A program made the translations under genes and the position numbers. Under the pieces are notes generated by a model. It was not told the origin of the DNA. It did no database searches and saw only the letters and a list, made by a program, of their open reading frames with translations. A stretch of DNA of 64,000 nucleotides from Lunularia cruciata (Eukaryota; Streptophyta; Marchantiopsida; Lunulariales; Lunulariaceae). Below are positions 1 to 64,000 of this stretch, in pieces (the first letter of the stretch is position 1; the number at the start of each line of letters is the position of its first letter). The stretch lies in NCBI GenBank assembly GCA_948567375.1, contig OX419757.1:51643665-51707664 (forward strand), given 5' to 3'.

Positions 1-2214
1 TTCCAACGGTTCATGAACAAGGTATTTGAACCTTTCATTGGGAAATTTGTGAGAGACTTCATTGATGACTTTTGTGTCTACGGAAGCAAGGAGGAGCACT
101 TTGAGCACCTAATCAAAGTCTTGCAATGCTTGGATGAAGCAAATGCATCACTCAACCCAGAGAAGTGCATTTTTGGATGTGAAGAAGGTCTACTTTTGGG
201 GCACATCATCTCCAAGGATGGAATAGCAGTTGATCCTGAGAAGGTGAGGAAAATCTCAGACCTTTCATTCCCTTCAAGCTTGACAAAGTTACGCTAATTC
301 TTGGGGATGGTTGGATACTATAGGAGGTTCATCTTCTCATTTTCCAACAAGGCTTATGCATTGACCATCTACATGAAGAAGGGTGTAGATTACATGGTGA
401 TTTTGGAGGACAAGGAGGCTCTCAAAGCTTTTGAGGAGCTCAAGCAATCCCTTGTTGTAGCTCCAATTCTTGCTAAACCTGATTGGAGTAAGCCTTTCAT
501 CCTCTACACTGATGCTTCTAATGTAGCTATAGGATGCACTCTTAGTCAATTAGACCAAGATGGGCATGATTATCCAATAGCTTATGCTAGTAGGCAAATG
601 GTTTCACCAGAGAAGAACTACTCTGTCACGGAGAGAGAAGGGTTGGCAGTGATCTTTGGTCTCAAGAAGTTTAGACACTACTTGATTGGAGGGAAAGCCA
701 CCATTGTCACGGATCACAAGGCTTTGAAGTACATCTTCAACAAGCCTAATGTTGAAGGGAGACTAGCAAGGTGGATGATACTCTTGTCTGAGTATGACTA
801 CACCATTGAGGATAGGCCAGAAAAGAAACATGCAAATGCTGATTTGTTATCTAGAGCCTATGATCATGATGGAGATGAGCCAGTGGATGATTCCTTCCCG
901 GATGAGGAGCTCATGACAATCTCAGTCACTCAAGAGGTTCCAATGGAGTACAAGGAGATTGTGGATTTTGTGACAAGAGGTAACTATCCAGAAGGGATGC
1001 ATGCTAGGGAGAGGAAGGCCCTTGCAGCAAGATCTAGACCTTACACAATGGTGGAGGATATTCTTTTTCACCAAGGAGCAGATGGTCTACTTCGAAGAGC
1101 AGTGGGTAAGGAAGAGTCTATCCTACTCATAAAGGAGTTTCATGAAGGTTTAGTATGTGGAGGACACTTTGCAGGAAAGGTGATTGCTTTCAAGATTCTA
1201 GATGCAGGTTACCATTGGAGAGGGATTTTCAAGGATTGTCTTGATTATTGCAAAACTTGTCATGTTTGTCAAGCTTTTGCTAGAAAGTCTACATCCACTC
1301 CACCACTTAGATCAATTCCATTGCTAGGACCTTTTGAGAAGTGGGGAATTGATTTTGTAGGTCCTCTCAATAGAACCCCAAGGAACAATCAGTACATTGT
1401 GATAGTTACTGATTACCTTACCAAGTGGGTTGAGGCTAGACCATTGAGGGACAAGAATGAAGATGAAGTGGGTAGATTTCTTTATGAATACATTATCACT
1501 AGGTTTGGATGCCCTTTGGAGTTGGTTTCTGATAGAGGAGGAGAGTTATCAGGAAGCATTACTATAGCCATGCTACGACATTTCTCTATCACACATAGAG
1601 TAACTACATCCTATAGGCCAAATTCCAATGGCTTGGCAGAGAGAACCAATCAGACCTTGTGCATGATGTTGGCCAAAGATGCAGAAATGGAGGGGGCTAA
1701 ACATCATTGGGACAAGAGGATTCATGCAGTTTTGTGGGAGTATAGGACAACCATGAAGATTTCCACCGGATATTCTCCATTTCAATTGGTGTATGGTATT
1801 GAGTCTACCTTACCTATTCACTTTGATCTTCCTACCTTCCAAAGCATTCATAGGAGATTGAAGAAAGCACAAGGAGGTGATGCAGAGAAGTCAAGGAAGG
1901 ATCAACTCATGGAGTTGGAAGAGGCAAGAGCAGTTGCTATGGTTCGAGTGGAGCAAGCCCAAAGGAAACAAAAGGAGAGCTATGACAAGAGGCAAGGCAA
2001 GAAGAAGGTGGAGACTTTCAAAGAAGGTGATTGGGTAATGTTGTTTGATTCCATTTGATTCAAGAGAGTGCAAAAGAAGTTTTTGCCTAAGTACTTTGGA
2101 CCTTTCATAGTGGAGAAGGTGTGGGGCAATTACACTTATGATCTCAAGGAGTTGGGAGGAAGACACTTTGATAAGATTAACCATGATAAGTTGAAGATGT
2201 ACCATAGAAGGTAG
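1..2214 (+). pseudogene. Family-A Ty3/gypsy pol: reverse transcriptase C-terminus, RNase H, integrase
   Basis: The window opens inside a reverse transcriptase. The active-site box reads FIDDF (Asp-Asp codons at 64-69). RNase H follows, with YTDAS (Asp at 511-513) and TDHKALKYIF. The integrase has an HHCC-type region ending CKTCHVC, then D (WGIDFVGPL, 1351-1353), D (SDRGGE, 1531-1533) and E (GLAERTN, 1639-1641), with 35 residues between the second D and the E. One reading frame spans 1-2214 but carries two internal stops, TAA at 295-297 inside the usual LRxFLGMVGYYRRF motif and TGA at 2056-2058. Both look like point mutations, because homology continues in the same frame on either side. The frame ends at TAG 2212-2214, close to the polypurine tract. 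No chromodomain is seen. With the tRNA-Asp-like primer site of the sister copy at 22.7 kb, a Tat/Athila-type lineage is likely; the exact clade is inference. Confidence 0.93.
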
Positions 2215-2221
2215 AGAGGCC

Positions 2222-2243
2222 TTCACTTTGAGGACAAAGTGAA
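2222..2243 (+). repeat. Perfect 9-bp hairpin upstream of the family-A polypurine tract
   Basis: TTCACTTTG, a four-base AGGA loop and CAAAGTGAA form a perfect inverted repeat just after the pol stop codon and about 20 bases before the LTR. The minus-strand sister element keeps the same structure at about 18660-18685 with one altered base. Function is unknown. Confidence 0.7.
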
Positions 2244-2253
2244 AACTTAGTCT

Positions 2254-2262
2254 GGGGGTAAA
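2254..2262 (+). other. Polypurine tract of family-A element
   Basis: A G-run followed by TAAAA lies immediately upstream of the LTR start, as expected for the primer of plus-strand DNA synthesis. The sister copy has the same G-run directly before its LTR at 18646-18658 (minus). Confidence 0.75.
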
Positions 2263-2952
2263 AGTAACACCCATTTGTGCATGTGTGTAGTATTGTGATA
2301 TTCAGCTTGGTATTACAAGTACTTAAGAGATATTATTTATAGAGATAAAGGATGGTTCTATATTAGTCATGGTTAGCTAAAGTTAGTCATAGCTAAGATA
2401 GAGGGGACTTTACTTTAGAGGAAGTAGAAAAGATGAGCATCACTATTTTGGATTTTAGTGTGTTGACTTGGTATTATTCCTAGGTGTTTGGCTTTGAGGA
2501 AAGAGTTGAAAACTCTTGGGCCCGCAAGCCTTTTTGTTTTGGATTCTTCTTTAGTCCAAGGATAGCCCATGTGAAGGAATCCTTGACTTAGTGGTTGGGT
2601 CAAGATAAGACCACATGCTTAGGGGAATATGCTCATGTGAATGGATATTCCTTTCTACTTTTTGACTTTACTTGACTTTTAGTCTAGTAACTTGAGTTAC
2701 TACGGTAATTAGTAACTTTGGTATGTAACTATTTCACAAGTATATAAAAAAGGGGTGAGGAGGTACTCATCATCGTTTCATTTGCAACTATCTCTCTCTC
2801 ATTGAGTTCTCTAGTGAGCAATGTCTTGAGTCTTGGAGTGTTAGCCTTGGAGGAGTATGATGGAGTTGGGGTTCCTTGCCTTCTTAGTCCATGGTGCGCT
2901 TCCATAATAGCCATTAGAGGTTCATCTTGAGTGAGAGACAAGCCGGCTCATA
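2263..2952 (+). repeat. 3' LTR of family-A element
   Basis: This 690-bp sequence matches the LTRs at 17957-18645, 22702-23391 and 57761-58452 (those three inverted). The expected TG start has decayed to AG (AGTAACACCC) and the end reads CCGGCTCATA. A TATA-box candidate, TATATAAAAAAGG, lies at about 2742-2754 and would drive transcription of a downstream copy. The LTR abuts the pol gene of a different element at 2953 with no recognisable target duplication, because the 5' end of this element is outside the window. Confidence 0.9.
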
Positions 2953-3884
2953 GGATGACTAGTGTCTGTAAGACCGATAGATGTTTTATGGGTCTAATAA
3001 GAGAAGTCCAGAGTGCACAACTCAAGAGAAAAATTCCTGAGAAATTGAAGGATGTGGTGGATGAGTTTCAAGATGTCTTTCTTGATGATCTACCCTTAGG
3101 ATTACCACCAAAAAGGCGAGTAGATTACAAAATTGAGACACTTCCGAGGAAGCCTCCTTGCAAGACCCCATATCGCCTATCACCTCATGAGTTGGAGGAG
3201 TGTAACACTCAAATTGAGGAGATGTTGCAAAAAGGGTTCATCCAACCTAGTGTATCACCATATGGGGGCCCTATCTTATTTGTGAAGAATAAGGATGGTA
3301 CAATGCACATGTGCATTGACTATCGGGGTCTCAATCAGCAAACAATGAAGAACAAATACCCCTTACCTTGCATGGATGACCTGTTTGATCAACTCCATGG
3401 AGCAAGATACTTCACCAAACTAGACTTGCAAAGCGGTTACAATCAAATCCGAAATGCAAAGGAGGATGTGCACAAAACTGCCTTTCAAACCAGGTATAGC
3501 CACTTTGAGTATCTTGTGATGCCTTTTGGCCTCACCAATGCACCTGCCACTTTCATGGCCAACAACTTGGTGGCAGAGGTTAAGATTAACCCTAAATTCT
3601 GGCAAGAGATTCTGGCTGCTACAAAAACTGACCCACAGATTGTAGAAGCACAATCATCCAAAGGTGTTACCAGTACCCAAGGACTCACCTTTCGGGATGG
3701 CAGATTATGGATCCCAAATGTCCCAAAATTACGCACCACCATCCTAGTGGAATGTCATGATTTGGCCATTGCAGCTCATGTCGGAGTGGACAAGACCTTG
3801 GATGCAGTCAAGTGCCATTACTATTGGCCCAAGATGAGCAACGACGTGATGGACTATGTGTGTAGTTGCCTACTGTGCCAATAG
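2953..3884 (+). pseudogene. Family-B chromovirus pol: reverse transcriptase N-half fused by deletion to pre-integrase
   Basis: An open frame (2931-3884, its first codons lying in the preceding LTR) encodes the start of a Ty3/gypsy reverse transcriptase: VDEFQDVF linker, [45 protein letters not shown] and [13 protein letters not shown]. Directly after that Met it switches to a block ([17 protein letters not shown]) which in the sister copy at 11.4 kb follows RNase H. The catalytic YxDD box and all of RNase H are therefore missing, yet the frame stays open. The integrase zinc finger closes the ORF ([22 protein letters not shown]) before TAG at 3882-3884. It cannot encode an active polymerase. 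Confidence 0.92.
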
Positions 3885-4803
3885 AACAAAGCTTCTAATC
3901 AAGCTCCTATAGGGCTCCTTCAACCTCTCCCCACTCCTACCCAACGTTGGGAACAAGTGAGTTTGGATCTCGTCTGTGAATTAACCAAGACCACCTCAGG
4001 GTTTGACTCCATTGTGGACTTTGTGGACCGGCTCAGCAAAATGATTCATGTACGCCCTACCACCAAGGAGGTGACCGCTCCACAACTAGCTCAATTATAC
4101 TTAGATGCAGTCTTTGCTCACAATGGCTTGTCTAGAGTACTCATACCCGATAGAGGCACCCAATTCACCAACACTCTTTGGTTTCTTCAAAACCAAGTTG
4201 GCCATATCCATAGCTTACCACCCCCAAACAGATGGCCAAACAGAGCGGGCTAATCGCATGATTGAAGACATGTTACGCGGCTTCACCTTAGAAGAGCAAG
4301 AGAGGTGGGACACCCTACTCCCATTGGTGGAATTCGCTTACAACAATTCAATGAATGCATCCACCCAGGTCACTCCGTTCTTCCTCATGTATGGTGAGCA
4401 TCCCTTCACACCTTCTAGCTTGATGAAGATCCGTCTAGTGGCTACCAAGGTCAATGCAGTCAACACATTTGTTTCGAGAATCCAACAAGGTGTGGAGAGC
4501 GCCAAGCATAGATTACAGATTGCACAAAATCGACAGAAGCAGTATGCTGATGCACACCATCGGCACATGGAGTTCAATGTTGGGGATCAAGTGTGGCTAT
4601 CGACAACCAACCTCACATTAGTTGGACCTTGTAAGCTCAGACCTTGTTTTATTAGGCCTTTCTTGATTCTTTGTCGCATCGGCGCTGTGCCATATCACCT
4701 TGAGCTACCACCACACATGAAGATCCATCCAGTCTTCCATGTCTCCCTACTACGCAGATATGCTCCCCGATCAGGCCAAGGTCATTCCACACCAGACATT
4801 TGA
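3885..4803 (+). pseudogene. Family-B integrase core and C-terminus, frameshifted
   Basis: Integrase continues after the stop with QPLPTPTQRWEQVSLDLV (first catalytic Asp in SLDLV) and PDRGTQFT (second Asp). A frameshift at about 4170 moves it to the frame carrying YHPQTDGQTERANR (catalytic Glu in TERAN) and the GPY/F-like tail ending in a stop at 4801-4803. The sister copy (near 12055) has 14 extra bases at the frameshift point, so a 14-bp deletion explains it. The copies are otherwise very similar, suggesting that both are fairly young compared with element E. Confidence 0.9.
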
Positions 4804-5039
4804 CCTTGTCCGACACTCATTGATGGCACAGAGGAATATGAAGTGGAGCGGATTCTCCAAAAATGCATGCGTGGTACTCGCCACCCGCGGGTGGACTATC
4901 TACTACAATGGAAAGGTTACCCCCTCTATGAAGCCACCTAGGAGCCTGCTGCCAATTTGGCACAGCAGCACATTCATGCACTTGTGTTGGTGCAAGCATT
5001 TGAGCAACAATTGCACAACGAGGACGTTGCGTCTTAAAA
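4804..5039 (+). pseudogene. Family-B chromodomain
   Basis: Downstream of the integrase a frame reads EYEVERILQK, then VDYLLQWKGYPLYEAT, a stop where Trp is expected, and EPAANLAQ. This is the classic chromodomain order of chromoviruses, which bind modified histones and steer integration. The stop (TAG for TGG) inactivates the normally conserved W-E-P motif. The frame ends with TAA shortly before a protease fragment. The same domain recurs in decayed form at 12.70-12.91 kb and 46.32-46.53 kb. Confidence 0.85.
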
Positions 5040-5315
5040 CTGGAGGTAGAAATCACTTTGGAAAACAAAGATCACCAATAAATGTACCTCAAAGCCTTAC
5101 TGGCTCAATAAGGAAGCAAAAAAGCAAGGGAAGGAAGAAGACAAGCACACAAAGGTACCAAAAGGCAACCTCACAATTGATTGTAGTGAATGGGGTCCTA
5201 GAAGGCAATCAAGTGAGAGTGTTAATAGATTCGAGAGCCATAGAGAATTTCCTATCTCGCTCTATTGCAATAAGATTGGGATTGTGGTAATTGCATGCTC
5301 TCTAGGAGGGATGTC
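5040..5315 (+). pseudogene. Retroviral-type aspartic protease fragment next to the LTR
   Basis: The frame contains VNGVLEGNQVRVLIDSRAIENFL. It looks like the protease active site with D-S-G changed to D-S-R. Protease normally lies upstream of reverse transcriptase, so its position between chromodomain and LTR implies rearrangement. The segment ends in a purine-rich stretch before the LTR at 5316. The call rests on one motif. Confidence 0.55.
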
Positions 5316-6038
5316 TGTAATATCAAGAGCTAGCCATATGATCTAGATGTGAAATTTGGTTTACTAGCATCTAGAATGATGTTATACATGATGGTTGAAA
5401 TAGATCAGATAGAAGTATCACCAAAAGAGTACTTCTACTAATAGGGCAGAAACCGAAATAGACTTGAGAACCTTAGAACCAATAGCTAGACATTTAATTC
5501 AAGGTGAGAATTGGTTTGGTAACATCTAGAAGGATGTTACACATGATGGACTAAACAGATGAGAAAGAGGTATCACCAAAAGAGGACTTCTACTAATAGA
5601 GTAGGAACCAAAATATGCCTGAAATCTCTGAAGGCAATTTTGGAGGCCTAAACGGATGAATTAGGCCTCGAAAATGTGCAGATTCCCACCCCTAATGGAT
5701 GAAAGGCTAGCCTTCCCTCCCCCTTGCTTTGTCTTGTTGAGAGCTTTCCAATGATACCTTACATGATTATGAGATTCCTACAGGAAGATTCCCTCTGGTC
5801 AAAGCTTGTTTGACCAACCAGATAGGACCTAGACCAGACATGTCACCCATCCAAGTAAGTAATCCAAGGGTGGAGCTTGCTGACATGTCACCTATCTGTG
5901 TCCCTAATCCTATGGTGGAGCTTCCTTGGCGGAGATCCTCTTTGTCTATATAATAAAGAGAAGGTGCTCCCTTGGAGCATCAATTGTTTGAGTGTGCAAT
6001 CTGTGTCTTCTCTCTTCTCTTGTCCTCGGAGTATTACA
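5316..6038 (+). repeat. Family-B LTR (3' LTR of the 2953-5315 element)
   Basis: This 723-bp repeat begins TGTAATATCAAGAGCTAGCC and ends GGAGTATTACA. It is the longest undeleted plus-strand copy. It contains a TATA-like TATATAATAAAG at about 5945. Other B-type copies lie at 6639-7211, 10825-11025 (partial), 12925-13450, about 28545-29174, 32195-32948 (minus), 46551-47123 and about 52610-53090. Confidence 0.88.
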
Positions 6039-6638
6039 CATGGCCATAGCTCATAGGAGATCAGATCTGGATGTTGAGGCTTCCACCTCTTATGTTGGTG
6101 ATAGAGATATCTTGGACTTTATGTGTGGAGCAATATAGGTAGATGCATATGCCGTAGTGACTAAGAGTGCCGTATGTGCTCAAGAGCCTAATGGAGCATT
6201 AGTGGAGTTGGATCCATGGAGAGTAGAGGTTGGTAGATAGGTTAGATTCCTCTAGTCTTTCACACTCTCCTAGGCTCTACAGATGACATCCATGGCTCCT
6301 AGATATCTTAGTGCAAGTGTGGTAGGTGGTGATGGAATGCATGATAGACTAGATGCTAGTCAACCACTTGTTACTACAAAAATTGAGTCTAGTATGATGT
6401 TAGGAGCAGCTTAGTTGATTATGTGATTCTGTTTATTCTTAACCAATGACATGTTTACATTGAGAGTTGACCTTGCTCTAATGTTTTGGTAGCTACCACA
6501 CTTTGTGAGACTAGGGATGATGTAGTTCCTACTACTAGAGAAAAGGTGGTTGATAGTGGAGTTGACTTGGTTGATGAGCATGGGATCCGCTCAACAACCA
6601 ATGGTTTATGGTAAGCAATAACAACTAGATTGGATGAG
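6039..6638 (+). pseudogene. Element E, upstream coding region, product unidentified
   Basis: Six hundred bases with weak, stop-broken coding character. The frames include runs such as SYVGDRDILDF, AVVTKSAVCAQEP and VVDSGVDLVDEHG, joined by point stops of the TAG and TGA type seen in the rest of element E. I recognise no domain; gag or another N-terminal segment of E is possible. It is bounded by a B-family LTR on the left and a B-type solo LTR on the right, so its link to E rests on strand, composition and decay style only. Confidence 0.4.
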
Positions 6639-7211
6639 TGTAATACAAGTAGCTAAATATATTATCTATAGGTGAAAATTGACTTGGTAACATTTAGAAG
6701 GATGTTGTGTACAATAGGCTAGGTAGATCAGACAGAAGTTTCACCAAAAGAGTACTTTTACTAATAGGGCAGAAGCCAAAAATAGCCAATATTAGAGGTC
6801 TAAATAGATGAATTAGGTCATGAAAATGGAAAGATTCCATCCCCTCAAGGTGAAATTTTTTCCTTCTCTCCCTTGTGATTTTCTCATCAAGAGCTTTCTA
6901 ATGGTACCTCATCCACATGATTCTGAGCTCCATGTAGGAAGATTCTCTAAAGATTCCCTATGGTCAAAGTTGTTTGACCAACTAGATAGGACAAGTACTG
7001 ACATGTCACCAATCGAAACAACTAATCCAAGGATGGAGCTTGCCAACATATTACCAATCCATGTATTTGATCCAAGTGTGGAGCTTCCTTTGAGTAGATC
7101 CTCTTTGCTATATAAGAAAGAGAAGGTGTTCCTTTGGAGCATCAGAGGATTGAGTGTTAAATCTGTGTTTGTATCTCTTTTGGAGAGTGCTCTTGTCCTT
7201 GGAGTATTACA
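6639..7211 (+). repeat. Family-B-type solo LTR
   Basis: It begins TGTAATACAAGTAGCTAAAT and ends GGAGTATTACA, 573 bp. It has the same length as the copy at 46551-47123 and resembles it more than the 723-bp copy. A TATA box (TATATAAGAAAG) lies at about 7109. There is no primer site downstream and no polypurine tract upstream, so it is a solo LTR. Flanks ATGAG and AGGAG could be a target duplication with one change. Confidence 0.8.
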
Positions 7212-8052
7212 AGGAGTTACCAATTAGACATGCCTTTGAGTGAGCATGCTCACACATGGGGTTGTCTTATTGGATAACCAAAGGGGGATTTTTCATTTAG
7301 TGGGACCTTTAAAGAAGGTCTATACACCATAAAGGTCTTATTAGACTTTGTTGCACAACCCCTTATGTTGGAGAAAACTATAGTTGTTGGTCTAGAGCTA
7401 TGGAAGACCAATGTGGAGAGGTGTTCATTTCAGATCCATAATTCTCTAGAGGTAATTCTACATAATATATCACATGTAGAGAGCTCATTGTCAAGATCCA
7501 GCCTGGTCATCCAACTAATAGCTCTATGGTGAAAGCTTAGGCCATTGCAATAATAATAAAGTCATATGATGTGCTAGTTGGTGGAGAACCAAAATACTTC
7601 ATAGGTTTCAATATTGACTATTGGGATGAGACAACCTCTTATAGACCAAGTTGGCAGTCATATGAGGGATAGGTATTTTGCCTTCCAGTATGCTTTAGTA
7701 GTAGTAGTAGTCTTGGTTCACTATAGTCAAGGACCATGGCATTAGTTTCAAATTTTAGTGGTTTTATTACTCAGCTTGGTGACTTATTGGAGAGGAATGC
7801 CCATGCAAAGGATACTCTAGTACCAAAGGAGATTACTCAAATTTGGAGTACAAGTGAGATTGTTCCATCTACCTTGGATGTTCCATTGTGGATTTTGAGG
7901 AGGCATTGTAGCAACATGCAAATCAGTTGGTGCAACAAGCTTGGAGTGGAACCTTTGTACCACTAGGAGACCAGCGTGAAGATGAGCCTTTAGAGTCTAT
8001 TACCTTATCACCTTTGGATACCACACTCATTTCTTGGTCGTATCCAATAGAG
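7212..8052 (+). pseudogene. Element E, region upstream of the methyltransferase
   Basis: A decayed plus-strand coding region. From 7571 a frame reads VLVGG, YFIGFNIDYWDET and SYRPSWQ. After it come MALVSNFSGFITQLG (7736 on) and a Gln-rich helix-like stretch leading through DQREDEPLESITLSPLD directly into methyltransferase motif I. The Trp/Tyr-rich YFIGFNIDYWDETTSYRPSW block looks like a conserved globular domain, but I cannot name it. Since no gag zinc knuckle is visible, this may be an unusual gag or a second captured domain. Confidence 0.5.
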
Positions 8053-8990
8053 GAAGTATATCTATTGGAGTTGTTTAGTGAGATTAGCACTAGACTAGAT
8101 GTGCTATTACAAGCAAGTATATGAGTACACAGTACTTGTTTGTAAAGAGAGATGAGATTGCTAGGTGAGTCTCTATGTATCATGTGGCACACTTGGCCTA
8201 TCAATATCTTGAGTTATTATTGATGTCAGCAATCAAGGGTCACCATAAGATCCTACAAGCATATTTTTTGCTGTTGGGGATGTAAGATTTGGAGAGATGT
8301 AGTCCCATTCATTTGGTGATTTTTGGATGGCCTTGTAAGAGACATATCTATGCTAGCTAAAGTCAAGGTCTCCAAGATCTCCATTCTTGTGTGTTTTGGG
8401 AGATATAACACATATTATAATATCTCTAGGTTCATCAGTCTATTTCTCCAACTTACATTTTAGAGAACTTCTCTCTTTGAAGGATGATTCTTGCACTCAA
8501 GTGGTGGTAAGTACACATCAAGTCTATTCTTGGATGGGACCTATCATGTTCTTGGATGTAGTGAGAGTGGGATCATAGGCTCATTATCTTCATCTTTGGA
8601 GGACAAACCTCTTACCTAGAGAGGTTCTCCAACATGCTTATGATGGGATTCAAAGACTAAACCACCTTATAGTTGATGACATTATGGATGTTGGATGCTA
8701 GTCTCAGATGGTGTTAGTGGCTGATGGGTCACTTATGGAAGTGATGAACCTTGTTGGATAGCCTAGAGCCGCTTTACCTGCACTTATAAGTTTTGTAGGC
8801 TCCCATGCTTTTTGAGAGCGAGGTCTTGGACTTGTTTAGGATTCATAATTAGAGCAATTGGTGGAACCCAACGCCAATGAGAAGGAGTATGCAATGGATT
8901 TTTTTACCAATATTACTATTATTATAGTAGAGTTAGAGGCATCCAAGCATCAAGTGTTAGGTCAAGCTATGGAATTGAACTATTTTACCT
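8053..8990 (+). pseudogene. Cytosine-5 DNA methyltransferase-like domain carried by Ty3/gypsy element E
   Basis: C5 methyltransferases flip out cytosine and attack it with a Pro-Cys thiolate. Their motifs appear here in order, across decayed frames. Motif I: VYLLELFSEIS (LELF codons 8065-8076; Gly of FxGxG is lost). Acidic motif II region: KRDEIAR (about 8145). Motif IV: LVIFGWPCK, catalytic Cys codon 8334-8336. The same frame continues through SQGLQDLHSCVFWEI, matching the GLxDxRSxLFWE run of Dcm-type enzymes. Motif VI: PTYILENF, Glu 8463-8465. Motif VIII: a stop in place of Arg, then AHYLHLWRTNL (about 8579-8611). C-terminal motif: NEKEYAMDFFTNIT (about 8876). Motifs IV and VI share one frame; VIII and the C-terminal motif share another. 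Size and order fit a stand-alone catalytic domain. It lies upstream of reverse transcriptase on the same strand. Many stops make it non-functional. Confidence 0.82.
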
Positions 8991-9423
8991 AGATTGTGAG
9001 TCTTGGGTTGGCAAAGTAGCGTAGGATATGCTTGATAAGCATCACCACTTAGACACTTATGAGCCCTATGCCTATCAAGATGATGCAAGCACATGTTGGG
9101 GGTGATGGAACAAGTGGACAAGTATTATTGGGATATAGCCAATGACTATTAGTGAGAGTGGTCTACTTGGGTTACACCCTTGGTCTACTTGGGATGCAAC
9201 TAGAGGACGTATGGAACTTATAGCCATAGCAGAAATAGTTTCCACACTAAGGTTGGGAACTCTAGTGGTTGGTAGCATGACATTAATGCTCCCAAGGGCC
9301 TAGTGTAGCAGCTGGTTAGTATATCTTCCACTCTTACATCAATTATAAGGATACTTGGGAGCCAAGTATTGGACCAAACCTTACAAGAGGAGGAAGATGG
9401 AGAGTTTGGAGGTTCTTGAGGAG

Positions 9424-9565
9424 CTACACAAGTTGTTTTGCCTTTAATATGAAAGATTTGGGTGCTTTGGAAGGGCATGCTATTTAGATTGAGCTTACTA
9501 GTGACACATAAGTTTTTTGACATCCCTATAGATATAGTGACATGGAGAGAGTATTGATTTGGAGC
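9424..9565 (+). pseudogene. Element E reverse transcriptase, N-terminal fragment
   Basis: The frame reads SCFAFNMKDLGALEGHAI, a stop, IELTSDT and PYRYSDMERVLI. This corresponds to the Ty3/gypsy segment just before the fingers domain, usually FxFSxxDLG then IxxxxxxPxxxRPYRxSxxE. The palm with the catalytic YxDD box should follow but is absent: within about 20 bases the homology jumps to the thumb/connection side. A deletion of several hundred bases is inferred. Confidence 0.7.
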
Positions 9566-9569
9566 TAGA

Positions 9570-10345
9570 GTAGAGATCTTTTTGAGACATTTGTTGGAAG
9601 TGTTTGTGAAATTGAGATCTTATAATCTCAAACTACATCTTGGGAAGTGAAGATTCTTCTATGAGCAGGTTGAGTATTTGGGTCACAATATTTACCTTGG
9701 AGGACTTGCTGTTTAGCAAACCAAGGTGGAGGCTATTGCATGTATTTCTTGACCTACAGATGTGAATAGAGTGTAATCATTCCTTGGGTTGACAAACTTC
9801 TATTGCCATTATGTTAAAGGATTTAGTGCCATTTCCAAGGCCTTGACAAAGCTAGTCAAGTTTACATAAGATTGATGTTGGGGAGATGAGCAAGAGGGAG
9901 CTTTTACAAAGCTCAAAGATAGGTTGATATTTGCTCATATTCTTAAGAGACCAATCAAAGGATGACCATTCCAGGTTCACATTGATTGGAGTATGTTGTG
10001 TCTTGGAGCAATGCTCACCCAACATGATGATGAGGAGAAGGAGTTTGTGGTGGCCTATGCTAGTCATTCCAATAATTTAGAGGAAGCAAAGTATAGTCAA
10101 ATGAGGAAGAGTGCTCAATAGTAATATGGGTCATAACACATTTCTGATGTTATATATTTGGTAATCCTATCATTTCATCATTGATCATCAACCATTGAAG
10201 TGGTTGATGTACTCTGATAAGTTTTCAAGGAAACTTGCACAATGGGCTTTTGATTTTACAAGAGTATGATTTCATAGTTATTCATAGACCTAGATTGGTG
10301 AACCATGATGAAGATGGGTTGAGTAGAAACCCATGTCCCAACCAA
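9570..10345 (+). pseudogene. Element E reverse transcriptase connection and RNase H
   Basis: Homology resumes with FVKLRSYNLKLHLGK-like and VEYLGHNIYLGG sequence, then the conserved SFLGLTNFYCHYVKGFSAI block and AFTKLKDRLIFAHIL. RNase H follows with FQVHIDWSMLCLGAMLTQ, where the first catalytic Asp is kept, and EFVVAYASHSNNLEEAKYS. It ends with a decayed FVIIHRPxxxNHDEDGLSR segment. At least ten stops and several frameshifts break it, many at codons one C-to-T or G-to-A change from sense. Confidence 0.82.
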
Positions 10346-10639
10346 TAGCATCAGACTAAAGGTTGAGGAGATGATGCCAAGTTGGTATGCATCTATCTTT
10401 CTATGTTTATTTTTTGAGGCTTAGCATGCATCTACCTTTCTATGTTTATCTTTTGAGGCTTTGGTGGTATCTCTCTCAACGCATACAAGAGGAGTTATTG
10501 AGTTCACAAATCCAAAGGGTGAGGATATTGGTATAATTTAGCAAGACATTCATGATGATGTCTTAATGATGGATTATTTTCACATTGGTATTGTAAGTGG
10601 CACAATTGGTACTAAGGAGAGAAACCATGTTCTCTAGTA

Positions 10640-10819
10640 AGCCAAATGGTTTAGATTGGAGGGTAGATACCTTCTTTGTGTATGGAAGGATGGTAGAGTG
10701 TGAGTAGCACCATTTCCATTTTAGAGACCACAATTGGTCCGTCACTCTCATGAGGAGCTATGACATTTTGGAGTAAAGTGTACATATAGCTTACTCTTGA
10801 ATCATTATTGGTGGCACGG
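10640..10819 (+). pseudogene. Element E integrase zinc finger, first half
   Basis: The sequence reads RHSHEELCHFGVKCTYSLLL and NHYWWHG, the His-His half of the integrase HHCC zinc finger. It is cut at 10824 by the insertion of the B element. The Cys-Cys half (RCVVCDQ) is found in phase directly after the target duplication at 13451-13455. Confidence 0.8.
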
Positions 10820-10824
10820 TATGC
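10820..10824. repeat. Target-site duplication TATGC, left copy
   Basis: The pentamer TATGC at 10820-10824 is repeated at 13451-13455, exactly flanking the LTR-bounded B element. Collapsing the two copies restores the integrase reading frame of element E. Confidence 0.9.
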
Positions 10825-11025
10825 TATAATACCAAGAGCTAGCCATATGATCTAGATGTGAAATTCGGTTTGGTAACATCTAGAATGATGTTATATATGA
10901 TGGTCAAAATAGATCAGATAGAAGTATCACCAAAAGAGTACTTCTACTAATAGGGCCGAAACCCAAATAGACTTGAGAACCTTAGAACCAATAGCTAGAC
11001 ATATGATTTAAAGATGAGAATTGGT
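10825..11025 (+). repeat. Truncated 5' LTR of nested B element
   Basis: It matches the first 200 bases of the B LTR, starting TATAATACC (TG decayed to TA), and breaks off at GAGAATTGGT. The R-U5 part is missing. Confidence 0.85.
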
Positions 11026-11440
11026 GGTATGAATTGGTGGTGAATTGAAGTGGTATGACCCAAAACGTCCAATCAAGTTGGCTATAGATGCATCAAGTGT
11101 AGCAATAGGAGCAGTCCTACAACAAGAGTGGCATGACGGATGGCATCTAATTGCATATTTCTCTCAAAAGTTGTCACCAGCAGAGTGCAACTACCACACC
11201 ACAAAATGAGAAGAGCTGGCCATCGTTCTAGCAACCAAACATTGGAAGCACTACTTGGGCGAGAAGGCATTTGTAGTAGAGACAGAGCACAAACTTCTAG
11301 TCTACCTCAAGACGTAAAAGGATCTATCTCATCGCTAAATTCGGTGGGAAAAGTGGCGAAAATGCTTCAACATGACAATCACCGATATGGATGGTAAGAA
11401 GCAACTTGCAGATGCATTCACCCGCATGCAAATGGCCAAC
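11026..11440 (+). pseudogene. RNase H of nested B element
   Basis: The frame reads PIKLAIDASSVAIGAVLQQ with the first catalytic Asp, HLIAYFSQKLSPAECNY, a stop in place of a residue before EELAIVL, then KHYLGEKAFVVETEH where TDH is expected, so a catalytic residue is changed. It ends in MTITDMDGKKQLADAFTR, the usual RNase H C-terminus. The block after it shows what was deleted from the 2953-3884 copy. Confidence 0.85.
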
Positions 11441-12690
11441 AACTTGGTGGCAGAGGTTAAAATTAACCCTGAATTCTGGCAAGAGATTCTGGCTGCTACA
11501 AAAATTGACCCACAGATTGTAGAAGCAAAATCATCCAAAGGTGTCACCAGTACCCAAGGACTCACCTTTTGAGATGGCAGATTATGGATCCCAAATGTCC
11601 CAAAATTATGCACCACCATTCTAGCGGAATGTCATGATTCGGCCATTGCAGCTCATGTCGGAGTAGACAAGACCTTGGATGCAGTCAAGCGCTATTACTA
11701 TTGGCCCAAGATGAGCAACGACGTGATGGACTATGTGCATAGCTGCCTACTTTGCCAATAGAACAAAGCTTCTAATCAAGCTCCTGCAGAGCTCTTGCAG
11801 GGCTCCTTCAACCTCTCCCCACTCCTACCCAACGTTGGGAACAAGTGAGTATGGATCTCGTCTGTGAATTACCCAAGACCACCTCAGCATTTGACTCCAT
11901 TGTGGTCTTTGTGGACTGGTTCAACAAAATGATTCATGTACGCCCTACCACCAAGGAGGTGACCACTCCACAACTAGCTCAATTATACTTAGATGCAGTC
12001 TTTGCTCACCATGGCTTGTCTAGAGTACTCATCACTGATAGAGGCACCCAATTCACCAGCTTATTTTGGTGAACACTCTTTGGTTTCTTCAAAACCAAGT
12101 TGGCCATGTCCACAGCTTACCAACCCCAAATAGATGGCCAAACAGAGCGGGCTAATCGCATGATTGAAGACATGTTACGAGGCTTCACCTTAGAAGAGCA
12201 AGAGAGGTGGGACACCCTACTCCCATTGGTGGAATTTGCTTACAACAATTTAGTGAATGCATCCACCCAGGTCACTCCATTCTTCCTCCTTCTTCCTCCT
12301 TCTAGCTTGATGAAGATCCGTCTAGTGGCTACCAAGGTCAATGCAGTCAACACATTTGTTTCTAGAATCCAACAAGGTGTGGAGAGCGCCAAACACAAAT
12401 TACAAATTGTGCAAAATTGACAGTAGCAGTATGCTGATGCACACCGTTGGCACATGGAGTTCAATGTTGGGGATCAAGTGTGGCTATCGACAACCAACCT
12501 CACATTAGTTGGACCTCAGAAGCTCAGACCTCGTTTTATTGGGCCTTTCTTGATTCTTCATTGCATCGGCGCTATGGCCTATCACCTTGAGCTACCACCA
12601 CACATGAAGATCCATCCAGTCTTCCATGTCTCCCTACTACGTAGATATGCTCACCGATCAGGCCAAGGTAAGTCCACACCAGACATTTGA
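11441..12690 (+). pseudogene. Integrase of nested B element
   Basis: It starts with a pre-integrase block ([19 protein letters not shown]), then the HHCC region ([22 protein letters not shown]). The core has SMDLV and TDRGTQFTS (catalytic Asps) and QIDGQTERANR (catalytic Glu). The tail is FNVGDQVWLSTTNLTLVGP through HPVFHVSLLRRYA. Breaks are a TGA at about 11570, TAG at 11759, TGA at about 12070 and a stop pair at about 12420. The DDE residues are still present. Confidence 0.9.
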
Positions 12691-12699
12691 CCTTGTCCG

Positions 12700-12910
12700 A
12701 CACTCATTGATGGCACAAAGGAATATGAAGTAGAGCGGATTCTCCAAAACGCATGCGTGGTACTCACCACCCGCGGGTGGACTATCTACTACAATGGAAA
12801 GGTTACCCCCTCTATGAAGCCACCTGGGAGCCCGCTGCCAATTTGGCACATGCACTTGTGTTGGTGCAAGCATTTGAGCAACAATTGCACAACGAGGACG
12901 TTGTGTCTTA
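12700..12910 (+). pseudogene. Chromodomain of nested B element
   Basis: It reads EYEVERILQ and then loses frame through a single missing base relative to the copy at 4.85 kb. In the shifted frame the WKGYP and EAT motifs follow. It ends just before the polypurine tract. Confidence 0.8.
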
Positions 12911-12924
12911 AAAGGAGGGAGGTC

Positions 12925-13450
12925 TGTAATACCAAGAGCTAGCCATATGATCTAGATGTGAAATTCGGTTTGGTAACATCTAGAATGATGTTATACATGA
13001 TGGTCAAAATAGATTAGATAGAAGTATCACCAAAAGAGTACTTCTACTAATAGGGCAGAAATCAAAATAGACTTGAGAACCTTAGAACCAATAGCTAGAC
13101 ATATGATTTAAAGGTGAGAATTGGTTTGGTAACATCTGGAAGGATGTTACACATGATGGACTAAACAGATGAGAAAGAGGTATCACCAAAAGGAGACTTC
13201 TACTAATAGAGTAGGAACCGAAATATGCTTGAAATCTTTGAAGGCAATTTCGGAGGCCTAAACGGATGAATTAGGCCTTGAAAATACATAAGTGCCTCCC
13301 CCCCCCAAATAGAGGAAAGGTTGGCCTTCCCTCCCTCCACTTTGTCTCATTGAGAGCTTTCCAACGGTACCTTACGTGATCCCTTGGGGCATTGAATGTT
13401 TGAGTATGCAATCTGTGTTTTCTCTCTTCTCTTGTCCTCGGAGTATTTCA
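12925..13450 (+). repeat. 3' LTR of nested B element, internally deleted
   Basis: It begins TGTAATACCAAGAGCTAGCC and ends GGAGTATTTCA (526 bp). Compared with the 723-bp copy it lacks about 190 bases from about 13380, the segment that holds the TATA-like sequence. It is followed by the right TATGC duplication. Confidence 0.88.
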
Positions 13451-13455
13451 TATGC

Positions 13456-14480
13456 ACACCAATTTATAGTAATTTGTTGCTAGATGTGTGGTATGTGATC
13501 AAGTTAGAGCATCATTTAATGCTCATATGCCACAATTATATCCATTACCTACATGGGATTGGGTTACCATAGGAGTTTGGATGTTGTTGGACCTTTATCA
13601 TTGACTATGAGATACCATCAATATGTTTTGGTTATGGTGGAGCATTTCTCCAAGTAGATTGAGTTGGTAACACTTCTTGAAAAGTCCAATGAAGGGACAG
13701 CTTACTCATTCTTGGATTGGGTTCTTTGTCATTTTGGTGCACCAATTGAGGTCTTGACTGATCAAGGTATAAAGTTCTTGGGGGAATTTCAGCTCTTGTG
13801 TGAAAAGGGCTTGATTGATCATTGTATCATCTCCCAATATCACCTTGAGGTAGATGGCTCAATAGAGAAAGTGGTTTAGATAGTGAAGAGAGTATTACGT
13901 AAGTATGGTTTGTAGAGAGGCCACTTGGGAGATTGGGATCTCCAATTATCTTGGTTAGCCATGGGCTATTAGTTCAGCCGGCAAGCCTTGTTAGCATCCT
14001 ACTCTCCTTAATTTATACTCTATGGACAAGATCCAAATTTACCTATAGCCATTTGCTGAGATGCTATTGTAGTTTTGGACTTAGATGATTCAAACATATG
14101 GGCAAGTGCATGTTCCCAATGGGCAGAGATCTTTCAGAGAGTGATGCCAATGGCTTTTGAGAACTTGTTAGTTGCTCAACATAGGGATATCTTATGCTAT
14201 GCTACCATTCAAGGAGGAGGAAATAGACCCTTGATCTATTAATTTCATCCATATGACTATGTATATTTATAGCAAATAACACCAACAACACTTGATGTTA
14301 CTACAAGTCACACTATCTTGAGAATGTGTGAGATTTTGCCTTTTGGAGTCCTCATGTTGGAAGTATGTGATGGTGTTGTTTGGAAGGATCATGTGTGCAT
14401 TTGTGCACCATACCACCTCCTAAACATTGATGGCACTATGGACCCAAGCTTGGCACTTGTACATGTAGGCCTACATGTGG
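13456..14480 (+). pseudogene. Element E integrase, second half
   Basis: The Cys-Cys half of the zinc finger (RCVVCDQ) is in phase with the His-His half left of the nested element. In one frame the core gives SLDVVGPLSL (Asp 13580-13582), IEVLTDQGIKFLGEF (Asp 13760-13762) and VDGSIEKVV (Glu 13865-13867), a D,D-34-E spacing, so all three catalytic residues survive. A stop breaks SK-IEL at about 13655. Further on come LYGQDPNLPIA-like sequence and LCYATIQGGGNRPL, then ILPFGVLMLEVCDGVVWKDH and APYHLLNIDGTMDPSLA. The last block is an unusual tail that leads into the PHD-type finger. Confidence 0.85.
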
Positions 14481-14621
14481 TGTATGTTTTGCAACTCTTC
14501 TAGTGGAGTTGCTACTATATTGGTGTATGATAGCTATTTGAGAGGATGACATATGACATGTTTGAATCCTTCTCTCACGGTGGTTCCTCAAAGACAATGG
14601 TTATGTCCTAGATGTACTTGA
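14481..14621 (+). pseudogene. PHD-type zinc finger at the integrase C-terminus of element E
   Basis: One frame gives the C4HC3 order of a PHD finger. Cys 14481 and Cys 14490 (CMFC); Tyr 14526 and Tyr 14535 in a YDSY unit where CDSC is expected (TAT is one change from TGT); a stop at 14547 where Trp is usual; His 14550 and Cys 14559 (HMTC); then WLCPRC with Cys 14604 and Cys 14613. Spacings are Cx2C-x11-[Y]x2[Y]-x4-Hx2C-x14-Cx2C, within the PHD range. The frame ends with TGA at 14619-14621. It is one base out of phase with the upstream tail, so a frameshift lies near 14475. PHD fingers read histone H3 tails, so here it could play the part of a chromodomain. No other PHD is seen in the window. 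Confidence 0.8.
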
Positions 14622-15450
14622 CCTATAGCTAGTTCATCCTTTATGTGTATAGATTGTAGACAAGTGACTAATGATGGAGCTTGATAGCACCTAGCCTCTT
14701 GATCTTTGCCCACCATAGGGTATACCACATACTTGGAGAGATGGCTATTTGGACTTAGAGGGACCTAACCGCCAACTAGGATGGTAATTGTGACACTTTA
14801 GAGTTCATGTATGACTTATGTGTGAGTTGTGCTTCTAAAGTGTATGATGTGGATATTGATGTATGTTGTGTAGCAATGTATATATGCATAACAATTGTCA
14901 CAATATTTGTAGTGTTAAAGCTAGGTTTTCTCAAATGCTAGAGTGGTAGTGTTGGTAGTCATAGATATTTTGGTAGTTATTCATGGACTACTTGTTGGTG
15001 GTCTGATTTTATATTAGGGCTATTGATCACATGGTGAGACCTACCATCACTTGCATTATTTGCATTGTCGGATGTGCCACCAGTGGTACCATTAGGGCTA
15101 GAGATCTAGGTCAAGCGGAGGGGTATGCCTTTAAAGTGCAACTCAAGAGAGCTCACTTCTTTGATGTTGAGCCTTTGAGTTTATGGCTATGGTGGACAAA
15201 GGCCAATGAGCATCACCTAGAGTCTTTTAGCTGGGTGTGGCTTGACTATAATCAATGCCTGGTTGTTGGTAGAATGTTGAGTGATGATCAAGTAGAGATC
15301 TATTTGAATGTGATTTGAGTGCAAGAACAAATTGATTATTGTGGCACTTTCATTTCAGTATGACTTATGTGTGAGTTTTGCTTCTATAATTTATGATGTT
15401 GACGATGAGGTATGGAGCAATGTATATATGCATTGCATTGCAGGCAGTTT
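14622..15450 (+). repeat. Element E 3' region with a duplicated block
   Basis: After the PHD stop, about 800 bases without clear coding. A block of roughly 100 bases at about 14785-14890 (TTGTGACACTTTAGAG, then GACTTATGTGTGAGTTGTGC, ending near GCAATGTATATATGCAT) is repeated with changes at about 15333-15440, 548 bases downstream. The first copy starts soon after the coding end, so it may mark an LTR start or an internal duplication. An ORF at 15031-15318 between them is not recognised. Confidence 0.45.
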
Positions 15451-17956
15451 GGAATACTAGGGTAAAATGATGTTCATAGTATACAAATTTTTCTGACCTC
15501 ACTTTGTGTAAGAAAAGAACCTTCCAATTGATGAGATTAGTGGTTTGTGATAGATGTAAAACTTTGTGTAATATTTGGAAAACATTACCTGAATGATATT
15601 TGTATAGTGGTACAAATTTAAACTACTATTTCCAATTTTTTTAAGAAGAAAAAAATGTGAGTTCCAAGACAATAAACATAATTGTAGGTAATATAAGTTG
15701 CTAGGTGGCTTAATATCACCCAAATACTAGCAAAGTTGATAAGAACATGTTGTTTCCTCAAGGATATAGGTTGAAAATGACTAGAATTGAAGAGAAGTTT
15801 CACCATGTTGTAGTTTATTTATTATTTCCTATTTAACCTCTTTAGTAGACCCATTCCTAAAAGAGTATAGTGTCACAACCTATGGCATATTACAAGGAAG
15901 GGAAAACAAAAATCACTTTCACTGCAAACCTATTCCAAATTATCCTAAAAGTGATGGCTCATTTTGATCCAAAGGGCAATCACACCAAAGACTACTACTT
16001 TGAAGGTTGCATACTACCCTTGAAAAAGGTGAAACTTTGAAGGAGTCTTGTATCATCTAATTGACTAGTTTTTTCTTCTTTCAAAGCACTTCCAATGCTA
16101 CAAATTACATATAACACTTCAATACATTGGCTTGCTCTTTCAAAAGAAGATGGATCAAACATCCAAGACAAGTCCAAATGTCTCTTGCAACTCAATCACC
16201 TATGTTTCTACTTTTAAGTTCCTCACCACTACTCAACAAATCCATTCAATCAATAGTCAATGTCTAGATAAATAGCAATAGAGATTTGGAAGGTCTCTTT
16301 ACTAATTTCCTTGATTACCAAAAGATGAACTTCATCTACATTGGGCTTAAGCCTTAAACATTTCTTATGCTCAGCATTGAAGGGATCTATTAGGTGAATC
16401 CTCTTGTAGATCTAGTATTTTCATTTACATTATACAATGCTGATCTTGACTTGCTAACTTATTTTATTATAATATGGCTTAATTAAGTATCTTCTATTTC
16501 TCAAGGAAGGTGTGAGATCCCTTGATTAAAATTTCAAAGTCACCTACCTTTGGACCTATAATCTCAAAGCTCTTGGGCTACAAGAGGTTTCCTACTACTA
16601 TAAAAGATTCTAATCCTAAGGTCTTCCTTGCCAAATGTGTATTTCAATATGAACTCCTTCCATGCCAAAGTCACATATACTTGGAGTATTTACATCTATA
16701 AAACATCCCAAAGGTCTTTGATTTCAAAGGTCTTTGGCTCCACTATTGCAAAGAGCTACCTATGCTCCTAAAAATCCTAATCAACATAGCTTCCTTCTCC
16801 TTGTAATCTAGAAATTTGAGAATTAAAGTATTGCTTGGTTCCATGAAATTATTGTTGGTATGATACCTTAGTCACATCACAAGTGGATCAAGTTGTTTGT
16901 TGGAGTAGACCTTTGCCTTTAGGGTTTGAAATTACAATTGAGCTTGTAAATATTGCTGCAATGCGGCCTTACTTGTATTTCCTTCTTTGTGTGGCCCATT
17001 ATTAGTCTCTTGTTGCCTCCATATGCTAAAGTATCTTTGTTTCCTTCTCCTCATCCAAGCCAAGGCAAATTTTATATACTTTAGCCATTAATTCCTCTCT
17101 CATCTAGCCTAGATTGGCCTTCTTTACCTCCTCATTCTTATTCAACTAGACTTGAAATAGGTTTAGTTTGAAGTTTGCCTTAGTGAGGTAGTTGGTCCAT
17201 TGTGACCATGCTTACCTTGGTTGAATCTAATTTGCTATGGATGCTACCTTCTTCTTCATATCAATCCTATAGTTTTTCTTCAAAATCTTGTTATCTTTGA
17301 TTTTGGTTCAATTGAAGAACCCACACCTTTGCCTACCACCCATGCATTTTTCTCTATCCCCTTTCTCTTTTCAAGAAGCAAAGTAGTTGTATCTTTGCCT
17401 CAAAGTTCACTTGCACTAGAGCATTGGTATTCATGACTTCATCCTTATATTGGTTCTGCATCCTTTCCATTTCCATTTCCTATTATGCCTTGGCCTACTT
17501 TGCCCTTATCAAGTAAGAGTTCTTGTGTAGCCTTCATACTATAGATGTATAATTAGTGATATCTAGGTAAGAGTCTTGGTAGATTGGGAAAATCTACTCC
17601 ATTAACTCCAAGACTAGTCCCACTAAATAGACAATTGGTTTCAATAGTTAGATCATCTAGATATATTATCCATGAGCTAGTTCTTCTTCCTCCAGTTTTT
17701 TGTCTTCTCCAAAGGTCCTCCTTCTTCCTCTTCAAGTACTTGTCAGTCAACCTTGTGTACTTCTTCTTATTTGGGAATTGGACCTTCAACTTAAAGAAAC
17801 CTTAACTTTGGCTTTGGGTTTTCTCCTTCCTCCTTGCTCTTTGTACCCAAGGTCATGCATCTTCATCATGTGTACCTTTAAGGTGAACGACAATTCCAAA
17901 TCAAAGATCTTCTTCCTTGTTGGGCTAAGCCGATTGAAGCTCTTCTTCATTTGGGC
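15451..17956 (-). pseudogene. Unidentified decayed ORF X, 3' part
   Basis: On the minus strand, below the insertion point of the family-A element, coding-like sequence continues. It has a Lys/Arg-rich run, then VQFPNKKKYTRLTDKYLKRK, WRRQKTGGRRTSSWIIYLDD and SLGVNGVDFPNLPR (about 17789-17553). Farther down are patches with coiled-coil character (QNQYKDEVMNTNALVQVNFEA). No known domain is recognised. Below about 16.9 kb the frames decay, and the stretch 15451-16900 shows nothing I can support. It looks like an old repeat-borne protein. Confidence 0.45.
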
Positions 17957-18645
17957 TGTGAGCTGGACTATCTCTCACTCAGGATGAACCTCTGATGGCT
18001 ATTATGGTAGGGCACCATGGACTAAGAAGGCAAGGAACCCCAACTCCATCATACTCCTCCAAGGCTAACACTCCAAGACTCAAGACATTGATCACTAGAG
18101 AACTCAAATGAGAGAGATAGTTGCAAATGAAAGGATGATGAGTACCTCCTCAACCCTTGTGTATATACTTGTGAAATAGTTATGCACCAAAGTTACTAAT
18201 TATTGTATTAGCTCAAGTTACTAGACTAAAATTCAAGTAAAGTCAAAAAGTAGAAAAGAATATCCATTCACATGGGCATATTTCACTAGCATGTGATTTT
18301 ATCTTGATCCAACCACTAAGTCAAGGATTCCTTCACATGGGCTATCCTTGGACTATAGAAGAATCCAAAACAAAAAGGATTGCGGGCCCAAGAGTTCTCA
18401 ACTCTTTCCTCAAAGCCAAACACCTAGAAATAATACCAAGTCAACACACTAGAATCTAAAATAGTGGTGCTCATCTTTCCACTTCCTCTAAAGTAAGGTC
18501 CCCTCTATCTTATCTATGACTAACTCTAACTAATCATGACTAATGTAGAACATTGCTTTGTCTCTATATGAATAATATCTCTCAATTACTTGTAATACCA
18601 AGCTAAATATCACAATACCACACACGTGCACAAATGAGTGCTACA
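17957..18645 (-). repeat. 3' LTR of minus-strand family-A element
   Basis: On the minus strand it begins TGTAGCACTCATTTGTGC and ends GTCCAGCTCACA, 689 bp. The polypurine tract is at 18646-18658, with the hairpin remnant just beyond. Confidence 0.9.
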
Positions 18646-18699
18646 TTTACCCCCGACTAAGTTTTCACTTTTTCCTCAAAGTGAAGTTCTCTCTACCTT

Positions 18700-19533
18700 C
18701 TATGATACATCTTCAACTTATCATGGTTAATCCTATCAAAGTGTCTTCCTCCCAACTCCTTGAGATCATTGGTGTAATTGCCCCACACCTTCTCCACTAT
18801 GAAAAGTCCAAAGTACTTAGGCAAAAAGTTCTTTTGTACTCTCTTGAATCGAATATAATCAAACAACATTACCCAATCACCTTCTTTGAAAGACTCTACC
18901 TTCTTCTTTCTTGCCTCTTGTCATAACTCTCCTTTTTTTCCTTTGGGCTTGCTCCACTCAAACCATAGCGACTGCTCTTGCCTCTTCCAACTCCATGAGT
19001 TATTCCTTCCTTGACTTCTTTGAATCACCTCCTTGTGCTTTCTTCAATCTCCTATGAATGCTTTGGAAGGTAGGAAGATCAAAGTGAATAGGAAGGGTAG
19101 ACTCAATACCATATACCAATTGAAATGGAGAATATCCTATGGAAGTCTTCATGGTTGTCCTATACTCCCACAAAACTGCATGAATCCTCTTGTCCCAATG
19201 ATGTTTAGCCCCCTCTATTTCTGCATCTTTGGCCAACATCATGCACAAGGTTTGATTGGTTCTCTTTTCCAAGCCATTGGAATTTGGCTTATAGGATGTA
19301 GTTACTCTATGTGTGATAGAGAAATACCATAGCATGGATGTAGTGATGCTTCATGTAAACTCTCCTCCTCTATCATAAACCAACTCCAAAGGGCATCCAA
19401 ACCTAGTGATAGTGCATTCATAAAGAAATCTACCAACTTCATCTTTATTCTTGTCCCTCAATGGTCTAGACTCAACCCACTTGGTAAAGTAATCAATAAC
19501 TACCATAATGTACCGATTGTTCCTTGGGGTCAA
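18700..19533 (-). pseudogene. Integrase C-terminal half, family A
   Basis: Starting at the deletion junction, the sequence runs TPRNNRYIMVVIDYFTKWVE, RFGCPLELVYDRGGEFT (second catalytic Asp), then a break, ITHRVTTSYKPNSNGLEKRT (Glu of the motif kept) and HFDLPTFQSIHRRLKKAQGG. The zinc finger and first catalytic Asp, which precede TPRNN in the copy at 1.35 kb, are deleted. It continues in pieces to the polypurine tract. It is very similar to the integrase at 1380-2214. Confidence 0.9.
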
Positions 19534-21148
19534 ACTTGTTGCTTGTTTGCCATGCTCACTACAAATGTTGAAAGTCTTGAGGGTATCATACCCAACTTCT
19601 TCATCAACCTTTCTAACATGGCATTCACTATTGATCCTCCATCAACCAATGCATCCTTGATGTTGTGACCATTCACTCTCACATCAATCTTAGAGGCATA
19701 TTCACAAGCCTCCCATGGTGCTGGCTTGGCATCCACCACCCCCATTGATATTGGAACGTTTGCCTTCTTCTTCCTCTTGCTCCTTGGAGAACTCAAACCA
19801 CCTCTAAGCTCCTTTCTCCAAGTAGGATTCAAAGCAATCAATTGGCCCACTGTGATGTTAGCCTTGTGACTACCAACATCCTCCAACACGTTGTAGTTCC
19901 ATTGTTGCTTTGAAATCCAGAAGTCCTCTATTCCTAACTTCTTCCTTAGAGTCTTTGTCGTTGATGGTGTTGAGGTGCAAGTGCTCCTAGTAGACATAGG
20001 AGTATCCTTGCTTGGAGTAAATCCTTGAAAAGAGTGAACATCCTCTGCAAAATGAGCTCTCTTCTTCTCTTGTGCCAAAAGCTCCAAATTAAGACCCTTG
20101 GAGTTTGAGCACTCTCCCTTCTCAAACTTGCTCTCAACCACATCTATGGATGCTATCCCCTTACCTTTGTTTGTATTAGGAGCCACTTGGGTTTCACTTT
20201 GTCCCTCTTTCCCTTTATTGGCTCTCTCATAACCCCTTCCTCCATGGTAAGTAGAATTTAGGCAATTCCTTTGGATATGACCTCTTCCTCCACAACCAAA
20301 ACAATTTCTCTCATTGAAATTGTTGGTTGGTTGGACTTCTCTATATGGATAGTTTCCATAACTCCTATGCCCTCTCCCCAAATTCTGATCCACCTCTCTC
20401 TTCTCCCATAGTTGCATCACATTGATGTTGAGATCTGCAAGTTGTTCTATGATGGTTTGAAGTGGATCTTTTGGTGGAGGTGCAAGAACTGGAGCAACTA
20501 CTACTTGTGGTGCAACCCTTGTCACCAAAGTATCAGAATTTCCACCATACTTGTACCATTGAGGAGGATGCACAACCTCCTTCACCACCAAATCACTCTC
20601 ATCTCTTTCCAAACTCTCCTCCATACGAATTGAAATCTTGATAGCTTCAACCTTGGAAGAAGGTTTTTCATATCTCACCTTGCTTCTTATTTGTAGTCTC
20701 AACCCTCCCACAAAATTCTTGGTGAGCATGGCTCCTATGCCAATCATATTAGTCTCCATATCATCCCCACCCTTCCTCAACACTATACAAAATCTGGACT
20801 CTAACTTTTCCACTCTTTCCACATAGACTCTCACTTTCTCTCCATCTCCTTGTTTGAGAAAGTTAAACTCACTCATCAATATCTCATAACTCTCATATGG
20901 AAAAAATCTCTTAATGAGTGTTGAAATCAAACTCTCCCAAGACTCTTCTTCTCCATCTCTCCTCTCTCTCTCTTTTGGTATTCTGACTCATACCATGTAA
21001 GTGTTGCATCCTCAAAGAAATCTGGTAATAATAAGGCCCACTCATTCTTCCTCCTCTCATTGTTTCCTATGCAAGCTCTCTTGAAGTCTCTCACAAAGGC
21101 CTCCACATCTTTTCCATCCTTGCCAAAGAAAATTGGAAGTTTCCCCAT
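19530..21148 (-). pseudogene. Gag and protease of minus-strand family-A element
   Basis: Two overlapping frames form the gag. The first (21148-20927) starts MGKLPIFFGKDGKDVEAFV and holds a capsid-like EWALLLPDFFEDATLTWYES block. The second (20930-19530, 466 aa) continues with TLIKRFFPYESYEILM and LESRFCIVLRKGG. A CCHC zinc knuckle, CFGCGGRGHIQRNC (C-x2-C-x4-H-x4-C), marks nucleocapsid. The C-terminal part has DVRVNGHNIKDALVDGGS, the protease active site with D-G-G in place of D-T/S-G. The frame stops right after the protease, where reverse transcriptase would begin. A frameshift at about 20935 splits capsid. Confidence 0.88.
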
Positions 21149-22680
21149 CTTAAGCCCTCACTATCTTTCCTTTCTCTCAATTTATTTTTCTTTCTCTCAC
21201 TCTATAACTAATAGAGTATGTACATGACTAACACCATTTGGAAATAATTTACTATAGGGAACACAAAAGGTCATGTTGCTCTAAGATTTCTTTAGCAATA
21301 TAAAATCCTAGAGTGCATATTAATCGAACTCTCATAGATAGTTTATCCATAAGTTGAAAGATTATCTCCATCACTAATCTTGAGAACTAGTTGATGAAGG
21401 CGGTAGTTTTTTTGTAGCTATACTACAACTCTCTCCAAGATCCTTCACCAAAATCCCCAAAAGTGCTTTTACTCCACTACACTCATGTCTTTTTGGAAGT
21501 CCTTCTACTCACAAACCTCACACAACTCATTGGTCTTAGATCTTCTCCATCTTAATCTTGGTGAAGAAGGTCCAACATGCAAACCCAAGTCAAGTAAGCC
21601 TCTTCTTTCTCTCAATCTCTTGCTCTCAAAAGTCAATGGACATGAAATTGCCTTATTTCCCTTCTCTCCACATAAAAAGCATTTAAACTCACTCTTTCCT
21701 CCAAGAGGTGTAGGTTTTTGGATCCTCTCAACACTCTCTTCAAATTCTATTCTAAACTCTCTTCTCCTCAAATTCACCCCTAAAATCACCTCAAACCCTT
21801 AGGGAACCTTACATAGCCTCAATTTTCATTCTTTGTGACCCTCCATGTTCCCAAGATGAGTCTAAACACTCAAACATGCTTTTTGTTGCTCTTACACTCC
21901 TCATGCCTGAAATCTAAACTCTGCAAAATTGACCTTCCTCACAATGTTAGTCAAATCTCACAACTGGTATGTCACAATCCTTTGAAAGTTTTCTCACTTA
22001 ATCAAAACTCTAGGGGGTCCCTCCTTGCACAATTTCAGATCTTTTCATTGAGCCATTTGGCCTAGACACCTTCTATTCAACACACATATTTCAGATTTGG
22101 TTTGAAAACCACCCTCTTCACTTTAAAAACTTATAACTCTCTGATCAAGAATGATCTCTGTCTAATTTTTGTGTCAACAGACAGGATAAAATGCATTAAT
22201 TTTCTTCAAAAATTTCATTAAAATCCACTAAAAATTGAATAAATGGTAGATTATGTACAATTTTCTAGTGAGCATACAATTGCGAGAGCAGTTTACCTTA
22301 TCAACTTTCAAAAATTCTAGCCTAATGCGCATATCAACTCTCACAATAATTTCAAGTGTGATAACTGGAGGATAACCCAAGCTATCATGTGTAGAATTTT
22401 TAAGTCCAGATCCCAAACTTGAGATTTTACTCAAAATCACCTCAATCCCCAAAATTTGCAATCCACCTCACACAATCTCTCCAAATCCTCTCAAGTGTAC
22501 AAGATGTACGAAATCACCTCAAAGACATCATAATGAACTACAAGGTATAAAAATGGGTCCAAATTCTCTAACATTAGTTCAGCAATCTCCTCCCCAAAGT
22601 TCTCTCCAAGTGAGCTCTCATAGCCTCCTTTTGTCTAATATAGAATTGTACACGGAACATTATCTTGCCTTCTAGAGAGG

Positions 22681-22701
22681 TCCCGGCAACGGAACCAAAA
22701 A
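22681..22701 (-). other. Primer-binding site of family-A element, tRNA-Asp-like
   Basis: Read on the minus strand, directly after the 5' LTR end, the sequence is TTTTGGTTCCGTTGCCGGGA. This resembles the TGGCGCCGTTGCCGGGGA primer site that is typical of plant Tat and Athila elements, which use tRNA-Asp. Confidence 0.75.
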
Positions 22702-23391
22702 TGTGAGCTGGCCTATCTCTCACTCAAGATGAACCTCTGATGGCTATTATGGTAGGGCACCATGGACTAAGAAGGCAAGGAACCCCAACTCCATCATACT
22801 CCTCCAAGGCTAACACTCCAAGACTCAAGACATTGCTCACTAGAGAACTCAAATGAGAGAGATAGTTGGAAATAAAAGCATAATGAGTACCTCCTCAACC
22901 CTTTTTTATATACTTGTGAAATAAATACACACCAAAGTTACTAATTACCATAGTAACTCAAGTTACTAGACTAAAAGTCAAGTAAAGTCAAAAAGTAGAA
23001 AAGAATATCCATTCACATGGGCATATTTCACTAGCATGTGATCTTATCTTGATCCAACCACTAAGTCAAGGATTCCTTCACATGGGCTATCCTTGGACTA
23101 TAGAAGAATCCAAAACAAAAAGGATTGCGAGCCCAAGAGTTCTCAACTCTTTCCTCAAAGCCAAACACCTAGAAATAATACCAAGTCAACACACTAGAAT
23201 CTAAAATAGTGGTGCTCATCTTTTCCACTTCCTCTAAAGTAAGGTCCCCTCTATCTTAGCTATGAATTACTCTAGCTAATCATGACTAATGTAGAACCAT
23301 CCTTTATCACTAGATAAATAATATCTCTCAAGTACCTTTAATACCAAGCTAAGTATCACAATACGACACACATGCACAAATGGGTATTATA
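22702..23391 (-). repeat. 5' LTR of minus-strand family-A element
   Basis: 690 bp; on the minus strand it starts TATAATACCCATTTGTGC (TG decayed to TA) and ends GGCCAGCTCACA. A TATA motif TATATAAAAAAGGG (minus) lies at about 22902-22915, matching the other copies. Confidence 0.9.
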
Positions 23392-24890
23392 GGGCACCCT
23401 TCTACCAATGTAGATTGTGCTTCTTTGTGTTGCTCATCATCTTCATCTTCTGTTGAAGATGATCCGTTAAGTGTGAGGGAGTTCTCCATTTCTTGTTCAA
23501 CTTCATTGTTGGTGTCTTTGGCCTTGTCTTCCAAAGATTTATCAACAATAGTGTGAGTTCTTCCTCACAATATTTGCTTTCACCTTTGGTCAGGTAGGTT
23601 CTACTCTGTTTAGTTTCTTATTGTAACCAAGGGTATTTCATACTTCTTCCATAGGCAAAAATTAGTTGAGCTTGCATATTATTCATTTGTTACTTTGTAC
23701 TTTTGGTACATTGCTCTCCTCTTTGATTGTGATACAAAATATCCCTTTAGATGGAAATGACTATGGAACTTCTGCTTCTCTACCTTGGTAAGAAGGTTCA
23801 TTCACATTTAAAATGTAACACAAATAGGGATGGATGTGTCATCCTACCATCCTTTTTCATGTCCCTACACAGGCTTTGGGTCAGAGTGTAGAACAAATGC
23901 ACTGATTGCACTTGGTACATGAACTCAAAGAAGAGTGCTTTGATAGTGTTGAGGTAGTTTGTCATCATCAACTTAAATAATTTCCTGATCATCTCTACAA
24001 TAGCCCTTCAAGTAGGGTCCTTGTAACTTATTACCCTCACCCATTGTTAGTTTTTTGTTTATCAAAAGAGGCCTTCAAAACCTTCTCCAAGGTCTTGTCT
24101 TGTTGATGCCACTAGGTCTCCAAGGTTATAATTCTTGGTGTGGAATTCTTTGGCTAAGGAAATCTCTTTAGTGCTCTTTCATCCATGAAAACAGGTTTCC
24201 TCTTAGGTCACTACTACTAGGATCCTTGTTCTCTCTGATTTCTTGGATCATACCTGGATGACTCAATTTATAGTTCCACAATAAGAAGTCTAATTTCTTG
24301 CTACAAATTACTTTTGCTCTATATTGCAATGCATTCTTATTCACTACTAGTGGTCCAAAAATTACCTCAAGCATGGGCTTGTGATCCCTTGGTATGCTAG
24401 CTATTTTGACTCCTTTCACCATGTTATCTCTCTCTTTTGGACAAAATCAAAATGAAAATTTTACCACAAAAGCCTACAAGAACTTGACATCAAAGGTGGA
24501 AAAAACTCTAAATTGCTTTGAGCTCATCACTATTTTTATCTATGTAATATGAAGGAATGCTAACCTTAGCTTGATTTATAGCCTTAGCGTGTCAATTATG
24601 TACATTAAGTGATTGAGTCATGGTTGTGCAGTATTAATCTCCATATGCAAAGGCTTTGGCACATGCTAATAGTTCTTGATGGAAATTATGTGTCCAAGGG
24701 GTGGTACATTCAAACTATTGTACTTCCTTTGGGGCCAAAAATCTTCCAAGGCAAAGGTATCTAGGTTGAAAGTTTTAGGCCATCAATATCTTTGATCTTG
24801 TAGTCCTTTGGTGTGAACTTTCCCCTGACCTCTTTGGATTTATTTCCTCCATATGCCCTTGCTCCTTTAGGCTTTTTCTTCTTACATGTG
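23392..24890 (-). pseudogene. Unidentified decayed ORF X, 5' part
   Basis: Minus-strand coding-like sequence above the inserted element. A frame at 24422-24168 begins MVKGVKIASIPRDHKPMLEV and contains FLLWNYKLSHPGMIQEIREN. Farther along come WVRVISYKDPTWRAIVEMIR, KLFKLMMTNYLNTIKALFFE and VQSVHLFYTLTQSL (about 24040-23800). Then an acidic tract (NNEVEQEMENSLTL, STEDEDDEQHKEAQ) ends at the insertion point 23392. With one GGGC copy removed, the frame runs on for about 40 codons into 17952-17820. No known family is recognised. The regular mixed composition is that of a real, now broken, protein. Confidence 0.5.
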
Positions 24891-27800
24891 CAGTTTCCTT
24901 CCATTGTGCAAGTGGTGTAAAACTATTTGCTAGCCTCTACTAGCCTATAGATCATCATAAGCATAAGAAAAATAGCATAAAACTAAACAAAAAAAGGTTT
25001 TTGGTGAAAACACAATGACTACAATTACTTCTCTTCCAAAGGTCATTGCAAACCAATTGCCAAAGCATATACTATTACTCAAAAATTGTTTACAAAGTGC
25101 ATAAGAGGGTGCATCAAAATTTGGATTTGCAAACTTTAAAAGCAATTTTTTTGACTTGCAAAACCAATTGTAGCTAAAGAAATGTAGTCCCTAAATGACC
25201 TACATTATACTAGATAATAGAGTTGAAGATTTTGAAACTTATTTTGCTAGTTCTTAAAAGTATAGGCTATTTAATGCTCAATAAGGAGTAGTGGATATGA
25301 ACAAAGGTTAATGTTCATATCTTCCTGATCAAATTTATCCTTTTAGATTCATGGTGGTTAGGCTAGATTTTTGTGCTTTTCTCACAGCTCTATCACAATC
25401 TCTCACAACTTGATAATATCCTAATCACATGTTTAGTTATGGTCTCTTACAAGAAGAAGTAGAAAATAAATGTAAGAAAAAAACCTTGCAATTGCAATAA
25501 AGAAGTTTTATTTGTGATTTTTTTTTCATTTATCAATCTGTTTTTTGCTCATAACCAATTTTGTATTTTGTGCTTTGAACATTGGTTTGTTTTCCCCACC
25601 CCAGTTATAAATTTTATTCCCATATTTTAATACAACCTTTTCAACTATCATGATGATAAGATATATACTATGAAATTTGGAGACAAACATGTTCATATTA
25701 ATAGTCCACAACTTATCATGTACAAAGCTTATATAACTAAAAGTTCCTGAAATTGATGGCTTTCATTCTAACTTTCAAGTTTCTTCACTACTTCTCTTGT
25801 TAAACTAGTTCAATCTATATCAATTTATTGTTAACATTTTAATTTTTTAAACAATAATACTGTAAAAGTAAAGTTTCTTATTTATATTCAAGGTAAAACT
25901 TGAAATTTTGACCAATAGTCTTTGTTACTGAATTTTTCCAATTAATGATTTTTTATATTCCAAAACATTGCTATTCTTGCAATGCAATTATCTTTACAAT
26001 CAATATACTCAAAAACCTATGGGAGATAAATAAACTTGATATTTATATTAAGAGAAGAAAAATTATATTGATTATTCAACCTATATATCTAGAGGAATTG
26101 AAGTACGTAGAAAACATATCAATAAATAAATATTTCTTAAGATATTGAATAGATGTATTTAGATAAATCATTTTAAGAAAAATTTGTATCCATTGTAAGT
26201 ATAGAAGAGGTTTTCTCAATATCTAGTAACATGGAATTTAAAGGATATACTTCACTTGAGATGCTTGGGAGACATAATCATGGTAGAAAAGATACTCCTT
26301 GTTGGTTTGCAACTTCAAAATCCCTCTATGGAGTGAATAATTTAATGGAGTAAATTGATAAGAAATACTTGTTTGAGATCAAACATTTACAATAAATTAG
26401 AAGAAGAACTGATATGTCTACCTACTAAAATATAATTTCTTAAGTCTTGAAAAGATCTAAATGTTAAATTTTTATTTTATAAATATTCAATTCTACCTAG
26501 TCAAACTGTGGGGACCCATCTTTCTCTTTAAAGATGAAATTTCTTCTTTTTAGTTAGTTTCAAAGAATAACTACAAGTAAAGCATATGTAGGATAGCAAT
26601 ATGATTACTAGGACACTGAATGAGTCTTTAGATGAATTTTTAACACAATAAGGGTGCCAAAAAAACTACAAGAAAATCCCAGCCATCATGTCTTATGAAG
26701 ACAAGAGATATCATATTTGTGTAAAGCATTGGATCTGGAGCATATAATAGAACAAGCTATGGAGAATACAAATTGTCCAACATTGTTACATTATAAAGCT
26801 CTTCTACAAACTTTGGTCACTACAATATTCTGTTGAGGCAAAGCTCAATCAAGGTGGATTTTCATCATCAAGCAAATGTTGACAACAAATGCTTGCCAAA
26901 AGTAGCAATCCTTGCTTAAATGCAATGCCAAAGAACCATTACCAACTATTTCAAACTGGATGCCCGTATGTGAGTGACAAGCATGACCTTTCACCAACCA
27001 TCATGATTGCCAAAGGATGAACTACTTTCTTGAGACTATAAAAAACATCTCCACCATAAGGGTAAGGATTATTTTTTGCTCTTATAATTTTCATTTTTAT
27101 AGTTAGTTGTGCCATGAAACTTGTCCCTGCCTATGCAAGAGCAACTTCTATCATTAGAGTGAGAAACACTAGAGGGTTTTTGTGAGAGTGTGTTGGGCAA
27201 AAAGTAGATTTTTCACTAAAAGAATCAACAATGGCAACATGTATTAGGAAGGTGAGGGACAAGGCAAGACAAGAGAAATGTCAAGAGATTGTCTACAAAC
27301 TTCCCAAACTTTCCAAGTGGGGCTCATATTGCCAATTGGATTACATATGGAGTAGGAAACTAGAATTCTTGTTGTGGGGTTGGAGCCTACCACAAATATC
27401 CTTGCTATAAGAAATCCAAGATTATACCAACATGAGTGATAAAAACTTGAGAAAAAATCTTATTTTTTGGAAAAAAGACCACTTGCAACAATTGCTATGA
27501 TAGGAATGCTCTCCATTTGGCCAAATGTTCATAAAAAACTCACATGGTTGCCCAAGTAAGAGTTTGATAGCCCATATCAAAGACCCATTTGATGGTGGGA
27601 ATTCAGCAAAGGGTAAAAGGCAAACAACATCAATGATCCTTTCTAACAAGTCATCACCACAATGATCATGAAGTTACTTAGGTTGAAATGAATGCCTTTG
27701 TGAACTTGAATAAGGCAATTGTCTTCAAAATCATACACAAAAACACCCAATAAGTTGTTTAAACAATAAGATGTTTAAATAAGAAGTAAGTGAACTATTG

Positions 27801-28020
27801 GAAGACATGGTGAAAGGAATACCTATGATTGTAGCACCTTTCATTCTCCACTTTTACATAAGAATGAACCTCCTTACAAAAGAAGAGAAGGAGAAATATC
27901 CAATTCACTTCTACCATCCATTGCATTTGAGTGTGCACCCAACTTGCCAAAATGTCATGAGGTAGAAAAGGAGTTTGCTTGTACAAAGAAGTTTGTATCA
28001 ATGGAAGAAACTCACAACAT
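24891..28020. other. AT-rich intergenic stretch, no supported gene
   Basis: About 3.1 kb of very AT-rich, CpG-poor sequence. ORFs are short and low-complexity. I see no domain, RNA gene or LTR end. Weak coding patches (for example 27422-27649 minus and 27795-28025 minus) cannot be assigned. Confidence 0.6.
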
Positions 28021-28501
28021 GACAACTATTCATAAGAAGATGCTAGGGCTAAGACCCAAGGTTCAAGTCTCAAATAAGCACAAAATATAGTAATATAGAG
28101 CTAGCAAAAGAGTTAGTAGAAGCTAATGAGCTAGTAGAATCAACTACGTATAGCAGAAATGAGGTAGAACTAGCATAAGCTACAAATGTTAAGAATATGT
28201 TAGAAGCATCTAGGAAGCTTTGAGATGAGAAGATTCTATGTACCTTCAAGGGATTGAGTAACTTTTACACTAAGTTGATGGCTAGTTTCGCTTACATGCC
28301 AAATAAATGACTAACTTTGCTTGCATTCTAAGAAATGCGGCTTCAAGAAGGAAACTTCTTGAGAACCTTGTACCTAAGTGGCCTATAAATACCAATGCCA
28401 AAGCTCATGGTAGGTATTAAGAGTTTCTCTCACTTGAGAATCACAATGTGATCTTCCACTCTGGTCTTCCATTCTTCTATTTCTCTCATTGATTTTTTAC
28501 A
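28021..28501 (+). repeat. Family-C LTR, 5' LTR of the 28.0-31.6 kb element
   Basis: It starts near TGACAACTATTC and ends GATTTTTTACA, just before a primer site. It resembles the minus-strand LTRs at 59940-60393 and 56931-57619: CCTATAAATACCAATGCCAAAGC with TATAAATA as TATA box, then GAATCACAATGTGATCTTCC. The left edge is approximate. Confidence 0.7.
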
Positions 28502-28518
28502 TTGGTATTAGAGCAAGA
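28502..28518 (+). other. Primer-binding site, initiator-Met type
   Basis: TTGGTATTAGAGCAAG directly follows the LTR end. It is one change from TGGTATCAGAGC, the usual plant primer site complementary to initiator tRNA-Met. Confidence 0.7.
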
Positions 28519-28544
28519 ATGAGATGGATGGAATCTATGGATAA

Positions 28545-29174
28545 TATATCATTAGCTAGATATATTATCTAGAGGTAGAAATCTTCTTGGTAATAACTTG
28601 AAGGATGTTATGTATGATGGTCTTAGTAGATCAGAGAGAGGTGTCACCAAAAGAGTACTTTCACCAATAGGATAGAGGTTGAACACACCCAAAAGAATTT
28701 AGAGCTAATTTTGGAGGCCTAAACTAAGGAATAAGGCCTTGAAAAATGGAATATTCTCCTCTTCCAAGGAAAAATATATTGCTTTCTCCTCTCCTTTTCT
28801 GTCTCATCAAGAGCTTTCCAACGATATCTCATCCATGCTATTGTGAGTTTCCTATAGGAAGATTCCCTAAAGATTCTCTCTAATCAAACTTGTTTGACCA
28901 ACCAAATAAGACAAGGATTGACATGTCACTAAACCATGTAGTTGATCTAAGGATTGAGCCTAATGACATGTCACTAATCCATTTATTTGATCCAAGAGCC
29001 TAGCTCACTTTGAGTGGATCTTCTTTGCTTTCCCTTTAAGTGGATCCTCTTTCCTATCCTTTGGGGCATTGGAGTATTGAGAGATGAAGTATTGAGGGAT
29101 GAAGTCTTGTGTTTCTCTTGGGGTTTCTTCTCTTAATTTTCTCTTAGGTCTTCTCCTATCCTCAAAATATTACA
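28545..29174 (+). repeat. B-type solo LTR inserted behind the family-C primer site
   Basis: Starting near ATTAGCTAGATATATTATCT, it follows the B LTR pattern (GGTAATAACTTGAAGGATGTTATG, ACCAAAAGAGTACTTTC) and ends AAATATTACA. It separates the primer site at 28502 from gag-like sequence after 29.6 kb. The start is uncertain by about 15 bases. Confidence 0.7.
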
Positions 29175-29639
29175 ATGGACCTCAAAATAAGTATCCTCCA
29201 AACCATTGGGATTTTTGGATCCATGTGCTACCAAAGCACCATTTCTAATACTTCATCCCTTCTTGCTTTGGCCAAGATTTTTTGAATACAATCACCCTGT
29301 CCAATGAACCATTGATCCTTCTAGTTCTAAGTTATAGAAATTGTGGACATGTTCTATTTACATTCTAACCTAGAAAATTGCATGTAGACAGTTGATAAAT
29401 TAGTTGTAATGGCATTGATGGATGGGTTGTATCCACATGCTAATCCAGATAATTGCAAGTAGATAGTTGATAAAGTAGTAGTAATGGCGGTGATGCACAA
29501 AGTTATCATTGTTATATAGTAACAATTGAGCATGTTAGTTGATTGTTGGAAGAGAGAGATCATGATGTGCAATGAGAAGAGCAATTGGAGAGAGTAACAT
29601 TCTAAGAAGGAGAAGGTCATTTTTGATTCCCAAAACCAA

Positions 29640-31625
29640 ATGTCTTTGAAGGTAAGAATCTACTAATTGTAGTAGAGAAGTTTGTATTTGATTGTGAATG
29701 TTATTTTGAAGCCAAAATCTCCTAGATGATCAAAGACAAATCCTCTTAGCTTCAAATCAACTAAATGAAGAGAAAAAACTACGGTGCCAATTTTAAATAG
29801 AGAAAAATCAATGGCAATTTGTTGCTTCAATTTTGACTTGGAGACACTTCAAGAGTGAGGTCATTGGCAATTCCAAGCCGTGAATATTACACATGCTACA
29901 TGAGATTGATTGGTAGAATTTAGATAGATTGGTTCAATGAAAAGTTACATTTCTTAATTCCAAAACACCATGATGTTGATTTTGAATATAAAAGAATGTG
30001 AAGCTTTGGATCAATTTACTAGAGGCTTGAATCATTCATCAAATTTGAAGTAACCATGCACAAACCCAAGCATCTAGAAGAAGCCATGCAGATGGTTGAG
30101 CCCTTTGACTCCTTAATTATCATAAATTGGTCTTAACTTAGATCTCTATAGAACCTACAAATGCACCAAGCACGAGTGGACAAGCTAGCACCAATGGATA
30201 TTGATGTCATCCAATGGAGACCACTTGGCTTAATGGACCATAAGCAATTGCTTCTATTACTACCAAATTGGCCATCACATTGCTGAATGCTCACTTTGGA
30301 ATATATAACATTGACAAGTTGCCTAAATGGAGTTTATGGAGGACAATGATCAAGGAATGAAGAGTCCAAATAGAAAATATTGAGCAACTTATCAAGGATC
30401 TGATAAGTTCAATTGTGATTGAAGGCTTGACCTATGAAACTTTGATTCACTTGCAAGGAATGGTATCCAATTGTGGTTGTAGAATTTTGGTTGATTTTGG
30501 AAGTTCTAATAATTGTATGTCCATGCAATTAGCAAATAAATTAGGTATTAATATAAAACCAATAATGAGCATTAATTTGATGATGGCAAATGATAAAAAG
30601 GGTTTTGCATTCCAAACTTTGAAACTTATTGCATTCAAGATTGCTAAGGAGTAGTATGAGTACATGAGATTTATAATCACCTACTTACACTACATTATCA
30701 TTCTAGGTCTTCCTTGGATTGAATACCAAAAGGTTCAATTTGATTGAGCTCGATGAAAATTTCAACTACAACACCAAGATAAAATTACAAAATAGGTTAT
30801 TTTTCACTTCTAAGTAAGACACATAAGAATTTTGAGACCCATGATGGGAGATTTGTTGATATAGAAACTAAAGAATAAGCTTTTGGATGAAGAATTCTGA
30901 TGTTTGCAATATGGATCAAACCTATTGTGCAAGGGAGCTAATGGTTGATGAAATAGTTCAAAAAGTTGCAAATGTTTTCCAAAGGATCTTCCAAAAGGTT
31001 ATCCTCTAATCAAGGTATGCATTTAAAGATCAACTTATTGCAAATTAGTACTCCAAGGAGCAGACCAATCTATTGGCTCTCACCAGAGAAGTTAGAGGAA
31101 CTTCAAACAACATTGACAAGCTGTTAAAGAAGGATTCATACAACATAGTATGTCTCCTTAAGGAGCACCAATACTCTTTGTACTAAAGGAGGATGGAGTA
31201 TATTCTATATTTATTTTTGTGACCTTAATAAATAAACTATGAAGAATACATGTTCTTTGCCTTGAATTGATGATTTTTGATATTGATTAAGTGGAGCATG
31301 CTACTTCTCAAATTTGGATCTTCAAAGCGGCTATGGATTTTAAATTCTCATTGATAAGAAGGATGTGAAAAATACTAAATTTTGTATAAAGTATAGAATT
31401 ATGAATGGAGACTTTTACCTTCTAGGCTCACTAATGTTGTGATCATTTTCATGGATCAAATTTATTAGGTGTTGGAAGGATTATTAGATTGATACATGGT
31501 AGTGTTCTTGAATGATATTTTAATCTATAGGAAAATGGAGGTTAAATATAAGAATACATACAAAAAGTCTTAAGATGACTATGCAAGTGGAAGTTGTACT
31601 ACAAGGAGTCCAAGTGTAGGTATTG
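29640..31625 (+). pseudogene. Family-C chromovirus gag, protease and reverse transcriptase remnant
   Basis: A decayed plus-strand polyprotein. Gag-like patches lead to a zinc-knuckle remnant (YYQIGHHIAECSLWN, about 30260-30300) that parallels the intact knuckle at 63.08 kb. An open frame at 30415-30654 holds protease: CRILVDFGSSNNCMSMQLAN, with D-F-G where D-S-G is expected. Reverse transcriptase patches follow: RPIYWLSPEKLEELQTTL, TMKNTCSLP, IDDF and CYFSNLDLQSGY. The sequence stops being recognisable at about 31620, where a minus-strand B element begins. RNase H and integrase are absent. Confidence 0.75.
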
Positions 31626-31629
31626 TCTA

Positions 31630-32194
31630 CTTCAATAGAGAGTTAATATGATCACTCTGGAGTGCGCACAAACTATCAGAACTACCATTTGAACCTTTGA
31701 AGCTACCACTTGTTGATAATATTCCTCACCAAAATCCATGACCATGAAATCTCTAAACATCACTTTCAGTCTCACTACATGACAAATTTCTACTTGAGTG
31801 TTAAAAGGGAAAGGATTTGAGACATTCAAATCCATCACAACAAAATGTAGATGGTCAAATCCCACTTTTTATCATAAATCACTACAGGTAGAATCACGAG
31901 GTTTGGCAAATTCATCACTATATCCATGAACTCTACTCTGAAGTGAAAAACCAGGTAAACTCTTACTTGCTCATGTTGAATGTACATAATCTTGATATGA
32001 AATGGATTCAAGAATAGAAAGCGATGTGCTGGATATTTTCCTCTTGGAGCCTCCATTCCATCCTCCCTCTAGCATTCCTAATCTACCAATTACACCAAGA
32101 TGTCTCTCCTCAAAATTACTCAGTCTCGATAGCCCATGTTCTTCCAAGAGGGATAATCCGCTCTCTTGGATGACAACACCTGCTCTGATACCAT
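31630..32194 (-). pseudogene. 5' internal fragment of a minus-strand B element
   Basis: Between the LTR at 32195 and the truncated family-C element lies about 560 bp of internal sequence read on the minus strand. It begins with the primer site and continues through a short frame with SGLSLLEEHGLSRLSNF and GMLEGGWNGGSKR. No gag core or other domain is recognisable. It is the 5' leader and beginning of gag of an otherwise missing element. Confidence 0.6.
32179..32194 (-). other. Primer-binding site, initiator-Met type
   Basis: On the minus strand ATGGTATCAGAGCAGG follows the LTR end GAGTATTACA directly. TGGTATCAGAGC is the canonical plant primer site for initiator tRNA-Met, which fixes this LTR as a 5' LTR. 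Confidence 0.88.
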
Positions 32195-32948
32195 TGTAAT
32201 ACTCCAAAGATATGAGACTTGAGAAGAAACACACCATGAGAAACACATGATTTTGCACTCAACTTCCGATCCCCCAAATGAACACCTTCTCTTTATTATA
32301 TAGCAAAGAGGATCTCCTCCAAGGAAGCTCCACCTTAGGATTAGGCACACTGATAGGTGACATGTCAGCAAGCTCCACCCTTGGATTACTTACTTGGATG
32401 GATGACATGTCGGTCCTGGTCCTATCTGGTTGGTCAAACAAGCTTTGACCAGAGTAAATCTTTAGGGAATCTTCATGTAGGGATCTTAGAATCATATGGG
32501 TGAGGTACTGTTGGAAAGCTCTCAATGAGACAAAGTTGGGGGAGGGAAGGCCAGCCTTTCCTCTATTTAGGAGGAGGGAGATTAATATGTTTCAAGGCCT
32601 AATTCACCTGTTTAGGCCTCCAAAACTACCTTCAAAGATTTCAGCTATATTTTGGTTCTTACTCTATTAGTAGAAGTCTCCTCTTGGTAATACCTCTTTC
32701 TGATCTATCTAGTCCATCATGTGTAACATCCTTCTAGATGTTACCAAACCAATTCTCACCTTTAAATCATATGTCTAGCTATTGGTTCTAAGGTTTTCAA
32801 GTTTATTTTGGTTTTTGTCCTATTAGTGGAAGTACACTTTTGGTGATACTTCTATCTAATCTATTTTGACCATCATGTACAACATCATTCCAGATGTTAC
32901 CAAACCAAATTTCACATCTAGATCATATGGCTAGCTCTTGGTATTACA
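32195..32948 (-). repeat. Family-B LTR, 5' LTR on minus strand
   Basis: 754 bp; on the minus strand it starts TGTAATACCAAGAGCTAGCC and ends GGAGTATTACA. It is the longest and best-preserved B LTR. It includes a TATA-like TATATAATAAAGAG near 32290. Confidence 0.9.
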
Positions 32949-35639
32949 TATACTACCTTGGAGATAGTAAGGCTAGATTCTAGAATATAAATCTCTTATT
33001 TAAAAATAACTAAATAAAATAATTCAATTTATTTATGAAAATTATCAATGAGTACCTTGTAGAGCTCAGATTATTGTGCAAAAAACAAGGCAAGTACCCT
33101 CTGGTTTGGTAAAGAAGTACAAACATTTTATAGTGATATGACCAACAAAATTGCACTCTTACCTCACCCCTATTTGCAAACCTATTGGTTCATTGATGAT
33201 TAATAATGTGTTCTTTTATGTTAGAGCTAAAGGTATGCCCAAAGAAAAAATCAAAAGGCGTAAGTCCAAGAACTAACTTTGCCTAGTAACTAACAAAAGA
33301 AGAAGCTATTCATGTGTTGCACATATTGCTAACCTACAAACAACAAGAGTGACCTCTAAGTATATTTGCCCATCTAAATTGCCATATTGGTCTTTAGCTT
33401 TTAATGCTCTATGTTGACTACACAAAAGTGTGTATAACCATTGAGAAAATGAGTGCACCTTGAGGTTGCTTGTAAACTAACGTCTTTTCTTTCTATGATC
33501 TACAAGAAAAGGGTGAGCAAGGTAAATCTGTCCACAAGAGATACCATTTCCAATTTTTGTGCAAGAGTTACAATATTATAGGAAAGTGGAAGTTGTTCCA
33601 AACCCATTGAGCTTGTACATGTTTATAATTGAGCTTTGCTTTGTATGTGTGTATTCTCACATGGTGGTTTTAGAGGCAAGAGTATTTTTCTATAATGAAA
33701 ATAAAGTTGGTCAAGTCTATAAAGCTATGAACAAATTTGGTCAAGTTTATGACTATAAGTCTGCATAAAAGATTGACTTTATCATACAAAGTTCAAGGAG
33801 AATTATTATGTCTCTTATCTTGCTCTAAAGAAAATGCTTCTTTTTGAAGGACCCATAGGCTAATGTAGTCTTATAACCAATGCTCATATACCAAAGAAGT
33901 TATTGGTAGTTAGAGTTTTGCACTAGGAAGATCTAGAATATGTAAGAGAAAAATCCATGCAAGAGCTAGAAGCAAATTTTTGATCCAAAGGATGGTGGTA
34001 CTCAAAGAACTCTTCAAGATATTAGTAAGTCATGAAAAGTAAACTTATTGTGGAAAGTAAAATCTATTAAAATTAAGTTATTGATGTGATTCCAACCAGA
34101 TGGATAGTGCTTGCATCCACAACACCAATCAATATTCCATTGGAAAGCATATGAAGATGAAGATTTAAGGAAGCTCAAGCAAAAATTGGAAATAGGTGTC
34201 CAACCAAGAGCTTATGTAGTTCTACTATTGACTTGCTTAATTCTCGGTAATCTTTGGTGTTTCCTTTGGTTTTGTATTTTTTGCTTTAATTTTTATAGAT
34301 TTCTTAAGTCATATATTTAGCATTATAATTATTTTTTTTATCACATTTGATAACATAAATATACAAAAAAGAACAATAAAATCTTTCAAAATACAAAAGG
34401 ATGTTATAAGTATACCAGGTAAATGCAAGTCCACCAAGTCAAAGCACTCTTTGATGTAGATCTTACCTTTTTAAGCTTATGCAATACATAAAGAGTATGG
34501 AGATAATCATGGAGGCAAATAATATGTACCACAATTTCCTAGTAGGTGCAAAATATAAGACGTGTTTTCTCTATCTCCAAGAGCAAGCACCAACTAGCAT
34601 ATCTATAGTAAAGGTATTAGAGATCTCAAGGATGTGGTATAAGAGTGGTTCACTTTAGCCAAAGTGGATATGTTGCATGACTACAACATTCAAGGATTGG
34701 ACGCATGATTATTTTCTGGCATTTTAACAAGATGATGTGTATATTTAAATTACCTCTTTTGATGCAAAGACCACCTCCCTCTATTAGTTCAACGTTTGCA
34801 ACAATGGGTGGATGTAGGATTTTGGGTTGAATGAAGTATCTTTAATAGAATATGATATAAGAACAACTCAAGAATGTAGGCTGATCGCACATCACTAACA
34901 AGTAGGAGATGGAGATGGTGGTCTTTTGGACTAAAGATGTCTATGGAGTTGTTTAGCTTGTGTGATCGCATGAAAGAAAGTTTTTGAATATGATAAAGGC
35001 TTTTGCTTTTGGTTTGAAGATGTGAAGATGTTTATTGAGTTCTTTGGCTTGTTTAGTTTGTGGAGAGGAGTCCTCTAATCTGATAGAAGCTTTGGCCTTC
35101 ATTTATAGGATCATAAAGAATACTTAGTACCTGTAAAAGCCTAGCAAGAGTACCTAGCAAAAGCCTCAAAAGTCAACAAGCTGGACGTTTACTTCTCAAA
35201 GCGAAGCAAGTGGGTCATGGATCTTCAAATTGGTTTGGAGACCATAATGATGAATGCACTCTGAGTGGTGTATCATTGAGTAAAATAGTATAAGTTTTAC
35301 AATAAATATTATATATATGTATATATATATATATATTTATATATTTATATCTCTCTCTCCCTCTCCTCTCTCTTTTACAATTTTTACTTTATTTTATTTT
35401 TCATCAAGAAGAGTTTGGAAGTGTTACAAGTATGGCTATACATACTTCCAACTACCTTGAAACTATTTGTGTAATACTCGTACTTCCATACTTGAAATAC
35501 TTCCAAAATCGTATTGATTTTACTTTCTTGTTAATAAACACATAAAAATACAACATAACAAAGGCTAAAAGTAAATATTTGGAGCATAAGAGGTATTGAG
35601 GCTTATCTAATCCTCAAACAACCATATGTAAACCTTTTT
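32949..35639. other. AT-rich stretch without supported genes
   Basis: About 2.7 kb with short, unconvincing frames. A microsatellite of AT repeats passing into CT repeats lies at about 35308-35372. Composition changes sharply at about 35640, where the gene island begins. Confidence 0.55.
35310..35372. repeat. Compound AT/CT microsatellite
   Basis: Runs of TATATA with interruptions are followed by TCTCTCTCCCTCTCCTCTCTC. Smaller AT tracts occur at 51278-51293 and 54112-54140. Confidence 0.85.
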
Positions 35640-36800
35640 TGTCTGAAACACCTCGGTCCAATTTTTTTATATATTACTGCAATCAGGAACGCCGAGGGGT
35701 TCGTGGTGGTTCTGAGCGGCTTTTATACTCAATGCTATATTATAATCTTGGGATGTATCAACCTTCGCTTTTAACTTTGAGTCTATGTCGCTCATGTGTT
35801 TTCTGTCAATTCCTATTGCTTAGCTTTACATCTATTTACTGTGAACCTATTCACTTTGCTTCCGCTCTCATTTCTCCTATAATCTTGGTCGACGTGAGAT
35901 GCGTTTATAAGATGAACTTATACCAGAGAAGGCAATAGACATCCAATATCACCCATCGGCGACAGGAGAAATCTTATATATCTTTAAATCTTGCGCCATG
36001 TTGCGAAGTGATAGGAAATTCAAATTCACCTGGGCCAGTCTCTGAACTTTCTGCCTACTCCATTAGAAATTCTTCTCCTCGTGAAAACAGCAGCTTTAAA
36101 GTGCTTTAGCAGCAAACACTTCGCATCGATCATGCCAAAGGAGAAACGATGTTTTCTTAACTTTTGAGTGTTTTCCCGATTAGTCTGAAACGTCCTGAGA
36201 CCAATGACATGCTTGACACTATTCTCCACAGGAAAGTACTGTACGTAACTCTCACGGACAGTTGCTGTGGACTACAGTTCCTTACCCCGGTACTCTGACT
36301 CTACATGAGCATCTCCAGTTGAAGCCATGTGCTCCTGGTGGAGCTCGACTGGCGCTTTCGTAGCCCTAACACAGTCTCCTCTAGTCAAGCTGGCCATACA
36401 AAGTAGGTTTAAACTTTCACCAGTTACCGTTCTGACACAAAGGTGAGATGAAGTTAAGGCGTTTTGTCCGAAAATTGATGGGCTGGCAATACCTTAGGAC
36501 TGTAGCCTGTTCATGCTTTAGGGGCCCAATATGAACTTAAGGTCCGGCGGTTTGTTGGCTCTCTTAACCATGGGGAAGAAAGAGACCTTGGATTGAGGCG
36601 ACATGGAGAAGAATCGGTCATTGTCTAGAAGTCGATCGTCTGTACGAGGTACAGATTACCGTTTATTTGCTGGATTAGGTTAAATCGCTGATTGGTAAAT
36701 CTTTGCTTCGGTCGAAGATCCATGCTTCCAATTTGATTTTGATTGAATATTTGCAACAACTTCTAGTTAATGTGAATGATTTGACTACAGGAAGACTGCC
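35640..36800. other. 3' flank of the gene island
   Basis: GC and CpG are clearly higher than in the transposon-rich flanks, but I find no convincing coding frame (the ORFs at 35639-35938 plus and 36026-36229 minus look random). It probably holds the 3' untranslated region of the minus-strand gene and some unique spacer. No clear AATAAA signal was found for the minus strand near 36.7 kb. Confidence 0.4.
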
Positions 36801-39800
36801 TTATGCCCCCAGTAGACCTACGAACAGTCCGTCTTTATTTCCTTCAGGATCAGGCAAGTCGTTGACAACACTACTTTGAATATACTGTTCTACTTCGGGC
36901 CTTTGTTGCCTCCAATGGTAATGTCGCCTCTCATATGAAACCTCCTGTCCATCTCGTCCCCCATGGAATAGTTGTGGTGATCCCTCCTCAGTGCTCTCTG
37001 GCTGTGCCACAATTTGCCTCAATGATTTTAATGACTCAAGTAGGACCATAGGGGTCATGTCACCAGCATTGCGACTCTGCGATTCTACATGATTACGAGT
37101 GTCATGTGACACACCGCTTGCTGCCTTTCCTAGCCTCTCTGCAGCCATCCATGAGCAGGTGCATGCCAGCGGATTCATCCTTCCGTCAAATTATGCAAGT
37201 GGTTAAACGTTCCAAGAGTCTCGTAAACATGTTAACACTAATTTCTGTGATCATCATTATCTTACTAACGTATGCACAAAGGCTGGTTGCAAGCTTTTCA
37301 ATCTAAGAACTTGGATCCACATTTAACGGAATTAGAAACGAGTCAAAATTGGCGGGGAAAAAGTTTACGCAAGGTGAGGTTAAGGGCTTCACGTGCGCTG
37401 CCAGACAAAGTTACAACAAAGCATTAGAGCCTGAACCATTACCGGATCCGTGATTGATATCTTCTTCAAAGATGAACCCGTGCATCTCACGCTGCTCCTT
37501 CTCTCGAATCTTCGAGAATGGATGAGATGCAGGTGGGCCCATTCTCTCACGGCCCTCACGCCCACGCAAGACCTACCACACATCCAGTCGTGACCAAAGA
37601 TCATAAAGGCACATTGTGTCTGACATTCCAGCAGTACCGTACACTCAATTACCGTAGAGAGCAGGTGAATATAGGTCAGGGACTGTTATTACTTGTCGCT
37701 TATGCGTCAGGAACTTCCTGAACTATACCTTCAAGTGAGCCCTTTTCTTTTGAATCTCAGGCCTGAATGTACATTCCTTCATCTCCAAAGATTGTCTCTC
37801 TTTTCGCAGAGCTTCAATGTCAGACTGCCATTTAGCTCTGTCTGCTAGGATAATTTTGTACCACTGACGACTTGAACTGCATTTCGTAAACACAACAGTC
37901 TCAGACAAAAATTAAACAATGTAAGTGCACCAATAAGAACAGAGCTAAGAGCCGAGAGCAGTCGTGCTTTAGACAGCAGAGTGATAATTGCGTCGTTGTG
38001 CTTGGGCAGTGAATGCAACCTGAATCTTCTTCTTCGAACAGCCAGGTTCCGGGAGTATCGATCCATCTTGAATTGGAAATGCATGGGGAGGTCATGTTTC
38101 TTGTGTTTGAGAACCAAGTGGACTGTACCTGTTTTACGTGCTTTTTCCTGTGATGATGCAACACCAAGATCAATCTTGAAGACACAAAATCATATGCAGC
38201 ACATTGAAATGCAACTCCTTGAAAGTTAGGAGCCCTTTGTAGACAGCAGGATGCTCATTTAGATCTTTCATAAAACTCATCATCGAGAAAATGAAGGCTT
38301 GTTAAGCAGACCAGCAATCTTCTTCCCTTCGCAGACATTACATTCCCGAGTACCATTTCCGTGTTCAACTTTCAAATTCAGTGACCTGGTTACTAACTAA
38401 TTACAAGCTACCTGGATTGCCTTCATTGAACTAACAAAAGATTCGAAGTCGATAGGTTTTTCGCCTCCCATCTCTCTTAACCTAGCAACGTCTTCAATTG
38501 CATCGTCAGAGAGTTGATTCAAATCCGCAGTTCCCAGCTCCACAAACCCGTCCTGGACACAAACCCACGATCGAGTATTGTATATGAATTGAAAACATGA
38601 TTTTGTCAAAGCCGATGAGCTGAAGTGCTGACGGTCTTGCAGGTTCTGAGGAGACCTTGTCTTTGTCAAGGTAATCAAAGATCTGATGAATTCTCCTTTC
38701 TTTGATACTATCAAGCAACTTCTGGGATCTTGAGCCCACATACTGACAGCTTGCCTGCTCCTTTTTAGTCTGCATATCTCTCTCAGCAAGCCACTGCTTT
38801 TTCCTGTCCATTGTATCTTTGAGCTGATATAAAAATTCTCCAATTGGCAGATCGCTAGTGTTTCTCTGCATTCATCACGTAGAGGAGTCAGCACTACTGG
38901 CCTATACTTTTTCTTATAGCTTGATTCGTTCTCCTTAGTACAAGAGACCATGAATGTGCCACATGTGGATGAGAGCAGAAACCGTTCGAAGAGCGAAGAG
39001 TCCACACCCACTGAGGACCGAATCGACGCAAACTAACCGCATGGAAATCTAAACAGCTAAGCATGCAAGTCTAAGCAACTAGGACTTGCCTCAAAAATGT
39101 TGCAATGCGGAATTAATAAAGTTATATATCCCAGAGATGGTGAAGATTGCATTCAACGTTAAGTCATCATAAAGCAAAGAAGCAATTAGCAAAGAAGCAT
39201 TCATTCCGGATCGATTGTGAAGTAACAGACATTATTGCTAGTTTCTATTAAAGGGGAAAGAGCGAAGTGTATCAGGACTGGATATGCATATCACAATGTG
39301 CTCTATGAGCGCGTGCGGCCTAAACACTGAACATAAGAAGGACGCAGACGGACCATCGGAGTAAGCATGTAACCACGAATGACTTCATCAGTGCCGAAGT
39401 AAGTGAGCGAACGCCAGTACCCCTGATACCGAGTTTCTGTTTTAGGGGTGAATGTTTCATGTAGTCTAGAGATGTTACTGAAGAACATTTTTTCTCGTGT
39501 GGACTTGCGTTCCAGCTAATATTGATACTAATCGCATTTTCTGGACCAGCCAGTTCAAAGGCATTTCTCTCGGTCCACATAAGCAGTGGCAGTGCCAGCA
39601 TCGAGAGCTGATTCTAGGAAATCTTCCGCACATAACTCTTCTGTGGAGATATTTTTCTGGCCTCACAGATCTGGGGACAAATGGCGAAACCTTGGGGCCG
39701 TAACTGATGTGCTTTTGATATTTGTGGTAGGACTTCTTCTGAATTGTTGCTGAAGTCAGCAGTTTCTTACATCATATAAGGGTTTGCGTCCCGTAACTGG

Positions 39801-42525
39801 TGTGAACAGCTCCTGACCCGTTGCTGCATCAACTGGTTTTGCAGCTATCTGCTGCCACATCTGTTTCTTCTCCGTCAGCTTCGACGCATAATTCAACAAC
39901 CTATCAAATACAGTTGCCTCCCGATAGAAGCCATCGTCCCTGTCTAAGCCGTGAGCTTGCCTCTGTCTGTTGATATGAGGCTGAAATGTTACTCTGGATA
40001 AGTTAGTAACAGAAGTTAGCAAAATTGTGTTCAAATATGCAACATTACGCTGTCTGTATCGAGCTTTTCATTGAGCCTGAAATTAATATCTCCTTGCAGC
40101 AACTCTCCCTGCTTACATTCGACGGAACCAAAGGACAGGAAACCGTTTTCTGTACTTTGTAAACAGCTAAGACTTGGTGATAAGTTGATGGTCTTGCATT
40201 CAACTGGAGCTTAAACTAACCCTTCAGGGTACCATTGGGTATATTCCGCTTGACGACGACGTCGATTTTCAGCATCCAGAAACAGCTGTTCGAAGCGGTT
40301 AGTGCTCCCATCATTCAAAAGCTTTTGGGAAAGCCGACGACGATTTATCCGGGGTTTGAAGGTGCACTCCATGAGTTTAGCCTCCCATATCTAAGGATAA
40401 CAAAAAGGCCCAGTCAATCCTGAGAAGGATTACCTTCTTCTCTATTCTGGATTTACATCGTGCGGAAACAAGATAAATAAGTTCTGGGCACTCTGAACCC
40501 TACTGCACCATTCTTCACCTCATTACGCAACTCTTGCAATTGATCCTGTCTTGGCTTGTCCGCCGTTTGTAGCCTGTGCCAAATTTGACCCTGATCCCTT
40601 CTCAGCTGTTTTGCTCGCTTGCTTCACATTAAACGTTCACGTTTTATGAGCCACCGCTGATTGATCGCCCTTTTCGCTACTCTAGGATTCAGTGCTCATA
40701 TTGAAGGACAGAGATGTTAGGGCACAGTCGTTGTGCCGCATGAAATTTTACAGGAGATGGGAATGATCGGCCACCCTTGACTGGAAGCTGGAAGTCTAGC
40801 GTAAGTACCATTGCAGATAACAACACTTCATGACTTGAAGAGCATGAATGCAGATTGCTATCGGAAGGGATGGAAAATACTCTCTATACCTAATCTCAGG
40901 CTTCAGAGTTAGTTCTTTCAACTCCTTGGCCTCATCTTCTTTCTGTTTTTTCTCTACCATTTTTTTCAATTGTTCCATTTTAGTGAGGCCCTCAGAGTAC
41001 AGCAATTCGCCATAGTTGCAATACTGTTTGGCAGTCCTTCCCCGCATTCGCCAGATTCTCCAGGATTTCTGCAACCATCAAACTGCTATAATGATCTGAA
41101 GCTGAACAATGAATGTATATGTCTTTATCTCTAGGACACCTAACAAGTGGCAATCAATCAAACCGGTCTACCACTGATCAGTATGCCAAAGCATGACAAA
41201 ACATGAGGCAACTCAAATATTAGACAATATCAACCAATTGGAAACGAACAGTTCTTATATCTCAGTGATATTACTAGCCTATGTCTGTCAAACATCTCAT
41301 AAACATGAAATGAATCACACACCTTTGATACGTAAGCTCTGTTCCTTTCAAGCTTCTCCTGATACATCTCCATATTCCTGACTTTTTCAATTTCACTCCG
41401 CTGCTTCTGCCTCAAGAACTCAGCGTACAGTCGCATGTATACAGCCTTCTGCTTGACAACAGGTAGCAGTTTGCAGGAAATCAGCCTGTAAAGCACATGT
41501 TTAAATCCGTGTGGACTCCTGGTTTTTGTCTAGTTCCTAAATTGGCAGGTTTGTGTTGACCAAAATTTTAATGGGTTCAAACACTCTACACTAAGATGCA
41601 CCATTTTCTGATGAAGGAAGGCAAAGTTTTAAGATCAGCAAGACGGTGGATGCATCACCGCTTTGTCAGTAAGCGGTCTTTGAATCATGTTCGCAAGATC
41701 TTTGCTTTTGTCCCTTTCAGGAGCTTGCGTCCTTGCTAGACTGGTAAGTGTAGGTGCAAGTAAACGTTCCGAAAGTCTTCTTTTGGTCTTTGTCTGCTTC
41801 TTGGATTGAGATGCAACACCGGCATTCCTGAGTTGACGACCTGCTTGCATCCCTTCATCACCCCTCGGCTTGCAACATGACCTACTAACTCCATCTTGAC
41901 CGAATCCCGGCTCACGCCTTGACGGAGAATGGCCGGTGTTCTTATTACTGGGATTAGATCCTTGATATAATCTAGGTGTCTCGCAGGATCGCGGATCTTC
42001 CTTCTCATGATCAGAAGGTTCATTATCCTCCCTACTGCAAACAAAGTAGGAGGTCGAGACTATTCAGGATCGACAGTGTTCCGAGGACACAATGGGGAAG
42101 TCTCTGTTTAGCCTTTACCCATGAACTCTAAAACTTTTCTCTGTAGAGAGTAGTTTTCGTTTAGGATCTGCAAGGATAGCTGACAAGCATCCGATGATCT
42201 CAGACATAGATTAGAAATATTCAGCACATGTGCCAAACAACGGTAGAAGCTTTATTCGCACACAGCTCAATTTCAGGAGTCTAGCCGGGACTAAGGGTTG
42301 GCTGGACCTGAGGCTGACGATATTGCTCACGATGTGCTCCGTCAGGGGTGCGACGAACTGTTCAGGCAGAGAATGATCTGAACAAAACTTGCTGGCGACA
42401 GCTTCTGCCGAGTCCCCCTCTTTCATTTCAATGTGTTCCACGCACCCATCCTCGATTTCCACAGTGATTGCCAGAAGAATTCGCCGATTATCTGGCTCGT
42501 TCTCTGTAATGGCAAGCGAATCCAT
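36801..42525 (-). CDS. EF-hand protein with repeated CTF[KR]P motifs, probable flagellar/basal-body type
   Basis: A multi-exon gene whose splice phases mostly fit. Supported exons, 5' to 3': 42525-42308, 42034-~41660, ~41479-41323, 41068-40890, 40621-40504, 40390-40221, 40076-40049 (28 nt), ~39993-39771, then one or two unresolved exons (39680-39430), 38865-38656, 38552-38412, ~38264-38203, 38147-38020, 37876-37729, 37572-37443, 37138-36801. The start is ATG 42523-42525 (MDSLAITENEPD); TAA lies upstream in frame. The N-terminus holds a small domain (LLAITVEIEDG then EQFVAPLTEHIVSNIVSL), a disordered linker, then charged helices punctuated by ELTLKPEI, ECTFKPRI, VTFQPHI and ECTFRPEI. An EF-hand near the C-terminal third is FDYLDKDK + DGFVEL. 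The estimated product is about 900 aa with no signal peptide or membrane segment. I know this motif style from flagellated protists and plants with swimming sperm. Function is inferred; the middle exons are uncertain. Confidence 0.75.
38412..38865 (-). other. EF-hand whose calcium loop is split by a 103-bp intron
   Basis: The exon at 38865-38656 ends with RRIHQIFDYLDKDK; the next exon (38552-38412) begins DGFVELGTADLNQL. Together they make a canonical loop, D-K-D-K-D-G-F-V-E-L, with acidic residues at positions 1, 3 and 5 and the Gly at 6. The intron (38655-38553) has GT and CAG ends in phase 0. The second exon continues KPIDFESFVSSMKAIQ, an EF-hand-like exiting helix, and ends at a GTAGCT donor. 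Confidence 0.88.
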
Positions 42526-42559
42526 GAGATGACTGCTTTTCACATCCTTTTACGTTATG

Positions 42560-44290
42560 CTTGAACGCTCAAGAACATGGCGAATGGCTTATCTCTCGTG
42601 GTCACCTTTGTTTGGCCTCTTATCTTGTTGGGATTCCCTGTATCCACACTCTTGCTTCTGAGCCTCCTGGAGATGAGAAGCGAAGACATATCCTGATATT
42701 CCAGTTGGACTTCAACACTTTGTGCGATGGTCGTGAAAGTTAAGTGATTCCTTCTTTCTCTGAACATCTGAACATCTGAAGCTAAGTAGTATTTGATACA
42801 GGCCGGTTTGAGAATCAGTAGCACATGTTCTGGGCAGTTAAACTTCTCAGGATGCGTTGATACACGAATTTGAGATAAAACAAAACCCTAATGTAGTTGA
42901 TGACCTGAATTCTTAGTTGGATATTGAGCTGGGCACTTAGGAGGCCCGGCGACACATCGGTTCGACTCAACACTACATGCGTTTCAGAGAACAGAGTTTT
43001 AGATGAAGGTCTATTCTTTGCGAACCGGATAAATTATCGCTCACCGTGTTTTTCTTCATGGACGACTGCTGAAGTGTTATTGTTCGTTTAGGCGGCCGAT
43101 TTCATCGACCTGTTCTTCCCTTCAGTGATCCAATAACGGCACTCTCTTTCTGCAATAGAGGAGCTGTTGAAAAAGGATAAAGCTAAGCGTTCGAGAAGGA
43201 TCACGATAACACGACAGCCTTCTCAGGACTATCCAGAAACATGGCTTTCGGGAATACTTGTACGTAAGTAAGAATTGCAGACAACGAGTGCAATGACATT
43301 TTAGTTCATCCTCGCCAGGCTCACATAAAGGGGCAGCGTTGAGCACTTACATCCGACCTTCCTAGTTAAAGTCGATACATATCCATCTTATCCAGCGGTC
43401 ATCTACGTAAGAAACCACAAGGTCTGTTCCAAATTCAGCGATTCGCCTGACCTCCACCATTTCAATAAGTGCAGGTAGTGAATCCTTAGCAATTCATTCC
43501 TCGCACAACGTCCCCGTGAACACGCCCTGCAATAAACTCTACCCAACAATCTGAGCTCCGACTAACCGTATCAGAACAAGCTCTTCCACCTCTTTCATGC
43601 CCAGGCACCGTAAATCCACCTCGTACGACTCATCCCTGCAATCTTACATCCACAGCTTGACGACAAATAGAATTCCCTATTTCACCCAGTCATCTGATCA
43701 CACCCATACCCTTGCTGTACCACCACTCGTAAGCGCTCAGCCGTCACGAATCAAGTTTCCACAGGACATGTCAACTAAGCCACCAAATCGGAAGGTGATG
43801 GCGAATTCGGCAGCCACACTCGAAGTGAAGAAGACATCGGGATGTCTGTCGTCGACGCTCATGCCACCCAAAGAGCTTGGGCTTGGCAGTCGGGCAGTGG
43901 TAACGGTGAGTTGTGCTGCATCCGCCCTAGTTTCGTAAACGCTTGACCTATTCAGACTTATCCTTGCGTCGCTTTGGTGAGGGTGTGCTTTTAACAGGGC
44001 TCTCACACTTCAAAAGACCCTTTGGCATCTCCTCTCTTCTCCTTCCCTCCCCTCGCCCATAGCTCAATCCCCACGATGCCTTCTTGCCTACTTCGTGGAG
44101 GAGGGGCAAGAACCTGCCGGGAATACTCTCATAGCAGCTTATGGGCAGCTTGTGGAGTTCCCCACGAACTCGTCGACTCCAAACTCTATATAGGAAAGCG
44201 GGGTTCAAGGAAAAGAAAAGAGGACCATGCAACAAATTCCGAACTAAACGACTACAGTGATGGAAGAAGTTGTTCACATCTTCTCCGTTA
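42560..44290. other. 5' part of the gene island: leader, possible extra exons or second gene
   Basis: High-GC sequence upstream of the ATG at 42525. On the minus strand, 42745-42616 could be a coding exon (EVQLEYQDMSSLLISRRL) with an AAG/GTGACC donor. It joins the ATG exon in phase across a 59-base intron, so the true start may be farther upstream. ATGAAGAAAAACACG/GTGAGC at about 43060 is another donor-like site. Long frames on both strands at 43597-43938 (plus) and 44006-43737 (minus) are mutually shadowing and I cannot choose between them. Confidence 0.4.
44183..44192 (-). promoter_or_regulatory. TATA-box candidate at the island edge
   Basis: CTATATAG, a palindrome, sits about 100 bases inside the composition boundary. 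Read on the minus strand it is followed about 170 bases later by a purine-rich leader and ATGCCAAAGGG (about 44018). It could serve either strand; no other core promoter is obvious. Confidence 0.35.
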
Positions 44291-44444
44291 GAAAAGAAAA
44301 GCCGACCTCATAGAACACAAGAAGGATGGGACTACCTATCAAGCCTTACAAGGGAGAGACAAAAGAGGTAGAATGGGGCTATGCTCCAATAGGATCGATA
44401 ATAGATATCTGCCTACCACACCTAAGATATCCTAGCTATGCAAA

Positions 44445-44828
44445 TAATAAGGTCTACAAACTACATGAGTAAGCAAAGAAGCATCATGTAGAGTAATTGC
44501 TCTCCTTTGGATTGCACCAATGCTATCCGGTAGAACAATGAACACATGCTGTCTAAAATATGCTACAAAGTATGAAAGTGAGAGTGTTACCCCTTACATC
44601 TAATATGATAAACTCTCACGCACTCCGAGCTATGCTAGTAGTAGGGTCTACAAACTACTAGAGCATCCAAAGAAGCATCACCTAGAGTGATTGCTCTCCT
44701 ATGGATTGCACTTGCGAATGTTCTCTATGGAGCAATTGATACAAGTTGTCTAAAGTATGCTACAAAGTATAAGAGTGAGAGTTGTACCCCTAACGTCTAA
44801 TATGATAAGCTCTTGTGCATTCCCTAAC
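44445..44828. repeat. Two-copy tandem duplication, period 194 bp
   Basis: GGTCTACAAACTAC recurs at 44451 and 44645, followed in both copies by AAGAAGCATCA, GATTGCTCTCCT and TGTCTAAA-TATGCTACAAAGTAT. The copies are similar but not identical. There is no coding capacity. It lies immediately outside the gene island. Confidence 0.8.
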
Positions 44829-45034
44829 AAATGTGTTGAACACCATGTCCATATAACTCCAAGACTAGAAGAACAGAGAGGTGACATTGCTACATACACA
44901 TATACTTGGAGACCTAATGTGTTGTTGCACCGCTCGCCGCCCATCCAAGAGGATGAGTAATCACTCACTCCAAAACTCCATCACTTGTAGGGTTTGTAAC
45001 CACAATTTCTCCATCCGGTCAGTCTAGTACTTCA

Positions 45035-46130
45035 TTAGGTGGTTTTAAATATAGCTTTTTCCCATAGAATTCTATAGAAAATTTTATTTGTAACTTGTAT
45101 AAAGTTAATGGAGAGTAAATTTGGGAATGGAAAGGTTTGTTTTACGAGTGCTAGTATTAACAAAGAAAATGTATAAGGGGCTTTGGAACCATGACCTGCA
45201 ATGTTATAGAGGATGGGTGTCTCATGCAGATAACTGTATGCATTAATCTCACTCATTCATTTTGAATAGTTATTCTTGCTCTTAATCTTATTGCACTCTT
45301 ATTCTTAGGCAAATAATTGTACGTATTTTCTCATTCATTTTAATCTCATTCATTCATTTTAAATAGTTATTTTTGTTCTTAATCTAACCACACTCTTATT
45401 CTAATTGCACAATGCCATGCTCTTAATCTAATCACATAAGGCCATGTTACGCATACCATCACACTTGTTCTCTTGCTCTTGTTCACCTCACCTCCCCTTG
45501 TTCTTGTTCACCTCCTAGTGCAGATAAGCACATTGTCCCTTGCTTCTCCTCCTCAATATCCCCACCTTGCGATTGCAATTACTCTAATATTGTGTTTTTT
45601 GATTTCTACATTCTATTTGGTTATACTTGTATCTAAGCCATCAAGATGTCATGCACTAGCCATAGCACTTTTCTTCTTCATAACATTGCAAAATCAATCT
45701 GGTTGGTTTTGAGGGAAGAAATAGAGAGTGACATTCTCAAGGAGTCCCTTGATTGGAATGAAGTGAGCTTGGATGATGAAGATTCTATTGGGGTATTCAC
45801 AAGATGGTGCTATACTTTGGGATAATGTTATTTGGAAGATAAATTACAATGTACTTGAAGTAGTGAGTTTGTTTTGAAAAAATATTTTCACACCTTAAGA
45901 CATCTTACTATAATGGATTTATTTTTGTTCCAAGCTTTAGTCAATGAGGTCAAAGATCATAGATTATTTCAAAATTCTTCTTGAAGAACAAAAATGAGAG
46001 TGTGGATGCAGATTGCTCTTGCTCTTAATAGGTTTGGCCACCATGGCAACGGGGCAAGTGTGGCAAGAGGCTTAAATTTATGGGGGATTAGTATAGGTTC
46101 TAAAATTTTGTTTACAAAATCTGTAATGAC
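45035..46130 (+). pseudogene. PIF/Harbinger transposase fossil, copy 1
   Basis: From 45720 decayed frames read LDWNEVSLDDEDSIGVFTRW, then MRVWMQIALALNRFGHHGNG and ASVARGLNLWGISIGSKILF. The last two form the helix-turn-helix entry region of Harbinger nucleases (xVALxRxGHxGxxxSVxxxxxxxGISxGT). Homology to copy 2 starts at about 45035 and is lost after about 46130, before the catalytic core. Terminal repeats were not identified. Confidence 0.72.
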
Positions 46131-46550
46131 ACCTAGGTTGCAAACACTAACGGCATTGTTGACCGTGTGATAGTGGGTACCACCATGTGTTAGTAGCTCC
46201 AACATGAAATTGGACCGCTAACAAGTAGTCCATGAGTAACTATCAAAATACTTATGACTACCAATATTACTACTCTAGTGGCCGAGCAAACTAGCTTTGA
46301 CTCTAAAAATATCATGACACTTGTCCAACAGTCATTGATGGGACTAAGGAATACAAAGTCAGACACATTCTCTAGAAATGCATCCATGGTACCTACAATT
46401 TGCATGTGGAATATGTTGTGCATTGGATAGGGTACACATTGTATGAGGCAACATAGGAGCATCTAACTTGACCCAATGCACCCGTCTTAGTGCACTCTTT
46501 TGAGCAACAACTTTGCAATGAAGATATTGTATCTTAAAAGGGAAGAGGTT
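46131..46550 (+). pseudogene. Family-B chromodomain remnant before an LTR
   Basis: From about 46325 a decayed frame gives LIDGTKEYKV, VEYVVHWIGYTLYEAT, a stop, and HSFEQQLCNEDIVS. This parallels the chromodomain tail at 4.83-5.03 kb. The polypurine stretch AAAAGGGAAGAGGTT follows and the LTR begins at 46551. The rest of the element is missing. Confidence 0.78.
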
Positions 46551-47123
46551 TGTAAAACCATTAGCTAGACATATTATCTAGAGGTGGAAATTGGCTTGCA
46601 AATATCTTAAGGGATATTATAATTATGGTCTAAGTATATCCGATAGAGTTTTCACCAAAAGAGTACTTTCACTAATAGGGAGATGGCCGTAAACACCATA
46701 GAGACTTTAGAGCCAATTTCAAAGCCCTAAATAGATGAATTAGACCTCAAAAAACAGAAAATTCTTTACCCCTTAGGGAAAATAATTATTTTTGTCTCTC
46801 TCTTTTTTTTGTCTTGTCAAGAGCTTTCCAACGGTACTTCACCCATGTTCTTCTAAGCTTCTTATAAGAAGATTCTCCAAATATTCCTTTTGGTCAAACT
46901 TGTTTGACCAATCAAATAGGACAAGGATTCACATGTCACCAATCCATATAGCTAATCTAAGGGTAGATCTTGTTTGCATGTCACCAATCCATGTATTTGA
47001 TCAAGGATGTAGCTCCCTTTGAGTGGGTCTTCTTTGGTATATAATAAAGACAAGGTGTTCCTTTGGGGCATCAGAGTATTGAGAGATGAAATCTTGTGTT
47101 TCTCTTGTCCTCAAAACAATACA
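46551..47123 (+). repeat. B-type LTR (3' LTR)
   Basis: It starts TGTAAAACCATTAGCTAGAC and ends AACAATACA, 573 bp, preceded by polypurine tract and chromodomain remnant. It has the same length as 6639-7211, so the two belong to one subfamily. Confidence 0.82.
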
Positions 47124-47374
47124 ACCATTGGTAGATTGAGGGATTACAATTCCAACCCTTATGAGCTTTTAAGGTGAGCCCAAAAGGCATCTTCAAGAGA
47201 GAAGATGGATGTGGTCTCTTTCTTTATTAGGCATACCTTCTATTTGTGATTACATGATTTTTTAGAGAGATATGCACAATAGACTTAGTGCCCAAAACTA
47301 TGGCCCATGGATGTTTAGGCCACTCTTTTAGTCTTTTTGTATATTGTACATACTTTTTTTTCACATATACTTTA

Positions 47375-47640
47375 CACTTTTCCTCTTATACTTGCACCAT
47401 TGATTTTTTCATAACTAATTATGTGAGTTTTGATGGATAAATCAAATGTCTAAAGAAATTCATTATGCTTGATACTATATTGATCCAATCAAGTTTAAGT
47501 TGGAGATACACTTTTGCTCTTATACTTGCATCATTGATTTTTTTACCATTGAGTATGTGAGTTTTGAAGGACATATAAAATGTCTAAATAATTTAATTAT
47601 GCTTTGTACTATATTGATACAATCAAGTTTAAGTTAGAGA
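47375..47640. repeat. Tandem duplication, period 134 bp
   Basis: CTTGCACCATTGATTTTTT and CTTGCATCATTGATTTTTT lie 134 bases apart (47391, 47525). Both are followed by GTGAGTTTTGA, AAATGTCTAAA and CTATATTGATxCAATCAAG. Just after it, TTATAAATAGGG at about 47663 resembles a core promoter. Confidence 0.75.
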
Positions 47641-48179
47641 ATGTAGAGCATCATCACCTCACTTATAAATAGGGTGAGATTTGTGGTTTGCATGGATTGC
47701 ACATATTTTTCTGTCTATGCAAACCAAGTGTGGTTTTAGTGGTGTAAACCAAACATGGGGTTTAGTGGATTAAATGGCAAGAATGAATCAACATTAAATT
47801 GTGGCACAAGAGGATTGCTTCTTTAGTCATGCTAAATATAAATATATGTGGGTGAATTCTGTAGTTTAGAGAACTTAAATTGGCACAAGAGTGTAGAAAC
47901 TAGTCCAAAAATTGCATATGTTTTGCAAATGCAAGAGTGTGAATTTTGTAGTTTGAGAATTAAGATATGCTTTGCATAAAAGGAATGGTTTTCCATGGAG
48001 GAAACAAACTTGCAATATCAAGAAGCATTGTGAGGAGAGTATACATAGCACAAGAAGTAAACTTTATATATAACATAATTTTACATGGAAGATTACTAAG
48101 CATACTAAAGCTCTTTATTATACTTTCAACTCATGACTATTCCTCACTCTCATTCCAACTAGCATAAGGACCAGAATTG

Positions 48180-49960
48180 GAAGAATAATTTGGTACAAGG
48201 AAATTTGGGTCCACATTGTGATTGTTACTAGAGCCACCAAGGATTTGAATCTATATTGGATAACATAGTAATAATACTTTTGATTTCCTCAAGAGATTTT
48301 CCTACATGGGCTAATTCAAGTGTTATTGAAGAAAACCATTTTAATTTTGCTTCACTCTTTTTGATTATGAACTTTTCTACTTTGGGCTTCATTTTCTCTA
48401 CCTTTCAGATATTTTGGGACCACTTCTATCTTGTGTTTCTCTAGCTCTACCACCTGCAAAGCTTCAATCTCTGCTATTTTACACCTCTCCTTTGATTCTA
48501 GTGATTCAGTTCTTAATTTGCTATGATTAGCTAAATATTGTTATAAAGAACATAAAGTGGGTGGAAGAGCTAGTGTAATCTTGGAAGCTTTTGAAATCCT
48601 TTTTCTCTTTCATGAGTCAACTTCTTTCTCTTTCAATGTTTCTTTTACATTCTCTTGCTACTCTTTCTCCTTCAATGTATCTCTAGTTTGCTCTTCATTG
48701 AGAAATTCTTGACTCTCTTCTTCTTCTTTGATTCTCCTTTGCTCTTATTAATCCAAGGGCTCCATTTCAGAATTGATTCTTCTTTGCTTGTGGCATAGGG
48801 TAGTGTTTCTCCTTTGCTCATGGCGCAAGGGAGTGTTCCTCAACATTTTCTCTCATCAAGCACATACTATCATCTTCTTCTTGAACTTTGACTGACCCAC
48901 ATTCACAATCTCCAAATGTTTACGTGCAATTTAGACTTTGCTCTTCAAGTATATTTAAATAGTCTCCCAAGGACGTTGGGTGCTTGAGATGCTAACCAAA
49001 ATAGAATCTTGGAGAAAATTTCTCCCAAATTGTCATCCTCAAGTGTAATATGGCATGTTCCATTCATGAATTGTACTTCCTCTTCAATACCACCAATACT
49101 AACTAATACTAACTAATGCAAAAAGAGATATATTGGCTCTACCCCAAGAAATTAAATCCATTCTTTTGAAACATGGACAAAGATGGTTAATTTTTTGTTC
49201 AATTGTTCTCCATCCTTGCTTCAAGCCCTTCTCAATGAGACCTTCACCTCTGCAATTGTATTTCTATTCTTGATTATCTTTATATGATTTCAAGTATTTG
49301 AGCACATTTTTTGTAAAGCCAGTCACCATTCACAAAAGGTGGAAATCCTTTCTTATGCCAAACCAAAATAAATGGCCATGTAATTGAAAGCCATGATTTT
49401 TTGGATTACTTTTTTTACTTTTTTTGCCATGGATCTAACTAAAGTGTTTTGGATCTTCTAAATAGTTGAGTATTTCTAAATTGGTCAACTTTGCCTTTGT
49501 TTGCTTTGCATGTGCTACTTGATGTATGGATTGTAACTTTGGAACCACTCTTAGTGTGGGCTTGAATGGAAACACACTTTGATCCTTGACTTGTTATGCT
49601 TGAAATGGGAACATGGACAGATGCAACTATCTTCTCAAGCAATTCTTGAAATTGAAGAGGATGAGGAGAGAGAGGAGAAAATTGAGATTGGGAGCTGATG
49701 TGGAGAGTGTAATAGGAGATTTTTCATGTTTCCAAGCTATAAGAAGAAAATTTTGATTTTGATTTAAGTTTGCCAGTGCATAGTCTCTATTACTATCTAG
49801 TGTTGGGATTGTCGGGAAATAGGTGGCATGTTTATTCACCAATATTAACACATTTAAAAAAAAACATTTCAACCCAAAGGAACCATTTCTAATCATTATA
49901 TTGAGCCTCACATGATGAGATGCAAGCCTACAAAGGAGGGTACAAGATAATAATTTCAAA
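48180..49960 (-). pseudogene. Unidentified decayed protein with coiled-coil character
   Basis: On the minus strand a frame at 49959-49627 contains NIMIRNGSFGLKCFFLNVLI and NHATYF-like sequence. Later patches are Lys/Glu-rich helices (ITLALPPTLCSLQQYLANHS, IAEIEALQVVELEKHKIEVV, about 48590-48420). Stops and shifts are frequent. The charge pattern suggests a real former protein, perhaps transposon-derived. I recognise no domain. Confidence 0.35.
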
Positions 49961-52600
49961 TTTGATTAAGGACGTGAGAAAATTTTCAAATTGAACATAA
50001 CATGTGGTTTTTCATTTCTAGCTTCCATTCTGGTTAATATAGGTGGATAGCATAATATGGGTGGTTAGAACAAATTTCTTATTTGCATGACTGATTAAGT
50101 CTTGGTTCTCACTAATAAACTAACCATACAATTTACTAATAAAATCTATGTCAGCATAAAACCTACTCTTGTAAAGCACTTTTTTCTATCCATAAAATTT
50201 GGTACAAGACCATTCATTATTGAGACCACCAACTTTTATGACAACTAGTAAAATACTTTATGGTTCTTGGATGCTCTACCCACACAATTTGGAAAATTTG
50301 GAATCTAAAACCCCTATTGTGTTGATGTCAAATCTCCTACTCAAAAATCTTAGATGAAGCTAGGAAGCAAGGCTTTGGCTTGTCTTATTCTATTTTCCCC
50401 TTTTTCAATGTGTATTTATCCTCCACTATAGGTCATGAGCAACAAATAAAAGATCTATACATCCAAAGAATTTCCTTGTGGTTTTGTAGTTGAATTGCAT
50501 TTTTTTAGCAAGGAACCGTCACCATAGATAGACTCTATTTCTTATTGTGGTTTGGGAAAATCCAAGAGGATCAAGTGCTTGATATGTTGCCAAAGCAGAC
50601 CATTGTGCATTAGATGTGACATACATAGTTAAAAAGTAGATATCCATATATTGAACCATATAAAACTTGATACTTGGGAGTTTGTAGTGTTTAGTGGTTT
50701 CTTTACAAGCCATACAAAGTTGTTCCAATTTAATCAAAAGTTTTTTCAGCACCATACTTCACTCTTGGATTTTTTTTTATCTTATTATATATCAATGTTT
50801 ATTTTTAAAGATAGGTCTTGAACTATGATCTCTTATATTAAGGTGAATATAAAAGAGTGTCTATTCATCACATAATTAGTGGAAATAACTATATATTATG
50901 ATGCATGGCATTTGAGATAATAAAATTTACTAATAAAGTATCATTTAAAAATATTTTAACTATTCTTAAATTACTTGACATGAGCTCATGATAATGACAA
51001 TCTTATTGGGTCAACATGCTTGAAGTTGAAATTGAGTCAGAAATTAAGGTCTCTTGCATTACATCTTGTTATATTATAGGATACTCCATTGTTACTTGTG
51101 CATTATATAGAAGAGCCATTGTCAACCTATTACTTCTCAAAAAGAGAATTAATCAATAATGAAATTAAAGTAATTAGAAATTTCAAAATATGACCTTGTT
51201 TAGTCACAATTTTGTTTTCAAAAGATTTACCATATGACTTTGAATTGAAATATATGTGAAAATGGAAGTATGGAAGTATATATATATATATATAGCAATG
51301 AGTTTCAAGCTTTGACTTGACATATACATACAAGCATATAGAAGTGTGTACATATAGCAATGAGTTTGAGGCTAAAATTGGATAGAGATATGATTTTCAT
51401 ATTGTTTTATTGGAAGAGTTTGGTCAATCTAAAGAATGCTATATGAATATGAATGAAGCATATGAAAGTAGCATTGTGATGTGGTTTGTGTGTGACTCTT
51501 GCAAAAATTGAACTTTCCTAAAATAGAGTTATGTGGTAAAATTCAAGCTAAAATAGGACTATATTGTGAATTTTCCTCTTGATGAGACTCCAATTCAAGA
51601 GTTCCACAAACATTCAACATTAGTTCATATGAAGGGATTCATGATTTAGTTGGGGTATTAAGAAAAATCTCATGTTTATGGAGATTATTCTTATAAACTT
51701 GGATATTCCTTTAGCTTTTTTTATTTTAGATGAATTTTTAAGTAATAGCTTTAGTAATTTTTGGAGATAAGAATGTGGAAAAAAGAGAAGAAAAGAAATT
51801 TACAAACAATCCTTTCATTTATCATTATCTCTCTTATCAAAACCTATAATGAGCATTTTCCTAAGTGATAGCGATGCCTTGATGTTCTAGCTTTGAAGGG
51901 ATGTCATAAAGTTTGGATATCAACTTTCTTAATATATGGTATGGGGTTGAGGGTTGTTAAAGCAACATGGCTTTGGAGTTGATGGTTCACCTTGAACAAG
52001 AAACAACCTACCTCACAATAGAAATTGAAACATATGTGTTGCATATTTTATGATTACAACCTTGTATTGATATGTATTACTTTTATTTATGAATTATATT
52101 TTGAAGATGTAGAAAATTGAGAGAAATTGTGGCACTTATGGAATGAAATAACAAGGAAAACAAACATTAATCTTTAGAAGATCATACTTCATTGTCATTG
52201 TTTTATATATAATAGTGACGTAGTTGGATAGGTTCTTGAGATATCTCAATGACAAATGTCTCAAGAAAGGTATGATTCTTTCCACTCTTCATGATTATTA
52301 TACCAACATATAAACAATTTCATTCACCTAAATTTCAAGATGGAGCATATCAAACTATGTGAGAAGATGCATGATGCTCAAAATTATGTACTCAATATTC
52401 TTAACTACTCATGAAATAGTTAAGTGTTAAGAGGATGGTAGAGCAAACCATTATTGTTATTTCTTGTTTACTGCAAGAAATGACAACTTGGTTATTTTGG
52501 TGGGTAGTACACCATACAACAACATTGTAATTTCATAAGATAAGTACGTGAAACAATGGTATGATATTTTGGTGAAACAATATTACAAATAAAGTCCTTT
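49961..52600. other. AT-rich stretch, nothing supported
   Basis: About 2.6 kb, strongly AT-rich, with only short low-complexity frames and a short AT microsatellite at 51278-51293. I see no LTR ends, RNA gene or domain. Confidence 0.55.
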
Positions 52601-52609
52601 TGGTTAAAC

Positions 52610-53090
52610 ATGCAAGTTAAATAGGCTTAGTTATATCTGTAAAGATATTATACATGATGGTCTGAGTAGATTAGATAGAAGAGTCACCAAAAGAGGCTTC
52701 CACTAATAGTTACTGGTTAGAAATAAAACAAAAATTTTGAAGCCAATTTTGGAGGCCTAAAAAAGAGAATTAGGTTTCAAAAAATATAATCTTGCCCTTG
52801 CTAAAAAAAATGCATGTTGGCTCCTACCCCTCAGTTTTTCTTGTTGAGATCTTTCTAATGATACCTCATCCATGCTAATTTGAGCTTCCTACAAAGAGTT
52901 TCCAAAAAGATTGCTTTTGGTAAAACTTGTTTGACAAACCAAATGGAACTAGGGCTGACATGTCACCAATCCATGTATCTAATCTAAAAGTGTAACTTCC
53001 TTGGAGTGGATCCTCTTTGCTCTATAGATAGAGTGCTCTTTTCAAACATTAGAGTTTTTGGGAATTCTAATCTTGTGTGTGCTTATGTAT
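52610..53090 (+). repeat. Diverged B-type LTR remnant
   Basis: Contains ATATTATACATGATGGTCTGAG, GTCACCAAAAGAGGCTTCC, GACATGTCACCAATCCATGT and CTTTGCTCTATAGATAGAG, all in the order of the B LTR. Both ends have decayed. No coding sequence is attached. Confidence 0.65.
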
Positions 53091-55796
53091 TTGGACAATT
53101 AAACCATTTTATAGGTGAGTTTTTGAGTATGTATAAGAAAAGAGTAGAGTAGTTGGTTGTGGTACTTCACTTTTAGAGCTTTACATTCAAGCAACATACA
53201 AGGCATGTAATATCTAATCCATTATTAATGCTTTTAATTTTTTTGTAGGCAATTATCATTGTTTCATGGCCCAATGATATTCAATGATTTTATGACTAGT
53301 CGGTCTTGCAAGAGAGAAATTATCTAATTACTAAGTCCTACAAAGAGAAGAATGAAAGATAGTCTGTTTAATAAAAATCTTGCTCTCATCAACATGATCA
53401 AAGTATGCTTATAACACTTTTGTAATTCTATTGGGAATTACAAGTTCCCTTAACATTGGAACCAAGTGAATCATCTAAGAATCTATGAGAGATACATAAT
53501 ATTAACTTGTATATTGGACCTTGACTTGAAGGCATTCTTTTGGAAAAGAATGATATAATTAGATAAAGAGATTTTGGTTGATGATATACATACTAAAAAA
53601 CTAAAAGAAATACTAAAAACATTTTTTACACAAATTTTTCATATAAAGAGTCAATCTATTGGTTTGGCAAATGTGTATTAAAGTGCACTCTACATTTGCA
53701 ATAGCATCTTAGGTATACTATAGCATAAAGGCCTAGTTTATTGTGCTAAAATCCTAGGCAATGATCATGATCCAAATAAGTTGATCAAGAAAACAAGACT
53801 TACTTCCTCTCTAGATGGTATGTTGCTTGTAGTTACGGTATTATGTCAAGTAATTTGTTTATAAAAGTATAGTTTTATTAGGTTTTCCAAAAGAACTTTT
53901 TGTTTTATCAATCTCCATCTACATACCATCTATTGTTGTAGCATGATACGATAGTAGATGGAGGTGTGTCACTTAACTTGAGACCTTACCTATAGCAAAT
54001 GGCACAAAATCGTCATAAGTTGAAGAATAATCTCTCATAACCTAACAAATCTAACAAATGTATGCAAATTATAGATCTAAGCACTCTTATGTTATTGTTT
54101 TTTCTCCTTTGGAGAGAGAGAGAGTTTATATATATATATGTTGACATTTATCAAAAGGTAGAGAAAGTTGAGATGCTTACAAATTCAATACATAAGGTTT
54201 GATGGACTACAAGAAGAAGCCAAAGAGTCTCTCCTTGGAGGCACAAGAAAGAATTGCAAGAGCAAAGATGAAGAAAATGTGTTATTTTCTTTTTACTATA
54301 TAACAAATAGAAATAGCCAAGGTAGAATACTAGAAATCATAATGCATAAACTTGTTGTTGTTTAGCAAATATGTAATGAAGATGTATTTATTTCTTACAT
54401 TATCTTACAAAAACCTTCTTCCTTCAAGATATTAGACAAAGATTATATTGTACATGCAAGCATATATATTGAAAGTTTGTTATGGTTATTATTTGCTCAA
54501 TATATTTTTATCAACTTATGATGTCAAGGCAAAGCTCAAAAGTTATATGCTTGTTCTATATTCTCTATTCAAGAGAGAGTGAATATAATCCTAAACTAGT
54601 TTGTATGAGCATTTATATTCTTGAAGATAGGATCCATCAATAATCAATAGATCATCCAACAATCAAATTTATTTGGTCTAATTCCATCACCTTATAGAAA
54701 ATATTGTTTTTGCTTCTTTGTCCTATGATGTATTCCATGTTATTTAAATTTATCTCTCTTATTTATTGATATTATCAATGTTGGGAGGAAGTATGGAAAA
54801 ATTACTTGAGGTTCTACTCCATGCACAAAACATCAATTCATTTTGTAAAGAAGTCCACAAAAACCTAAATCAATCATTTTACAAGATAAGTTGGGTTTAG
54901 AAAAGTTAGTTGATATTATTTTCAAAGAACTTAGTTGACAACACAGAGAAAAACTTTGATGAGTGTAAATTTTATTGACAATATTCAAGAATTGGAGAAA
55001 TCTGCTCTTATCATGCAATTTGAATTTGCAGCTAGCATTGTAAGTGTAAATAGTTGACATATCATAAGAGTCATTGCCAAAAGGTACTTTCTCCATAAAA
55101 GTGAGTGTTCAATAATGTTAACAAGATTGTGGAGGTGGTAAGCTAAACCATTAGCTTTGTTGTCAATCTTTTGGCTTTGTATTGGCTAGTTCTTAGACCA
55201 AACTATTAAGCACATTGGTAAATATTTTGTTAATATTAATGATGAGCTATTTTTTGTTGCTATATTTCTTGTACCCACTATAAATAATACTTGAAGTATA
55301 GAAATTGCAAACCAAATTTGAAGTCATTACTATAAAATTTAAGTATTTAACTCAAAGACCATGTAAATATATTTTTAATCTAATTGGTAAATTGAACTAC
55401 TTTGCTAATTCTATGAGTCATTGAATGTAATCTTTCAAACTTAGCCTTTGATCTTTGAATCTTAAATATTTTAAGTTTGGTCACTATTTTTATGTTTATA
55501 GAGTATTAGTTTCTTTGCTTTGATTTTGGCTTTCAACTTCTAAGTCTTTATCATTTTCTAAATTTCTATTATTGCTTATTTGCATTGCTCTTGCTTTCCT
55601 TAGACTAGCTCTTCAATTTTTCATGGCTCATAATATCATTTTTTTAAGTTTCCATTTTAAGAAGAAAATTTACAAATCTTCTCTTTAAGGATTTCTAAAA
55701 ATAAAAATAGATATCCCTTCAAAATCATTCACAATTTTTCTTTCTTTCTTATTAATTTTTACTTTGAAGAAAAAGAGCACCCTAATGATATCAAGG
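53091..55796. other. AT-rich stretch, nothing supported
   Basis: Low-complexity AT-rich sequence with a small GA/AT microsatellite at 54112-54140. The short ORFs (54168-54365 plus, 55096-54833 minus) show no family resemblance. Confidence 0.5.
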
Positions 55797-56880
55797 AGTT
55801 TCAAATATAGCTTTTTCTAGTACCCATAAGATTCCATAAATATTTTTATGGGTAACATGTATAAATTTTAATGGGTAGTAAAAATGGGAATCAAATTTGT
55901 TTTAACAAGGGCTAATAGCAATGTTGTAGAAGTTATATGAGGATTTGAAATTGTTACCCATTTCATGACTAAAATAGAAAGTGAAAATCTTGAGAAGTTT
56001 GTTGATTGGAATGAATGGAAGTTGGACAATGAAGAAGATTCTATTGGAGTACTCACAAGATGGTGGAATTATACATTGGAATCTTGTTATTTGCAAGATA
56101 AAGTACAATGTACTTGGAGCAATGAGTTTGTATAAAAATATTTCTCAGATTGGATGCTTGAGTGTTTAGATAGCTTACTAGGATGGAATTATTATTGTTC
56201 TATGCTTTAGTAAATGCCATAACAAATCATGGAGTATTTAGAAATGCAACTCAAAGAACACAAACTCTAATGTGGGTGTAGGTTGCACTTGCTCTTGATA
56301 GGTTTGCCCATCATGAAATTGGGGCAAGTGTGGCAAGAGGGTACAACCTATGGGGGATCAGTACATGCTCTACAATTATATTTACAAAACTAGTAATCAT
56401 TGCAATTATTTCTATCTTGGGCAAGGAGGTAAAATGGCTGGATTGAAAGGAGAATTCAGAATATCTGGTTGTTTTGCTCAAAAAGGATTCCTTGTGTATG
56501 TGGGTTTAGTAGATAGGACTTTATTTAGATTGTCACAATGACCCAAAGTGGACAAGAAAACATATTTTTGTCAAAAAGGATTTTATTCTATTAATGGTCA
56601 AGTTGTATGTGACAATATGAGAAGGATTATTCATTTCACTAAAGCTAAGAAATAGAGTTTTGTGAAATGTTGATGCATGGTGTGGTAATATTTTTTGTAG
56701 GGTGCAAATAAGTATTGATCCAACCTGTAACTGTGTGAATTGTCAATGTGCAAGAATATCTGGATCTTACCACAACATGGCATGTATAAAAAATCACCTA
56801 AATAGATGGATTTCAATACAAGGGACAAGTGCAGTTTTTTTAAGAACCATCAATTTCTATTAGGGGATTTTGGTTAGATT
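55797..56880 (+). pseudogene. PIF/Harbinger transposase fossil, copy 2
   Basis: Better preserved than copy 1. It has EEDSIGVLTRWWN, then LALDRFAHHEIGASVARGYN with LWGIS, a helix-turn-helix region. The nuclease core follows: GFLVYVGLVDRTLFRLSQ (first catalytic Asp at 56512-56514, where GFxGCxGLxDGT is usual), a TGA at 56539-56541 in place of Arg, then PKVDKKTYFCQKGFYSINGQ and VVCDN (second Asp 56611-56613). These match the DDE_Tnp_4 order of HARBI1-like proteins. A third acidic residue was not identified. Frame breaks and stops inactivate it. Confidence 0.82.
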
Positions 56881-56930
56881 CCTATGAGACATTTAGTTCT
56901 CTTCAAATAGGCCCAAACACCCAACAAGGC

Positions 56931-57619
56931 TATAAAAGGCCGAGGAGAGAAATAGTAGAATGGAAGATCAAAGTGGAAGATCACATTGGGACTATTGAAT
57001 GAAGGAAACTCTAAATGCCTAGCATGAGCTTAGGCTTTGGTATTTATACGGAAGCATACAAGGCTCTTAAGAAACTTCTCATGAAGCTTCCTAAAAGTTG
57101 CCTTCTTAGAGTGCAAGCCAAGCTAACCGTGAAGCTTCTCAAGAAGCTTTGTTTTAGAAGTTGCTTACTTTGGCATGCAAGCTAAGCTAGTTGAGAAGCT
57201 TCCCAAAAAGTTTTCTTCTAAAAGCCACCTACTTGGCATGCAAACTAAGCTATCCAAGAAGCTTCCCAAGAAACTTTGTTTTAGAAGTTGTTTACTTGGC
57301 ATGCAAGCTAAGCTAGTTGAGAAGCTTCCCAAGAAGCTTCATTTTAGAAGCTACCTACTTGGCATGCAAGCTAATCTAGTTGAGAAGCTTCCCAAGAAGT
57401 TTTTTTTCTAGAAGCTACCTACTTGGCATGTAAGCTAAGCTAGCCAAGAAGCTTCCCAAGAAGCTTCATCCTAGAAGTCACCACTTGGTATGCATAATAC
57501 CCAATACTTGGAAAATACCAAGTAGCTTCCTAGATGCTTCTTGAATATTCCTATATTTTTTCGCTAATTTTTACTTTGTTAATCTCAATTAACTTGTCAA
57601 TTAACTCCATATTGTGACA
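56931..57619 (-). repeat. Family-C LTR (3' LTR of element C1) with minisatellite
   Basis: On the minus strand it starts TGTCACAATATGGAGTTAAT, directly behind a GGGGGAATA polypurine tract (57620-57630), and ends near GGCCTTTTATA. It is about 689 bp long against about 454 for the copy at 59940-60393. The difference is mainly the expanded 60-bp repeat array. A TATA-like motif (minus) lies near 57040. Confidence 0.78.
57070..57490. repeat. 60-bp minisatellite inside the LTR
   Basis: About six to seven units of 60 bp, each with GAAGCTTCCCAAGAAGCTT and CTACTTGGCATGCAAGCTAA. Each unit holds an inverted repeat (AAGCTTCT/AGAAGCTT type). Because 60 is divisible by three, the array gives a spurious open frame with a 20-residue period (57175-57411). 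About three units are present in the LTR at 59940-60393. Confidence 0.88.
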
Positions 57620-57632
57620 TATTCCCCCATTA

Positions 57633-57756
57633 CTAGTTAGTGATGTCCTCATCACCATGAAACTTCAAATTCCTAGATGGCCATTTGTGCATTCTGGAGA
57701 TGAGAAAGAGGGTTTCAAGTAGCATCATGAAGTGGATACACTTTCTAAAGGACTTT
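57633..57756 (-). pseudogene. C1 chromodomain, C-terminal half
   Basis: The sequence aligns with the intact chromodomain at 60437-60545 (minus), sharing AGATGAGAAAGAGG-like and TTTCTAAAGGACTTTGTA-like stretches. It is separated from its other half at 58453 by a family-A solo LTR. Confidence 0.75.
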
Positions 57757-57760
57757 GTAC

Positions 57761-58452
57761 TATAAGCCGGCCTGTCTCTCACTAAGGATGAACCTATGAT
57801 GGCTATTATGATAGCACACCATGGACTAAGAAGGCAAGGAATCCCAACTCCATCATACTCCTCCAAGGCTAACACTCCAAGACTCAAGAAATTGCTCACT
57901 AGAGAACTCAATGAGAGAGAGATAGTTGCAAATGAAAGGATGATGAGTACTTCCTCACCCCTTGTTTATATACTTGTGAAATAGTTACGCACCAAAGTTA
58001 CTAATTACTGGAGTAACTCAAGTTACTAGGCTAAAAGTCAAGTAAAGTCAAAAAGTATAAAGGAATATCTATCCACATGGGCATATTCCACTAAGCATGT
58101 GATCTTATATTGACCCAACCACTAAGTCAAGGATTCCTTCACATGGGCTATCCTTGGATTATAGAAGAATCCAAAACAAAAAGGCTTGTGGGGCCAAGAC
58201 TTCTCAATCTTTTCCTCAAAGCCAAACACCTAGTAACAATACCAAGTCAACACACTAGAATCAAAAATAGTGGTGCTCATCTTTTCCACTTCCTCTAAAG
58301 TAAGGTCCCCTCTATCTTAGCTATGACTAACTTTAGCTAATCATGAATAATGTAAAACCATATTTTATCTCTATATAAATAATATCTCTCAAGTACTTGT
58401 AATACCAAGCTAAATATCACAATACCACATACATGCACAAATGGGTGTTATA
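57761..58452 (-). repeat. Family-A solo LTR inserted in the C1 chromodomain
   Basis: 692 bp, matching the A LTRs; on the minus strand it starts TATAACACCCATTTGTGC and ends AGGCCGGCTTATA. GTAC (or GTACT, depending on how the terminal T is assigned) flanks it on both sides. The uninterrupted copy at about 60535 has one TTGTATGCCGTATG at the equivalent point, which supports the insertion site. Confidence 0.9.
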
Positions 58453-59938
58453 GTACTCCGTATGTTGTTGGCAGCCATGTTGAATTTAGCAACGTGTAAG
58501 GGTACAATCAAATTTTTACTCCTCATGATCATTGATAGGGATGAGAGGAGAAGGGGGCTGGTCATGAGAGGAAAAGGAATATGGATTAGAAACTAGAAAT
58601 ATGAAAGACAAGGTAGATGCACTTATGACAAGGTAAGGTAAGTTGATAAGTAACATGAGAAATGATTTGGGTGATATCAAATGGACCTATTCAATTAGGA
58701 GCAAGTTTACAAACTTGGGTTTCAAGGAGGAAGAGTAGTTTATGAGAAGAAAGTATGACCTTATCACTAAGTTGAAAGGTAAGATCAAAATTATATTGGT
58801 TCCCATATTGTCTTTGACAATTTTGAACAACAAGGAGATGAGATTTGGCTTGTTGTAGGAATTGAGATATTTTGGTCAAGAAGGTGGAAGTATGAGTGAC
58901 ATGAGATGGAGGAGGAGAAAGGAGGGAATTTGGAACAAGTGGGCCAAAATTAATGAAGAAAGTAGAGAATCTGGTGTTTACTTATTTGTTATTATTGTAG
59001 GCAAATTCAATAGTTGCAAGACATTTGTCCCAATTGGTATGGTGAGTGTTGATAAAGATACAAAGCATATCCTTCAAGGTGCAATTTTCACATTTAGTTT
59101 GTTCATTAATTTGAGGATGATAGGCCATGGAAAAAACAAGCTTGGTGCCAAGTAGCTAAAGAGTGTTTGCTAAAATTCCAATTCTGATGAATCAAGGATC
59201 ATGGTTAGAGATGAGTATGCAAGGTATACCATGATGCTTCAAGATATTTTCATAGTAGATCTAGGCCAATGTTAGAGCATCCACTATATCAAAGGTTGGT
59301 ATCCAATGGATTTGCTTACTAAACTTATTGACAAACACCACAATTGATGTGTGCCCTTGCTTTGTCTTGGGCAAGGATGTGATGAGATCTAAGCTCACAT
59401 GTTCCTATCAAGAAGATGGGATGGGAAGTAGTTGAAGGAGTCCACTCAATTTCTACTTGTTGGCCTTGTTGCATTAGTAGCTCTCATAGGATAAACAAAC
59501 TTGTGAACATTTTCATGCCATGTTGGGACACCACCATTGGCATTGTAGGGTACCCAAGGTCTTGTCCACACCCATGTGACTAGAAGAAGCCCATGATTTG
59601 TAAGTCATGGGCTTCTTGAAGGCACACAAGTCATAGATTGTACTTGGTTGGAACATAGATACAATTCTTATATTATAAAAGACCTTCCTTGAAGGGGAAT
59701 ATGTTGTACTCCTTGTTGTGTGCTACAAGACAACCTTGCATTATATGAAATAAGGGGTCTTGTTGTAAAGCTCTCCTAAACTCAATTTTTGGCTTTTGCA
59801 TTGATTGATACTATCATAATCGCTGCCATGATGAGAAGAAGAGACTTCAAATCAAGTCAATATGATAGAGCATTGAGGATAACATGGAACCTACCAGGTC
59901 TGTACTCAACTTTGATTTCAAACAACTTTAGTTGTTCT
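58453..59938 (-). pseudogene. Element C1: RNase H end, integrase and chromodomain start
   Basis: A minus-strand chromovirus fragment. It starts at 59938 in RNase H (the segment matching the end of the RNase H at 60979). It passes a pre-integrase block, an HHCC remnant (MARKCSQVCLSYESY) and SGLLQPLP-type sequence near 59430. A better-preserved tail follows at 58879-58691: ISQFLQQAKSHLLVVQNCQR, FDLTFQLSDKVILSSHKLL. It then runs to the chromodomain start, where the A LTR interrupts. Protease and reverse transcriptase are absent because LTR 59940-60393 abuts its RNase H. Confidence 0.78.
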
Positions 59939-59939
59939 T

Positions 59940-60393
59940 CCTATCAATGATGTAGACTGTTCATGTAAAAGACCAAGACCAAGGAGAGAAATAAGAGAAT
60001 GGAAACTCACATTGGGACACTTGAATGAGGGAAAATTCCAAATGCTTAGCATTAGCTTCGGCTTTGGTATTTATAGGTAGTATACAAGGCCCTTGAGAAG
60101 CTTCTCAAGAAGTTTCCTCAAGCCGCTTTCTTAGAGTGCAAGCCAAGTTAATCAAGAAGCTTCTCAAGAAGCTTCCTTCTAGAAGTTGCCTACTTGGCAT
60201 GCAAGCTAAGCTAGTTGGAAGCTTCTAGAAGCTTCTTTCTAGATGCTACTTACTTGAGGTGTACGCTAAGCTAGTTAAGAAGCTTCCTAAGAAGCTTCCT
60301 CAATACTTTTGGAATATTCTAGGCTAATTTTGTCTTATTTGCTACTTTGTTAGCCCTACTATCTTCATTGCTAAACTCCACATTGTTACATAT
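59940..60393 (-). repeat. Family-C LTR (3' LTR of element C2)
   Basis: On the minus strand it begins TGTAACAATGTGGAGTTTAG, directly after GTGGGGGAATA (polypurine tract), and ends GGTCTTTTACA. It contains TATAAATACCAAAGCC and about three of the AAGCTT-rich units. Confidence 0.85.
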
Positions 60394-60436
60394 TCCCCCA
60401 CCGCTAGTTGGTGACATCCGTGTTGCCAATGAAGCT

Positions 60437-60625
60437 TCAAACTCTTGGAGGATGGAATTCTGTCAGTGCATTTTGGAGGTGAGAAAGAGGTTCCCATGTG
60501 GCATCATGAAAGGGATTCCCTTTCCAAAGGACCTTGTATGCCGTATGTTGTCGATGTCCTTGTTGGATGTAGCGACGTGCAAGGATACGATCAACTTTGT
60601 ACTCATGATCTTTGATAGGGATCAT
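60437..60625 (-). pseudogene. Chromodomain of element C2
   Basis: The frame reads HEYKVDRILARR, HTAYKVLWKGNPFHDATWEP and LSHLQNALTEF. All hallmark positions are kept (Y-x-V-x-x-I-L, W-K-G, W-E-P), so this is the best-preserved chromodomain in the window. It lies directly before the polypurine tract at 60394-60404. Upstream, the integrase has been deleted. Confidence 0.88.
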
Positions 60626-60696
60626 GAGGCTATTGGTAAATCATGGGTTTCTTGAAGGCGCACAAGTCGAAGATCACCTTTGGTTGGAACATAGAT

Positions 60697-61389
60697 CTAG
60701 TCCGCATGGAATAGAAGGCCTTCCTTGAAGGATAAGGTGTTGTACTCCTTGTCATTTGTTGTCAAACGACCATGTACAATTTGGAAGAATGGATCTTGTT
60801 GTAGAGCTGACCCAAACTCATTATAGACCTTAGGGTCAGTTGATACCGTTGTAATTGCCGTTGTGATGAGAGGAAGAGACCTCAAATCAGGTCATTGTGA
60901 TAGAGCATCAGGGATGACATAAAATTGACCTAGTTTGTATTCAAGTTTGATGTCAAAAAATTGGAGTTGCTCTTCCCATCAATGATGTTGATTCTTCATG
61001 TGTTCCAAGTGTAAGAGCTGCAACAATGGCTTGTGATCAGTTTGCATTATCACTTGTTTCTCCAAGAGATAATGCCTCCATACCTTGGTGGCATATACCA
61101 TTGCAAGGTGTTCTTGATCTTGATCATAGTAATTTCTTTCAGCTGTATTTAGTTGGCAAGACATAGAGGCAATGGGATGTAGTCCATCTGGGGATTCCTG
61201 TTGCAACACAACTCCAATTGCAAAGTTAGAAGCATCAAAATCAACCACACAAGGTAGTTGAGGATCATATGGTTGAAGAATGGGTCTTGAAGACACCATA
61301 TGCTTTAAATTTTGGAATGCTTTTTCATGCTTGGTGGTCCACTGGAAGCTCAAGTTATTTCCCAAGAGGTCAGTCAATGGTGCAACCAC
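60697..61389 (-). pseudogene. RNase H and pre-integrase spacer of element C2
   Basis: The frame at 61389-60979 reads PLTDLLGNNLSFQWTTKHEK, PCVVDFDASNFAIGVVLQQE (first catalytic Asp), HPIASMSCQLNTAERNYYDQ and VIMQTDHKPLLQLLHLEHMK (second acidic motif TDH). After a break, 60885-60697 carries the linker (EFGSALQQDPFFQIVHGRL). The integrase that should follow is missing; the sequence jumps at about 60630 to the chromodomain start. Confidence 0.88.
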
Positions 61390-61557
61390 ATGAGTATAAT
61401 AGTGGATGAACTGTCAGTAAAAATTGGCCAATCCATTGAATTCCCGTGCTTCTGTAGCATCCTTTGGAGTAGGCCAATCAGTAATGGCCTGATTTTTCTC
61501 TTCTTCCATCTTGATCCACTCTGATGAGATCTTATGACCCAAGAAGGTAACCTTGTT

Positions 61558-62172
61558 CTACCAAAAGGCACACTTTGACTTCTTGTAGTAAAATTTCCAT
61601 TGTTGTAGTTGTCTTATGATTTCTTGCACATGATTCACATGTTCTGCCTCTGTCTTACTATAGATTAAGATATCATCCAAGAACAACACCACCGACTGAT
61701 CTAAGTCCATCCAACAACCGATGCATATGTCTATGAAGATCACTAGAGCATTAGTGAGTTCAAAAGGTAGAGCTCTCCACTCAAAATACCCATACCTTGT
61801 GTGAAAGGTAGTCTTTTGCACATCCTCTCTATCAATAGGAATTTGCCAATAACCGCTGCAAAGATCCAACTTGGAAAAGTAGCATGCTCCACTTAGTTGA
61901 TCAAGCAAGTCATCGATCCAAGGCAAGGGATATGCATTCTTCATGGTTTGCTTATTGAGCCAATGGTCATCAATACAAAAACAAAGTCCTCCATCCTTCT
62001 TTGGAACAAATAGTACCGGTGCTCCCCAAGGAGAGGTACTATGTTGTATGAAGTCCTTCTCCAACAACTCTGTAAGTGTTGTTCGCAACTCCTCCAACTC
62101 CTTTAGTGAGAGTTGATAGATCAGTCTACTCACTTGAGTACTCCTTGGCAATAACTTAATCTTGAAGGGCAT
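61558..62172 (-). pseudogene. Reverse transcriptase of element C2
   Basis: A 204-aa open frame with the main reverse transcriptase blocks: LSLKELEELRTTLTELLEKD, STSPWGAPVLFVPKKDG, NAYPLPWIDDLLDQLSGACY, FSKLDLCSGYWQI and the active site VVLFLDDILIYSKTEAEH (FLDD). Decayed positions include CIDDHWLN for the usual C-x-D-Y-R-x-L-N and LPFELTNALVIF for [10 protein letters not shown]-x-F. The frame stops at 61558 and continues in RNase H after a shift. Confidence 0.9.
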
Positions 62173-63977
62173 ACCTCAATCAAAGGGTGATCCATTTGAC
62201 AGATCATTAGGAAACACATCCGCAAACTCCTGAACTACTTGATCAACCATTTCTTGATGAGGCTCTTTGCCCTCCTTAGATTGTTCTTGTGCAATCTGCT
62301 TGATCTACACCACGAATACAAACTTATCTTCCTCCAAAGCTCGCTCTATGGCTACTTTACTAACCACCTTCCCTTCCAAGGACTCATCTCTCTTCCAAGC
62401 TTGCTCTTTGGTTGCCTCCCTGGCAAACTTCCCATCTTGGGACTCATCTCCCTTCAAGGTTTGCTCTATGGCTACCTTCTTGATAAACTTCCCATCTTGT
62501 GACTGACTATTCTTAGGTGTCTTACTCAAAGATGCTAGACCACCTAATCAAAAATTCATACCTTGGTGTTGTACTTGAATTTGTTGTTGGGTCCAATCAA
62601 ATTGAACCTTATGATGTTCAAGCCAAGGTAGACCCAGAGTGATATCATAGTGTTGAGGTGCCACTACAAATCTCATACACTCCAAATACTCCTTCCAAAT
62701 CTTGAAAGTAATAGGATGCAAGTGCAAAATGCAAAACCCTTTCTACCATCCGCCATCATCAAACTACTTCTAATCACCACCTTGATAGGAATGCCCAATT
62801 CCTTTACTACTTGCATAGACATGCAATTTCTAAACTTCCAGAATCAACCAAAATCCTATAACACCGATTAGATATTGTACCTTGCAAGTGAAGCAAACTT
62901 GTATAGGTCAAGCCTTCAATCCCATTGGAACTAATCAAGCTCCCAATAGGTGGCTCAAAATCTCCTACTGGGATTCCTTGTTTCCTTGATCATCCTATTC
63001 CACAAACTCCATCTGGGCAACTTGTCAAGGTCGCCCATTCCTAAGTGGGCATTCAGCAATGCAATGTCCAACTTGGCAACAATAAAAACAACCTCCATTT
63101 TGTCGTAATCTTTCTATATCCGTTGTATCAAGCTGTCTCTGTTGGATAGCATCAATCTCCATTGGTGTTGGTTCTTCCACCCGTGCATAGTGTACTGGTA
63201 GGCCTTGTGTAGGTTGAGGTCAAGACCAAGTTGTCGCCACCAAGGAATCAAAGCGCTCAACCAATTGCATGGCTTCTTCTATGTTTTGTGGTTCCCGCAT
63301 GGTCACCTCCAATTTGGTTTGTGACTTCAATCCCCACACAAATTGATCTAGAACTTCACCTTCTTGTATATCTGGAATCTGCATGATGATGTTCTGAAAT
63401 TGTGTGATGTAGCTCCTTACTGAGCCAACTTGCTTCAAATCCACCAATTTATCTTGTGCGGTTTGGGTGGCATTTATAGTTTGAAACCGACCCAATATTG
63501 CATCCTTGAATTCTACCCATGTCAAAATTGGTGCAACAATATATTGTTCTGCTCACTCCACTCGGAATTGCCACCAAAGTTTTGCCACACCATCTAATTG
63601 GCTAGAAGCCAAGAGAATTTATTTCCATTCATCTTGAAGATTGGTGGCTTCAAAGTAATGTTTGCAGTCAAACACAAAATTCTCCATTGTGCCCAAAAGA
63701 TTCTTGCCTTCAAACACCTTGGGTTTTGGAAATCAAATATGATCTTCTACATCTTGAATTGGCGCTCTCTCTATATGTTCTCGTCATTGCTGATCTTGTT
63801 CATCTAGCAATCAAGTACGGTAAGGATAACATCCGGTATTGCCACCATAGCTACTACTCTATCCCACTACTCCCAATTTATCTAATTGATTATCATATAG
63901 ATGTAACACGTCCATTGTTCTCCATAAGTTACAACCAGAAGTATCAAGGGTTCCTCCGACACAATGATCATATGTAG
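62173..63977 (-). pseudogene. Gag, zinc knuckle and protease of element C2 (runs off the window)
   Basis: At 63525-63220 gag reads MTWVEFKDAILGRFQ, VDLKQVGSVRSYITQFQNII and GLKSQTKLEVTMREPQNIEE, a retrotransposon gag core. At about 63105-63060 is a C-x2-C-x4-H-x4-C knuckle (CFYCCQVGHCIAEC). Protease is at about 62900-62760 with RILVDSGS, frameshifted right after the active site. Then come degenerate linker and an acidic Lys-rich repeat (62529-62305, with QDGKF repeated). The LTR at the 5' end lies beyond the window. Confidence 0.8.
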
Positions 63978-64000
63978 AAAATTCTGTCCAAAGCGCAAGG

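What the first reader, a model, noticed from the sequence alone, without database searches (positions are those of the whole stretch)
8053..8990. Cytosine-5 DNA methyltransferase domain captured by a Ty3/gypsy retrotransposon
Motifs I, II, IV (GWPC with the catalytic Cys at 8334-8336), VI (LEN), VIII and a C-terminal motif occur in the right order over 0.9 kb. They lie on the same strand and immediately upstream of the reverse transcriptase of element E. From motif IV to VI one frame also holds the GLxDxRSxLFWE-like linker of Dcm-type enzymes, which is hard to get by chance. Cytosine methyltransferases inside LTR retrotransposons have, to my memory, been reported from dinoflagellates and the charophyte Klebsormidium. 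A copy in what seems to be a bryophyte would extend this and suggests a mobile element that marked, or protected, its own DNA.
Basis: partly seen in the sequence, partly recalled or inferred. Interest (0 to 1): 0.95.

Follow-up and report, generated by a model that had tools for sequence, protein, structure and literature searches.

The report
DNA-methylating retrotransposon in a liverwort
The window holds a decayed copy of a jumping gene that carries its own DNA-methylating enzyme; relatives of it occur in other land plants and green algae, which matters because methylation is normally the host's weapon against such elements.

Summary

Less-decayed copies read gag-protease-MT, UAG, RT-RNaseH-integrase-PHD. 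The UAG sits in a CAR-YYA readthrough context in 39 of 39 loci that hold the junction (34 distinct places). Exact 4-bp target duplications flank 10 of 10 copies with both ends found, yet the repeats are DIRS-like (A...B-A-B).

The closest published relative is KnitGypsy-Dnmt3 of Klebsormidium (PMC5890265). New, as far as my searches show: presence in liverworts and Sphagnum, against a printed statement on land plants (PMC6338049); one clade that includes the Klebsormidium and Monoraphidium MTs; the UAG arrangement; and a palindromic B-GC-A junction shared by a distant relative. Identity is near certain; self-methylation of cDNA is favoured but untested.

The parts
6040..15433 (+). Window part of the decayed MT-bearing Ty3/gypsy copy, interrupted by nested insertions; more of its 5' part lies at genome C6:51634514-51635894, upstream of the window
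   Evidence: blastn to L040 2989-9656 in pieces; upstream piece L125 850-2230 matches L040 1604-2992
6040..6639 (+). Piece of ORF1 between the gag zinc knuckle and the protease
   Evidence: 80% match to L040 2989-3589
6639..7212 (.). Insertion inside the element, LTR-like (similar stretches at window 46551-47101 and 28546-29088)
7212..8055 (+). Protease region and linker, decayed
   Evidence: collinear with L040 3584-4431
8056..9007 (+). Decayed DNMT3-like C5 cytosine methyltransferase domain: two frame-shifting indels, 14 in-register stops
9306..9308 (+). Position of the UAG that separates ORF1 (gag-PR-MT) from ORF2 (RT-RH-IN-PHD) in the family
   Evidence: sequence, family comparison
9309..10860 (+). 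RT and RNaseH remains, to about the integrase zinc-binding part; the stretch with the YxDD motif is missing near 9590
10860..13451 (.). Nested insertion with pol sequence of a different Ty3/gypsy family
   Evidence: 91% match to window 3555-5049
13451..14786 (+). Integrase and PHD-finger region, decayed
   Evidence: match to L040 from 7662; domains read in L041
14787..14893 (+). Repeat B1
14896..15338 (+). Repeat A2
15338..15433 (+). Repeat B2, 3' end of the element (end approximate)

Best explanation
What it is (confidence about 0.97): a dead, C-to-T-decayed copy of a Ty3/gypsy retrotransposon family that carries a DNMT3-type C5 methyltransferase between protease and reverse transcriptase. 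How it most likely works (confidence about 0.5; inferred): ORF1 makes Gag-protease-MT, and occasional readthrough of a UAG in a tobamovirus-type context adds RT-RNaseH-integrase-PHD. The MT would then be made with every Gag polyprotein and be present in the particle where cDNA is made, where it de novo methylates the element's own cDNA before or at integration, so that the copy looks like host heterochromatic DNA or is shielded. The split repeats A1...B1-A2-B2 let the cDNA ends be rejoined as B2|A1. A DDE integrase cutting either side of the 2-bp GC in the palindrome GACAGCTGTC would leave CA-3' ends and insert with a 4-bp duplication. Shown: domain order, stop context, repeats, duplications, palindrome, catalytic residues, predicted fold. 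Inferred: readthrough, packaging, catalysis, target DNA, circle intermediate.
Against: No methylation, expression or enzyme data. The isolated KnitGypsy-Dnmt3 domain gave no detectable methylation in yeast, called inconclusive there because human DNMT3B failed too (PMC5890265 section 10). Copies decay by C-to-T in CG and CHG contexts, so the family is methylated and, by inference, silenced by the host whatever the MT does. Some motif residues are less well kept: Asn of ENV in 58 of 70, motif I Phe in 50 of 60, the two Arg of RxR in 64 of 68 and 61 of 67. The within-genome pN/pS of 0.27 comes from copies ranked by MT protein score and is biased low. Gag and protease profiles score below Pfam's cut-offs and rest on motifs. 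Of 14 copies sampled for duplications 4 could not be scored.
Confidence: 0.6

Rival explanations
1. The MT acts on the host rather than on the element's cDNA: it methylates chromatin around new insertions or competing elements, or damps its own family so as not to harm the host, perhaps with the integrase PHD finger choosing the chromatin.
For: PHD finger at the integrase C-terminus in all four full copies and in L118; PMC5890265 discussion raises host-beneficial damping.
Against: The MT is in the Gag ORF, which would place it in particles rather than in chromatin (inference from domain order).
Confidence: 0.25
2. The MT no longer methylates DNA: it is a structural or nucleic-acid-binding part of the Gag polyprotein, or methylates RNA.
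For: KnitGypsy-Dnmt3 domain gave no detectable methylation in yeast, called inconclusive; motif I of the liverwort copy has Gly where DNMT3A has Asp (alignment).
Against: PC, ENV and RxR residues largely kept across the clade; predicted fold matches active DNMT3A/B; pN well below pS against L118.
Confidence: 0.15
3. The MTs were captured more than once by related gypsy elements: once into the protease-RT slot and once into the RNaseH-integrase slot.
For: Two layouts exist: MT before RT, and MT after RT/RNaseH and before integrase.
Against: The 73 retro MTs of the tree form one clade against 27 other MTs (support 100, IQ-TREE; 1.0, FastTree), and the second layout nests inside it; a move within the element explains it with one capture. 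The outgroups are a hand-picked sample.
Confidence: 0.2
4. Chance motif resemblance, or a host DNMT3 retrocopy that fell into the element.
For: None found.
Against: E-values, shuffles, collinearity and at least 125 copies of the domain in the genome.
Confidence: 0.01

Closest known systems
KnitGypsy-Dnmt3 of Klebsormidium nitens (de Mendoza et al. 2018, PMC5890265)
   Same: Dnmt3-type MT inside a Gypsy pol; repeats as in DIRS with Gypsy domains (section 9 with the legend of Fig. 4; A-coding-B-A order for DIRS in a passage). The K. nitens MT P0092 falls in the same clade and, by my reading of its sequence, also precedes the start of an RT
   Different: The liverwort MT sits upstream of a UAG in the gag ORF, whereas P0092 as predicted seems to run from MT into RT (my reading; Pfam reports no RT in it). 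38% MT identity over 65%. 'Readthrough', 'PHD' and 'protease' do not occur in that paper's main text
Marchantia, Calypogeia and Sphagnum proteins found here (15, 2 and 2 of the 107 hits)
   Same: 49-76% MT identity over the matched parts; several with protease, RT or integrase-PHD attached
   Different: Unnamed or hypothetical in their sources; many are partial gene models
SymbioDIRS-Dnmt3 of dinoflagellates (PMC5890265)
   Same: Dnmt3 in pol and DIRS-like repeats; its MT methylates CG in yeast
   Different: Tyrosine recombinase ('Phage Integrase') instead of DDE integrase
CrREM1 of Chlamydomonas (mostly recalled; passages on it in PMC2774666)
   Same: Ty3/gypsy with a PHD finger (recalled)
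   Different: Its integrase remnant is truncated and in reverse frame, with GPY/F module and chromodomain; no MT known to me

Membership tests
DNMT3-type C5 methyltransferase | PC, ENV and RxR catalytic motifs in order | tested here: met
DNMT3-type C5 methyltransferase | Closest fold and sequence to DNMT3A/B among solved structures | tested here: met
DNMT3-type C5 methyltransferase | Methylates cytosine in DNA | not testable with these tools
   needs an assay
Ty3/gypsy (Metaviridae) retrotransposon | PR-RT-RNaseH-integrase order | tested here: met
   RT, RNaseH, H2C2 and rve over cut-off; protease by the LLDSGA motif only, profile below cut-off
Ty3/gypsy (Metaviridae) retrotransposon | TG...CA ends with short target-site duplications | tested here: met
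   exact 4 bp in 4 of 4 copies and 6 of 10 more (2 matched internal B1, 2 showed no 3' end)
Ty3/gypsy (Metaviridae) retrotransposon | Two identical complete LTRs | tested here: not met
   A1 at the 5' end, B1-A2-B2 at the 3' end in 4 of 4 full copies
DIRS/PAT elements | Split direct repeats A-coding-B-A-B | tested here: met
DIRS/PAT elements | Tyrosine recombinase, no target-site duplication | tested here: not met
   Integrase_H2C2 and rve found, 4-bp duplications
KnitGypsy-Dnmt3 lineage | MT of common descent with that of K. nitens | tested here: met
   P0092 inside the retro clade, whose split from the sampled outgroups has support 100
KnitGypsy-Dnmt3 lineage | RT of common descent | not tested
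   P0092 holds at most the start of an RT; many deep nodes of the RT tree are weak

The most novel reading that the evidence does not exclude
One ancient Ty3/gypsy lineage captured a DNMT3 once and kept it, or passed it sideways, across chlorophyte and streptophyte green algae and bryophytes. It makes the methyltransferase at Gag level through UAG readthrough, and joins a DIRS-like split-repeat, circle-type cDNA with a retroviral-type integrase that cuts a palindromic B-GC-A junction: a hybrid replication cycle in which the cDNA is methylated before it enters the genome.
Probability: 0.35. Interest if true: 0.92.

Novelty: new variant of a known kind. Interest (0 to 1): 0.77.

Why it matters
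Cytosine methylation is a main way plants silence transposons, so a transposon that carries its own de novo methyltransferase turns the usual arms race round. [quoted passage not shown] The family is here in a liverwort in at least 125 copies, with relatives in Marchantia, Calypogeia and Sphagnum. Marchantia is a laboratory model, so what the enzyme does for the element becomes directly testable. The combination of DIRS-like repeats, DDE integrase and exact 4-bp duplications also asks for a replication model of its own.

Tried and rejected
Rejected: chance (shuffles); Dcm or phage origin (50 loci of IMG/VR matched at 26-47%, mostly over part of the domain); a host DNMT3 retrocopy (the host DNMT3 L001 lies on the other side of a support-100 split). 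L118 is titled a cyanobacterial MAG contig; I read it as eukaryotic contamination because it looks like a whole gypsy element. Its first 30 bases recur at the end of the held stretch (9159-9188 of a 9285-base contig), so the contig overlaps itself; this may be assembly collapse of the element's repeats and is no proof of a circle.

Led nowhere: an unbiased pN/pS test and a copy count by DNA pattern, because the genome search did not complete. The RT tree (35 sequences picked by hand; window frame 2931-3884 dropped as too short) has many weak deep nodes (20-63), and groups P0051 with a Calypogeia RT while its MT groups elsewhere, so co-descent of RT and MT is not shown. Of the 107 MT relatives, 35 were left out of the MT tree for short coverage or length. 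Host named only by inference: eight contigs hold about 558 of 566 Mb (sum of lengths printed), and Lunularia cruciata is about 580 Mb (PMC9985172, passages); not proven. Structure searches list DNMT3 first; families not listed are not excluded.

Full report
Observation. The domain is broken by two frame-shifting indels and 14 in-register stops. It is part of the element and not an insertion: window 7212-9598 is collinear with L040 3584-6008, and the match resumes to the element's 3' end at about 15433. The copy is cut by an LTR-like piece (6639-7212), by a nested stretch of another gypsy family (10860-13451), and by about 13.8 kb upstream; more of its left part lies at C6:51634514-51635894, outside the window.

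The family. The Pfam C5-methylase profile gives 123 scored matches in the genome; the strongest, L001, is a host DNMT3, and the next, L002, has the rearranged motif order of a DRM (my reading). A search with one copy's MT gave 125 scored copies out of 13,202 first-look candidates: the query copy itself and 124 at 95-97% identity; the tool calls such counts lower bounds. By my count of that listing, 76 of the 125 carry no stop inside the domain. Open frames reach 1448 aa.

Anatomy. In four copies fetched whole (L039-L042 with L044-L047), ORF1 holds a gag with a CCHC knuckle, a protease motif (LLDSGA) and the MT; a UAG follows; ORF2 holds RT (YIDD), RNaseH, integrase (H2C2, rve) and a C-terminal PHD finger, broken at different places in different copies. 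RT, RNaseH, integrase, PHD and MT score over Pfam's cut-offs; gag (16.1 bits, cut-off 24.1) and protease (12.4, cut-off 20.3, in L008) do not. Of 41 loci examined (L003-L043), 39 hold the ORF1/ORF2 junction, 34 of them distinct places; all 39 read UAG followed by CAG-CCA (37) or CAG-CUA (2); in L003 and L004 it was not found. In the window, 4 of 2350 TAGs are followed by CARYYA. UAG-CARYYA is the type I readthrough context, used by tobamoviruses among others (PMC5382211, passages). The Candida Tca2 element is a precedent for a stop between gag and pol (PMC2194720, start of the abstract in a listing).

Ends and repeats. The element starts TGTCAC and ends CGACA. Exact 4-bp target duplications flank 4 of 4 copies. 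Of 10 more copies, 6 have exact 4-bp duplications, 2 matched the internal B1 instead of the true end, and 2 showed no 3' end in the piece fetched. The repeats are not two LTRs: a 449-bp A1 at the left; a 107-bp B1, two bases GC, a second A (449 bp; 458 in one copy) and a 107-bp B2 at the right. A1 and A2 differ at 4 to 12 positions, besides the length difference in that one copy; B1 and B2 at 0 to 3. This is the A-coding-B-A-B order of DIRS elements. A G-rich purine stretch precedes B1. The B1-GC-A2 junction holds the perfect palindrome GACAGCTGTC.

A test in a distant relative. The scan of bacterial genomes gave 7 loci; one, a 9.3-kb contig filed under a cyanobacterial MAG (L118), encodes a MT 51% identical over residues 1-316. 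It has a gag knuckle and the MT in one frame, TAG-CAA-TCA, then an open RT-to-PHD frame of 1047 aa. The protease pattern that finds LLDSGA in the liverwort copies found nothing there, so a protease is not shown in L118. Its non-coding part holds a B-GC-A site identical to the liverwort one over the 15 bases ACGACAGCTGTCACG. Readthrough context and junction are thus kept at a distance where synonymous sites are near saturation (MT pS 0.73, pN 0.35; RT pS 0.79, pN 0.21).

Distribution and descent. A search of 5.8 billion proteins returned 107 relatives (only the 7997 candidates sharing most words were scored): 15 from Marchantia polymorpha, 2 from Calypogeia fissa, 2 from Sphagnum, 1 from Klebsormidium nitens, 1 from the chlorophyte Monoraphidium, 1 filed under a bacterial MAG, and the rest without an organism name. 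72 of the 107 passed the coverage and length filter for a tree. With the liverwort copy they form one clade against 27 other MTs (support 100, branch 1.31; FastTree 1.0). The 27 are the host gene and 26 hits that I picked from the 108 usable ones of one search, so a closer cellular MT may be missing. Two layouts exist. MT before RT: Marchantia P0015, P0051, P0064, P0080 and, by my reading, Klebsormidium P0092. MT after RT/RNaseH or before integrase: P0050, P0052, P0055, P0060, P0062, P0066, P0088, P0094 and, in a model without integrase, Monoraphidium P0089. Seven of these nine are in the MT tree and fall in one 15-member group inside the retro clade (support 100; 0.995); for the other eight members of that group I did not show the layout. 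P0088 and P0094 were not in the tree. A single capture followed by a move inside pol is the simplest reading; whether it spread by descent or sideways is open. The RT tree agrees in part only.

Decay. At 5138 sites where four family members agree, the window copy is 81.6% identical. C-to-T changes hit 149 of 292 CG, 188 of 488 CHG and 235 of 1774 CHH sites; other changes at these sites run at 4.5-6.6%. This is the mark of past CG and CHG methylation of the kind plants place on silenced transposons; it does not show who placed it. Among 30 copies the MT has pN/pS 0.27, but those copies were ranked by MT protein score, which biases the ratio down; 24 stop-free RT N-terminal pieces of 29 from the same loci gave 0.62, with pairs differing at 60 or more bases left out.

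Known and new. The closest published element is KnitGypsy-Dnmt3: Dnmt3 in a Gypsy pol with DIRS-like repeats (PMC5890265: abstract, sections 9, 10, 11 and passages). It was read there as an independent acquisition in the K. nitens lineage. [quoted passage not shown] A 2025 paper refers, in the passages that I saw, to the earlier reports in streptophytes and dinoflagellates (PMC12344493). I found no report of the bryophyte elements in seven searches of the open library; most subscription journals are not covered, and no supplement was read. So the kind is known; the land-plant members, the single wide clade, the UAG arrangement with the MT on the Gag side, the 4-bp duplications with split repeats and the conserved palindromic junction are, as far as these searches show, new.

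Mechanism. Favoured: MT made with Gag by default, RT-integrase by readthrough, MT in the particle methylating cDNA, and a rejoined B2|A1 junction cut by the integrase to give CA-3' ends. Only the sequence features are shown; readthrough, packaging, catalysis, substrate and circle are inferred.

Host. A liverwort: its DNMT3 groups with MpDNMT3b and a Riccia DNMT3 at support 100, with Calypogeia outside.

Odds.

Noticed in passing
window 298-2058, 2931-4803, 11430-12930, 19530-20987 (-), 61558-62175 (-): Remains of other Ty3/gypsy elements in which no methyltransferase was seen; window 3555-5049 has a 91% identical partial copy nested inside the MT element
   Followed up: partly
window 36000-44000: GC-richer island (0.44-0.47) with many short minus-strand frames, possibly exons of one or more host genes; one frame (42211-42549) weakly matches the PFU ubiquitin-binding domain, below cut-off
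   Followed up: partly
L001 (C7:31988337-31991654): Host DNMT3 gene of the genome, close to MpDNMT3b (61%); passages of a 2018 Marchantia paper (PMC5784723) list only MET, CMT and DRM enzymes
   Followed up: partly
L039 982-1115: An extra B1-end plus A2-start piece inside the 5' region of one copy, perhaps a trace of recombination at the B-A junction
   Followed up: no
P0062, P0066, P0088 (unnamed proteins): Elements with the MT before the integrase and still a PHD finger after it
   Followed up: partly
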